A DNA stretch of 64,000 bases, from NCBI GenBank assembly GCA_030278955.1, contig JAOANR010000001.1, forward strand, positions 20,935,468 to 20,999,467, in the 5' to 3' direction. Positions 1-64,000 of this stretch are shown piece after piece. Numbering within the stretch: position 1 is the first letter of the stretch; every line of letters begins with the position of its first letter. Made by a program: the position numbers and the translations under genes. This DNA is from Hygrophila difformis (Eukaryota > Streptophyta > Magnoliopsida > Lamiales > Acanthaceae). The notes below the pieces were generated by a model. The model was not told where the DNA came from, made no database searches, and saw only the letters and a program-made list of their open reading frames with translations.

Positions 1-1369
1 AATTTCCCCTCCATGTCCACCGCGTAATCCGTCACCGTATTCGCATTTGTCTCCTTCAGCATGTGTAGGTACGAAGGGATCATCTTGAAAGAACTGTCGT
101 GATCCCCAAAAATTGAGACAATTGCATGGTCCCTAATCTTCCGGGCCATTCCGATCGAGACGTTGACACCTTCTTTACGCAGCTTACTCTGAATCATTAA
201 AGGCTCTAACGTCTTCTCCTCGACAACAATATCTGCGGCATAATAGCTGCCCAAATGTCTCGATGGGAGTGTCGTCGGATTAGGCCTGTCCGGGTCTGCA
301 CTGCACGTATGCGGGACCAGTCTGTACACCGTCCAAAGCGATGCCGTTCCCCTTGCTCGCATCTGAAATTCGCAACCATCAACCCTACACCTCACGAAAT
401 ACCTCGACTTATCCGACTTCCACGTATCAAAACCACACCTAGCATCCACAAGATATTTTGTCAGCTTTTCTTGTAATTTCGCCTTCGTTTGGAAGATTGA
501 GCGACTGCGAATGATGTGTCCACAGTCTCGTCCACGTGTTCATCCACCAATCGTTCCGGTAAGTCGAAGTGTGGCCGCGGAAGGTTCCACTTCCCATGAC
601 TCATCTCTGGGACAACGTATGCTTCTTCAGTCCTCGGCCAGACCGGATTATGCCCTGCTTGCAGCCCGGGCCGCCCCTCTTTCTGGACCCGTTCCTTATT
701 CCGCTCTAGGTCTCTGAGGATATTGTAATACTCTTCCACACCACCGTAACGCAAGGGTGGGTCTGGATCCTCTTCAGCCTCCGATCCCGAGCTACTCTCC
801 TCATCACGTGCTGTATTTCCAGCATCCTCCGCATGGCCATGCTCTACGGCATCTCCGCCGAGATTCACCGCCGTCTCCGGCACCTCATCGTATTGTAAAT
901 GCCTCCCTCCTTCACCGATAACACTGCTCGGATATCCAGCAAAATTGCCGATAGCGCTTCTTTCGTATACATTTTCACCAACCGCTCCGTACCCGTGGCT
1001 GTTCTCGACTACATTTGCATGCCCAAACATATTCATTGTCGGGGTCGTGCCAAATATGCTCTCCATCACACTTACCGACTCTAAATTGGCGATTGGGAAA
1101 TTTCGTTCGGCGTCGTAATTTGTTGAGTGTTGTGTATCTTGTATCCCTTTTATTAAAAACAATTTCACAAACACATGTAAACCTTATAAAATTACGGCTG
1201 CATAATATGTAGATGACGTATTTCAACAACACTACAGTGTATCCGTTAAAAAATATTTACAAGCAGTGTAAAAATAAAACTTACGGTTCAGACCCCGCTC
1301 TTCCTCGTCGTGTGAATGCCACTCGCCCTGGTACCATGTGCTGCCGCTTAGCCGCTCAAACCAAGACAT
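1..1369 (-). pseudogene. MuDR/MULE-type transposase gene, 5' part, frameshifted
   Basis: Reads as the N-terminal part of a Mutator-like transposase on the minus strand, running off the left edge. Proposed exon 1 is 1369-1285 (starts MSWFERLSGSTWYQ, donor ACC|GTAAGT) and exon 2 starts at 1146 (acceptor AAAAG|GG); the phases match (C + GG). Exon 2 holds an acidic low-complexity stretch (SSSGSEAEEDPDPP), then a MuDR-type domain with Cys-rich core FVRCRVDGCEFQMRARG and a downstream H-C (LVPHTC). Around 496 a single-base loss moves the frame from ...TSFAVAQ to IFQTKAKLQEKLTKY, so the protein is interrupted. The DDE catalytic domain would lie left of the window. No TIR or TSD could be tested. Family assignment is from motif pattern; the intron is inferred. 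Confidence 0.6.
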
Positions 1370-1423
1370 TGTTCTGAATAGTGGATCAATCACCCATAAG
1401 TAACAACATAACAATTTTACCGA

Positions 1424-1610
1424 TTTATTACAACAATATGTTTAATAGTAATAACAATAATTTTAATTATTATAAACTACAATATGTTAATAATTTTTTC
1501 AATAATAATAGCAATAATAACAATAGTAATAATAATGATAACACCAATAACACTATTATTAGTAGCAACACTATTCTTATTAATAACAGTAATTACTAAT
1601 CTCCATTATA
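1424..1610. repeat. AAT/AAC-rich low-complexity tract
   Basis: Irregular AAT, AAC and AGT triplet runs. They give spurious Asn/Ile-rich open frames in several phases. Nothing suggests coding. Confidence 0.7.
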
Positions 1611-1689
1611 CCACCAATAATTTCCTGGAAAGGACTGTGCAAGAACCAACAGATTCGTGGGCAATAAGCTGGACGAATCACACATTAAA

Positions 1690-1870
1690 AATTGACCTGT
1701 GGTTCGTGGTCTAAGGGTTGGTGGTGCATACATCGACCACGAACCACATACCTTACCACGGCCCTGTGGTTCGTGGTACTGGTTCGTGGTCGCAAATGGA
1801 CCACGAACCCCAGTGTGGGCCGTGGTTGCAAATGGACCACGACCCTGTGGTTGCAACCACGAACCGCAAG
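1690..1870. repeat. Cluster of inverted ACCACGAACC motifs
   Basis: About ten copies of ACCACGAACC or its inverse GGTTCGTGGT (with TGGTTGCAA variants) occur within 180 bp in both orientations, often as pairs. They lie about 320 bp upstream of the MULE transposase start. They may be subterminal or regulatory repeats of that element. Motif copies are seen directly; the role is inferred. Confidence 0.65.
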
Positions 1871-1875
1871 GTTTT

Positions 1876-2470
1876 TTTTTTTCAACGGCCCACAAATTAT
1901 AATTATGATAATTAATACTACTACTAATAATAATAATAATAATATATAACTGACAAATGTAACAAATACTTAAGTTATTAGTATTACTCTAAGTATTAAT
2001 AATACCAACAACAACAATATTTATTTTTCTAAAATAAGTAATAATAATAGTAATCATTAATTTAAAATTAAGCAAAAATAATAGTAACCATGAATCTAAA
2101 ATAAATAATACCAACAACAGTAATATTTATTAACATAAATTCTGAAATAATAATAAAAGAGCAAAATAATTAAAAATCTGTGACGTAAATTTTTTTTAAA
2201 AAAAAGAAAGGATATCATACGCAACCATGAATTTAATTCAAAAAATCACTTTTCTTTATTTACTAAATATAATATGAAGACTATAAAAGGGAATTTAATT
2301 AAATTACTAAATACCATTGCTAAAGAAACCATAGATCTACAATTTAGGCTTAACAAAACCAACATCTCTCATTACACACATTAAATAACTTAGATCCGAA
2401 ACGAAAACTAACAATTTATTTAGTCAACCATTTCAAAACAACAATTTAAAGATAAATCTCTTACGGAGTC
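1876..2470. other. AT-rich non-coding DNA
   Basis: Very AT-rich sequence with AATAAT runs and A/T homopolymers. No coding frame, RNA gene or clear repeat termini were found. It may be internal non-coding DNA of the MULE. Confidence 0.5.
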
Positions 2471-2779
2471 GTCGTGCCCTGGAGCCTTAATTCTTCAATA
2501 CTTTGTCTCACTGGATGCTCCCAAGATGCGCAAGATAAATCTTGTTTCCCTTATAAATTTCTCTTGTTAAAAATGAATGTTGGACAGTGCAAATGAAAGA
2601 GAAGAGTATAAGCTCTATATCCAAATTTATTGGTTTCATCCATGGTGGGTGGTCAGGAATAAATTCTGTCCACCATGCCTGGGTCGGGATAATAATACAA
2701 GGTTCGTATAAGAGCCACTTCAATGACCGAACCACTTTCCCGTTTCCCAATGTCTGATGGGGAATAAATCCAGCCCCAC

Positions 2780-3000
2780 ATCTGGGCAATGGTTCGTGCA
2801 CGAACCACATGGACCGTGGTCAATCTAAAAAATCACGAATCCATAGCCACGTGGACCCGTGGTTCGTCTTCAACACATAGGGATCGTGGACGGTCCCTGC
2901 CGCTGAAGACGAACCAGTCATCCTTAATCACCCTTATTAATTAATCTCATGGTTCGTGGTTATTAACCCGGTTCGTATACGAACCACACCACGAACCAGG
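2780..3000. repeat. Second cluster of GGTTCGTGGT / ACCACGAACC motifs
   Basis: The same 10-bp motif as at 1690-1870 returns here (for example GGTTCGTGCACGAACC, GGTTCGTATACGAACC, CACCACGAACC) as close inverted pairs able to form hairpins. The cluster ends about 200 bp before the TATA box of the diterpene synthase gene. It may mark the right end of the MULE, though I could not find its TIR. Confidence 0.6.
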
Positions 3001-3196
3001 GGTTTTTATGCCTTTTCGGGTACAAAAGTTGAGGAATTTTGGCGGCTGGCAAAAAAGAGTATTGTCAGGACCTGCCATGGCACTGTCCATAATTTCTTCT
3101 TCGATAGAATTGGAAATATTGATCCCAAACACACCTTTGTGGGAATCTCTTGGGAACTCCGTCGCCTTCCTTTTTCCTCCTCACCCACTTCGCCTC

Positions 3197-3204
3197 TTTA
3201 AATA
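3197..3204 (+). promoter_or_regulatory. TATA-like box of the ent-CPS gene
   Basis: TTTAAATA followed by a C-rich stretch lies 108 bp upstream of the proposed ATG at 3312. A pyrimidine- and A/T-rich leader with CTCTTAACC and CATAACTCTC lies between them, as in many plant 5' UTRs. The assignment depends on exon 1 being correct. Confidence 0.45.
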
Positions 3205-3311
3205 CCCCCACCCCATTCTTCCTAGCCAAACACGCCCTTAACTCTCTTAACCTTTTCTTCATAACTCTCTTTATTTTATTTAATTTAAGATTTAAACCTA
3301 AAATTAAATCC

Positions 3312-3695
3312 ATGTCAGCATTCGTTTTCCACGGAACTTTCTCCCAAGCTCTCCGATCACCGCCACCGCCTTCCACCTCCATTCATGGCGGTTCTCCTGC
3401 GCCATTCCTCATTCCACCTCCGAGCTCCACCGCCGGTGAATATCTATTAATCCTCTGTGCTGCTCTCTGCCGCCGTCTGCACACACGCGCACATGTAGAT
3501 ATTTTTGGAACTGTGCTGCAAGTGTTTTGCAGCTTTATGATTTGGAGGGAGTGAGATTGTTAGTTTTCACAGTTTACTAGAATGTACGTTGCTCAACTGT
3601 AGGTGCGTTTCAATTGTGGAGATCAGTTGCTTTCAGATGGCCTTGGCAATGCAATGCACTATACAAACCTGGATCTGAACGGCGGCTTATGGGAG
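3312..3695 (+). CDS. CPS: ent-CPS exons 1-2: transit peptide and N-terminal leader
   Basis: Exon 1 (3312-3435) starts MSAFVFHGTFSQALRS and is Ser/Pro-rich without acidic residues, as expected of a plastid transit peptide. It ends GCCG|GTGAAT. Exon 2 (3603-3695) follows acceptor CTGTAG, encodes ...FRWPWQCNALYKPGSERR.. and ends GGAG|GTGAGC. Phase 1 at both ends fits exon 3 at 15841, whose first two bases (AT) complete a GAT codon. This would make intron 2 12,145 bp long. Support is phase, promoter-like context and transit character. The alternative is an unrelated or duplicated leader. Confidence 0.55.
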
Positions 3696-4040
3696 GTGAG
3701 CAACGGATTTCTCCTTTTCTATAAATGTATATGAGACTCCATTCATGGTAAAAGTTAAAAGGAACGAACTCTTACTCTCTTGTCGCTCCACTCCCGAATA
3801 CCAAAATTGCCATTGATTCCTGTCTCTGCCACCTTCGGCATATATCAGCCCGTTATAAGTTCTTTACTCCAGTGCAAAAATTTTGCACGCCACGGCATTC
3901 GGGAACCCTTGTCTCCTTCTCTTCTCCTCGCTTCTGTTGTTGTCTCACTAAACCTCTGTTGCTTTCGTTGTCTGCTTCCTGCTGTATGTTTCTGTGGGGC
4001 TGCTGTTTGAGAGAAAAGGCTTTCAATTTCTCCTACAATC
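3691..4040 (+). repeat. Intron-2 duplicated segment, copy A
   Basis: Starting at the exon-2 donor (GTGAGCAACGGATTTCTCC), about 350 bp match a second copy at 13431-13648 continued at 15624-15707. Shared landmarks include CTCCATTCATGGTAAAA, ATTCCTGTCTCTGCCAC, CTCACTAAACCTCTGTTG and GAGAGAAAAGG. The copies differ by small indels and substitutions. Copy B leads on to exon 3, so copy A looks like the duplicate left beside exon 2. Confidence 0.75.
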
Positions 4041-4193
4041 TTAAGAACTTATAAGAAAGAAACAGCCCAAATTCGGGAAACGAATTTTTTCCAACCAAAG
4101 TTACATCACCGGCCACTGTTGACGCCATTAATCTCCACCGCTCGCCGCCACTGGACACTGGATCTAGGTGGCAGCGACGACAAATTTTGTAGA

Positions 4194-4561
4194 TGTTGGA
4201 AAAAAGGGGTTTTGAGCTCCTTTTTGCGTAATGACGATATTTAATTTGGATTAATTAAATAGCGTATACGAATTCTACGTTTCGCGTAGATTGTCGTAGT
4301 GCATTTATTTTCTCAAAACCGTTGTCGGGTGAGTGAGAAATAAGTGGTCGAAATGGGTCATTGAATGCGGCTAGTTGAAACGCTTGTATTTAAATGGTTG
4401 TTAAAGGGTAGGTTAAAGTGGCGCGTCCCACATCGCTTAAGCAGTGGGAGTTAAGTTAGTTTATATTGTTCTGCATGTTAGAAACAATTAAACTAATACA
4501 GATTGATCAAGTGTGGGGGAAGCCCACACGCGCGCGCCCGTCCCGTCCCGTCCCGAGCCGA
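4194..4561 (+). repeat. Copia-1 5' LTR, truncated
   Basis: Matches 9496-9863 almost exactly, from TGTTGGAAAAAAGGGG to the GC-rich run CGTCCCGTCCCGTCCCGAGCCG. Similarity then stops inside this low-complexity run and gag sequence follows. A slip or recombination between GC-rich repeats could have caused the deletion. Confidence 0.9.
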
Positions 4562-7500
4562 GCCGAGCCGCGTCACTGCTGCCGCCACCGCCTCCGCCGA
4601 CGTTTCATCCGCCGCCGCCGCCTCCGTTCCCATGCCTGGCTCAGGCGTCCGCTGTCGTTACCCCAACCGCAGCGGCGCCGTCGATGCTGACCACGCCTAC
4701 TGTCGTCCCTCCACCCGTGACGTTGCCGCTGCCGTTGCCGCTGCCGACGCCCAACTCTGGCGGGTTCGTTCTGCCCAATTCTGGGCAGTTTGTTTCTGGA
4801 CACTCTTTTGGAACTGTTTCGTTCCAGCCCAACGCTTCCGTTGGGGCGTCTTTGCCATTTTCTGGACAAACAGTCGGGGTTACACCCGCAGGACTTAATA
4901 ATATGAACACCGGTTTGTAACCGGGCGTTGGGCCGCTGAACACTAGTTTGCCAACTTATGTTCAGTCGGAGCCGGCCTTCGTGCCGGGCGTTGGGCCGTC
5001 AACGGGTTCTGTCCCTATGGCACTGCCTAGGTCATTTGGAGTGGCCGAGAAGCCGTCAAAGTTTGACGGGCGTGATTTCAAGACGTGGCAACAGAAGATG
5101 CTGTTCTATCTCACCACTCTTGGTTTGGCCGGGTTTTTGAGGAGCAGCCGGCCGTCCGTGTCTGAGATGGAGACCGATCCTCAGAAGCTCTTCGCCAAAG
5201 AACAATGGGTTCACGGTGATTTCATGTGTAAGAACTTCATTCTGAGTGCTTTCACGGATCCTTTGTACGCTGTGTACTCCGCTGTAAAAGGTGCAAAGGA
5301 ACTGTGGATTCAGTTGGAACGGAAGTACAAAACGGAGGATGCTGGTACTAAAAAGCATGCCGGTTCCAAATATCTGGGTTTTCAGATGGTTGACGGGCGT
5401 TCAGTGGTTGAACAAGTTCAAGAGTTTCAATTACTGATACATAGCGTTCACGCTGAGGGAATGCAATTGCCCGATGCGTTTAACGCTGCGGTTGTGATCG
5501 AGAAGCTGCCTCCTTCGTGGAAAGACTTCAAGAATTACTTGATGCACAAGCAAAAAGAAATGTCCCTTGAAGATCTTGTTACACGGATTAGAATCGAGGA
5601 GGATAACCGCAAGGCCGTGTCAAAGAGCCATTCCATGGAGGCTGAGGCGAACTTGACTGAAACCGGTAAACGTAAGCAGCCGACCGCTGCGGGCAAAGGA
5701 AAAGCGGTTGCCGATGGCCAAAAGAGGAAGAAGTTCTCCGGGAATTGCTACAACTGTGGCAAGGTTGGGCACTTTGCCAATCAGTGCCCAAAGCCGAAGA
5801 ATAAGAAGCCTGCTAAGCCTGCCTCTCATATGGTACAGGCTGAACCTGAAGGTTGGGAAGACAACCTTTGTGCAGTGGTGTCTGAAGCAGTATTGCATAT
5901 TGATGATGCTAAAGGTTGGTTTGTTGATACCGGGGCTTCGTGTCATGTGGCTGCCAACAGGGAGTTCTTTACTTCATACCGGACTGTTGAAGGCAGAAAG
6001 CTGCACATGGGAAACCAAGCATCATCTGATGTGGTTGGCGTTGGAAATGTGATACTGAGGCTGACTAGTGGCAAAAACTTGACTCTGAAGGATGTGCTGC
6101 ATGTCCCTGATATCCGGAAGAATTTGGTTTCTGGTTCGCTGCTAGTTAGTAGTGGTTTCAAACTTGTTTTTGAGTCTGATAAGTTTATCATGACTAAGTT
6201 TGGAAAATTCCTTGGTAGAGGCTATCTCACCAATGGTCTTTTCAAGTTTAATGTAATGGCTAAACGCCAAGTTGTTGAGCAAGCTTCTGGTAATAAAATT
6301 GAAGGTTCTTCTTACTTGCTTGAGTGTTTTAATTTATGGCATTGTAGACTTGGACATGCAAATAAAAATGCTATAAAGAGATTGGTAAATTTAAATTTAC
6401 TTAAGGAAATGGAATTCAACGATAAAAACAAATGTGAAATTTGTGTTGAAGCGAAAATGACAAAACCTCCATTTCCAAGTGTTGAAAGAAATACTAAACC
6501 CCTGGATTTAATTCATACTGATGTATGTGATTTTAGATCTTTGCAAACTCGGGGTGGTAAAAAGTATTTTATTACTTTTATTGATGATAGCACTCGTTAT
6601 TGCTATCTTTATTTGTTGAGAAGCAAAGATGAAGCTATTGAAGCTTTTAAAAATTTCAAGATTGAGGCTGAAACTCAGTTGAATAGCCGAATTAAGGTTA
6701 TTCGGAGTGATCGAAGAGGAGAATATGTTGCTCCATCTGCTGAATTGTGTGCCGAATCCGGAATAATTCATCAAACTACAGCGCCATATTCACCACAGTC
6801 CAATGGTGTTGCGGAACGAAAGAACCGTACGCTAAAGGATATGATGAATGCCTTGTTGATTAGTTCAGGGTTACCCCAGAACTTGTGGGGGGAAGCTGTT
6901 TTAACAGCTAATTATATTTTAAATAAAATACCTCACAAAGGTAAGGAAGTAACACCTTACGAGTTATGGAAAGGTAGAAAACCTTCTTTCAAATACCTCA
7001 AAGTGTGGGGGTGTTTGGCTAAAGTTGAGGTGCCACCTCCTAAACAAGTTACAATCGGCCCCAAAACAGTTGATTGTATCTTTATAGGGTATGCCCTCAA
7101 CAGTAGCGCGTATCGTTTCCTGGTACATAAGTCAGAAATATCTGGTATAAGTGAAGGAACAATAATTGAATCAAGAAACGCTGTGTTTTTTGAAGAAATA
7201 TATCCTTACAAGGATAAAGTGGAATGTTCAAATAAAAGAACGTTTGATGAAGCTACGAGTTCTGATCAGCCGAAGCAAACTGACAAGGGAAGTATTTCTC
7301 CTGAACCAGTTGAACTTCGTCGTAGCCATAGGGCCAAAGTCGCTAAAACTTTTGGTCCAGATTTCGTCACTTTTATGTTAGATAACGAGCCAAGAACTGT
7401 GAGTGAAGCTCTGGCTCGACCAGATGCTGCGTTATGGCAAGAAGCCATAAACAGTGAGTTAGAATCCATTATGCAGAATCGCACTTGGGTTCTTACTGAT

Positions 7501-8934
7501 CTACCGAAAGGTTGTAAACCCTTAGGATGTCGTTGGGTCCTTAAAAGAAAGTATAAAGCCGATGGATCAATCGATAAATACAAGGCTCGCCTTGTAGTTC
7601 AGGGCTTTAGACAAAAGGAAGGAGATAATTATTTCGATACTTATTCTCCGGTGTCTAGAATCACCTCCATTCGAGTGTTTCTCTCGATTGCTGCACTTTA
7701 CAATCTTGAGATACATCAAATGGATGTTAAGACTGCGTTCTTAAATGGTGATCTAGATGAAGAGATTTATATGAATCAACCAGAAGGCTTTGTTGTTCAA
7801 GGACAAGAGCATAAAGTCTGCAAACTGGTTAAATCTCTGTATGGTCTGAAACAAGCGCCTAAGCAGTGGCACTTGAAGTTTGATAATGTGATGTTGTCAA
7901 ACGGGTTCAAGTATAATGAATGTGATAAATGCGTTTAGTACAAGGGAATAACAGACAAATTTGTTATAGTTTGCTTGTATGTAGATGACATGTTGATCAT
8001 GGGCAGTGACTTGAATATGATTAATCAGACCAAGAACATGTTAAAAAGGAATTTTGACATGAAAGACATGGGTGTAGCCGATGTCATATTAGGGATCAAA
8101 ATCATAAGACATCCCGAAGGGATTGTTCTTTCTCAGTCTCATTACATTGAGAAAGTGTTAAGTAAATTCAACGCTTATGATAGTCGTCCGGCAAAGACGC
8201 CTATGGATCCCAGTGAAAAGTTGAAAGTAAACAGGGGTGAACCTGTTGCTCAAGAAGAGTATGCAAGAATCATTGGTAGTCTAATGTACTTGACTAACTG
8301 TACTCGCCCGGATCTTGCATATTCGGTTAACAAACTGAGTAGATATACTAGCAATCCAAGTCGTGAGCATTGGAAGGCTATTATGAGAGTCTTGAGATAT
8401 CTGAAATATACTCAAGAGTTGGGGTTACATTACACGAGATATCCTCCTGTTCTTGAAGGGTACTCTGATGCCGATTGGATATCAGAGAAAAGTGATTCAT
8501 TATCCACAAGTGGTTATGTATTCATGATTGCGGGAGGGGTTGTGTCTTGGAAGTCACAAAAACAAACGTGTATAGCCCGATCCACCATGGAATCTGAATT
8601 CATAGCTTTAGATAAAGCTGGTGAAGAAGCCGAATGGCTTCGAAATTTCCTCGAGGAAATTCCATGTTGGAAGAAACCTGTGCCAACAGTAATGATACAC
8701 TGTGATAGTCAAGCAGCTATTGGCAGGGCACAAAATGAGATGTATAATGGTAAGTCGAGACATATCCGTCGTCGACATCATACCGTTAAGCAATTGATCT
8801 CTAGTGGGGTGATTTCTCTAACTTATGTGAAGTCTGGAGATAACCTAGCGGATCCGTTAACAAAAGCTATCAACAGAGATCAATTTTGCAAATTGCGAGA
8901 GGGAATGGGATTAAAACCCACACCTAAAGAATGA
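4513..8934 (+). pseudogene. Copia-1 gag-pol polyprotein with two in-frame stops
   Basis: A single reading frame is broken by TAA at 4918-4920 and TAG at 7936-7938 but otherwise open to 8934. The N-terminal piece (4513-4920) is Pro-rich and fused to LTR sequence. The main piece from 4948 holds a UBN2-type gag ([15 protein letters not shown]), zinc knuckle [14 protein letters not shown], protease [11 protein letters not shown], pre-integrase [10 protein letters not shown], integrase D-D-E ([25 protein letters not shown]), RT ([17 protein letters not shown] at about 7975) and RNase H (YSDADW, STMESEF). The usual SDNGGEY reads SDRRGEY. A single TAC/TAT to TAG change explains the second stop. Confidence 0.92.
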
Positions 8935-9495
8935 TTACATTGGTAACCCAACCATGATGCGTGGAGATCCCACAAACTTGGTTCAAAGGGACAACTAAGA
9001 TGTATGATTTCAAATGTGAAAACACTTTTGAAGAATAATCTTCATCCTTTCCCTCAGAAGCAATGATGAAGTGTTTGATGCCTGTCTGTGGTAGAGGTTG
9101 AGTTTAATGACTCTTAATGATTCTGGAGCTGTGTGTTCATATAAGTATGACAAGATACTTGGTTGAATCACCTATATAAGTAGAAGTGTGGCCGCTTCAG
9201 TAGAGACTTATGAATCCAAAGGGGGTTTCCATGGCCTGGAATGGAACCAAACGTGAGAACGGACAAAGAGTCTGAAAAGTTACTGATTCTTTATTATTGG
9301 ACTAGTATACATTGTGGGGGATAGTTCAAGAGTAAAATCACTACGCCGCCTGTATACTCGATGATATTGATATGGTTTAAGTTCAAAGCCAAAAACTACT
9401 TAAACCCGTGCAGTAACCTTTCTTTAAGAAGGAGTCGGGGCATTTGCATCCGCATTGCATTCACTGCTGTTGTTATTTCCACTCATGTGGGGGAT
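8935..9495 (+). other. Copia-1 3' untranslated region and polypurine tract
   Basis: Non-coding between the polyprotein stop and the 3' LTR. It ends in the purine-rich tract TGTGGGGGAT directly before TGTTGG at 9496, as expected of the plus-strand priming site. Confidence 0.75.
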
Positions 9496-10378
9496 TGTTG
9501 GAAAAAAGGGGTTTTGAGCTCCTTTTTGCGTAATGACGATATTTAATTTGGATTAATTAAATAGCGTATACGAATTCTACGTTTCGCGTAGATTGTCGTA
9601 GTGCATTTATTTTCTCAAAACCGTTGTCGGGTGAGTGAGAAATAAGTGGTCGAAATGGGTCATTGAATGCGGCTAGTTGAAACGCTTGTATTTAAATGGT
9701 TGTTAAAGGGTAGGTTAAAGTGGCGCGTCCCACATCGCTTAAGCAGTGGGAGTTAAGTTAGTTTATATTGTTCTGCATGTTAGAAATAATTAAACTAATA
9801 CAGATTGATCAAGTGTGGGGGAAGCCCACACGCGCGCGCCCGTCCCGTCCCGTCCCGAGCCGCGCCGCGCCGCGCCGTCGCCGTTGCCGTCGCCCGTGAC
9901 CGTGGACTTGGACTTGGACTTGGATCTTGGTAATTGGGCTTTGGGCCTGTCTAATTTTTTTAGACAAAGTTTATTTGTCAAGCCCATGCGCCAAGCCCAG
10001 TCGTTGAAGCCCACTCTGATTTCAACACCCGTCGCAAGTTGTTGAAAAACCATTCAAATTTGAGTTGAAACTGCCCCATCAAGGCTGCTGGCAGTTTCGT
10101 CTCGTCCAACGCCTATAAATGGCAGCTTCAGGCAGGCTTAGGAACACACCATCTTCTACACATTCTTCTTCTTCTTCTTCCTCCCGACTCCCTCACTCTC
10201 TTTGTTCTGTTCGCCTGCCGTCGACGTTTGCGGTGCTGCTACGTCGAGGCGTTTCGTCGTTTTACCTTTGGGGACGTTCTGCCATTGCCGGAGCACTACC
10301 GGGGCATAAACGTCTTGCGGGAAGAGATCCTATCTCGACTCGACATTTCTGTATCGCTGCCTCCGTCCATTTTTAACA
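9496..10378 (+). repeat. Copia-1 3' LTR, complete (883 bp)
   Basis: Runs TGTTGG...TTAACA and is followed by TSD GTAGA. A TATA-like CCTATAAATGG occurs near 10110. The part matching the 5' LTR ends near 9863; the rest is the R-U5 portion lost upstream. Confidence 0.88.
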
Positions 10379-10698
10379 GTAGATTGAGAAAGGCTCCGCG
10401 TTCGAAGGTTTCACAGCGGAACACCTTGAGGGTGAAATAGTTATTTCCAAGGGCTGTACGTAACCCACCAAATTGAGCTACTCTAGGCTGCTCAAAGAAA
10501 GAAGTGGAGGAGGAGCTGCGAATTGCAGCAGGCGAGGAGGCGACAGAAAATGCCATTGATTTTGTGTATATCTCTTCTCCAGTAGAAAAAACTTGGAAAA
10601 CTCTAGAGAGATCGATTTTGGAATTGCAGAAGGTATGTTTCAATTTTATATTTTCTCCCACTAATTCGGTCTTATTTTTCTTTTTGGTCTGTTCTATT

Positions 10699-11016
10699 TA
10701 GGGGTGTCAATTTCAGGTTTCGGGTCGTGTTCGTATCGTGTTTCGGTCAGGTTGGTCGGGTCGTGTTTCAGGTTTCACAGGTTCGGATCGTGTTCGTGTC
10801 AGGTGTTAATAAGGTATAACACAAAATCTGTATTCCCGAACACGATCTGAAACCCGAAATGAACTTGAAATACCAAACCCGAACAAGACCTGAAAATTTT
10901 TAGGTCGAATTTCGGATTAGAGAAATCAAAAACGACTAAACCCAAAAAACCCAAAACTGCATCCGGTTCGTATCGGTCGGGTTCGTGTTTTCGCGTGTCC
11001 AAAATTGACACCCCTA
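10699..11016. mobile_element. hAT-type MITE, 318 bp
   Basis: Terminal inverted repeats TAGGGGTGTCAATTT and AAATTGACACCCCTA, flanked by near-identical 8-bp direct repeats GTTCTATT and CTTCTATT. The interior is rich in TCGTGTTCGGGT-like repeats with no coding frame. It sits in ent-CPS intron 2. Confidence 0.8.
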
Positions 11017-11052
11017 CTTCTATTACAATTCTCCTATTTCCCTTTTTGAAAA

Positions 11053-11540
11053 TACTCCCTCCGATCTTTTTTAGTTATCTTTTTACATATTTTATTTCAT
11101 ACTTTTCCAATATTACCCCTGTATTATCATAAAAGATATTTCTAGAATACTATGCATTCTCCATTCCAATCCTATTTTTTATTCAAAAAAAACACATAGG
11201 AGTAAAAGTGGAATAATAGAGACTAATGATTACAATCCTTGGTAAATGTGTTTCTTCCTAAAATGACATCTAATACGGAACGAAGGGAGTAGTAAACTAT
11301 TTTAATTACCAAATCCACTACCATTACATCACATTAATAAATAAATATATTAAAATTTCAAAACACACAACTATCAAATCACACATAACTAAATCAATTA
11401 AAAAATAAAATACATTAAAATTACATCACATAATTTTCTAATTTATCATCACTTTAACCACTAATCTATCCCTACATTCCCCACATAAAATACCGTGCCT
11501 AAAATAAATGTGACACTATTAGTGGGACGGACGGAATACC
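11053..11540. mobile_element. Stowaway-like MITE sequence(s)
   Basis: Starts TACTCCCTCCGATC; an inverted end GAACGAAGGGAGTA is at 11279-11291. A related AT-rich unit with ACCATTACATCACATTAATAAATA follows and ends GTGGGACGGACGGAATA near 11538. It is related to the MITE family in the fold-back at 25527-27105. Exact nesting is unclear. Confidence 0.6.
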
Positions 11541-11622
11541 TTTTATTTTATTTTATTGGTAATTGTGGACTTGTGTCTTGTCCAAGTCTACCATTTATCT
11601 TGGACATGAGTTAGAATATTAT

Positions 11623-12657
11623 TACTACTTTCGTCTCATTATAATTATTAGAGACCCACCTGACACGTATGTGAATACATATTTTAACAGTCAATAACTT
11701 AAATTGTGTATTATAAAAAAATTATGAAAATTTTATATTCTAAAACTACACGATTATGGTCCATTTGGTTGGAGGGATCTTGGATTATTAGTGAGAATAT
11801 GATTGCTGGAAATGCAAGATTGTTGGGAACGTGAGATTGCTAGAATCTTATTTTTTTGAATTTTTGAGATTATCATGTTTTGTTAGATTGAGAATCTCAT
11901 GTTTCTGGTTTAGACTAATTTACAATAATGCCCTTGAATTTTAACTGAATGGATTATGTAAATATGTCATTTTGCTACACAATACAAAATACTTAAACGT
12001 ATTTATTTTTTAAAAATAAATATAAAATTCTTTATATTTATTTTATCAAAATTTAGTGTGCGAGAATTAGTAATCTAATTTATCCAAAAAAATATTTTAT
12101 TTTACATACATGAATATATAAATAAACCATAAACAAATATGAAAAAATATATATGAAAAAATATATTTAAATAATTTAAAATTTTAATTGATTTTTTAAA
12201 TTAAATATTTATTTATTTATTATTTTTAAAATACAAAATATCTCAATTTATAAAATAAAATTAGTATAAAAAGTGAGTGTATAAAAAATAATTTAATATA
12301 AAAGGGGTTAAAAGATGGCCGGTAATCTAAGATTACTTGGCCTTTGATCCCACTCAAAATACTCAATATTCCTACCTTGGTGGGAATGTCACATTCCTAC
12401 CCAAATGTCACATTCCCACCCAAAACATGGGCATGTGTGATTTCATATACAAGATCCCCATTCGGAATCTCGGATTACCTTAACCAAACGGCCCGTTAGA
12501 CGAATATAAAAAGATCTCACTTGACTATGTTTTTTCTTAAATAACTATAGTATAATTCGAATCAAACTTAAACAGTGAATAATAACAAAAAGTCAAACGT
12601 AACAAGATTCACTACCAAAAATTCAAACGTAACAATCAAATCGAAACGGAGGAAGTA
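11623..12657. mobile_element. Stowaway-type MITE carrying a nested Harbinger-type MITE
   Basis: Outer ends TACTACTTTCGTCTCATT and GAAACGGAGGAAGTA form imperfect inverted repeats of the common TACTCCCTCCGT class. A different element (11757-12495) occupies most of the interior. No coding frame. Confidence 0.6.
11757..12495. mobile_element. PIF/Harbinger-type MITE
   Basis: Ends TGGTCCATTTGGTT and AACCAAACGGCCCG are imperfect inverted repeats flanked by 3-bp TTA direct repeats (11754-11756, 12496-12498), as for PIF/Harbinger. Length is 739 bp, AT-rich and non-coding. Confidence 0.65.
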
Positions 12658-12883
12658 TAAACTAAGAAGTAAGAAATGCTACTTGATGATTTGTGATCAT
12701 GGTCGCGGAATTTATTATGATATTTTCTGCAAAATATTGGTCATGAATGGAGGACAAATTAGACCGACGGAATGCATATAAAACTTGTGCTAAACTTGTT
12801 GGATAGATCCATAGTTTATTTTCATTGGGTCATTGTTGAATTAATTTTCCCTTTCCCTGTTATCTAGGACTGTGGTAAATTAA

Positions 12884-13103
12884 TACTCCCTCCGTCCCAA
12901 TTTTGACTTAACGTCATTGCAAGTATATATTTGAAAAAAATAGTCGAGTTGGGTCTTATTAGAATCATAATATCATGTAGTTTTAGAATATATATTTTAC
13001 ATAATTTTTTATTTTATATATTTTGAGATATTAACGATTGAAAATGTACATTGGATTGTGTGCAGAAATGAAACAAGACAGGTTAAATGGGACGGAGGGA
13101 GTA
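12884..13103. mobile_element. Stowaway MITE
   Basis: TACTCCCTCCGTCCCA at the left and TGGGACGGAGGGAGTA at the right form a near-perfect terminal inverted repeat with TA at the borders. About 220 bp, no coding potential. Confidence 0.85.
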
Positions 13104-13424
13104 AATACCAACATGTTATATAGTTTTATCACATCGGGAAAAACATTTAATACTCTGCACATTGAGAAAGGCAGGTGGAAATATTAATCTCTTCACATTA
13201 TATTTGTGCTAATTAAACCTTATTGATGATGAGAATGGATTTAGTTACACTTATTTAATTGTTTCCCTTTATCAATAGCATGCTAGATTTGGATCCAAAA
13301 TAACTAAAAAGTTATGTACTACAGTCTAGATAATTTAGCATGTTGAGTTTTAGTCCACTCTAATTTAGATCATCAAAAACAAAAAACTAACTTGAGGTGG
13401 CAAGATTCTGCCGATTCTGCGGGC

Positions 13425-13648
13425 TTGAGGTGAGCAACGGATTTCTCCTTTTCTATAAATTTGAGACTCCATTCATGGTAAAAAGGAATGAACTCTTACT
13501 CTCTTGTTGCTCCACTTCCGAGTATCAAAATTGCTATTGATTCCTGTCTCTGCCACATCCGGAAGATAACCCGTTGAATCCTGGAGAACACCGCCACTCT
13601 CACCGGATAAGTTCTTTAGTCCAGTGCAAATTTTGCACGCCTCGGGAA
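13425..13648 (+). repeat. Intron-2 duplicated segment, copy B (left part)
   Basis: Matches copy A from the GTGAGCAACGG donor-like start through TCCAGTGCAAATTTTGCACGCC. Copy B has an extra ~30 bp (near 13578). It is cut at 13648 by a hAT-like element and continues at 15624. The sequence just before it (CGATTCTGCGGGCTTGAG) may be a decayed exon-2 tail. Confidence 0.7.
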
Positions 13649-14214
13649 CATAGTTACCAGGAACGCGGAACGGAGGGCCGTTTTGCTGACTGGAACATTT
13701 GTTCCAGATCCCGCGATGTTCGCGTTCCAGATCTTGAGGGATCGCGCACCTTATCGGAAAACAACGATTCGGCGATTGAGGGTTGAGGGTGATGCTTTTC
13801 ACGGCAGAAAATGGTGGTTCTTGGGAAGCAGCGACGCGGCAGAAATGATCGTTCTGGGGAAGCAGCGACGCGGCAGAAAATGATGGTTCTGGGAAGCTGT
13901 AACGAGGAACGGGCGAGGGGAGAGGCGGACGGTGGTTTCGTAACTGGGCGGCCGCAGAGGATGCATGCGGATTATTAGGGTAGTGAAGGGAGAGAGAGAG
14001 GCGCAGGGAAAGGAGTTTGAGAAAAAAGGAAGGTGAATCGGTGTACCGGAATATTTGTTCTCTTTTACTGCTCCCAGGATAGATATACAGTTCTCAAGAA
14101 AAGTTCTATTAGTAGATTTATTTTTAAATTTTGTTGGTACCAGCTATAGATAATTGATTTCCCAATAAAACCTTATTCCATTCTACATTTGTTGCTTAAA
14201 TTTTTACTCCATCC

Positions 14215-14462
14215 GTCCATGAAGCGTGTCCTGTTTGACTTTTTGACATGTTAATTGTTCAACTTTGACTCAATTTTTATACAAGTATATATATGGAAAA
14301 AATAGTGGAGTTTGGTCTTATTAGAATTGTAGGATTATATAATTTTCGAATATATATTTTGCATCATTTTTTATTATATATATTTTGAGATATTAACGAT
14401 TGAAATGCATTGGATTATGTGCAATAGTCAAACAAGACAAGTTGAATGAGACAGATGGAGTA
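14215..14462. mobile_element. Stowaway MITE nested in the hAT-like element
   Basis: TACTCCATCCGTCCATGAAG and the inverted end GAGACAGATGGAGTA. About 248 bp, close in sequence to the MITE at 12884-13103. Confidence 0.7.
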
Positions 14463-14557
14463 TTTTATAAGAGATATTCTGGACTTTTAATGTTGGATTT
14501 CATTGCTTTTACTAAAAAAAATTAATTAAAACATTTTATCAATTAAATATGCTTTAA

Positions 14558-15508
14558 TCTATACTATAATAAATCCTGGAAGCATATTTTAATGTTTTGA
14601 CTATATTACCCTTTTAAGTTATAATTAATCTATTTATAAAAATTATATGTTATGGGTTAAAATAGTAATTTTAACTCAAAGATATGCATATCTTTCATAA
14701 AGATACATATCAAAGGTTTAGAAAGTAAAATCACTTCATCCTAAAATTTCATGACCGTAGGATTGAAAATATGTTAATCTCCACCATTTATTCCGTACAT
14801 TAAATAAATCTTGAAACCACAATTTTATTGTGATACCTATATTGCCCTTTTAAGTCATCATTATTTTTCGTTATAAAAATATATATTGCGGGTTTAAACA
14901 GTAAAAAAAATACATAACAAATCTTTAAATAAATATCCTGTATATACTATTTTGACTAAAAATACTTAGGAGTATTAGAATTTAAATTTTTATTGTAAAA
15001 TGTTTTCTGAAAAACTACATATTATACATAAAATAAAAAAAAGCATTTCATGAATAATAAAAATTCAATATACTACTTTATGTAAAAAAAAATTAATGTC
15101 ATTAATCTACATGCATAATTTTTAATACTACCTTTGTTCCTTTTGTATAAATATAATATATACCATCAACATATTTTTGCGGGTAATTAAAATTAATTAG
15201 AAAGACGAAAGTTTTAAAGTACTTATTAATTTAATTATACATATAATTTTTATAATAGTAGGGTGGTAATCATGGATTAGTTTTTCTATTTATATTTTAT
15301 TTGCATAAAAAATTGAATTATACTGTGGTATATGTATTATGAAAAAAAATTGAAAATTTATTTCTTCTATCATTTAAGAAAAAGATAATAGAAATTATAT
15401 TTTATTAAAAATGTTTTTTTCATAAATACACTAAAATAATAATATCTATATTTTATATTAAAAATATTAATACCCGCGCTCTGCGCGGAGCGCGGGTGAA
15501 AAATCTAG
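14558..15508 (+). mobile_element. Non-autonomous Helitron, 951 bp
   Basis: 5' terminus TCTATACTATAATAAATCC after an A, and 3' terminus CTAG before a T, with no TSD. A perfect 9-bp stem hairpin (CCCGCGCTC / GAGCGCGGG, 6-nt loop, 15473-15496) lies 12 nt before CTAG. These are the defining plant Helitron features. There is no Rep/helicase frame; the interior is AT-rich. Confidence 0.88.
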
Positions 15509-15615
15509 TTTTTTAAGAAATTATGGTATAAATCGTTCCCGATACACCTAAACTAGGGTTCCACATTTCCGTCCCGTTTCACGTTTCTAACCGAATTACG
15601 TTCCATGTAACTATG

Positions 15616-15707
15616 CTCGGGAACCCTTGTCTCCTCCTCTTCTTTTCGGTTCTGTTGTCTCACTAAACCTCTGTTGTTTGAGAGAAAAGGCCTTCAATTT
15701 CTCCAAC
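15616..15707 (+). repeat. Intron-2 duplicated segment, copy B (right part)
   Basis: Continues copy B after the hAT TSD: CTCGGGAACCCTTGTCTCC, then TGTCTCACTAAACCTCTGTTG and GAGAGAAAAGGCCTTCAATTTCTCC, matching 3898-4035. It then leads into the native 3' end of intron 2. Confidence 0.75.
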
Positions 15708-15840
15708 AGTTTGTGCGTGTGTAGATAACAAGGATGAATGAATTCACTACCAGTTTTTAGTTTTGATCCGGACTTTTGTTTTGCTTGTGATTTTGACGTG
15801 TAATTGCTGTGTATGCAAACGCGAAATGCATAATACGTAG

Positions 15841-17208
15841 ATTCGATCGAGAGCGGATTTCCGGGGACGAAGTACTTGCATCAGATTGTGGAGGATGACA
15901 CAGATAAGGAAGCTCCCAAGGTGCGTATTGATCGATCCTTTTTCGCTTCTATTTGAGAACATTTTCTATACATATTCGTTCCGATTCTATGCTCTTCTTG
16001 CATTCAGGAGTTCAAAGTATCAGAAAAGTTGAGGCAACAGGTTGAGTTAATCCGATCGACGCTGCGATCCATGGATGAGGGAGATATAACCGTCTCACCA
16101 TACGACACCGCATGGGTGGCCATGGTGGAGGATATTTCCGCCGCGCCACAATTCCCTTCCAGCCTCGACTGGATTTCGAATAACCAACTCCCGGACGGAT
16201 CGTGGGGTGATAGGTATAGATTCTCAATCTACGACCGAATAATCAACACATTGGCCTGTGCAGTTGCATTGACAACATGGAAGATTCATCCTGAGAAAGC
16301 CAAAAAAGGTTTGTGGAAATTCAATTCCTTTTTTTTTTTTTTTTTTTTTTTTTCTCCCGCAAAATTGTTGTTATATAAATCAATCTTACTTGAATTAAAC
16401 TGAATCTCTTTTGTTTTGAATAATCCAGGAATTTCATTCATCCAAGAGAACATCCACAAGCTGCAGCATGAAAACGAAGAGCACATGCCGATTGGATTCG
16501 AGGTGGCATTGCCATCACTCCTTGAAATAGCCAAAAAGCTTGAGATCGACGTCCCTTACGACGCTCCAGGCTTGCAAGAGATTTATGAGAGAAGGGAGCT
16601 AAAGCTGACAATGTAAGCCTACAAACACATACGTACTATATATTATACAATTAAAATAAAAGCAGACACTTCCACTTGTTTATTCCATTTTTTTTTTTCA
16701 AAAAATGTGTGTGCAATAATTAGGGTGTGAATATCTATGTCCATAATTAGGATTCCAAGGGACATGATGCACAAAGTGGCCACAACACTACTCCACAGCT
16801 TGGAAGGGATGCCGGACCTTATCTGGGAAAAGCTATTGAAACTGCAAAGTCCTGATGGGTCATTCCTTTTCTCTCCATCCTCCACTGCCTACGCTCTCAA
16901 ACAAACCAAGGATCATAATTGCCTCAAATATCTGACCAACATTGTGCACAAATTCAATGGCGGGGGTGATTATCAGTATTAAACCAATTTCTTTTTTATT
17001 TATAATTATATATCCATGCATGCTTATGATTATTGTTCTTCTTATATACAGTATGTTTTCATTTTTTGTTTGTTGTCATGATTTTAGTTCCAAATGTGTA
17101 TCCGGTGGACTTGTTTGAGCACATTTGGGCAGTGGACAGGCTGCAGAGGCTAGAAATTTCTCGGTACTTTCAGTCAGAAATTGAAGAATGTATTGATTAC
17201 GTTCACAG
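15841..17208 (+). CDS. CPS: ent-CPS exons 3-7
   Basis: Exons 15841-15920, 16008-16308, 16429-16612, 16751-16965 and 17088-17208 all have GT-AG borders and compatible phases. They encode the gamma/beta domain start: [17 protein letters not shown], then [52 protein letters not shown] (catalytic His of the ent-CPS dyad), [17 protein letters not shown], and [16 protein letters not shown] (Asn of the dyad). Exon 5 ends ACAAT|GTAAGC, giving Met where Arg is common (KLTMIPRDMM). The reading frame is fully open in this block. Confidence 0.93.
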
Positions 17209-17453
17209 GTGAAACTCACTTTCACGTAAATCTATACGAAGTATATTTAAACTATTAATAACTCAAGTTTGGTACAAGTAGAAATTCTAAAAGTTTGATA
17301 TTTAAAAACTACACGACGAGACGAATCTAACAAGATCTCACTTGACTATATTTTAACTTGTATAACTATGATAAAACTTTAAATGAAAGTCTGTGTGTGA
17401 ATAATAGCCCATTATCAAAGGTAAAAAAACATTTGAGAACGCAGGTAGTATAA

Positions 17454-17985
17454 TACTACCTCCGTTCCTTTTTAAATGCACGTTTTGATTTTTGGTACTG
17501 TTCATTGAGTAGCTTTGACTCGACATTTTAATACAATTATATAAGATAAAATATAGTCAAGTGAGATCTTGTTGGATTCGTCTAATCGCATAGATTTAGA
17601 ATATCAAAATTTCATAATATTTACTTGTATGCACTTTGAGTTATGAAGCATTAAAGATATGTATTGGATTGCGTGAAATGTGGGTCCGTAGCATTTAAAA
17701 AGGAGCGGAGGAAGTATAATACTCCCTCCGTTTTTTAATATCTTTACCCTTTTTGAATAGTTGATACTATTCATTAAGTAACTTTGATTCAACTTTTTAG
17801 TATAGTTGTGTATGATAAAATATAGTCAATTGAGATCTTGTTGGATTCGTCTAATCGCGTAGATTTATAATATCAATTTTTTATAATTTTTACTTGTATA
17901 TAATTTGAGTTATTAATGATTAAAAACGTACATTGGATTGCGTGCAGTGAAGAAGTGGAGAAGTTAAAAAAAAACGGAGGGAGTA
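17454..17985. mobile_element. Two adjacent Stowaway MITEs in ent-CPS intron 7
   Basis: 17454-17716 (TACTACCTCCGTTCC ... GGAGCGGAGGAAGTA) and 17720-17985 (TACTCCCTCCGTTTTTT ... AAAACGGAGGGAGTA) are related head-to-tail MITEs. Both contain AGATCTTGTTGGATTCGTCTAAT. Confidence 0.85.
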
Positions 17986-18055
17986 TACACACTGCGTGAC
18001 GGTGTACTAATTATTATAGTGACAACATTCAATACAAAATATTGTGAGCTTTTAG

Positions 18056-18653
18056 GTACTGGACAAATGAAGGTATATGCTGGGCAAGAAATTCCGAGGT
18101 ACAAGACATTGATGACACGGCGATGGCGTTTAGGGCTGTCAAACGGGCTGGCCCGGACCGGCCCGGCCCTAACCCACCTCAGCCCACTTTTGAACGGGCC
18201 GGTGCGGGGCGGGCCTAATTTCTAACGGGCCGCTGAAATGCTAACCCAGCCCAACCCAAGGCGGGCTGCGGGCCAAAGTGGGCTAGCCCACTATAGAAAA
18301 AAACTGTTCATTTTTTATTTTGCTCTTTCTAATTTTGAACATGTTGACTATCTATGGACTGATATGCATATATTTTTTAGGATTACTTTACCAAAGCCCA
18401 TCAATAATTTAACATAAATTTTTAGAGCTTCACATTAGAGCTGTCAAACGGGCTGACCCGGCCCTAACCCACCTCAGCCCACTTTTGAACGGGCCGGTGC
18501 GGGGCGGGCCTAATTTCTAACGGGCCGCTGAAATGCTAACCCAGCCCATAAAAAATACCTCACGGGCTGGGCCGGCCCAACGGGCCTAGGCCCGTTTGAC
18601 AGCCCTAATGGCGTTTAGGCTGATGAGATTGCAAGGATACGACGTTTCTGCAG
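18056..18653 (+). pseudogene. CPS: ent-CPS exon 8 (DXDD exon) broken by a hAT MITE
   Basis: The exon starts after TTTTAG with YWTNEGICWARNSEVQ and the catalytic general acid DIDD, then TAMAF. After the codon GCG and bases TT at 18130 a 477-bp element intervenes; the exon resumes at 18616 with FRLMRLQGYDVSA and ends GCAG|GTAAAA. Without the element and one TSD copy the exon is 113 nt and fits both neighbours in phase. With it the frame shifts (485 bp added, not a multiple of 3) and a TAA comes about 25 codons into the element. Confidence 0.93.
18131..18607. mobile_element. hAT-type MITE inserted in ent-CPS exon 8
   Basis: TIRs TAGGGCTGTCAAACGGGC and GCCCGTTTGACAGCCCTA, 8-bp TSD ATGGCGTT (18123-18130, 18608-18615). 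The first ~120 bp of the element are repeated almost exactly at 18437-18548 (from GCTGTCAAACGGGCTG to GCTAACCCAGCCC), so it has an internal copy of its own left end. Rich in GGGC/GCCC, no coding frame. Confidence 0.95.
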
Positions 18654-18690
18654 GTAAAAAATCATTTTCTTTTTCAGTGCATCAATTTAA

Positions 18691-19175
18691 TACTCCCTCC
18701 GTCCCCGAAATATGACGCGTTTCTTTTGGCCACGGTAGTTTGTGTAGTAGGGTTTAATGGTTAAAGTATTGTGGGTATTTGTATTTAAAATTTTAATGAA
18801 TTTTCACTTTGCTTATTGTTTAACTTTAACTTAATATTATGGTAATGATTTAATTAAAAAAAAATATTCAAGTGTGGTCTTGTTAGAATCGTCTAGGCGT
18901 CTAGTTTTAGAATATATATTTTATATAATTTTTATTTGTACCTATTTTGAGATATGAAGAATTAAAAAAATGTAAGGGATTTGTATAGAAAAATAAAAGT
19001 GTATTAGGAGGTGTGCAGAATAGTTAAAGTAATTACTTTTAATAAGATTTTGGAAACCATTAAGATTCTAATCATATTTATATTAATTTAATTTATCTAA
19101 AAAGGGAAAGGTATCAAATTTCGTGGGACAACTCAAAAAAGAATACGTGTCAAATTTCGTGAGAGAGAGTGAGTA
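18691..19175. mobile_element. Stowaway-like MITE in ent-CPS intron 8
   Basis: Starts TACTCCCTCCGTCCCCG and ends with ATTTCGTGAGAGAGAGTGAGTA. Sister of the element at 19581-20075 (shared CGTTTCTTTTG, CACGGTA, AGAATCGTCTAG, GAAACCATTAAGATTC). Confidence 0.75.
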
Positions 19176-19276
19176 CTACTAGCAAACTAGTAGAAGTAAC
19201 GAAAAGGACAGCAGAAATTTCGTATCCCAATAACGTGAGTTTTTGTTTTTTATTTATTTTTTTAACATAATGACAG

Positions 19277-22200
19277 ATGTGTTCAAAAATTTTGAAAATG
19301 GTGGAGTATTCTTCTGTTTTGCGGGGCAGTCAACTCAGGCGGTGACAGGAATGTACAACCTCTACAGGGCATCTCAGCTGAGGTTTCCCGGAGAAGACAT
19401 ACTTGAAGATGCAAGCAAGTTTTCATCCAAGTTCTTGCAGGAGAAACGGGCTAATAATGAGCTCTTGGACAAGTGGATCATTACCAAAGATCTCCCAGGC
19501 GAGGTCAGTTATAAATAAATTTTGTCTGCCAGCCATGCTTGGTTTGATATGATATCCACTTAGAAACACAGCACATATAGTACTCCCTCCGTCCCGCGAA
19601 TTGTGGCTCGTTTCTTTTGATCACGGTAATTTATGTGGTGGAGTGTGGTGAGGTTTAGTAGTTAAAGTGATGTGGGTATTTGTGTTTAAAATTTTTATGA
19701 ATTTTGACTTTCTTTATTGTTTAACTTTAACAAAATATTATTGTAATGATTTAATTATAGAAAAATATTCAAGTGTGATCTTGTTAGAATCGTCTAGACG
19801 TCTAGATTTAGAATATATATTTTATATAATTTTTATTTGTACTAATTTTAAAATATGAAGAATTAAAGAAATGCAAGGGGCTTGTGTAGAAAAATAAAAG
19901 TGTATTGGGAATTGTGCAGAATAGTAAAAGTGATTACTTTTAATGGGATTTAGAAACCATTAAGATTCTAATCATATTTATATTAATTAAATTTATCTAA
20001 AAATGGAAAGCGGCCACAATTCGTGGGACAGCCCAAAGAGGAATACGAGCCACAATTCGTGAGACGGAGGGAGTAGTATATTTAATTATCCTTTATTATT
20101 TAGCTGCAAAAGATTTACTACAAAAAAAGGTCAAAATGGGTTAGTTTCACTATTCATGAATTTCCACACCCTGTCCAGTCAAATTGTTCAAAAGAGGCTC
20201 TGACGTGCCACCATGATCACTTGCTGCTGCCAGAACAATTTTCATTCATTTGTTAGTAGAAGATACTATATGTACACTAAATAAGCTTCGATTATTTTAA
20301 AATTCTGTTTCAGCTTTTATTAGAAAAAACAGGAGAAAGCTGCTTTTGTGTCTTTAGTAGGAGTACTATTTATTATGCCTGCTTTTAAAAGTGAACTAGC
20401 TTTCTAGAGTTTAATTTAGAAAAAGCTAACTCATGTTGAATAAAGTGCAAGCTAAGTTCGCCAACGGCACAGTACAGAGACATGTTGCATGGATGCTATC
20501 TATTTAGGAAAAAAAAAAAAAAAAAAAAGTGAAATAATAGGTGGTACTGAACAGAGACATGGCCAATTTGCAAGAATGTGCTATGTTACTTTCCGCAATA
20601 TTAAATTTTTGTGCTCCACATAATTCAGATGACTATTAGATGCTTTTCAGCATACACTACTTGTGTAGTGCCACAGTCATGAACAACCTCATCAACTCAC
20701 TTATAACAAAAATATATTTTCAGGTGGGATATGCACTGGACATGCCGTGGTATGCGAGCTTACCTAGAGTGGAGACAAGATTTTACTTGGAGCAATATGG
20801 TGGTGGGGACGATGTCTGGATTGGCAAAACCTTATACAGGTAATTTTATCCACTTCTCTTAGTTACTACCCTTATCCAAAAGTAAATACTATCATTTTTG
20901 AATTTATGTAGTTGAGAAAAAAAAATCCATATCTTCCTATAATTTAAATTTTTTTTCAAAACAGTCCCACAAATATCGAATTAGACAAATCCGTCCAATA
21001 ACTACCATAATTTTCGCGAAACCGGTCCATGAACTCAGTTTTTTGCTAAACATCACTGAACCCATCTCATAACTATCCCAATTATCGCCGAACTCATCCC
21101 TAGATAGTTATGGGACGGGTTCGGCAAAAATTAAGGAACAAACCGGGTTCAGGACGGGTTCGTCTAATTCGATATTTGTGGAATAGTTTTGGAAATTGAA
21201 ATAACTTATGGGACTAAATGTGTTTTTTTTTTCCCCTATGTAGTTGATTAATAGTACGCTCGGTACACTTAGATGATCACAAGATGTTACTTTCTACAAA
21301 CTCAATTTTTAACGATTTAAACAAGTTCAATAATGGAGAGAGGTGTGGAAGAGTTTGAGGCTCAAGCAAACAAAGGCGGTGTCGGAAAGGGAAAATATTT
21401 AAGAATACCAATCTACTATTTGTCCTCAAAGGTTAGGACAAACAATTTTTGGCATTTAGGAAAATCTTCAAGTAATAGACGACCAACTATAGGACGACGG
21501 TTTGATTCATACTTCAGCTTATCGTTTCCTAAACAACAAAATGTTCCCCATTTCCCTTTCAGGATATGGCTATCGCAGAATTCATGTGTATTTGTCTTGC
21601 TTAACTACTAATTACTACTAATTCTTTAGAGTACGTTTGGTACCGTGTATTATGGTATATTAGGTGGTATAATATTAATATTATAAATTAAAATAATGTT
21701 ATCTTATGTTTGGTATTTTTCAAGAGATGTTTAGGTATTATTTTAATGAGGGATTTGATGTATTAATTATTTAATATATGGTGGAATGGTGTGTTTATGG
21801 TGTATTAATTTTTATTCATTCTTTTTTTCCTTATTTATCTCACAACTATTAAATATTATCTTTTATATATTATATTATTATATTAATTACTTTCAGAATA
21901 TTTAATTATTATTTTCAAAATATTATTTATTCATAAAATAGAAAACTAATTTTTTATTTAATTTTTTAAAATATAATGTATGATCATTATGTAATACAAC
22001 ATCAACACCAAACACAATATATAATATTAATTTAATGCAATAGTACATCATAATACAGTACATCATAAAACTTTATTTGCTAATATGAAGTGCGTTACTA
22101 ATGAAGTTATGAAACTCGGTGAATTAACTATTTGTTGTTTATCTCAGGATGCCATGTGTTAACAGTAATACCTATCTGGAGGTGGCAAAGCTAGACTACA

Positions 22201-22535
22201 ACAACTGCCAGGCCTTGCACCAAGAGGAGTTGCGAAGCCTTCAAAAGTAATAGATGCAATTGAACATAATTAATTTCGCCAATAATTTCATACATAGAAA
22301 AGATCAATTGATAATCTGAGATTTTGTTTTCGAGTTCAGATGGTGCAAAGGTTGTTCCCTCACTGAATATGGTTTAACTGAAGAAAGCCTCCTCCAGGCC
22401 TATTACATCGCAGCAGCAAGCATGTTCGAACCGGGACAATCACAGGGGCGCCTTGCTTGGGCCAAAACTGCCATTCTAGTGGAGATCATCGTGTCGCATT
22501 TTGATCAGCACCAAGAACAAAAGTGTGCCTTCGTC
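19277..22535 (+). CDS. CPS: ent-CPS exons 9-12 (to the assembly gap)
   Basis: Exons 19277-19503, 20724-20839, 22148-22246 and 22340-22535 (cut by the gap). They encode DVFKNFENGGVFFCFAGQ, NLYRASQLRFPGEDILEDA, DKWIITKDLPGE, VGYALDMPWYASLPRVETRF, DDVWIGKTLYR, MPCVNSNTYLEVAKLDYNNC and the start of the C-terminal alpha domain (YYIAAASMFEPGQSQGRLAW). All donors and acceptors are GT-AG. The frame is open and well conserved, consistent with recent inactivation or with an active allele elsewhere. Confidence 0.92.
19581..20075. mobile_element. Stowaway-like MITE in ent-CPS intron 9
   Basis: TACTCCCTCCGTCCCGCGAA at the left and TTCGTGAGACGGAGGGAGTA at the right. 495 bp, clearly related to 18691-19175. 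Confidence 0.85.
20910..21240. mobile_element. Inverted-repeat MITE in ent-CPS intron 10
   Basis: CAAAACAGTCCCACAAATAT near 20958 is inverted as ATATTTGTGGAATAGTTTTG near 21170, with flanking A-rich and T-rich borders. No TSD was settled. Non-coding. Confidence 0.55.
21640..22085. mobile_element. Probable MITE remnant, AT-rich
   Basis: AT-rich block starting ACGTTTGGTACCGTGTATTATGG with opposing ACACCAAACACAATAT and repeated ACATCATAATACAGTACATC. It looks like a MITE of the TTTGGT-ended class, but borders are not clear. Confidence 0.35.
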
Positions 22536-23035
22536 NNNNNNNNNNNNNNNNNNNNNNNNNNNNNNNNNNNNNNNNNNNNNNNNNNNNNNNNNNNNNNNNN
22601 NNNNNNNNNNNNNNNNNNNNNNNNNNNNNNNNNNNNNNNNNNNNNNNNNNNNNNNNNNNNNNNNNNNNNNNNNNNNNNNNNNNNNNNNNNNNNNNNNNNN
22701 NNNNNNNNNNNNNNNNNNNNNNNNNNNNNNNNNNNNNNNNNNNNNNNNNNNNNNNNNNNNNNNNNNNNNNNNNNNNNNNNNNNNNNNNNNNNNNNNNNNN
22801 NNNNNNNNNNNNNNNNNNNNNNNNNNNNNNNNNNNNNNNNNNNNNNNNNNNNNNNNNNNNNNNNNNNNNNNNNNNNNNNNNNNNNNNNNNNNNNNNNNNN
22901 NNNNNNNNNNNNNNNNNNNNNNNNNNNNNNNNNNNNNNNNNNNNNNNNNNNNNNNNNNNNNNNNNNNNNNNNNNNNNNNNNNNNNNNNNNNNNNNNNNNN
23001 NNNNNNNNNNNNNNNNNNNNNNNNNNNNNNNNNNN
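22536..23035. other. Assembly gap (500 N)
   Basis: Exactly 500 N, a conventional placeholder length, so the true size is unknown. It removes the end of ent-CPS exon 12, any following intron and the start of exon 13. Open frames across it are artefacts. Confidence 0.99.
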
Positions 23036-24045
23036 GATGAATTCCAAAATGGCATCGCTCTTAATTATAATACCAACGGTGCAAGGTAATGGACAGCTTG
23101 TACATTACAAGTCCAGAACATCATTGTTTTTGATGATTTGTTTTGGTTCAGCGTGTGTTAATTGATCTGCGCCCTTTCGAGACAATTGATACCATATCCA
23201 TATCCATCCATCTTACAACTGAGCATTGCAGGTACAAAACAAGAACCCCTTTTGTCGGGACTTTGGTCCGAACACTGAACCAGCTCTCATTGGACATGTT
23301 TTTGGCACACGGCCGAGACGTCCATCACCACCTCATTCATGCGGTAAAATCCAAACACACTCTCTGTCTATTTTGAACATCTCTGTCGACGACATTTTTC
23401 AGTAATATGTAAATAAAAAGAAAAAAGAAAAAGTTACATTATATTTTTAAAATCTGATAATTATGGACCAGTGGCACAACTGGCTGAATACATGGAAAGA
23501 GGGCACAAAGGACAACTCCAGGCAGGGTGAAGCAGAACTCTACTTACATATATTAAATCTAAGTAGCCTCAACAGCCGTCACGCCTCAGTGGAGCTTCTA
23601 TTGTCGCATTCAAAATATCAGCAACTCTTGAAGGCCACTGTGGCAGTATGCGACCAGCTTCGTCGTTTTCAAAGCCGAAAGGTTTACATACAAGTTAAAC
23701 AAATCTTTAGTAGAACTACATATATATATATATTTATATAGACAATAACTACAATTCTATCAAATTTTTTCCCATGTTGCACGAGTTTAATTTGTGCTAT
23801 TCTACGTTTAGGTTCAGGACACCAATGGTGCCATTATGGCTCCCGGAGGAATCACGACAGCAGAAATAGAGTGGGGCATGCGAGAGTTAGTGAAATTTGT
23901 GATCACGAAATCACCCGTGGATTTGGATTCTGGAATAAAGCAAAACTTTCTTACAGTCGCTAGAAGCTTCTATTATTCAGCCTATTGTAGTCCTGGCACC
24001 ATCAGCTTCCACATTGCTAAAGTACTGTTCGAAAGAGTCTGCTAA
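23036..24045 (+). CDS. CPS: ent-CPS exons 13-16 and stop
   Basis: Exon 13 tail (to 23085, ...YNTNGA, GCAAG|GTAATG), exon 14 (23232-23343, TPFVGTLVRTLNQLSLDMF), exon 15 (23472-23681, WHNWLNTWKEG) and exon 16 (23812-24045, ending FHIAKVLFERVC then TAA at 24043-24045). Phases agree throughout. The C-terminal helical domain has no DDxxD, as expected for a monofunctional class II cyclase. AATAAA-like signals follow within 50 bp (AAAATAAAT). Confidence 0.92.
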
Positions 24046-25367
24046 GTACTGTTCAACTTCCACATTTATGTGTAAAATAAATTGTACAATGGGTATTAGT
24101 ATATTTAAGTACAATGAAGATAATTTTGAAGTTATGGGTTATATATTGTTGGCAGTTGACCCCCTTTTTTCCAAATTAGTTCAGAATCATAAACCACTAA
24201 AGTTCAATAATAGTAGTATCGTATAAAGTGGATCAATTGTTCTATCCCACTTGTTACAAGGAATGGACATAATTGAACCAAGAAGCTAATGAGCAGCACA
24301 AAAGAACAGAAAAACATTACATCAATGTTCATACAAGTAAAAAAAAAGTACCGATAGAATAAGATGCTTAATACTTTCATGCTTTTTGGTGTCGGGAGTG
24401 CAATCAAGAATATGTCAGAGATTTTGACGAACAGTGTGGGTGACAAGATAGGATACCTAATGAGGCTAAACGGATGAATCTCCTTCACCAATCACAAATC
24501 AATGTTTGATAGGAGTACTAATGTTGGGAAAGAAGAAGAAAAAAAGAGTAGAGAAAAAGGGGATGTGAAGTTATTGCCTAATGGGCCTAGCTGTCTCTTG
24601 GGATTCTGTTCCTGCAATACCCTAAACCCTATCCTAATTTCTAACCACGATGTCATATCTAGTGCAGTAAATAGAACAAACATTTCGTGAGCTGAGTTTG
24701 TTTCGACACATGTTCGTTCGTTAACAGCTCATTCGGTAAGTTAAACGAACCGAGCTCAAACACATAATTTGGTTTGTATGTTCGTTCGTTACGTTCGCGA
24801 ACAGTTCGAAATTCTTTTTTAATGAAATATATATTATAAAAATAAAAATTTTATCTAGTTGTTCTTTACATTTTTCATTTTTATTAATTCACATTTCTCT
24901 CAGAAATTATATTACAATATACATTACATTTTCACACCAAATTTAATTCTAAAACAAATAAATTTATTAATAAAATAAATGGTTCGTTAACTGAGCTCGA
25001 CTAGGCTTGTGTTCATTCGTTATTAGCTCGTTCGTAAGGTTAAACGAACAGAACTCAAACATGAAAATTGGCTCGTCAAGATTTTTGGCTCGGTTCGTGT
25101 TCGTTCGTTAAGCTTAACGAACAGAGCTCAAACACTTGAAGTTCGGTTCGATTCGGCTCATTTACAGCTCTAGCCATATCATTACCCTTTGTGTTCATCA
25201 AGTGGCAAACCATAAAACACATTATGGATCCCACATCATGTGTGTAAATATTCTCTCAATTGTTCCCAAAGTGATTCTATGGGTTATTACTTATTACTTT
25301 ATACAATTAATATACTTCATTAAAGTTCCTTTTTCTAGCTCGATTGGTGACCTTATTTTCTTAACAG
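24046..25367. other. Intergenic region with an inverted GTTCGTT/AACGAAC repeat element
   Basis: Contains the ent-CPS 3' UTR and then non-coding DNA. 24690-25165 is rich in TTCGTTCGTTA, TTAAACGAAC and GAGCTCAAACA in both orientations and ends CGGCTCATTTACAGCTCTAG, an end seen in hAT-type MITEs; its left end is not clear. No coding exon recognised. Confidence 0.5.
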
Positions 25368-25526
25368 TCATGTGGAGTTGAGGCATACATTGGAATCTGT
25401 GAGCAGATGTTGTCCTGTGATAGAGAGACTATTTTTTGAATCATCGAAAACAGGTGGGTTGTTGACCACTCTTGTGCTCAATTTAATTTAGTTATAAGAA
25501 GTAACTTTGCTTACATTAGATAATAA

Positions 25527-27105
25527 CCACCAGAAGGAGGTTCTTCTACTTTTAGGCCGCGATATTTTGATTTAGCGAAATGGGCTATTAGAAGGATTTC
25601 GGGCCCGAATTTAGACCATTTTACCTGAATTCCGGCCGCGATGACTTAAAAGTGGAAATGACTCTTTTTGGTAAGTTATTTTAGTTTTTTTCAATTATTT
25701 TTTATTTTATGTAATTAAAATAAATACTACTCATTTCGTGCTATTATTTATGTCCTTTTTTTCTTGTTCCAACATTTTTATGTCATTTCAATTTTAAAAA
25801 ATAATTAAATATTAATCGTCAAACTTACCCGTCATCTCACATTAATAAATAAATATATGAAACTTTCAAACCTACTACCATTAATAATTTCATCAAACCT
25901 ATATCAATAAACCATACATAAATAAATAAATTAAAATTATAAACTCATTACAATAACATTATATAAATTCTCAATTTAAATTTTTTTTAACACTAATACA
26001 TCACTGCATTTAATACTAATTATCCCTACATAAAGTATCATGGTCGAAAATGTTAGGATACTAATAATAACACATACTCCCTCCGTGCCATTATTTATGT
26101 CCCACTTTCATTTTTGGTCCGTCCAACACCTTTGTCTCATTTTCATTTTAGGAAATTATTAAATATTAATCACCTACTTACACCCCTCATATCACAGTAA
26201 TAAATAAATATATTAAATTTTAAACCTACTACCATTAATAAATTTCAACTCACAACCATCACAGCACACATAAATAAATAATTGAATATTCAAACACATT
26301 ACAACACATAAAATATTAATTTACCCTTAGTTTAAATACTAATCCACTCTTACATTAAATACTAACTTTCCCCACATAAAACACCGTGCCCAAAAGTGGA
26401 ATTTATTTGAATTTGTATTTGTTTTCGAAAATTTACTAATTATCATAAAACATTAATATATTAGCAATTATCATAAAACATTAATATAGTATGTATTAGT
26501 AAACCAAATACAAATTCAAATAATTATAAAGTAAAAAATAAACATAATTTATTATTAGTATCATAAAATTTTCGGACATGGTACTTTATTTAGGCATAAT
26601 TAGTATTAAATGCAGGGATATATTAGTATTAATAAAGATAAATTAAGAATTTATATAATTTGATTGTAATGAGTTTACAATTTTCATTTATTTATTTATG
26701 TGTGACTTACTAATATGTGGTTGTTAGTTGGATTGTAATTATTAATGGTAGTGGGTTTGAAGGTTTAATATATTTAATTAATGTGATGTGTGTGTAGTTT
26801 TGGCGATTAATATTTAATTATTTTTAAAAACAGAAATGAAATAAAAAATATTGGAACAAGAAAAAAAAAGTATGACATAAATAATGGCACGGAATGAGTA
26901 TTATTTATTTTAATTACATAAAATAAAAAAATAATTGAAAAAAACTAAAATAGGCCACCAGAAAGAGTAATTTCTATTTTTACGCCGCGCGGCCGAATTC
27001 CGGCCAAATGGCCTAAATTCGGGCCCAAATTCCTTCTAAATGGCCCATTTCTCTAAAGCAAAATACCGTGACCCAAAAGTGGAATGACTTCCTTCTGGTG
27101 CCCTA
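25527..27105. mobile_element. Fold-back element with ~545-bp inverted arms in the F-box gene intron
   Basis: The left arm (25527-26070) and right arm (26551-27105) are inverted copies beginning CACCAGAAGGA, sharing GCGAAATGGGC, TTCGGGCCCGAATTTAG, AATTCCGGCC and a long AT-rich part (CTACTACCATTAATAA, CATTTAATACTAATTA). The spacer (26073-26410) holds a third, direct copy of the AT-rich part led by TACTCCCTCCGTGCCATTATT, then a short inverted repeat (AATTTGTATTTG / CAAATACAAATT). Borders are approximate. It lies within an intron joined by phase-1 exons. Confidence 0.7.
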
Positions 27106-28315
27106 TTTTAGTTATTATTTATATTCGGACCTTGCAGGTAGAGATGACAGTTTAAAATTACCAACATGCAATGATCTGGTGGCTAAATGCCCAAACATCT
27201 CGTCATTGGCACTCAGATGGTTCAAGTTGCATGACTTGAAAGCTCGTGTGCTTATTAAGGTACGATAACATGCTGATTCAATTTTTATTTACTGGAGGAT
27301 TTGTCTTCTTGCACCTTCTCCTATTCCTTATAATGGGATACTTGGATGTTGAATATTCATACTTTGAGTGATGCGCACGCATGCAGGGATTCCGCAAATT
27401 GAAGTATGCAGACTTTTCAACATCTTACACAATATCTGGCGACTTTCTTAGGTAATTATTTCACTGAATGTGGTAGATGTCATCTCAGGCATGCTTTTTA
27501 TTGGCTTCGTCTCTCTTGACACACACATTCATGTTCTTGGTCATCATGCTTGTAGGAATCTTGGTGGCAGTGTAGGTGGAAACTTATTGGAGGTTTATAT
27601 TTTGCGGGATTGTATGCACTTATAATATTCTTGGTCAATTGTTAATCTGACAATATGTGTCATTTCAGAGGGAAGTTTCCCGTTTGCTGTCAGCAATTCT
27701 TGCAGGATGCTTTAAACACCTTAAGCACCTTGTGAGTGTAAAACTTTCTCCTTCGTGCATAGTTATCTTGTTGTGTGAGTGTTTTGAAATATCAATCATT
27801 TTCTTCTCTTAAATGTGTTCTTTTACAGGACATATCGAATCGAGAGGGACTGCCATCTGACGAAGACTGGTATTAGAGATGTTACACCCCAAAGTATATG
27901 TTCATACTATATGTCTATACTTTACACCTTCCATCTCCATGGATATTGTGCTAATGGATAAAAAAAATTATGCAGTTTCATGTCTTTAGGTGAGGTATTG
28001 GATGAAAGGCCTAAATTGTGTGTGGTTGCGGATTTTCCTGCAGAAGGAAGGCAACTAACTAGTATTTACTTTCTATGAACCTGTGAATCTTGGTTTTAAT
28101 GGATGTCCCCTCTCTTATACAAATGGGCTTCCCATTTGTGGCCATGTGATGTGATCAGTTTTGTTGAAGAACCAATGACCGGCCAGCAGTGATGTGAACA
28201 GCGAACCCTACTCACCCTGATTGACGCATAGTCATTCATCTGATGGTTATATATTCACCAGTTCATCCGAGAGCAATTACAGTAGTGATCAAAGTAGTGG
28301 CAATGAGGACAACCC

Positions 28316-28586
28316 TGTTGGCAATCAAGAAAGCAAAGAAAAAATTAGCAGCTCATTTTTACTCAGCTAACTCAAACTCTATTTTTCTCTTCTACAATCA
28401 AAATGAAACATTACAGATATATTTAAGTTACACGACTCTGTAAATGCCAAAAGTAATCATCACTCCAAATTGAAATTGGTCTGCTACCCATATTTCTTGG
28501 TTGTGCCACTCACGCCTAAAACATTTAATGCCATTATAGGAATACTAAAAACAACTACTTAAACTTTTTAATTTAAGTTTAACTAC
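28316..28586 (-). repeat. Copia-2 3' LTR
   Basis: 271 bp, TGTTGGCAATCAAGAAAGC...TTAACTACA on the plus strand, preceded by TSD AACCC and followed by the complement of the polypurine tract. Confidence 0.92.
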
Positions 28587-28632
28587 AAATCTCCCCCTTA
28601 AACTTAAATACTCTTCCCATCTCTCATTCCAA

Positions 28633-31600
28633 TCAATCTCTTACAATTCTCGAGCAATGTGACGGAAGTGGCTTTGTGAACACATCTGCAGCTTGAGCTC
28701 GGTTGTCAACATGCTCCAGCTTGACCTTTCCTTCTCTGACTTGTTCTTTGATGTAATGAAAACCGACATCGATGTGTTTGCTTCTTTTGTGATTGATTGG
28801 ATTCTTTGCCAACTCAATTGCCGACTTGTTATCAACTCGGATCACAGTCCCTTCATCTCGGATCACTCCCAGATACCTTAGCAGATTTGACAGCCACACT
28901 GCATGACGAACACTCCAAGAGGCCGCCACATACTCAGCCTCGCAGGTTGACAGAGTTACAATAGGCTGCTTCTTTGACATCCAAGAAAAAGCTGTATTCC
29001 CGAGTAGGAATACATAACCCGAAGTACTTTTCCAGTCATCAACATCACCACACCAATCGCTATCCGAGTGACCCACTAGTCTGTAATCATATGATTTTGA
29101 ATAGAAAGACCTTGTGAAAGGGTTCCTCGAACATACCTGAGATTCTTTTCAAAGCCTTCCAGTGAGTGTAACTTGGATCTTCCATAAATCTGCTTGCTAT
29201 TCCAACACTTAGCATGAGGTCAGGTCTTGTACTTGTGAGATACCTCAAACTACCGATTAAACTTCTATATTTCACGGGATCAGCTCGGTCTCCACCATCA
29301 AATTTTGAAAACTTCAGGCCAGGTTCCATTGGAGTTGAAACTGGGTTACACTCCTCCATTTTGAATTTCCTTAGAATCTCAAGTGCATATCTTTCCTGAG
29401 ATATAAAAATCCCTTCGTCTGACTGCATTACCTCTAACCCCAAAAAATACTTCATTGGACTTAGGTCTGTCATCTCAAACTCCCTCTTCATCACCTCCTT
29501 GAATTCCTTAATCAGTTTTGTGTTGCTTCCTGTGAATATGAGGTCATCGACATAGAGAGCAACTACCATCATATCATTTTCTGATTTTTTTGTGTACAAA
29601 GCAGGCTCATATGGACATTGCTCGTATCCATTTTTCTTGAAATACCCATCAATTCTCTCATTCCAGACACGTGGAGCCTGCTTCAGCCCGTACAGGGCCT
29701 TCTTCAGCCTCAACACTTTCTTTTTGTATCCCCTCTTCATGTACCCGAGAGGTTGCTCGACGTACACCTCCTCCTTCAACACACCATTTAAAAACGCTGA
29801 CTTCACATCCATCTGCAGAATTTTCCATCGGTTCTGGGCAACTAATGAGATTAGAAGTCGGATTGAATCCATTCTTGTGACAGGTGCAAAAACTTCATTA
29901 TAGTCGATCCCCTCCTTTTGTTTGTATCCCTTTACAATGGGTCGAGCTTTATAATGCTCAATCTCTCCCTTAGCATTCATCTTCTTTTTGGATACCCACT
30001 TCACCCCAGTAGCTTGAGCTCCTCCAGGAAGTCGGTTAACTCCCATGTTTTGTTATGTTCAGTTGCCTTGATCTCCTCATCCATGGCTTTTCTCCATTTT
30101 TCATCTTGCAAAACTCAAGTCTTCAGAGTCTGCCAAAAGACATACAACATGAACTTCATTTGTAGTGTCATATATTTCCTGTAGTCTTCTCATCCTCAGT
30201 TGTTGTGGCTTAATTTCTTGAACTGAAAAATCTATGTTCGTTCCTGATGAAGGCACAGCAATCTCCAGGCCAGTTTCTTCTTCAACCGGGTTACTCCAGC
30301 ACCATTGTTTTGTTTCCTCCACATGAACATCTCGATTCACCACTACTTTATTGTTAACAGGATCGAACAATTTGTAAGCTTTGGAGTTCTCATCATACCC
30401 GATAAAAATGTATTTCCTGCTCCGATCCTCCAGCTTTGTCCTGTGCTGACTCGGCACTACCCCATAGGCAATGCTACCGAATACCTTCAAATGAGAGACA
30501 TTAAGCTTCTTGCCACTCCAAATCTCTTGAGGTGTCTTCTCGCTTAGCTTTGAATGTGGACACCTATTTTGCACATATACTGCACATTGCACCGCCTCTG
30601 CCCAGTACTTTTTTGGCATGTTCTTCCCTTTCAACATAGATCGGACCATATCGAGAATGGTTCGGTTCTTTCATTCCGCCACACCATTATGTTGCGGAGA
30701 ATATGGAGCTGTTAAGAAACGTCTAATACCATGTTCCTTGCAATAATTGTTGAACTCGGCAGAAGTAAACTCACCTCCTCTATCGGATTGGATTGCTTTG
30801 ATGACTTTGCTTGTTTCTTTTTCAACCATCACTCTGAATTTCTTGAAAGTTTCAAACACTTCTGACTTCTCCTTCAGAAAATAAATCCACGTCTTCCTTG
30901 AGAAATCATCAATGAAAGAGACAAAATATCTCTTACCACTGAAAGATTCTGGAATTATTCGCCCACATAAATCGGTATGGATTAATCCCAGCTGCTCACT
31001 TGTTGTGTACTCTGAATTCTTTGGGAAGGAAGTCCTGGCTTGTTTTCCAATCACACATTCTTCACAAAACCTTTTTTTAAAACGCCATTTTAGGAAGTCC
31101 CACCACCATCTCATTCTTTACCAGCTTTGTCAAACCTTCAAAGTGAAGATGTCCAAACCGAAAATGCCACTTCATGGCCTCATCATCCATATCAAGCTGC
31201 ATGCATCTTTCTTGAACTATTTTCAGCTCAAGTTTGTACATACGATTCCCTTTCATCTCTACTCGAGCGAAGAGCCTCCTGCATTTATCCTTCAGTACTA
31301 GTTCTCAACCTTTCATAAAATTGGAGTACCCTTTTTCCATTATTTGTCTCAAGCTCAGTATATTGCTTTTGAGTTCGGGTACGTAGTATACGTCCATGAT
31401 TTCACCGACTCCACCATTTTTATGTTGATACAAGATTGTTCCCCTACCTTTGACAACAACTTTCGAAGCATTACCGAAGAAAACAGATCCAGACTCTACT
31501 TTGGAAAGTGTTTTGAATAAACTCTCATCACCACACATGTGATTACTTGCTCCAGTGTCCAAATACCACACTGAATTAATGGAACAACTCTGGTTAAAAA

Positions 31601-32818
31601 TGGTGTCTGGAATATTTGTCACCATCATCAATCCTTCATCTTCTTCCTCGGCAAGAAAATTTGTTGGTTCCTCTTTTTTCTTCTCAAATCTGCACTCTTT
31701 TGAGATATGACCCAGCTTTCCACAGTTGTAGCATTTCACTGAATAACAATCGTTAGCAACATGTCCAGCTTCCCCGTCCTTCCTTTGAATCTGGCTTGAA
31801 TCGATGGCTTCTATCTTAGAGTAAGCAATGGCTTCTTAGTAAGCGCGTGGTCTTACAAAGCCTATGTGCCACGACTACAAGCTTGCCATTGCCCCTTTCA
31901 AAATGCTACGCCGCGTCCTTGATCCCCTTTGCTCAATCAGATGCCGTAGGTCTCTCTACTTTCCATAGTTATAGCATTCAGTTTTGTTGTTTGTGTTTGT
32001 CCGGCCACCCCGAGCTTGACCTCGTCCACGCCAATTCTGTTGGTAGCCTTGCTCATTTCCTCGTCCTCCTCTTACTCTACCACATTGGCCTCTACCTCTG
32101 CCTCTTCCACGCCCTCTAGTACTTTGAGCGTAGAACACCTTCTCCTCTTTTATTGTTGCTTTTGCCTGGAGAGCTTGTTCAAGGGACTCTCCATTCTTGT
32201 TTTTCCTTCTCTGCTCATGTGCTTGTAAGGACCAGTAGGCTCTTCAAGGGTGAGAGTTGATAGGTCCTTAGACTCCTCTATTGCGCACACGATATTCTCA
32301 AAGTCATTTGTCAATGACCTCAGGATCTTTTCAACAACTCGATTTGATGAAAGACTCTTACCATTTTGATTCAGCTTGTACACCACGGTCTCCACTCGAG
32401 TAATGAACTCGGATACGCTTTCGGACTCTTTCATCCTCATGTTTTCCAACTCACCCATAAGAGTTTGAAGCCGGACTTGCTTCACCCGTTCACCACCTTT
32501 GTTTGCCTTTTCAAGTATATCCCATGCTTCTTTGGAATTTTTTGCGTTCGCTATCTTCTCAAAACTGGATTCGCCTACAGCTCGGTATATCAAGTATAGA
32601 GTCGCCTTGTCTTTAGCTCGAACAACCTTCAATGCATTCATCTGGGCATTTGAATACCCATTTGTGTTTGCCGGTTCATCATACCCAGTCTCAACAATGT
32701 CCCAGTTATCTTGGGAGCCAAGCAGGGCCTTTATCTGCACCTTCCAATTATCATAGTTGACACCTTTCGTCAGCTTGGGTAGTGGGATGTCATTGGTCAG
32801 ACCTGCCATTTCTCTCAA
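28633..32818 (-). pseudogene. Copia-2 gag-pol, broken by stops and frameshifts
   Basis: Pieces from 5' to 3' on the minus strand: gag 32818-32150 (LPKLTKGVNYDNWKVQIKA), RG-rich linker and imperfect zinc knuckle (ECYNYGK, Cys to Tyr) 32138-31956, second knuckle CYNCGKLGHISKEC and protease WYLDTGASNHMC 31739-31305, integrase 31114-30671 ([24 protein letters not shown]) continuing 30649-30101, RT 30046-29087 (MDVKSAFLNGVL, LYVDDL) and RNase H 29076-28633 (HSDSDWCGD, STCEAEY). At least four breaks separate the pieces, so no functional polyprotein is made. Confidence 0.9.
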
Positions 32819-32950
32819 GTGCTTATACTCAACTCACACACCTTACAAAGCTCATGGTTGCTCCTCTCTCTCTCTCTCGTCTGTACACACCGCAGCACAG
32901 TGTTTTCTCTTGAGGCAGGTAAGCTCTCTCACACTCACCTCACACACACT

Positions 32951-32963
32951 TGCTCTGATACCA
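32951..32963 (-). other. Copia-2 primer binding site (initiator tRNA-Met)
   Basis: Minus-strand TGGTATCAGAGCA starts three bases after the 5' LTR. It is the common plant PBS complementary to the 3' end of initiator tRNA-Met. A CT microsatellite (about 32862-32880) lies just beyond in the leader. Confidence 0.9.
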
Positions 32964-32966
32964 CTT

Positions 32967-33237
32967 TGTTGGCAATCAAGAAAGCAAAGAAAAAATTAGC
33001 AGCTCGTTTTTACGCAACAACTCAAACTCTATTTTTCTTTTCTACAATCAAAATGAAACATTACAGATATATTTAAGTTACATGACTCTGCAAATGCCAA
33101 AAGTAATCATCACTCCAAATTAAAATTGGTCTGCCACCCATATTTCTTGGTTGTGCCACTCACGCCTAAAACATTTAATGCCATTCTAGGAATACTAAAA
33201 ACAACAACTTAAACTTTTTCATTGAAGTTTAACTACA
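32967..33237 (-). repeat. Copia-2 5' LTR
   Basis: 271 bp, same ends as the 3' LTR, with about 14 differences from it. Confidence 0.92.
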
Positions 33238-33456
33238 AACCCTGCTCCTGGCCACCATCCAATTCACGTGGAAAGTTCAGATGAGGTGGATTACTTGTAG
33301 AGTGGTTGGGGGAGTTTTACAGGTATGATTTCCCATAGTGCACATTGTCACTTTATGCGTTTGTGAATTGTGATGATAATAATTGCTAGACTTAAGTGAG
33401 TTTTGAAAGTATACTCTTTAGTGTGCTTGTATTGATGAAAAATGCTTAGGAGCTGT

Positions 33457-33805
33457 GATTTGTTAAATGAAACTGTAAACCAGAAAAATGAAGTAACAAA
33501 GAAAGCACAAAACATAAATCAAAATAAGAGACTAATTTAACGAGGTTCGGCCAAAAACAATTGCCTACGTACTCGGAGGTTTTTCTCATTCGTTCACTTC
33601 AATTTTTCCCGAATGAATACAAGTTTCCCATCTACTCCCTAATATACAGGTCAGTTAATAAAAATCTCTCCTAGTACATTTATCACCATGTACTACTTGG
33701 GCCTTTATCCCAACTCTATTCCCATCCCAACAACAAATATGAGCCACTAATTACCAACCCTATAAATATTAACCTAGCTCTAGAAGCACACATGGGATGG
33801 GAACA
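33457..33805 (-). repeat. Copia-3 3' LTR (probable)
   Basis: On the minus strand TGTTCCCATCCCATGTGTGC follows AAGTGGA just downstream of the RNase H frame, the usual copia arrangement. It contains TTATAGGG-type promoter sequence and ends near ...AAATCACA. The partner LTR is not in the window, so the borders are unproven. Confidence 0.45.
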
Positions 33806-33814
33806 TCCACTTAA

Positions 33815-36435
33815 TCATCTATGCAAAACACTTATCAAGTCCAAGCACTCCTTGAACTTGATCGAAGGAATCCACTTTGTCAACGTATCTGATGCGTTCC
33901 TGGATGTATGTACCTTTTCCAATATTATTTCACCTGAAACAATCAATTCCCAAATCTTGTGAAAACGAACAAAAATATGCTTTGACCTTGAACGATATAC
34001 CTGATTCTTTTCCAAGTGTGTTGCACTCTGACTATCTGAAAACAAACGAACACCAACTTGACTTATTCCCAATTCATTTACACCATTGGGCCACAAAGAT
34101 TCCTTTGTTGCATCTGACATCGCCATATATTCAGCCCTAGTAGTTGACATTGTTACAACAGATTGCAATGAAGATTTCCAACAGATTGCTCCACTGCCAA
34201 GTGTGAACACATATCCTGTGGTAGACTTTCTGTTATCCAAATCCCCTGCATAATCTGAATCAACATATCCCACAATACTAGGCTCTACATTCTGATTTCC
34301 AAAAAAATAACCCAAGATTCATTGTACCCTTTAAATATCTTAAAATCCATTTGACTGCTATCCAATGACTCTTTCCTGGATTTGCCATATACTTACTAAC
34401 TTGCCCGACAGCATGTGTGATATCGGGTCTTGTGCATACCATGTCTTACATTAAACATCCAACAACATTAGTGTAAGGTACATTTTCCATCTCTTTTACC
34501 TCCTTGTCGCTTTTAGCACCCAAATCTTGTGTTAACTTGAAATGATTTGCCCAAGGAGTACTTACAGCTTTACATTGATCCATTCCAAAATGCTCTAGCA
34601 CTTTTTCCACGTAACTTTGCCTTTATAATATCAAACCAGCTTGATTTCGATGAATCTCCATCCCGAGAATTTTACTTGCAGCGCCTAAATCCTTCATTTC
34701 AAACTCTTTTCCAAGCAATTGTTTCGACTCCACTATGTTAGACATGTTTTTTGCAGCAATCAACATGTCCTCAACATATAGCAATAGATACATGAAGGAA
34801 TTCTCATTTAATTTTCTTACATAAACACAATAATAAAAACATAACGCTGAAAACCAATTCGTATCATATAGGAATCAAAATGCTTATACCATTGTCGGGG
34901 TGACTGTTTCAAGCCGTAGAAAGACTTCTGCAATTTACAAACTGAATTCCCCTTTCCGGACTCTATGAATCCCTCTGGTTGAAACATATAAATCTGTTCA
35001 TCTAAATTCCCAAGCAAAAACGCTGTTTTCACGTCCATTTGTTCCAAATGTAGATTTTTTTGCAAAACAATAGACGACATAATACGAATTGAAGTGTGAC
35101 GAACCACTGGGGAAAATACCTCAGTATAATCAACCCCCTCCTTTTGTGCATACGCCACTAAGCGCGCTTTGAATTTAATTCTTTCCTTTACCCGATAAAC
35201 CAATTTACAACCAATTGCTTTCTTTCATTTTGGCAGTTCTTCCAATGTCCAGGTATTATTTTTGTGAAGAGAATTCATCTCTTCTTCCATGGCTTCTTTC
35301 CAATGACTGCTATTTGGGCTTTCCGCTGCTTCTTTAAAGGAAATTGGATAATTTGAACAAGTTAAAAGAGCAAAAGCGACTGTATCATCATCAAAAGCAA
35401 AAGCGGCTGTATCATCGTCAAAACCATATCTAACAGGTGGCTTATGATTTCTCTTTGCTCTACCTTCAGCAATAGACTGATTTCTTGTGGTTCCTATCTC
35501 AGATTTTTCTGCAGATTCACTAGACACTTTCTCATGTCTAACTCCACCTCCATTTGTTGCTTTTATCTTTGTTGTGCTGCTGTTAGTAATTTGTGACTGA
35601 AAAATAGCCCCCCACCTCCACTTTCTTTGAATCTACATGGTTTACATTTAACAGAGTCTGTGGCAATAGAGAATTTTCATCAAACACTACAACACGACTA
35701 ATGATCACCTTATTTAATTCTGGACTCCAGAATTTATACCCTTTTGTTCCTTTCTTATATCCAATATACATGATCTTGATTTTGAATCAAGCTTGGAACG
35801 TTCATCACTTGGAATATGAACATATGCTGGACTTCCAAAGATAAGTAAATTCGATAAATCAACATTACATCATGTCCATACCTCTTCAACGATCTTGCCA
35901 TCCAAAGCATGTTGTGGTTATCGATTAATTAAGTAACAAGCTGTGTTTACTGCTTCTGCCCAAAATCTCTTGGATAATCATGCATTAAGCCTTAAGCAGC
36001 GAGCCTTTTCAATAATAGTACGATTCATCCGTTCTAAAACCCCTTTCTGTTGTGGCGTTTTTGGAGTAGAAAAATGGCTCTGAATACCATTCTCTTCGCA
36101 AGACCTCTGAAATCCTTTACTCGTGTATTCAGTTCCATTGTCAGATCTCACGTACTTTATTTTTCTGTTAGTTTGATTTTCCACCTCCTGCTTCCATAAT
36201 TTAAAGTCAGGAAAGACATCAGACTTATTCTTTAAACAATAAACCCATACCTTGCGATTGAAATCATCGATAAAAGTAACAAAATAGTAGCCTCCACCAT
36301 TTGACGGTTGCTTTGTTGGACCCCATACATCAGTATGCACAAAATCCAAAATATCATGAGTTGTGTGTTTCCCAGATTTAAAACGCACTGTGGATTATTT
36401 TCCAAACAAACAGAACTTACAAAATTCTAGCTTAC
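33815..36435 (-). pseudogene. Copia-3 pol (integrase, RT, RNase H), degenerate, left part
   Basis: Minus strand: integrase 36388-35978 (FVHTDVWG, VRSDNGTEY, PQQKGVLERMNRT), linker 35771-35583, 35527-35225, RT 35203-34817 ([12 protein letters not shown]), and RNase H 34315-33815 ([24 protein letters not shown]). Stops and frameshifts separate the pieces and the YVDD part is damaged. The frame is cut at 36435 inside KLEFCKFCLFGK by Athila-1 and resumes at 60725. Confidence 0.85.
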
Positions 36436-36722
36436 TGATAATGGCCAGAAATGACCATTATTTTCAATCCATTTCCGTGTCTGAAACGGGCATTTGATCG
36501 CATTCCGGTCTTATATTAAATATGAAAGCAGTGGAATTGGACTGATTTATGCATAATTGTAAAAATATTGAGCTGGTATGAGAAATGCATAAATGTGTAA
36601 TTTTATTACACATTTATGTTAGAGAAATCCAAAAACATGAGAAAAAAAAAAGAAAAGAAAAAGGAAACAAAAAGATGGGAAAAGAAATGAAAAACCCACA
36701 AAAAGTTGATTTTTCAGGATAT

Positions 36723-36988
36723 TACGACGCTAAACCCAACTACGGCGCTAAGCATGTATAGCGTCGTAGCTTGGTCTAGTGCCGTAGGAGGAAACCCAAA
36801 CAGCAATCTGAAGAGGAGCGGACGGCGCTAAGCACGGATAGCGCCGTAATCAAGCATAGCGCCGTAGGCAAGGATAGCGCCGTAGGCTGTCCATTCAGAA
36901 GCAAGCGTGTCTTTGGGATGGAAGACTACGACGCTACACCTATAGCGCCGTAGCAAGGATAGCGCCGTAAGCCATCGATAGCGTCGTA
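36723..36988. repeat. Athila-1 LTR motif array 1 (TACGRCGCTA / TAGCGYCGTA), upstream of TATA
   Basis: About ten exact and several one-off copies of the 10-bp motif in both orientations within 266 bp; some are spaced 18 bp apart (36857 and 36875; 36942 and 36960). Each copy contains two CG dinucleotides. The array ends 60 bp before the TATA box at 37048. The 3' LTR has the same array at 56574-56840. Likely protein-binding sites; function inferred. Confidence 0.85.
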
Positions 36989-37047
36989 AGCCTTGCCAGA
37001 ATTCAAATTTCAAGGCCTGGGGGCCCATGGGCCTAGGGTTTCCCACC

Positions 37048-37055
37048 TATAAATA
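37048..37055 (+). promoter_or_regulatory. Athila-1 LTR TATA box
   Basis: TATAAATA in CCCACCTATAAATAGAGG, following GGGCCCATGGGCCTAGGG. It is the best candidate for the LTR core promoter. The 3' LTR copy is at 56899-56906. Confidence 0.75.
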
Positions 37056-37702
37056 GAGGTGTTGACTCCCTGGTCTTGTCACTTCATCACATTCTCAAAC
37101 TTGAAGACAAGAGGCTGTTCTTGAGAGTAGTGTAGGTTAGTTAGATTAGTTAGTTTATTTTCATGTATTATTTAATTTCTGCACATAGATTAGTTTAAAT
37201 AATACTTAGATTAGTGTTATTTTAGGGCTTCCAGTAGGATAGCCACTGTTTTCTTTTGTTTTTCAGTTTTGTTAAACCTTCATTAAGGTTTGAAATACCC
37301 AAATGATGGGTATTATCAAACCATTTTATGAAAATGGGAAGTTAATCTTTGAAAGTGTCCCAAAAACATGAAATGGACATGTGTCCATGGATTTATTGTC
37401 TTGCTTTTGATTTCATGACCATTTGGTCATTTTATCATACTGTTCATGTGGGTTTTCTGTTTTCTTTCCATTTTTTGGGATTTATGCATGAATGTTGGTT
37501 GAAAACCCTCATTTGGGTTTGTGGTTCATGAGTGTGTAGTTTAGTATAGCTTTATTCACTGTTTTGCAATTCTTGCATTTTACTTTCACTATTTTTAGCT
37601 TGTTATTACGTTTTTTCATCCGTTTGTGAACCATGAACTCGAAAATAGGGCTTGCAATCGCAGAGATTGCATTACCCTTACAACAACATGCTTCTGGACT
37701 AG

Positions 37703-38177
37703 CTACGACGCTAACCGCCCTATGGCGCTATCCTAGGATAGCGTCGTAGGTGAGGTATAGCGCCGTAGTTGCCCAGAACTTGAACAAAAATTTGCCCTAC
37801 GGCACTAAACCAACGGCGCTATTCTCAGATAGCGCCGTAATTTTCGTTTAGCGCCGTAGGTCCCCAAAAATTTCTCTCTCTCAGAACCCACCTACGGCAC
37901 TATCCTCACGACGCTATCCTAGGATAGCGCCGTCATTTAACGTTTAGCGCCGTAGTATCCCTTTTTTTTTCCAAAAACTTCTAAATTTCTCAAACCACCT
38001 ACGACGCTACACCTACGACGCTATACTAGTATAGCTAGTATAGCGCCGTAGTAGTGTATAGCGTCGTAATTACCCCTTTAATCCAAAATTTATTCTCCCT
38101 CTTGCACCAACCCATGACGATGCTACCCTCACGACGCTATCCTAGGATAGCGCCGTCACATCTGTCTAGCGTCGTAA
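37703..38177. repeat. Athila-1 LTR motif array 2
   Basis: About twenty copies or near-copies of TACGRCGCTA / TAGCGYCGTA, many as close inverted pairs around TATCCTAGGATA or TATACTAGTATA centres that make long perfect palindromes. It lies about 650 bp downstream of the TATA, so it would be in transcribed LTR. The 3' LTR copy is at 57555-58016 and lacks one TAGTATAGC repeat unit. Confidence 0.85.
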
Positions 38178-40881
38178 TCAGCATCTTCATGCAGATTTTC
38201 CATTCTCCATTTCCATAATTAATTAATTGAACCCTCTAGTCATTAATGATCTATGAGTCTAATTAGGAATAATTAAATCACTAATTGTTGTGATTAGAGG
38301 ACCTTTGTTCAATTGCCATTAAAATAATTTTCTATAAATAAAATCATGATGTCTTAAACAGATAATCCGGACTGTAATTAATTATGGTAGGAGGGATTAT
38401 TTAAGCCATCAATTATGGATTGATTCCATAACCTTGCATGAGAAACCAATGTCTCTCATGCAAGTTGCTCTCTTTATTTCACTTGATTTTGTCTTCTGTG
38501 TATTGTGTGTAACAATTAGTAAAGAATACATCAGACTAATGTTGGCGGGTATTCCCTCACGGATAACTAGCTCGTAGTCTGGGTGTTAGTTACTAAGTGT
38601 TATTTTGCATGATCTGGATGGCTGTCAGTGGAAGCCTTGGCGGTTCGCCCATCCGGGGTTATAATAGCTGCTCAGCTGACTCCTATCCAGATACAGTTTT
38701 ATTTTATTTATCTTAATTTCCAAACCCAAATTCCAATCTGTAATAAAACTCTGCTAATGTCTGTCAACATTAGCGGATAAGTACTGCAGAGAGGAAGCAT
38801 GTAGGTTTTTATCCGAATTCACAGACAGTGGAGGCCCAACTGGCATTGACACTGTCATTACAGGACCTAAGCTGTCTAAATTCGCTCCATCCGAGTAATT
38901 GGGAAATTGGACAGTAGATGTTTACAGTCCACCCGATTATTCTGCCATAACTTTGGTCTCCCGACCACTTTATATCTGTGTTTCACCTTCTGTCTAGACC
39001 CGCATCTATATTTTGGGTCAATTAATTTTACACTTCCATATATCCTTATGCATGATAATTTTATGTACTATTGTGGTCTATAATATTTTGGGATCCTTCC
39101 CTTGGACAATAGAAGCCTAGATCTTAAATAGAGAATGCATATTAAATTTCCGATAAAAACTCCTTTATAAAATCCGGATCTAAGTAAGGGATAAATTCTT
39201 CAGTTATGACTAATTTATATTCTATCAAGGGTTGATTTTGGGAAATTAGAAGCAGAGTCAGCGATTAGGTCTCATCTAGGCTGAAAGAATCTGTGCTTTA
39301 ACTGAGAGTCTAGTACCTGTTTAGGGAATGATTTTCAAATCCATTATTTTCCAAAATTGCTATTTGTTGGGAATCTAAGATCAAATATTACACCGAGATG
39401 GGGTCCACTTGGACTCAAATACAGTGTAGTAAATAATCTTAGAGGAACATCATCCAGGCCTTGGTTATTTTCTAAGATAGGGTTGAGTTTTCTTTTAACT
39501 GCTATCCTCTCTTGCCAAAGCCTACTTTTGAGCCCTGAGTGAGTGCATCCGGAACGAACTAATTAGTTAGTTCGTTTCATTAGTTTGTATCTCATAACCA
39601 TCCGGAAGGAAGTGAACGATCGAGTAGTTCACCAAGAGCCGGGAATTCTTGATCCATACCCCTTCATTCTGATGGGGAGCTGTCTTTTTTACTACCAGGG
39701 TCAAACCTTCAAAACCTCCGAGTGATAGGTTTTAAATGCTTTCTTTACCGCTTTCTATTACCGCTTTCTTTTAAATGCTTTCATTAGAGGTCACTCGGTT
39801 GTATTGAGAGTTGCGTAACTGCTACTAGGATTGATAGTTAAGGGAGAGTTTAGAACTCGATTAGAATCTTTGGGTGTGACATGGGGGAATGATAACAGTA
39901 CTTGGCAATTCAATAAATGATTTGTCAGGTGTTGCTTGTCCACCACAGATGACGTAACATACCCAGGCCAGGACAGTTACAAATCTGTGGTACCTTAGAA
40001 TTTTACGGTCTTAAGAACATGTAAACTCATACTGTAAGTACCTGTCTGTTAAAGGGAAAGCTGTACTGAGAGCATGAGAATTAGCTATCTGACAGGATTA
40101 TCCCAAACAAAGATCTGTGTATAAAAATGGAAGTTTAATACTGCCTTATCTAAATCTTGTCCAATTTTTACTCTTTTCTTCCTGTCCCTTCTATCTACAT
40201 TGTGATTCAGCTTCACGGCTGGCATAATGTAAATTTTCACTGTTTTCATAGATAGTATTTATCGCATTTTTAGAATAACTTTACCCACTTTCTAGAATAG
40301 ACTTATATGCTTTGTAGAATAAATTTAAACGCTTTCATAGTTTAGTTTAAATTCATGTCAGTAGTTGTTAATCACTTTTCAAACCATTGGAGTAATACGA
40401 ATGAAAAATCTAGTAAAACGATGTGGGCCCTGCTTCTATCGCACATCCTCCAGTGAACGATCCGGTCTTACTATAAATTACTGCAATTTTTGACACCGTG
40501 CGCTTTCGGGCCACAGTTTCTTAACACGAGTAATAAAAACGTGACAACTTATAAATATATCCCTAATCCCAATTCCGCCATCATAAATTGGTTTCATTAA
40601 ATAAAATTGAAAACCAGGATTACGATTTTTCAGAAAATACTCATGAAGAGAGAACTTGTCAAAAGTTTCATGGCAAGGATCTTCAAGGCATGAAATTGTC
40701 AGAGATTTCATGCCGGGGAGGTTCGTAATGACACTTGAACTCAAAGATTACTCTCATGAGTAATAAAAAGTGGAATATATCCTTAAACCCCTTTCCCATG
40801 AATCATAACTCTTTTCATTTAATAAATTTAACCTGGGATATTTTAGAAAGTACTCGTGTGATGAAATTGTCAAAAGTTTCA

Positions 40882-40899
40882 TGGCGCCGTTGCCGGGGA
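40882..40899 (+). other. Athila-1 primer binding site (tRNA-Asp type)
   Basis: TGGCGCCGTTGCCGGGGA directly follows the LTR end and is complementary to the 3' end of plant tRNA-Asp, the primer typical of Athila elements. Confidence 0.88.
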
Positions 40900-41039
40900 G
40901 GATGCAGCGCCGTTTTATTAGAGAATTACATTCCTCATTGCTCCTAGTTAGCTTATACATATAAATATAAATATTCACCCCGAAACCGATTCTAACCTGG
41001 GGAATGTGCAGGTACTGTCATAGCTAAGACCTCTGTTCT

Positions 41040-44000
41040 ATGCAAAAGAGAATGGAGACTCCAGCCGAGATCCCGTTCAACACAGAAATCGAGAAAACAG
41101 CTCGTCGTCTGAGGGCGGAAGCTAGACAAAGAAAGGAACGGGAAAGACAAGCTCTACTCTCTCCAAGCACAAGCAGTGACATCTCAGACATGGCAGATAA
41201 CCATGGCAACCCCCCAAACCTCCCACTTAACCCACCACTCCAAAACATCCAAGAGGACCCAGAAGACGTTGACGTTGAGAACTTGGAGGATCTCCCCCCT
41301 CAGGTCATCCAGGGAGGTGAGAATCCCCCAAATCTCGAGCAGCAACCCTTCGAGATGCCTCCACCCAACCCAAACCACCAAAACCCCCAAAACAACCCAC
41401 TTAACCAGAACAATCCTAATAACCAAAATTTTCAGAATCCTCAATTTCCAGACCCCAGTTTAACCAAAACCAGAATCATCCTAACCCTAACGATTTGAAT
41501 GATCCTAGAAATTACTATCCGAATCAGAACTTTTACCCACAACAATACCAAGGAGGGCCAGGGAACAATCAACAGGCAGCCGCAGCTGACTATATGCAGC
41601 CCATTCTAGAACCATATTTGAACATTCCTGGACAAGCTCCATTCTTGGCCAGGAATTTCGAATTGAAGCCGGCTCTCATCAATCTTGTTCAGAGCAACCA
41701 GTTCGCAGGAGCAAATCATGAAGATCCGCATGATCATTTGCAAACATTCTTGGAGCTATGTGACACCATTAAAAACCAGAATGTATCTGCTAACACCATT
41801 CGATTGAGGCTGTTTCCTTTCTCTCTGACTAGCGGGGCGAGAACATGGTACAAATCACTGCCCGTGAATCAGAAGTCTGCATGGGAAGACGTTATCAGAA
41901 ACTTCTTGACAAAGTACTTCCCGGAATCCAAGGTGGATGAATGCCGCTCTAAGATTGCGGAATTCAAGATGAAACCAGACGAGTCCCTGTATGATGCAAA
42001 GGAACGGTTCTTCAACTTGCTTAGGAAATGCCCCCAGCATGGTTTCCATGAGTGGGAGAAATTGAGAAAGTTCTATAGCGGTTTGACCCCAGCATGGAAG
42101 AACATGCTTGATGCTGCCGGTGGTCAACACCTGCTATACATTCCCATGGACCAAGCTTGGGCCAAGATTGAAGCAATGAGTGTAAACAGAACTGTACTTT
42201 CTGATGATGTTAATTCCTCTCCCCCTCGTGGTTTATGTGCTGTAGGTACAGTAGGGAAATCTGAGCTGGACAAACTAAAAGACCAAGTGGCCGTCTTGGC
42301 CTTGAATCAGGAAGCTGGGAGCTCTACACAGGCTCAAAATGCTGAAGCTGTTTGCGGGACTTGCCAAGGCCCGCATCCCACCGAGTCCTGTCAGCAAGTG
42401 GCGAATGAGAGCTGTAACTATGCAGGTGGATTCCAAAACCGGCACCCGAACCTTTCATATTCCAACAACAATGCTTTGAATTCCCACCTGTTGACCCAGC
42501 CTCAACAGTTCAACCAACCAAGGCCCCAGCACTTTAACCCAGGCTTCCAGCCTCAGATTCTAGCTAGGCCACCTCAAAACCAAAATTTCCAAAGCTTTCA
42601 GCAGCCACAGAATCAGTTTGTCCCAAATCAGAATCAGTTTGGTCAAAACCAAGGTCAGAACCAGAATTGGAACCAGAACCAGCAGAAACCCCCTTCCAGA
42701 TTAGAGACCCTCATGACTGACTTCATCACCAGTCAAAAGGAAATCAACACGCAGTTGCAGTCCTCTATCCGGAATGTGGAGACTCAGGTTACACAAATGG
42801 CCAAGGAAATGCAGAAAAGAGACCAAGGAACTCTACCCAGCACTGCTGAGAAAAATCCTCAGTGTAAGGCTATCACACTAAAGTCTGGTAAAGTTCTGGA
42901 AGGACCCAATGGCAAAGAGAAACTGGTACAAGGAAATGAATTGGAAAGTGACATTGAGGAGAATGAAAAGGAAGCTGAAAAAGAGACAGCCAATCTGCAG
43001 ACTGATGCTGCACCTGAAACGGCTGAAACAGAAAAGGGTACAGGTGGAGGTACAACTTCCTTCCCTTTACCACAAAAACAAGTAGATAATAACAAGTACA
43101 TGCCTAGGATTCCCTATCCTGCACGTCTTAAAAATAAGGAACATGATCTTAAATTCAAGAAATTTCTGGAACGATTAAAGTCTGTAGAGATAACCATTCT
43201 TCTCACAGAAATGATTTTCGAAATGCCCATCTATGCTAAGTTCTTGAAAGAATTGATTTCAGGAAAAAGGCAGGTCGAGCAAGAGGAGGTGATTATTCTC
43301 AACAGCACATGCAGTGCCATAGTTCAGAGGAGAATGCCTGAAAAGAAAGAGGACCCCGGATGCTGCACGCTTCCAGTACAATTCGGAAAGGCCAAAGTGA
43401 GTATGGGGCTTTGTGATTTAGGATCGAGCATCAATGTGATGCCACTAGCTATGGCAATCCGCCTTAAGCTTGGAGAGATTCAACCAATCAAGATGAGACT
43501 GCAGCTCGCAGACAGATCGATCACTCAGCCCGTAGGAATCCTCAAGGATGTTGTGGTCAAAACCGGCCAGGTTCTCTTCCCGGTTGACTTCATTATCCTC
43601 GACATTGAAGAAGATTCTGAAATGCCACTTATCCTTGGACGCCCATTCCTGGCCACTGGTGGTGCACTAATTGATGCTAAATCTGGAAAGGTCACATTGA
43701 GGGTCGATGGCGAGGAAATCACCTTTGATATTGAACAGCTGCAAAAGTTTCCGAATGAAGGAGCTTGTTCCATGTTTTCTGTAATAGATAGTGGAGAGGA
43801 AATTGATTGTGAGGAGAGAGAGCTTGACTCTGGACTTGATCATGAAATGATGCTGGATGACTTATCAAAGCAGGTACTGAAGCCTGCTGGCGTGGAGCAC
43901 AAAGGATGCAAAGCCGTCCACTTTGCCGATCCCGAAACAGGGGATTTGGAGGAGTTTGACGGCACAGACTTCCATGACGACGCCGACCAAGAGGAGGCGG

Positions 44001-46993
44001 ATCCTGTACTGATGCAGGGTCCGGAAGGTAAAATTGATCTTCTCCCATCTAATTCTCGCAAATTACTTCCTTCCGTTGAATGCCCACCAGAGCTTGAACT
44101 TAAAACATTACCCGATCATCTCAAGTACGCGTTTCTCGCAGAACATAAAAAATTACCTGTGATTGTTTCGGCTAAGCTCTCCCAAGAGCAAGAAAATGCT
44201 CTGGTGGTCGTTCTTAAAAATTATGTGCGTGCAATCGGTTGGACCATTTCTGATATCAAAGGAATAAGCCCTTCTGTTTGTATGCACAGGATTTTAATGG
44301 AGGAGAATTTCAAGGCCTCTCGCCAGCCCCAACGAAGATTGAACCCACCCATGCAAGAAGTGGTAAGAAAGGAAGTGATCAAGCTGTTAGACGCCGGTAT
44401 TATATACCCGATTTCTGATAGCAAATGGGTCAGTCCTGTGCAGGTTGTTCCGAAGCAGGGTGGGATGTGCATTACGCAGAATGAACAAGGGGAGGAAATT
44501 GCCACGCGTCCAGTCACCGGATGGAGAGTCTGCATAGACTACCGGAAGTTGAACGAGGCAACTCGCAAGGACCATTTCCCTTTACCTTATATCGATCAAA
44601 TGTTGGAACGGTTGGCGGGAAGGGCATTTTATTGTTTTTTAGATGGTTATTCTGGATACAATCAAATAGTGATCGCCAGTGAGGATCACGAAAAAACTAC
44701 TTTTACATGCCCTTATGGCACTTTTGCCTATAGACGCATGCCTTTTGGTCTTTGCAATGCACCTGCTACTTTTCAAAGATGCATGATGTCTATATTCTCT
44801 GAATTTATCGAAAAATGCATTGAGGTCTTCATGGATGACTTCTCTGTATATGGAGATACGTTTGATGAATGTTTGACTAATCTTGCTAAGATTTTAAAGA
44901 GGTGTGAGGACACTAACTTGGTTTTAAATTGGGAAAAGTGCCATTTCATGGTCACTGAGGGCATAGTGTTAGGTCATCGCATTTCTCGTGCAGGCATCGA
45001 AGTTGATCCAGCCAAAGTTTCCGCCATTTCCAATCTCCCTCTCCCCAATTCTATCAAATCAGTTAGGAGCTTCTTAGGGCATGCCGGTTTTTACCGGAGA
45101 TTCATTAAGGATTTCTCTAAAATTGCCAAGCCGCTCACTAATCTGCTTTGTAAAGAAAATCCTTTCTTAATAAATGAAGCGTGTGTCCAAGCCTTTGACA
45201 CGCTCAAGAAGATGTTGGTTTCTGCACCGATAGTGCAACCACCCGATTGGTCAATACCTTTCGAGGTAATGTGCGATGCTAGTGGTCTCGCCGTAGGTTC
45301 AGTACTCGGGCAACATAAGGACGGGAGACATTGCGTGATTCATTACGCAAGTCATGCCCTGAATGAGGCCCAAGTTAATTACACCACAACGGAGAAAGAG
45401 ATGTATGCTGTAGTCTTCGCGTTTGACAAGTTCAGACAGTATCTGATAGGTACGAAGACCATAGTGTACACCGATCATACAGCATTGAGATACTTGTTTA
45501 GCAAACAAGATGCCAAACCTTGATTAATCAGGTGGGTACTTCTGTTGCAAGAATTCGACATCATAATAAGAGATAGGCGAGGTCGAGATAATGATGCTGC
45601 TGACCACTTATCTCGATTAGATAATGATAAAAAGGAAAAAGCCGTCAATGAAGAGTTTCCGGACGAACAGTTGTTCGCATTGCATCTGCATAATCAAGCT
45701 TGTCCATGGTTTTCCGACATCGCTAACTTCTTGGCATGCGGAATAACCCCACAGTTTTTGAACTATCATCAGAAGAATAAGTTCAAACGAGATGTATTAA
45801 GTTACTTCTGGGAAGAACCTTATCTCTTCAAACACTGCGTCGATTCAATAATCAGACGATGTGTGAACGAGCATGAAGCCTATCAAATTGTCAGAAAGTG
45901 CCATGAATCAGAATATGGAGGTCACCATGGTCCCGCTCGAACGGCCCACAAGGTCCTCGAATGTGGATTTTATTGGCCTCACATCTATGAGGATTGCAGG
46001 ACATTTGTGAAAGGTTGCGACAAATGCCAAAGATTAGGAAACCTTTCCAAGAGGGATGAGATGCCTCAAAAGGGAATTCTCACACTTGAGATTTTCGATG
46101 TATGGGGCATTGACTTCATGGGACCGTTTCCATCATCTGGTGGAAACTACTATATCTTGGTAGCTGTCGATTACGTGTCCAAATGGGTCGAGGCTGTCGC
46201 ATTACCGACCAATGATGGTAGCCAAGTCATCAAGTTCCTCAAGAACAACATTTTCAGTCGATTTGGCGTACCTAGGGTGGTGATATCTGATGGAGGAACG
46301 CACTTTATTAATAAAGCTTTTGAAACTTTAATGAATAAAAATGGGATCCTCCATAAGATAGGCACACCTTACCATCCCCAGACTAGTGGTCAAGTCGAAG
46401 TATCCAATCGCGAAATCAAACATATACTCGAAGTCACAGTCGGGATAACCCGTAAGGATTGGGCACGTAAGCTCAATGATGCTCTATGGGCATACCGCAC
46501 AGCGTTTAAGACTCCCATTGGGATGTCTCCTTACAGACTTGTCTTCGGAAAAGCCTGTCATTTGCCCGTAGAGTTAGAGCATAAAGCCTACTGGGCCGTC
46601 AAAACGCTTAACTTCGATCCGAAAGTTGCTCAGAGCAAACGTAAGTTGGACCTCAATGAAATTGAAGAAATACGAGCGCTAGCTTATGAAAGCTCTCGAA
46701 TTTATAAGGAGCGGACCCAGAAGTTGCACGATCGCAGGATTAAGCCTAAGCATTTCTATGTTGGTCAAAATGTATTATTGTTCAATTCTAGGTTGAAGCT
46801 GTTTCCTGGAAAGCTTAAATCCAAATGGGAAGGACCACATGAAGTGCTGGAAGTGTTTCAAAATGGAGCCGTCAGGATCCGAACTGACAAGGGCAACATA
46901 GTGGTGAATGGACATCGATTGAAGGAGTACCTCGGACAGTTCGATCCGGAGAAAGAAAGCCAAACAGTGGCAGACCCGGCTTACATTCAATAA
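41040..46993 (+). pseudogene. Athila-1 gag-pol polyprotein with one frameshift and one nonsense codon
   Basis: 41040-41498 encodes an Arg/Glu-rich then Pro/Asn-rich gag N-terminus. A one-base insertion in the GACCCC run near 41452 moves it to the frame of 41495-45523. That frame has the gag core (DHLQTFLELCDTIKNQNV, RLRLFPFSL), a Cys-His knuckle-like CGTCQGPHPTESC, protease LCDLGSSINVMP, RT (CIDYRKLNEATRKDHFPLP, VFMDDFSVYG) and RNase H (MCDASGLAVGSVLGQ, TEKEMYAV). A TGA at 45521-45523 (where ...DAKP(R)LIRW would be expected, CGA to TGA) splits off integrase 45545-46993 (HHCC zinc finger ending [38 protein letters not shown]). Otherwise fully open. Confidence 0.93.
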
Positions 46994-47486
46994 GAAACAG
47001 CATTTAAATCATAAAAATTTCATTTCATATTACCTATTTATATATGTGTTATTCTATCAAGAGAATATCCAAAAATCAATTAAACATTTAGAGTACTAAG
47101 ACTCTAAATGTGAGGATGTTGATATTTGGAGAAAACTTAACCTATTGGGTATCTATCTGACTTGCAGGAAATTCGAACCACCAAAAAGAAGGAGCAGAAA
47201 CTGAAGAAGAAAACCAGGTTCCCGGTTGGATTAAGTCCATGAATTTAAGAAAATGATTTCGGAAATTAAAGCAATTTAAAATCCGAAATAATTTTTGCAA
47301 ACAAGTGGAATTAATCCAACCTATTCATGCAGGTTTAATTCAATTAAGTTAGCCCATTTACAGCATAAAAATGTTTTGGACTAAAATCTCCCAAGTCCAA
47401 AACAAATAAAACCAGCTGAGGCCCAATTTCATCTATTCAGGCCCAGTTCGCATGAAATTTTGAAAATTCCAAAATCCGAAGTGCAA
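46994..47486 (+). other. Athila-1 spacer after integrase, with a polypurine-tract-like copy
   Basis: Non-coding. At 47105-47124 it holds TAAATGTGAGGATGTTGATA, identical to the sequence at 56274-56293 that spans the 3' polypurine tract and the first bases of the 3' LTR. A good splice acceptor-like CTGACTTGCAG lies near 47158-47168. Confidence 0.7.
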
Positions 47487-47730
47487 CTACGACGCTATCC
47501 CCAACTACGACGCTATCCTTGGATAGCGCTGTAGCAATAGGATAGCGCCGTAGGGATCTTTCCCATCTTAGTCCATCTACGACGCAGTCCCTTAGAACGA
47601 CGCTATCCTTGGATAGCGCCGTACTAAAGGCATAGCGCCGTAGCACCCCCTCCCCCTCATTTCCACTTACGACGCTGAACAAGGCTACGACGCTAGTATA
47701 GCGCCGTAGGCTAGGTATAGTGTTGTAGAA
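47487..47730. repeat. Athila-1 internal motif array 3, upstream of the F-box gene TATA
   Basis: About twelve copies or near-copies of TACGRCGCTA / TAGCGYCGTA in both orientations, the same motif as in the LTR arrays. It ends about 16 bp before a TATA box at 47746. The flanks are not LTR-like, so this is not simply a displaced LTR. Confidence 0.85.
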
Positions 47731-47745
47731 ACCCTTTTTCTCACC

Positions 47746-47753
47746 TATAAATA
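47746..47753 (+). promoter_or_regulatory. Internal TATA box of the Athila-1 F-box gene
   Basis: CACCTATAAATACCCCCACC, closely resembling the LTR core promoter context (CACCTATAAATAGAGG). It is 136 bp before the exon-1 ATG, with a CTTCTTCTTCATTTCC leader. Confidence 0.65.
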
Positions 47754-47881
47754 CCCCCACCAGTCTTCTTCTTCATTTCCATACTCTCACACTCCCATTT
47801 CCAGAAAACCACTCTCAAAATCCTTACGCAGAACGCAGAGTTCTCGTACAACATTCTTCTCCACAAATCCAAGGAGACACC

Positions 47882-49729
47882 ATGGACAGATTCCACAGAA
47901 TCCTTCCAAACTTGCGACCGTTGCCCAGACCGAGACCACGGAGGGCAGGGTAAAACCCACATTTTTCCCATCCCTGTTCATGGCCTCCATTTGAACCCTT
48001 GTTTTCTTTTTCGAACTTTTTGGTTAAAAATAACACAATGTGGGGTGTGTTCACTCTTGTTTTTCTGTTTCGGGTACTGTTGCTCTCGGTTTTGAGGAAT
48101 CCATTTGAAACCTTTTTGGAAACCCTTAAAACTTGTTTTCAAACGGTTTTAAAAACTGTTAAAGGTTAGAAATTTTCTAAAAAGTTCAAAACTTGAAGGG
48201 ATGAACTGATGAATGTTAGGGTGTTATTTCAAGCACCACGATATTTTTAGTTTTTCTATCTTTGAGTTCTTGACAAAGAAAAATTGAGTTTTTGGTGTTT
48301 TCATTCAAAACCTTGCTTTTGATCTTATTTTGTATACTTGCAGTGTTGTTTTGAAACATTAAAGGTGGAAGATCCTTTTTGGGATACCTGCCTTTACTGT
48401 CTCAAAATCTTTTGGAATAAGTGTCACCTTATTTTTGGAAACATGATACAAGCACCCAATAGGGACTTGCCACTTTTTCAAAAGAAAGTGACCTTATGAA
48501 AAAGACAAAAAGAGTATTAGATTTAATATTTGACTTATGTTCCCAATGGAACTGCAGTGTGAGTAAATAGCAGTATTTTTGTCACCCAACTGCTATTCTC
48601 TTCAAAAATCCAAAATGGGACCACTCACATCCCACTTTCATTAAATAAAATAAGTCAACCCTTTAAAAATTAAAAAATAGTGTTTGCAAATTTTTGGATG
48701 TTTTAACTGTCCAAGACAGTCCAGGCAGTCCAAAATAGCAGATCCATTTCACCACGCCTCCATTGCACATTCCAAAATTCGAGCTCTCATCTCCATCATT
48801 CCATCTCATCCCATTTTCAACAAGTGTCTCGGACTTGTTTAATAAAATTGAAAATCAATCTTTTGGGCCCAATGGCCCATTAAAAATATATAGGGACCCA
48901 ATGACCCCTATCATTTCTTAAAAATCTATTTTACCCATGCTTTAAATTAAAATTCAAGTTGGAAATTTAATAACTTCACATCTAGAGCAAAGCTCGAGGA
49001 TGTTGGTTTCTGAACTTGAATAATTTCTGAAAAATCATAAAAGTTGGATTCATCACTTCTTATCTTTTCAGGGGCAATCTTCCAAACCCAAACCCAGTGC
49101 CCAGAGGAACCCAGCTGCTGGACCTTCCGTTACAGCTTCTAGGAGAAATTCTCTCCCGAATCGGGGAGGATGAAATGAAAGAAGTGTTCAGAGCTAGGAG
49201 AACTTGCACGAAGCTGAGGGACGCAGGAAACCTCGCCATCGTTTACAGGCGATGCGAGCTGGACGCGGCTAGGGTGAGGCACTGGCAGGAGGAGATACGA
49301 AGGCAGAAAGAAAGATTTCTGCACACATGCACTGAGGCTGGAAACTTCAATCTCCAAATTGTTCTAGCACTCATGGCATTTGTAGAAGGGGACGAAGAGC
49401 AAGCATGCGAGCTGCTACGGCCAGGCATCGAAGACAATCATAAAGCGTCAATCCTCACCCGCGGACTGATGCTCATGAGCAAGATGGATGAAAGCCAGGT
49501 CAATCAGGGGATCGCAATGATCGAGAGGATGGTGACCAACCGAGAGGTTTTCACCTACACATCCACCAACACCCTCGCGTGGATGGCAGACAATCATGCT
49601 CCCTACTTGTTTGCAGGACAACCACCCCGAGTTTTCTGCAGAAGGAGGCATGCACCCCTGAGAAACCGCGACTGGTGCCTGCGTTGTGAGCTGACCAGCT
49701 ATGTCCACTGGCTCCGATACATGTTCTGA
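47882..49729 (+). CDS. F-box protein gene carried by Athila-1 (two exons)
   Basis: Exon 1 (47882-47949) encodes a basic Arg/Pro leader beginning MDRFHRILPN and ends GCAGG|GTAAAA. The intron is 1,122 bp with a strong acceptor TTATCTTTTCAG. Exon 2 (49072-49729) joins in phase to give 241 aa. Residues about 38-78 form an F-box (LLDLPLQLLGEILSRI...FRARRTCTKLRDAGN); the rest resembles plant At1g67623/At2g35280-type F-box proteins, with a Cys/Trp-rich end (RDWCLRCELTSYVHW). F-box proteins bind SKP1 and choose ubiquitination targets. Exon 2 alone has no suitable ATG (its open frame begins at GTG), which supports splicing. It occupies the place where Athila elements often have an env-like frame. Function is inferred. 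Confidence 0.8.
47950..49071 (+). other. Intron of the Athila-1 F-box gene
   Basis: Bounded by GTAAAA and TTTTCAG. T-rich, no open frame of note. Contains TCGAGGATGTTGGT near 48997, a weaker echo of the polypurine-tract-like GAGGATGTTGAT. Confidence 0.65.
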
Positions 49730-50061
49730 GAAAAGGAAGAAGGAGAGACGAATCCTAGTATGCCCTAGTTCCTTTTTTATGCCCTAGTATTGGCATTATA
49801 AAAGGGATTTCCTCTTTTGCATGCAGGTTTGCACTAACTGCATAGGAATCCCTTAAAATTATTGTACTTTACCGCTTTCCACAAAATTGAACTCAAGATT
49901 GAGACCTGCAACAATCTTCATTTGCTTCTTTTGAAAAGATGTCTGGCAGTCCGAGATGAATAAGTGACTGTCAGACCAAAAATATGCTGTTGACACACTC
50001 CGTGTGTCAGCAGTGCCTCTTTACTGCTTTAAATTAAATAACCAGCAAAAATATGCATAAA
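49730..50061 (+). other. Athila-1 F-box gene 3' region
   Basis: Non-coding, with a T-rich stretch and TTAAAATTATTG, up to the TSD of the nested solo LTR. A short inverted repeat TGACACACTCCGTGTGTCA lies near 49993. Confidence 0.55.
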
Positions 50062-50401
50062 CCTGCTGATAATGGCCAAAATTGTCCATTATTTCCAATC
50101 CATTTCCGTGTCTGAGACGGACATTTTGATCGTGATTCCATCTTATTTCAATAAGAAAGCAGTTGAATTTGACAGATTAATGCGAGTTTGTAAAAACATC
50201 GAGCCGGTAACAAAAAGACACAAAATATACAATTTTAAATTGTATTTGTGTTAGAAAAATCCAAAAACATGAAAAAAGGAAAAAGAAAAGAAAAAAGGAA
50301 TGAAAAGATGGGCAAAAGAATAAAAGAGCCCACAAAAATCCAAAAAGATGGGAAAAAGATTGAAAATCCCACAACTGAAATTTGGTTAAGAGTTGAAGCA
50401 T

Positions 50402-50800
50402 AATTCGAATTGTGAGCAATTCGAATTAATTCGAATTGCACAACAATTCGAATTGCTAAAGAGAGCAAAGAAATGGTAAGTGTTGGAAGGGATGCAGAAG
50501 GCTAGTTCGAATTATTCAAGTTCGAATTAATTCGAATTAGGGAATGAAGAGAGAAGAAACCCAAAGGCAAGAAGAAGATGCAATTCGAATTGTCCAAGTT
50601 CGAATTAATTCGAATTGGCACCAACAATTCGAATTGCCAACAAAGTGCAAGGAGCCAAGGAGAAACCCTCATCCAATTCGAGAAAAGATCAATTCGAATT
50701 ATTCACAACAATTCGAATTGACTACTGAAGGCTACAATCCCAGCTCAAGGAAGAGATCTCACAATTCGAATTAATTCGAATTGGCTAAGATAATTCGAAC
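50402..50800. repeat. Solo-LTR array 1 of the palindrome AATTCGAATT, upstream of TATA
   Basis: Twelve exact AATTCGAATT palindromes plus GTTCGAATT variants, often as overlapping pairs (AATTCGAATTAATTCGAATT). The position equals array 1 of the Athila-1 LTR, ending about 80 bp before TATAAAA at 50878. Confidence 0.9.
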
Positions 50801-50877
50801 TTCACTTAACAATTCATTCAAATGAAGCTGTGGAGCATGGACACAACATTGGTGGGCCTAGGGTTTTGAAGATTGTC

Positions 50878-50884
50878 TATAAAA
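50878..50884 (+). promoter_or_regulatory. Solo-LTR TATA box
   Basis: TATAAAA after GGGCCTAGGGTTTTGAAGAT, equivalent in position to the Athila-1 LTR TATA (which follows GGGCCTAGGGTTT). Confidence 0.65.
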
Positions 50885-51751
50885 GCAAACCTTCCACAAC
50901 AGAATCAAGAGATCAAGAATTTTAACCAAAAGGCAGCTTGGGACAAAAAGAACAGCAGGAGGTTCCACACCCCTTAAGGGTTAGGTAGGTAGTTTAGATT
51001 AGTTTAGTTTATTTTTCTTACAAGTTTTATAATCTTTACATGCTTTAATCTTAGTTTAGTGTAGAAGCAGTTTGTGTAACCCTTAGAGTAGCCATTTTCC
51101 ATATGTCTACATGCTTTCTAGTTAGAATAAACCCTACCTTCAAGCTAATGATGGTTTTGGGTTCTTATTTTGCTTTCAAGTGTCAATACAAGGAAAATTT
51201 CCAGAAATGGTTTTATCCATTTGTTTTGGCACTCTTTAATGCTTTCCCTAGAAATAAATGCTTAGTGTGTTTGTTTGTTTCAACTAGGTTACATTTATTA
51301 TGTCCTAGTTGACATTCAAACTTAATAAATGCATGTTTGTTGGGTTTTTGGCTTGATTTAGTACCTTAGAGCTTCAAATAAGTGTTCTTAGGTTTTAGAT
51401 GTTTTTAATGTCTGTGTTAAGTTGTATTTTAATTTTATTCTTCCTGCCTTAATCTTATTTCGTGCTTCCTTAGATAACTTGTGTGTTCTTAGTTTACTCA
51501 TGTAGTTCTTAGATAACTAGATGTTTTAGGCTCTTTGATCTCTGATTTCTTGTTTGTAGAAATAGGGTTTGAATCTGGCCAATACCCACTAGACATGTAT
51601 TTGTTTATTTCTTGAAAATCTCACTAGGGTGGCTGTGAAATGACACTGATGTGAGATGAGGGATTTAGTAAATCTAAACCCATCATTACAGTACAGTGTT
51701 CACCTAACCCATACTTGTGAGAACAAAAATTGTTGTTGTCTGAAAATATGT

Positions 51752-52211
51752 GATTCGAATTGAGGCAATTCGAATTAATTCGAATTGCTAAGAGAAATTC
51801 GAATTGCATAGCCAACTATTCTCTTCATGTGGTTTCCAACCAATTCGAATTATCCAATTCGAATTAATTCGAATTGCCCAACAATTCAAATTGGCTTGAA
51901 AACCACATTGTATCCATTGCCATTCATTCATGCCTTAGTTTATTTTCCATCCTTTACCAATTCGAATTGTTGCAATTCGAATTAATTCGAATTGCTGTAC
52001 AATTCGAACTCACCCTCCCTTTGAGGTAAATGCCTTAGTCAATTTGAGCAAGAAAGTGACTTCGCCAATTCGAATTGTCCAATTCGAATTAATTCGAATT
52101 GGCCAATAATTCGAATTGGATGATGCTCCAATTTCTAGCAATGATCAATTGAGTAAGTAATACTTCATCCTTCATGCATTCTCAATTCGAATTACCCCAA
52201 TAATTCGAATT
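51752..52211. repeat. Solo-LTR array 2 of AATTCGAATT
   Basis: Fifteen exact AATTCGAATT copies arranged in four or five similar blocks (single site, overlapping double site, single site). The position equals array 2 of the Athila-1 LTR. Confidence 0.9.
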
Positions 52212-54960
52212 GCACTATCCCTTCTATTTTGGAAACTCCAAAAATATTTTCTTTCATGATTTGTGTAAGTTGCATGGGTGTATTGGGCCTAGGCCCAATT
52301 CAGCTGATTTCTATCCATTACACATCTCAACCCATTAGTGTCCATTTATTGTGTGCTTAACACCCACACAATACCAAAAATATTTTCTTACTTTTATATT
52401 TTTTCTCTTTCATTGTGTGTATGAACGGATAATGAGAAACGCACAGATTAATGTTGGTGAAAGGTCCCTTCACAGGGATATCGACTAACCCGTCTTCTTT
52501 GTGTCAATCATTATCTGTTATTTTGCATGATCTGATTAGTGGTTGGTGGAAGCTTCGGCGAGCGTTCTCTTCACTAAGAGTTTCGATTAGTCACTCAGCC
52601 AACTCCTAATCAGATACAGTTTTAATTTTCCTTATCTTAATTTCTCAACCTGAATTCAAGTTGCAATAGTATCAACTGATGTCGACCAACATCAGTTGAG
52701 AAATATTACAGCGAGAAATATGTGGGTCTTTCTTCCACTCACAGACAAAAGAAAACTAAATGACGGCGGTCACCGTTGTTTGGAATTCTTTCTGTCTAAA
52801 ATCTGTCATCTGGGAAAATTGGGAACCAGACAGCAGATGTTTGCAGTCCGGAAAATCTCAACTATCTCTGGCACTCTTTTTAGCCGATTTCTTCTCATCT
52901 CAGGCTAATCCACCTTTGTGTATCGCATTCTGTCTAACCCCACCATATATTTTGGGGTATTTTATTTTCCTTTTCATATACTTGTATGCATGATACTATT
53001 ATGTAGATGTTCCGGTCTTATTGCTATTTTGGGGATCCTTCCCCTTGGACACAGAAGTCTTGCTCTAAATCAGATGTTGCATAATAAATTTCCAACAAAA
53101 AAATTCCTTTATAAAATCCGGATCTGAGTAAGGGATAGATTCGACAGTTATGACTAATTCATATTCCACTAGGGATTGATTTCGAGAGCTTAGAAACAGA
53201 GTCAGCGATTAGGTCTCATCTAGACTGAAAGGATCTGTGTTTTAATTGAGAGTTTAGTACCTGTTTAGGGAATGATTTTCAAATATTCATTTGCTTCTCA
53301 AAATTGCTGTGTGTTGGAAATCTGATATTAGATATCACATTAAGTCAATATCCACTTGGGTGTAGATGAGATGTGATAAATAATATTAGAGGAACAACAT
53401 ATAGGCCTTGGTGAATTTATAAGGTAAGGTCGAGTATTCCTTCGACTACTATCTTCTTCTGCCAAAGTCTAGAATTGAGTCTTGAGTGAGTGCATCCGGA
53501 ATAGGTTCATTTATGGATCTGTTTCATTCAGTTTGTATCTCATAACTACCCAGATGTTGTAAGCCCTGTGGCTTATTGATATCTCGGGGGTTCTTGATCT
53601 GCATCTGGTCACCAAGACCAGGGGCTCTTTTATACTAACGGAAAGAGACGTTTTTAACGATTCCGAGTGATAGATTTAAATGCTTTCTTTACAGCTTTCT
53701 TTACTGCTTTCCTTTAAAATGCTTTCATAGAGGTCACTCGGAAGAATTAGGGGCTGTCCATCTGTTAAAAGGTTTGAGAGTTATGGAATGGTTTGAGGCT
53801 TGATTTGAAACTTTGGGTGTGACATGGGGGATTGATAGCAGTACTTGGCATGTCAACTAATGATTTGACAGGTGTTGCTCGTCCACCGTAAACGATTAAC
53901 ATACTTTTGCAAGGCATTGCAAGGGGAATTAGGAGTTTATGGTATCTTAGGAATTGCTGTCTTAAGAGCATGTAAACTCTTACTGTAAGTACCTGTCTGT
54001 TAAAGGGAACATGGTATAGAGAGCATGAGAGTTAGCTAACTGGAGGATTATCCCAAACTAAGATCTGTGTATAAAAATGGAAGTTTAATTGTGTTTCATC
54101 TGAACCTTGTCCAATCTTTATTATTTCCTCCCTGTCCCTTCTGTCATATTTAAATCTGCTTTTTAGATAGTGTAGCATAATTTTATATTGCTTTCGTAGT
54201 ATAGATTTAATTGCTTTCTTCGATCTAGTTTATCATGCTTTGTAGAATAATTTTTACTGCTTTCATGATCTGGTTTAAATTATGTCGAGTAGTTGATAGA
54301 AACCCTTGCAAAACTTGAAACGAGTAACCGAGTGGAAAATCTTAGTAAACGACGTGGGCCCTGCTTCCATCGCACATCCTCCAGTGAACGATCCGGTACT
54401 TACTATAAATTACTGCAATTTTTGACCCGTGCGCTTTCGGGAGCACAGTTTCGTGACACGAGTAAATAAAAACAACATTTTGGGCAAATACTCTTACAGT
54501 GGGAAGATGTTCAAGAATTTCATGGCAGGTATCTCTTTGACATGAAATTTAGAGAAGCATCATGGTGCAGATATCAGGGACTTTCAGGGTGACAGACTGA
54601 AGGTCCATTCCTGTTGCACTGTGATATTTGTCAAAAGTTTCATGGCTGAGAGGACCACAGCGCCGTTTGAACCCCACAGGAGTAATAAAAAGGGAAATCT
54701 TAATATATTCTTAAACCCCTTCCCCCAATCATAACTCTTTTCATTTTAATAAATCCGAATTTGGAAATTGTATTTAGACGGTTCTTCAACCCCCCAGCAG
54801 CAAAATGAAACTTGGCTTGGGTGCAAAAGTTTCATGGCCGTCACCGGGGACTCTTGAGGCACCATTTGAAATCACAGTTTCCTCCTTAAGCAATAAACCA
54901 GTAAAAGGAATTTTCAGAAAATTACTCGTGTTGGCGAAGCTCGTCAAAAGTTTCACCTGC

Positions 54961-56286
54961 TCTAAATTCACATGTTGAATTTAGGCTTGTGATTAAATTT
55001 TCAAACTTTTAAATTGGGATAATATAATTGAGAACATGCATGAAATGAATTCCTGAGGTTTTGAGCTATAAAAATTTAATGATGCGATCAGCTTATTGGG
55101 TAATAAATCCGCATGTTAGAGATTTCGATTGAATAAATTGTTAGAATTAAGCTCTGATTAAATTCTAGAATATTGTATGACATGAATCAATCCAACCTTG
55201 TGAGATTTGAGCCATGAGTCATTTTTACACATTTATTCTCTTTGATGTGTGAATCACTTTGATTAAAGGAAACTAGAACTTGCAATTGGGACCGATTCAA
55301 GACCATGCCATATTCCCAAAATCGAGCATATGATCGAGGCACCTAGAAGACCCAAATTTTTGGTCTTCGTTTGAAATCCAAACCCAAAAATATTCTCCCT
55401 TTAGGATTAACCAATTTAAGCCTATAAGCCTAATTTTTCTTTGAAACCCACTATATTTTTCCTAGCCTTATAAAAAGACCAAGAAAAAAATCAAACCCAA
55501 GTGTGCAAGAATAAATTTTATCAAGGCATTACAATTTTTGATCATCAACAAAAATTTCAATCGGCATTCAAGAATCCGATTAAAAAAAAAAATGTGTGTG
55601 TTGAATTCAATTCAACAAAAATAAAATTGCAAATGACAAAGCAAATTAGACATAGTCTAATGTCATGCAAAAGAAAAACAAAAGAAAGAAAGAATTATGT
55701 GATGATCATAAACTTCAAATAAATATGCCTTGTTTTGATAAAATAAATTCTTGCCACTTCTTAGCCCAATAATTTCCTTTCCCACCAAATGTTACAACCG
55801 TATGCCCCATTACAACCCTTAAATAAGACCTCATGATCTCGATTTGAAGAAATGAGCCGGTGGCGAGTTGGTCTGATTGCAAGCTTATGGGATAATTTAA
55901 TTAAAATTGATTATGAGTGTTCACCAATTAAACCCCATTGAGAGTGAGTGAATTTTCCGATTCTCTTATAAGTGAGGCTCTGTTTTATTAAAAATGTTCA
56001 TATCACCCTTGATTCTCATTTTTAATCTTTGCATCTTTCAAACATGATATTCATGAAGGGTTGATAATAATGTTCGATTTGTAGACCCGATGTAGTGAGC
56101 AAGTATCATTTCATTAAACACTGCAATCAAGGGAACTTAATACTTGTAGATTTTGATTGTCTTATCCCAATCCAAAAATAATGTGATTTATGAAGCCACG
56201 AAAATGAATTGAATATGTAGAGTCCGTGTTCTTAGGAACATTGACTCTGACTGCTCGGGGACGATCAGTATTAAATGTGAGGATGT
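54961..56286 (+). other. Athila-1 3' non-coding region and polypurine tract
   Basis: AT-rich DNA between the solo LTR and the 3' LTR; the longest frame (55501-55722) is Lys-rich and looks random. It ends TTAAATGTGAGGATGT, the polypurine-type tract, immediately before TGATAATGG at 56287. Confidence 0.7.
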
Positions 56287-59200
56287 TGATAATGGCCAGA
56301 AATGACCATTATTTTCAATCCATTTCCGTGTCTGAAACGGGCATTTGATCGCATTCCGGTCTTATATTAAATAAGAAAGCAGTGGAATTGGACTGATTTA
56401 TGCATAATTGTAAACATATTGAGCTGGTATGAGAAATGCATAAATGTGTAATTTTATTACGCATTTATGTTAGAGAAATCCAAAAACATGAGAAAAAGAA
56501 AAGAAAAGAAAAAGGAAACAAAAAGATGGGAAAAGAAATGAAAAACCCACAAAAAGTTGATTTTTCAGGATATTACGACGCTAAACCCAACTACGGCGCT
56601 AAGCATGTATAGCGTCGTAGCTTGGTCTAGCGCCGTAGGAGGAAACCCAAACAGCAATCTGAAGAGGAGCGGACGGCGCTAAGCACGGATAGCGCCGTAA
56701 TCAAGCATAGCGCCGTAGGCAAGGATAGCGCCGTAGGCTGTCCATTCAGAAGCAAGCGTGTCTTTGGGATGGAAGACTACGATGCTACACCTATAGCGCC
56801 GTAGCAAGGATAACGCCGTAAGCCATCGATAGCGTCGTAAGCCTTGCCAGAATTCAAATTTCAAGGCCTGGGGGCCCATGGGCCTAGGGTTTCCCACCTA
56901 TAAATAGAGGTGTTGACTCCCTGGTCTTGTCACTTCATCACATTCTCAAACTTGAAGACAAGAGGCTGTTCTTGAGAGTAGTGTAGGTTAGTTAGATTAG
57001 TTAGTTTATTTTCATGTATTATTTAATTTCTTCACATAGATTAGTTTAAATAATACTTAGATTAGTGTTATTTTAGGGCTTCCAGTAGGATAGCCACTGT
57101 TTTCTTTTGTTTTTCAGTTTTGTTAAACCTTCATTAAGGTTTGAAATACCCAAATGATGGGTATTATCAAACCATTTTATGAAAATGGGAAGTTAATCTT
57201 TGAAAGTGTCCCAAAAACATGAAATGGACATGTGTCCATGGATTTATTGTCTTGCTTTTGATTTCATGACCATTTGGTCATTTTATCTTACTGTTCATGT
57301 GGGTTTTCTGTTTTCTTTCCATTTTTTGGGATTTATGCATGAATGTTGGTTGAAAACCCTCATTTGGGTTTGTGGTTCATGAGTGTGTAGTTTAGTATAG
57401 CTTTATTCACTGTTTTGCAATTCTTGCATTTTACTTTCACTGTTTTTAGCTTGTTATTACGTTTTTCATCCGTTTGTGAACCATGAACTCGAAAATAGGG
57501 CTTACAATCGCAGAGATTGCATTACCCGAACAACAACATGCTTCTGGGCTAGCTACGACGCTAACCGCCCTACGGCGCTATCCTAGGATAGCGTCGTAGG
57601 TGAGGTATAGCGCCGTAGTTGCCCAGAACTTGAACAAAAATTTGCCCTACGGCACTAAACCAACGGCGCTATTCTCAGATAGCGCCGTAATTTTCGTTTA
57701 GCGCCGTAGGTCCCCAAAAATTTCTCTCTCTCGGAACCCACCTACGGCACTATCCTCACGACGCTATCCTAGGATAGCGCCGTCATTTAACGTTTAGCGC
57801 CGTAGTATCCCTTTTTTTTCCAAAAACTTCTAAATTTCTCAAACCACCTACGATGCTACACCTACGACGCTATACTAGTATAGCGCCGTAGTAGTGTATA
57901 GCGTCGTAATTACCCCTTTAATCCAAAATTTATTCTCCTTCTTGCACCAACCCATGACGACGCTACCCTCACGACGCTATCCTAGGATAGCGCCGTCACA
58001 TCTGTCTAGCGTCGTAATCAGCATCTTCATGCAGATTTTCCATTCTCCATTTCCATCATTAATTAATTGAACCCTCTAGTCATTAATGATCTATGAGTCT
58101 AATTAGCAATAATTAAATCACTAATTGTTGTGATTAGAGGACCTTTGTTCAATTGCCATTAAAATAATTTTCTATAAATAAAATCATGATGTCTTAAACA
58201 GATAATCCGGACTGTAATTAATTATGGTAGGAGAGATTATTTAAGCCATCAATTATGGATTGATTCCATAACCTTGCATGAGAAACCAATGTCTCTCATG
58301 CAAGTTGCTCTCTTTATTTCACTTGATTTTGTCTTCTGTGTATTGTGTGTAACAATTAGTAAAGAATACATCAGACTAATGTTGGCGGGTATTCCCTCAC
58401 GGATAACTAGCTCGTAGTCTGGGTGTTAGCTACTAAGTGTTATTTTGCATGATCTGGATGGCTGTCAGTGGAAGCCTTGGCGGTTCGCCCATCCGGGGTT
58501 ATAATAGCTGCTCAGCTGACTCCTATCCAGATACAGTTTTATTTTATTTATCTTAATTTCCAAACTCAAATTCCAATCTGTAATAAAACTCTGCTAATGT
58601 CTTTCAATATTAGCGGATAAGTACTGCAGAGAGGAAGCATGTAGGTTTTTATCCGAATTCACAGACAGTGGAGGCCCAACTGGCATTGACACTGTCATTA
58701 CAGGACCTAAGCTGTCTAAATTCGCTCCATCCGAGTAATTGGGAAATTGGACAGTAGATGTTTACAGTCCACCCGATTATTCTGCCATAACTTTGGTCTC
58801 CCGACCACTTTATATCTGTGTTTCACCTTCTGTCTAGACCCGCATCTATATTTTGGGTCAATTAATTTTACACTTCCATATATCCTTATGCATGATAATA
58901 TTATGTACTATTGTGGTCTATAATATTTTGGGATCCTTCCCTTGGACAATAGAAGCCTAGATCTTAAATAGAGAATGCATATTAAATTTCCGATAAAAAC
59001 TCCTTTATAAAATCCGGATCTAAGTAAGGGATAAATTCTTCAGTTATGACTAATTTATATTCTATCAAGGGTTGATTTTGGGAAATTAGAAGCAGAGTCA
59101 GCGATTAGGTCTCATCTAGGCTGAAAGGATCTGTGCTTTAACTGAGAGTCTAGTACCTGTTTAGGAAATGATTTTCAAATCCATTATTTTCCAAAATTGC

Positions 59201-60719
59201 TGTTTGTTGGGAATCTAAGATCAAATATTACACCGAGATGGGGTCCACTTGGACTCAAATACAGTGTAGTAAATAATCTTAGAGGAACATCATCCAGGCC
59301 TTGGTTATTTTCTAAGATAGGGTTGAGTTTTCTTTTAACTGATATCCTCTCTTGCCAAAGCCTACTTTTGAGCCCTGAGTGAGTGCATCCGGAACGAACT
59401 AACTAGTTAGTTCATTTCATTAGTTTGTATCTCATAACCACCCGGAAGGAAGTGAATGCGCGAGTAGTTCACCAAGAGCCGGGAATTCTTGATCCATACC
59501 CCTTCATTCTGATGGGGAGCTGTCTTTTACTACCAGGGTCAGACCTTCAAAACCTCCGAGTGATAGGTTTTAAATGCTTGCTTTACCGCTTTCTATTACC
59601 GCTTTCTTTTAAATGCTTTCATTAGAGGTCACTCGGTTGTATTGAGAGTTGCGTAACTGCTACTAGGATTGATAGTTAAGGGAGAGTTTAGAACTCGATT
59701 AGAATCTTTGGGTGTGACATGGGGGAATGATAGCAGTACTTGGCAATTCAATAAATGATTTGTCAGGTGTTGCTTGTCCACCACAGATGAAGTAACATAC
59801 CCAGGCCAGGACAGTTACAAATCTGTGGTACCTTAGAATTTTACGGTCTTAAGAACATGTAAACTCATACTGTAAGTACCTGTCTGTTAAAGAGAAAGCT
59901 GTACTGAGAGCATGAGAATTAGCTATCTGACAGGATTATCCCAAACAAAGATCTGTGTATAAAAATGGAAGTTTAATACTGCCTTATCTAAATCTTGTCC
60001 AATTTTTACTCTTTTCTTCCTGTCCCTTCTATCTACATTGTGATTCAGCTTCACGGCTGGCATAATGTAAATTTTCACTGTTTTCATAGATAGTATTTAT
60101 CGCATTTTTAGAATAACTTTACCCACTTTCTAGAATAGACTTATATGCTTTGTAGAATAAATTTAAACGCTTTCATAGTTTAGTTTAAATTCATGTCAGT
60201 AGTTGTTAATCACTTTTCAAACCATTGGAGTAATACGAATGAAAAATCTAGTAAAACGATGTGGGCCCTGCTTCTATCGCACATCCTCCAGTGAACGATC
60301 CGGTCTTACTATAAATTACTGCAATTTTTGACACCGTGCGCTTTCGGGCCACAGTTTCTTAACACGAGTAATAAAAACGTGACAACTTATAAATATATCC
60401 CTAATCCCAATTCCGCCATCATAAATTGGTTTCATTAAATAAAATTGAAAACCAGGATTACGATTTTTCAGAAAATACTCATGAAGAGAGAACTTGTCAA
60501 AAGTTTCATGGCAAGGATCTTCAAGGCATGAAATTGTCAGAGATTTCATGCCGGGGAGGTTCGTAATGACACTTGAACTCAAAGATTACTCTCATGAGTA
60601 ATAAAAAGTGGAATATATCCTTAAACCCCTTTCCCATGAATCATAACTCTTTTCATTTAATAAATTTAACCTGGGATATTTTAGAAAGTACTCGTGTGAC
60701 GAAATTGTCAAAAGTTTCA
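56287..60719 (+). repeat. Athila-1 3' LTR (4,433 bp)
   Basis: Near-identical to 36436-40881, including both motif arrays (56574-56840, 57555-58016) and TATA (56899-56906). It is followed by TSD CTTAC. Confidence 0.93.
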
Positions 60720-60724
60720 CTTAC

Positions 60725-61260
60725 ACGTATGCACTCCTTTCAACAAATCCCTCTTATGAAGTACTTCCATACCACTTTGTCCCATATGGCCAAGTCGTGC
60801 ATGCCACAATGAAGTAGTATCAATAGTTGATTCGGCTGCAGAAGCTCCACCTACAACTGTACTTCCTTCTAGTTTGTAGATGTTACCTTCAGTCATGCTT
60901 TCATTACAGTGAGTACTCTCATGTTACTTGTAATCCGCTTCCTCTGTAAAGATCCCAGAGAAATCAAATTTTTCTTCAATCCTTGCACATGTCTAACATT
61001 CCCCAGCTCCGATTACTCCATCAAACATTCGAATCCTGACTTCCCTAATACCAATAACATTACACGGCTTGTCATCACCAAGAAGAACTGATCCAAAATT
61101 TCCTGGAGTGTAAGTCTCAAACCATTCATGATTTGAGTTCATCATATTTTTCGGGAATGAAAGACGGTGGTAGATGGGCTTGCGAGACATGGGGTGTCTG
61201 TGTAGGACTTCGATCTTCACTATTTGGATTTTCCCGCTGGATTTTGTTCGAGCTGAATTG
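60725..61260 (-). pseudogene. Copia-3 pre-integrase/protease remnant, right part
   Basis: Continues the Copia-3 frame across Athila-1. The minus strand reads LWHARLGHMGQSGMEVLHKR, then LLKGVHTC and (over the junction, TSD once) KLEFCKFCLFGK. Further upstream are VLLGDDKPCNVIG and IRMFDGV, typical of the stretch between protease and integrase. The protease DSG, gag and 5' LTR are not recognisable, so the element is 5'-truncated or decayed. Confidence 0.8.
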
Positions 61261-61460
61261 AAGGCAGACGCATCTGGCTGGTTTCCAATAATTTAGTTTC
61301 GCCCTTCAGCTTTAGCTTGTGTACTAGTACTTTTTGCTTTTGGACTAATTTTTTTGTTTTTTCTTTTTGACTTTTTTTCTCGGGTTCGTCCAAAAAATTA
61401 AAAAAAAAATTAAAAGCAAAATGGATTCATAAATCGAAAAATGATGAGAGAAACTACACT
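61261..61460. other. Non-coding, T/A-rich
   Basis: No gene or clear element border seen between the Copia-3 remnant and the next MITE. Confidence 0.5.
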
Positions 61461-62290
61461 AAAAAAAATGGAAAAATGTCCAAATTCATCCTTTATCTTT
61501 CAAAATTTTTCAAATCCATCCTTTATATTATTCTGGCCCTTTTTAGTCTTTTATCTTTTGTGTTAATGGCCAAATCAATCCTTTTAAATTGTTACATTTC
61601 ATCCCCAAAATAATGAATTTTTATTGATCCATTTATCGAATAAATATCCGATATGCTTCACTAAGTAAAATTAAATAATAAAATTTATACATTCGGTTTG
61701 ACCACCTTGTTGTCGGGTCTTTCTAATTTACTACAAAAATTTCGCGGGAAGGTAACGAAAGGATTTTGTCGCCTTGTTTTTCGCCAAGCGCACTAAGCGA
61801 AAAACAAGGCAATGAAATCCATCAGGCGATGACAATAATAAAATTTTATCGCCAAATTCGTCACCTTCCCGCGAATTTCTTGTAGTGGCTTTGGAACCTC
61901 CAACCACATGGACTCCTTCCCATAACTATTTCGATCTAAAAAGGTAATCCATTGGCTACGGCAGCATTTTCGGAGGGAGTCCATAAAATCCCAGAGGTCG
62001 GAAGACCCGACACAAGGCGGTCAAATCAAAGGTATGAAGTTTAATGTTTAATTTTACTTTCGTAAGCATATTGAATATTTATTTGACAAATTGATCAATA
62101 AAAATAAAAATTTAAGATTTTAGGGCTGAAATGAAATAATTTTAAAGATTATAGGCCAATTTAATATAAAACTAACTGATTTGACCATTAATACAACAGA
62201 TAGATGACTAAAAAGGACCAAAATAACATAAAGGATGAATTTGAAAATTTTTGAAAGATAAAGGACCAATTTAGACATTATTCCCTAAAA
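61461..62290. mobile_element. Long-TIR MITE with a nested CACTA-like MITE
   Basis: Arms of about 230 bp are inverted copies (CATCCTTTATCTTTCAAAA, TTTTTAGTC, GTTAATGGCCAAATC, TTTTTATTGATC at the left; their inverses at the right, to about 62290). Inner arms share GACCACCTTGTTGTCGGGTC / GACCCGACACAAGGCGGTC. A second element sits at about 61728-61888. Borders are approximate; TSD not settled. Confidence 0.7.
61728..61888. mobile_element. CACTA-like MITE (~160 bp)
   Basis: The right end reads CACTACAAGAAATTCGCGGGAAGG on the minus strand and the left end is TACTACAAAAATTTCGCGGG. Inside, a second inverted pair CGCCTTGTTTTTCGC / GCGAAAAACAAGGC makes a compact hairpin. Confidence 0.65.
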
Positions 62291-62375
62291 AAAAGTACTT
62301 CACTTATGTTATTACTCGAGAGATACACGACTGAATTAAGTAGTAATTACCAACGCGAACAATCAGTGTGCAAAT

Positions 62376-64000
62376 TTAACTGAAAATAAACCCGACTGGA
62401 CTCCGAACAATATTCTTTGGTGAAGTCCAAGTAATGGATCCTTGACCAAATTCCTCCTTTTCATTACTGCCCCATGATCTGGTGAATGTCACATTATAGC
62501 TTCTCTGTTCCCCGACTTTGGTAAAACTAAGTTTTGTAGGTTCTACTCTGATACTCACACTTGGGTGAGACTCAATCTTCACCTCATAGGATGAATTAGC
62601 CTCTCCAACATTGGTAACTGTTCTCTTATAAATTTGAGGAGATGTTCCAAATTTGATGGAAAATGAGGGATAGTTAAGTTGTGCTTCAGAAATCTTGGGT
62701 TCTTTTCCGCAGTTCACCGTTCTTCGAACAATGACACTAACTGCCTCACTACTGTAGTTGAGACCACACAAATAAGGTATATATTCGTCAACTTTCAGAT
62801 CATAAATAAGCCCTGGATCAGTAGCCAAAGAAGGGTTCACCTGCCCAGCTCCTACGTCGTAAGCATTCGCAGCCTTGAAATTTTGATCCAAGATTGGTTT
62901 TTTATCGAGATTCAGCGGCTGAGCAGTTGTGATAATGGCGGATTTCATGGCTGCAGGCGACCAATCAGGATGTGCACTCTTGAGCAACGCTGCGACACCA
63001 CTAAGGTGCGGAGTTGCCATTGAAGTTCCAGACAGTATGTTGAATGTGGCGGAATTTGCCTCTGTTTTTAGAAGATTATTCTTCCAAGCTGCGAGGACGT
63101 TAACGCCAGGGCCGATAATATCGGGCTTGAGGATTCCAGGGACTGGGAAGCTAGGACCCCTGGCGGAAAATCCAGCAACGATTGGGGCATTCTTATCCCC
63201 TATGTGTGTTCCTTTAAACACCAGGCTTGCTACTGGTTTAGCAGTTGATTTTGCATATGATTTTAATCGAAGGCCATCTTCGAAGCTTATTTCTGCTGCT
63301 GGGAGAGTGACAGGATCAGCTAAAGTGACATTGCCATCATCTTCTATATTAATTAAAATCATTGCAGCACCTCCAGCTTGTTTCACCAAAAGTCCTTTCT
63401 CAGTGTTACTAATGAATCCACCCATTTCACAAACCACGATTTTCCCTTCAAATCTTTCTGTGAATGTATCACAAAGAGTTGTGTTTGGAAAAGCGAGTTC
63501 TAAATTTGAGACGTTGGCGTCAATAGGTTGAAAACCTGATTGGCCGAGTAAATTTTGGCTGTCTCCTAGCACAACAGCTACGTCGAGTGTTCTATCATGA
63601 GTACTAGCACCAACGGTAAGGATCCAAGGGGCGTCATTCGCCACAGTGGTATTGGATGGACCGGCATTCCCTGCTGCGCAGCTCACAAAAATTCCCTTTT
63701 GGAAGGCTGCGTACGAACCAATGGCGATGTTGGATTGGTATAAGGTCTGCCTTGAAAGGCTACCAAGGGATATTGAGATTATGTCCACCCCATCGTCAAT
63801 GGCAGCATCGAAACCTGCAAGAACTTCACTTTCATAACAACCATAATCATAACATACTCTGTACATGGCCAGATGAGCAAGAGGGGCAATGCCACTTGCT
63901 GTTCCATTAGCTAACCCAAATACATTAGCATCCTCAACAAAATTCCCTGCAGCTGTGGCAGAAGTATGTGTGCCATGGCCTTTAAGATCGGTTGGATCTG
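62376..64000 (-). CDS. Subtilisin-like serine protease (plant SBT1-type), 3' part
   Basis: A secreted plant subtilase (S8A); the frame is open from the right edge to TAA at 62376-62378, about 540 residues. It contains the catalytic His region GHGTHTSATAAGN, the oxyanion Asn region SCAAGNAGPSNTTVANDAPW, a protease-associated insert (GKIVVCEMGGF, VKQAGGAAMILIN), the catalytic Ser SGTSMATPHLSGVAALLKS and a fibronectin-III-like C-terminus (LNYPSFSI, RTVTNVGE). The catalytic Asp, propeptide and signal peptide would lie beyond the window. No stops or frameshifts; no introns in this part, as is common for SBT1 genes. Confidence 0.93.
   Translation of the reverse strand, partial: DPTDLKGHGTHTSATAAGNFVEDANVFGLANGTASGIAPLAHLAMYRVCYDYGCYESEVLAGFDAAIDDGVDIISISLGSLSRQTLYQSNIAIGSYAAFQKGIFVSCAAGNAGPSNTTVANDAPWILTVGASTHDRTLDVAVVLGDSQNLLGQSGFQPIDANVSNLELAFPNTTLCDTFTERFEGKIVVCEMGGFISNTEKGLLVKQAGGAAMILINIEDDGNVTLADPVTLPAAEISFEDGLRLKSYAKSTAKPVASLVFKGTHIGDKNAPIVAGFSARGPSFPVPGILKPDIIGPGVNVLAAWKNNLLKTEANSATFNILSGTSMATPHLSGVAALLKSAHPDWSPAAMKSAIITTAQPLNLDKKPILDQNFKAANAYDVGAGQVNPSLATDPGLIYDLKVDEYIPYLCGLNYSSEAVSVIVRRTVNCGKEPKISEAQLNYPSFSIKFGTSPQIYKRTVTNVGEANSSYEVKIESHPSVSIRVEPTKLSFTKVGEQRSYNVTFTRSWGSNEKEEFGQGSITWTSPKNIVRSPVGFIFS

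Follow-up and report, generated by a model that had tools for sequence, protein, structure and literature searches.

Arrays of short motifs in Athila-like LTRs of Hygrophila difformis: candidate binding sites with lineage-specific words that differ in place

An Athila-like element with a nested solo LTR

The window discussed here, that is, the whole stretch of DNA that was analysed, comprises 64,000 nt of contig JAOANR010000001.1 of Hygrophila difformis; related sequences were sought in 915 Mb of the genome. It contains an Athila-like LTR retrotransposon that, in turn, harbors a solo LTR (Table 1). The gag-pol frames of this element have the domain order gag, protease, RT, RNase H, integrase, which is that of Ty3/gypsy elements and not of Sireviruses (Ty1/copia). 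Along with the tRNA-Asp-like primer site at 40882, right after the 5' LTR, and an extra ORF after pol, this gypsy-type organization points to the Athila lineage.

Each LTR of the element carries two arrays of the motif CTACGRCGCTA, and a further one, array 3, is situated downstream of pol. Four-site units with the order forward, forward, reverse, reverse make up array 2 of the 3' LTR (five units) and array 3 (three units); the layout is less regular in array 2 of the 5' LTR and in both copies of array 1. The spacers between units vary, so the arrays are not tandem repeats.

Between the F-box ORF and the 3' LTR of this element lies a solo LTR, with TG...CA ends, a 5-bp target-site duplication (CCTGC, 50062-50066 and 54956-54960) and no internal region. 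All 27 exact copies of AATTCGAATT in the window fall within 50402-52211, 12 of them in a first cluster (50402-50782) and 15 in a second one (51767-52211), compared to a mean of 0.24 and a maximum of 2 in 100 dinucleotide shuffles of the window; when near-copies are included, the solo LTR has 34 sites (16 and 18). Often, the unit consists of one site, a short gap, two abutting sites, another short gap and one site. Array 2 starts 874 bp past the TATA box. The backbone is 80% identical to that of the Athila-like LTR over the first 270 bp and 73% over the 3' half, and in the related LTR at 36436-40881, CTACGRCGCTA sits at both places that are occupied by arrays in the solo LTR. A preliminary description of this locus was correct in both the number of exact copies and the identification of their carrier as a solo LTR that shares an Athila-like backbone. 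Rather than a word favoured for its palindromy, the motif is better described as the 12-mer CAATTCGAATTA, related to CAATTCGGTYTA, and the palindromy follows from the letter changes.

Table 1. Positions of the features of the Athila-like element and the solo LTR in the window
Feature	Positions	Strand	Remarks
5' LTR, CTACGRCGCTA class	36436..40881	+	target-site duplication CTTAC
5' LTR array 1 (U3), CTACGRCGCTA, 12 sites	36722..36989	+	TATAAATA (TATA box) at 37048
5' LTR array 2, 19 sites	37703..38177	+	starts 655 bp past TATA box
gag-pol frames: gag, protease, RT, RNase H, integrase	41423..46993	+	in-frame stop 45521-45523
Array 3, after pol, CTACGRCGCTA, 12 sites (three units of four)	47487..47728	+	
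TATAAATA, 17 bp past array 3, presumed accessory-gene promoter	47746..47753	+	consensus match
Predicted two-exon accessory gene	47882..49726	+	splicing inferred from sequence
Solo LTR, AATTCGAATT class, inside the Athila-like element	50067..54955	+	TGATAAT...AGTTTCA ends, 4889 bp
Solo LTR array 1 (U3), 16 sites of (C)AATTCGAATT(A)	50402..50801	+	ends 76 bp 5' of TATA box
TATAAAAG, presumed core promoter of the solo LTR	50878..50885	+	consensus match alone
Solo LTR array 2, 18 sites, presumed transcribed leader	51752..52211	+	motif calls
3' LTR, 98.7% identical to 5' LTR	56287..60719	+	12 sites in array 1, 20 in array 2

Motif classes and their homologous sites

A 20-base word from the LTR start has 2079 + 2045 exact matches in the genome, with none for the reversed control. 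We sampled 20 LTR 5' pieces of 2.29 kb (L031-L050), taking contig 1 matches from the top of the list, with a single place for each cluster and one already sampled place omitted. Nine of these LTRs carry CTACGRCGCTA (L032, L033, L038, L039, L042, L043, L044, L046 and L049), and L041 has just 4 copies of this motif. Three belong to GTCGCGGAM, a class of several variants (L034, L035, L037), two to AATTCGGTYT (L036, L047) and three to RATGCGGTTT (L040 as well as L045 and L050, where it is mixed with AATTCGGTTT), and two have no usable array (L031, and L048, in which array 1 is broken by foreign-looking sequence). With AATTCGAATT included, this genome has no fewer than five motif classes at these places of the LTR. 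The motifs are 10-14 bp long, and an LTR has about 30 sites, with 12-22 more in the array after pol. In most of the sampled LTRs, one class or two neighbouring classes are dominant; L036 and L047 contain 4 copies of AATTCGAATT each, so intermediates exist. If GATGCGG (L040) and AATGCGG (L045, L050) are counted separately, the number of classes is six.

Genome-wide counts were obtained with one diagnostic word per class, and a word match alone does not make a place an LTR: 11,431 exact matches for AATTCGAATTAATTCGAATT, 3000 (1522 + 1478) for CAATTCGGTCTAAACCGAATTG, 731 (348 + 383) for GATGCGGTTTATACCGCATC, 3066 (1519 + 1547, many counted on both strands) for ACGCTATCCTAGGATAGCG, and 1655 (880 + 775, some in other elements) for paired GTTCCGCGACA 20-50 bases apart. 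The reversed control yielded 0 matches in each case.

Tabulating the array motif against the backbone phylogeny, as had been proposed, showed that class largely follows backbone. In a FastTree tree of the leader (640 bp after the TATA box), which omits L031, L039, L041, L043, L048 and L049 because of a broken array or no TATA box in range, four of the five classes are clades, with support of 0.92 for CTACGRCGCTA, 1.0 for GTCGCGGAM, 0.89 for AATTCGGTYT and 0.94 for AATTCGAATT; the latter two are sister clades (1.0). The RATGCGGTTT LTRs do not form a clade and lie outside AATTCGGTYT + AATTCGAATT, with L045 branching first. A tree built on the first 265 bp again has AATTCGAATT as a clade (1.0), but separates L036 from L047 and places L035 among the CTACGRCGCTA LTRs. 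The 5' end of L035 is 97.4% like that of a CTACGRCGCTA LTR, and its leader is nearest to the other GTCGCGGAM LTRs (66-68%, vs at most 54% for other classes); judging by these identities, it is an LTR mosaic. The non-monophyly of RATGCGGTTT and the split between L036 and L047 in the 265-bp tree were counted against the reading of the arrays as binding sites (see below).

When nine LTRs were aligned jointly, 27 of the 33 sites of L036 matched up with the solo LTR without gaps. At these sites, motif positions 2-7 and 11 are 93-100% identical, and positions 8 and 9 are 15% and 11% identical, respectively; the spacers are at 64% and the leader at 73%. GTYT of L036 corresponds to AAT in the solo LTR at 21 of 22 aligned sites, with the core letters 4-7 kept at 21 of 22. 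The same switch is seen for L047 at all 20 aligned sites (core kept at 18) and in the other six comparisons at 16-20 of 17-23 sites (core kept at 15-22 of 17-23). L040 and L050 differ mainly at position 2 (13% identical), and L050 and L036 mainly at positions 5 and 10; array 2 of L045 has one called site only.

Because an aligner may pull motifs together, the called motif letters were masked and the pairs realigned. For L036 and the solo LTR, 24 of 33 sites remained within 2 columns, compared to 17% of random points. For the other pairs (random 15-18%), the counts were 24/33 (L036/L028a), 19/31 (L047/L016a), 22/35 (L050/L036), 19/35 (L050/L028a), 16/34 (L040/L050) and 14/34 (L040/L028a). Similarly, array 3 of L051, which is of the AATTCGGTCT class, aligns by eye with those of three AATTCGAATT elements (L017, L021, L024), with many sites differing in the same letters. 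The masked control is weaker for the more distant pairs, such as L040/L028a (random 17%), which was counted against the binding-site reading.

Across RATGCGGTTT, AATTCGGTYT and AATTCGAATT, the differences affect the same few letters at almost every homologous site, and the core and the positions stay; AATTCGAATT looks like one step in a series, the order and direction of which we infer from the midpoint-rooted tree. The earlier observation that motif identity shifts while array position and copy style persist is upheld, and unit layout and copy number persist as well. To call the arrays "replaced", as the preliminary description did, is misleading: site-by-site alignment and the masked control indicate that the sites were altered in place, and a wholesale array swap is ruled out by the same two comparisons.

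The third array and the accessory gene after pol

The array after pol is present in the window's element, in L051 and in three of the four full-length AATTCGAATT elements (L017, L021, L024). None was seen in the AATTCGAATT element L028-L030, which also lacks most of pol. A layout with two array positions per element is ruled out by the presence of the third one in most of the full elements seen. A TATA-box match closely follows array 1 and array 3, at the presumed promoters of the LTR and of an apparently spliced accessory gene, respectively; none was seen right behind array 2. Both the TATA boxes and the splice sites were identified by eye from their consensus. In L053, a second CTACGRCGCTA element, TATAAATA lies 18 bp past array 3, vs 17 bp in the window. 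The corresponding place contains the TATA-like TATATAT and TTTTTATACCC in the AATTCGAATT elements and only TATTTAT in L051.

The predicted accessory gene of the window's element starts with an ATG exon (47882-47949), which is followed by a GT donor at 47950, a 1.1 kb intron-like stretch and an AG acceptor ending at 49071; the frame is kept into the downstream ORF, and exon 2, to 49726, encodes F-box-like and TPR_27 domains. By eye, L024 and L051 have a similar arrangement, with an intron-like stretch of about 1.4 kb. Two cassettes occur at this place. The F-box/TPR_27 ORF is found in the window, in L021 (Pfam) and, by similarity, in L051 and L053. The other cassette is a Transposase_32 ORF of about 1,400 residues, interrupted in the copies seen, which is found in L017/L018 and L024, as a C-terminal part in L030, and as a fragment in L052 (by DNA similarity). 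Of the four full-length AATTCGAATT elements, three have the large ORF or its end and one has the F-box ORF. L052 was considered as an array-3 region and rejected: here, a deletion has apparently joined the U3 of an LTR to the Transposase_32 ORF. The post-pol Transposase_32 ORF comes from AATTCGAATT elements; the window's element carries the F-box ORF instead.

The F-box protein of the window is 75.5% identical to that of L053, which is of the same class, and 51-52% identical to those of L051 or L021; L021 and L051 share 63%, and L053 shares 52-55% with the others. For the F-box ORF, dN is 0.26-0.42; two of the three pairs have a dS of 1.4-1.6, and the third is saturated. When the window is set against the AATTCGAATT elements, most pol pieces (RT, integrase) have a dN of 0.04-0.15, and pieces with the N-terminal part of gag are faster (0.24-0.27). 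Thus, the F-box cassette is constrained but evolves quickly, and it tracks motif class no better than the backbone does. The suggestion that a diverged internal ORF covaries with the motif holds insofar as the F-box ORF tracks class (75.5% within and 51-63% between classes, four proteins). It fails in that the backbone tracks class as well and three of the four AATTCGAATT elements carry the Transposase_32 ORF; among the accessory ORFs of the elements compared, none covaries strictly with motif class.

No homologues of either accessory ORF were found in the protein collection searched, which perhaps holds few plant proteins. A PDB sequence search gave no match for the alignment of F-box proteins and one chance-level match (E 0.62) for the large ORF, and structure models were of insufficient quality, at a mean pLDDT of 35.2 and 36.5. 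None of this yielded a reader, which was weighed against the binding-site reading, as were the missing third array of L028-L030 and the lack of a TATA box right behind array 2.

Candidate readers, rival explanations and related systems

We consider the arrays to be putative cis-regulatory binding sites for a sequence-specific double-stranded-DNA-binding protein. Such a reader would act on the LTR promoter and on the promoter of the accessory gene after pol, and its most likely effect would be to switch transcription on or to keep it from being silenced. The sites could change in concert if the accepted sequence is dictated by a single reader acting in trans, or by the exchange of one reader for a related one. 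In foamy viruses, one activator (Tas) serves the LTR as well as an internal promoter, from which an accessory gene is expressed; the likeness is in layout alone. From the sequence comparisons, we regard binding of the promoter arrays by a sequence-specific reader, with concerted turnover of the motif, as fairly probable.

The comparison of LTRs within single elements (four pairs, of which two are truncated at the edges of the sequences compared) bears on selection. Motifs and the rest of the LTR differ at an equal overall rate (11/1382 vs 117/14363), so the copies apparently decay after insertion, and conservation of the motifs between lineages reflects the active lineages, in which it suggests selection. 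By context, the differences are 2/1065 in non-CpG and 9/317 in CpG positions of the motifs, vs 97/13960 and 20/403 in the rest. The low non-CpG figure for motifs (small numbers) goes against simple neutral decay and was counted against the binding-site reading.

Carried further, and at less than even odds, the binding-site reading would give at least five orthogonal motif-reader systems at the promoters of one Ty3/gypsy lineage in one genome, a retrotransposon counterpart of VANC. Each class would have a cognate protein, element-encoded or hijacked; the word would drift by a few letters at each step, via mixed intermediates, over the roughly 30 sites of an LTR and another one or two dozen after pol; and unrelated elements would parasitise a class by acquiring its array. 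The preliminary description had suggested two orthogonal motif-reader systems, which understates the diversity of classes and overstates the evidence for readers.

That the reader is encoded by the element itself is a special case of the binding-site reading, so that the two overlap in probability; we deem it possible but more doubtful than not. A VANC-like protein would bind its own class, lift silencing and coevolve with the motif. As in VANDAL, several classes coexist and turn over by lineage, and the VANC6 motif is likewise present in an unrelated TE (PMC5735166). The presence of an accessory gene behind array 3 speaks for this version as well, since its F-box form is constrained, with dN above most RT and integrase pieces, and tracks class. 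Against it, class tracking is confounded with backbone tracking, a different ORF is present in three of the four AATTCGAATT elements, and the VANC domains DUF1985 and DUF287 are absent from the Pfam matches in the seven ORF stretches scanned. We rejected the F-box ORF as the DNA reader: it has no DNA-binding Pfam domain, it is missing from some AATTCGAATT elements, and neither F-box nor TPR domains are known to bind DNA. Possibly, its product is an effector instead. Of the VANDAL/VANC-like interpretation proposed earlier, what stands is the shift of motifs at fixed positions and the agreement of class with backbone; an element-encoded reader does not find such support, with no ORF strictly covarying.

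It is unlikely that the arrays function as RNA or single-strand hairpins (in packaging, dimerisation or as a source of siRNA), with sequence identity being a by-product. The units are inverted repeats, arrays 2 and 3 are in presumed transcribed parts, and palindromes in Sirevirus LTRs have reportedly been linked to siRNAs, all of which was counted for this explanation. The arms of the inner palindrome agree in uniform LTRs (10/10 in L040, and 9/10 in both L036 and L047 among the units listed), although this is expected from uniform classes. In mixed LTRs, arm pairing is not strictly kept, the arms disagreeing at position 5 in 4/8 units of L050 and 2/5 of L045 among those listed. These discordant arms disfavour selection for hairpins, with few informative units and a permissive pattern. 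Furthermore, array 1 lies upstream of the TATA box, and pairing does not require a single word at some 30 sites in separate arrays.

Neutral concerted evolution, that is, homogenisation of the sites by slippage, conversion or inter-LTR recombination without any reader, appears quite improbable. LTR mosaicism does occur (L035), and so do mixed LTRs (L045 and L050, as well as L036 and L047 with their few AATTCGAATT copies), but the changes are limited to about 3 letters in 12-bp sites, the differing spacers remain alignable, and the post-pol array, which is kilobases away, shows the same kind of difference as the LTR arrays. For chance or a microsatellite-like expansion, nothing but copy number speaks; its probability is negligible given the shuffles, the zero reversed-pattern controls, the non-tandem spacing and the recurring unit order; the random expansion envisaged earlier is also at odds with spacers that differ and yet align across classes and with the homology of the masked sites.

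Arrays of this kind are known as such. In Sireviruses (Ty1/copia), the U3 region has multi-copy, family-specific palindromes that begin 200-400 bp from the LTR start and precede the TATA box, and they recur in the linker before the gene in the env position; they have a CGG-CCG core (Osr10 CGGTCTGACCG, Inga AGCGGTASTACCGCT), with Tnd-1 (ACAATCGATTGT) as an outlier without it (Bousios et al. 2010, PMC2829016). The elements described here resemble them in both placements of the palindromes (apart from L028-L030, where the linker array was not seen), and in the CGG-CCG centre of the AATTCGGTYT and RATGCGGTTT units (CGGTCTAAACCG, CGGTTTATACCG); AATTCGAATT lacks this core, as does Tnd-1. Unlike in Sireviruses, the carrier is an Athila-like Ty3/gypsy element, there is an extra array past the TATA box, the units are of the forward-forward-reverse-reverse type, and several classes with stepwise in-place differences occur in one genome, the comparison in PMC2829016 being among Ty1/copia elements. 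The motifs reported in 2010 are thereby linked to a second superfamily, and the same placement together with the CGG-CCG core in two classes points to a shared kind of reader.

VANDAL motifs are short and repeated in non-coding regions, and those of related families differ by at least 2 letters; the same motif may also be present in an unrelated TE, and coevolution of protein and motif has been proposed (PMC5735166, PMC10398659). The short non-coding arrays described here differ between related families in a like manner, although VANDALs are DNA transposons with tandem-repeat motifs and a reader known to bind in vitro, whereas here we have LTR retrotransposons, non-tandem sites changed in place and a postulated reader. 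Among Ty3/gypsy elements, sunflower Athila 14 has a 3' additional ORF with partial similarity to Transposase_32, PF20167 (PMC11728184), akin to the post-pol ORF in three of the four AATTCGAATT elements and, by DNA similarity, in L052; here, the F-box/TPR_27 gene can substitute for it, and the excerpted account of Athila 14 contains no motif arrays. In Retand elements, the region between pol and the 3' LTR contains tandem repeats that are specific to each family, together with antisense TRP28 ORFs whose products presumably bind DNA; a regulatory role has been suggested (PMC11963269). The position of repeats and accessory ORF is similar to that seen here, but our motif sites are dispersed and the ORFs are sense. 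Clade-specific drops in methylation have been described in LTR regions of sunflower Athila clades (PMC12844716); a class-specific reader could cause such a pattern, although the portion of that account considered here does not include motif arrays.

No report of motif-class turnover in Athila LTRs was found among titles and abstract openings, a scope in which subscription journals are mostly not covered. What appears to be new here is the combination of Sirevirus-like arrays in Ty3/gypsy, a VANC-like spread of specificities and a visible series of in-place substitutions; the kind of array itself is known. Studies of regulatory evolution have yet to explain how a word present at many sites can change without its intermediates being dead; the mixed and uniform arrays of one genome, with dozens of alignable sites each, provide a natural series for this question. 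Should the readers be found, they would provide a panel of DNA-recognition specificities and show by what means retrotransposons may retain their access to transcription and yet limit cross-activation.

One motif class is shared with an apparently unrelated element. Among the 100 matches listed for paired GTTCCGCGACA, most are on contig 1 at 35.65-35.99 Mb. In L054, from this region, TATATATA is preceded by at least 10 exact copies of GTTCCGCGACA, most of them in direct orientation to one another; at E 0.001, the sole similarity of L054 to L016-L053 and the window is a 28-bp stretch shared with L034. Its primer-site-like words, TGGTATCAGAGC, presumably indicate another type of retrotransposon. 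Capture of the array by recombination, or convergence, could possibly account for the shared class. Under the binding-site reading, a reader acting in trans, perhaps a host factor, would explain it, and we lean slightly towards a host factor exploited by several element families as somewhat likelier than an element-encoded protein.

Mosaic, fused and interrupted LTRs

Among the stretches of the genome compared with the window, L035 contains a mosaic LTR, the 5' end of which is 97% identical to a CTACGRCGCTA LTR, whereas its leader and arrays belong to the GTCGCGGAM class. The LTR-Transposase_32 fusion in L052 apparently arose by deletion. In L048, where the LTR remnant resembles the GTCGCGGAM class, foreign-looking sequence that may be a further insertion breaks into array 1 close to the beginning of the array. 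The unrelated element L054 shares the GTTCCGCGACA class with L034, L035 and L037, and a TATA-like stretch lies downstream of its array.

Coordinates of the additional features
Feature	Location	Details
Unrelated element, L054	contig 1, 35712500-35714700	dense GTTCCGCGACA array
LTR U3 and promoter joined to 3' part of Transposase_32 ORF, L052	contig 3, 15970200-15973560	
F-box/TPR_27 accessory gene, apparently spliced	window, 47882-49726	behind array 3, Athila-like element
Primer binding site	window, 40882-40910	TGGCGCCGTTG; Athila-like element
Ty1/copia-like element	window, 4194-9874	379-bp direct repeats, 99.2% identical
N run, masked or gap	window, roughly 22540-23040	

Accessory gene and primer binding site

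The apparently spliced F-box/TPR_27 gene may derive from capture of a host gene. The Athila-like elements L021, L051 and L053 likewise carry it behind array 3; in other copies, this position is occupied by a Transposase_32 ORF. The primer binding site, with a second AGCGC downstream, resembles the array motif of the same element, TAGCGCCGTAG, with two mismatches, a likeness that may be due to chance.

Other features of the window

The N run inflates the ORF list in its region. In the Ty1/copia-like element, a stop separates two long ORFs that lie in the same frame.
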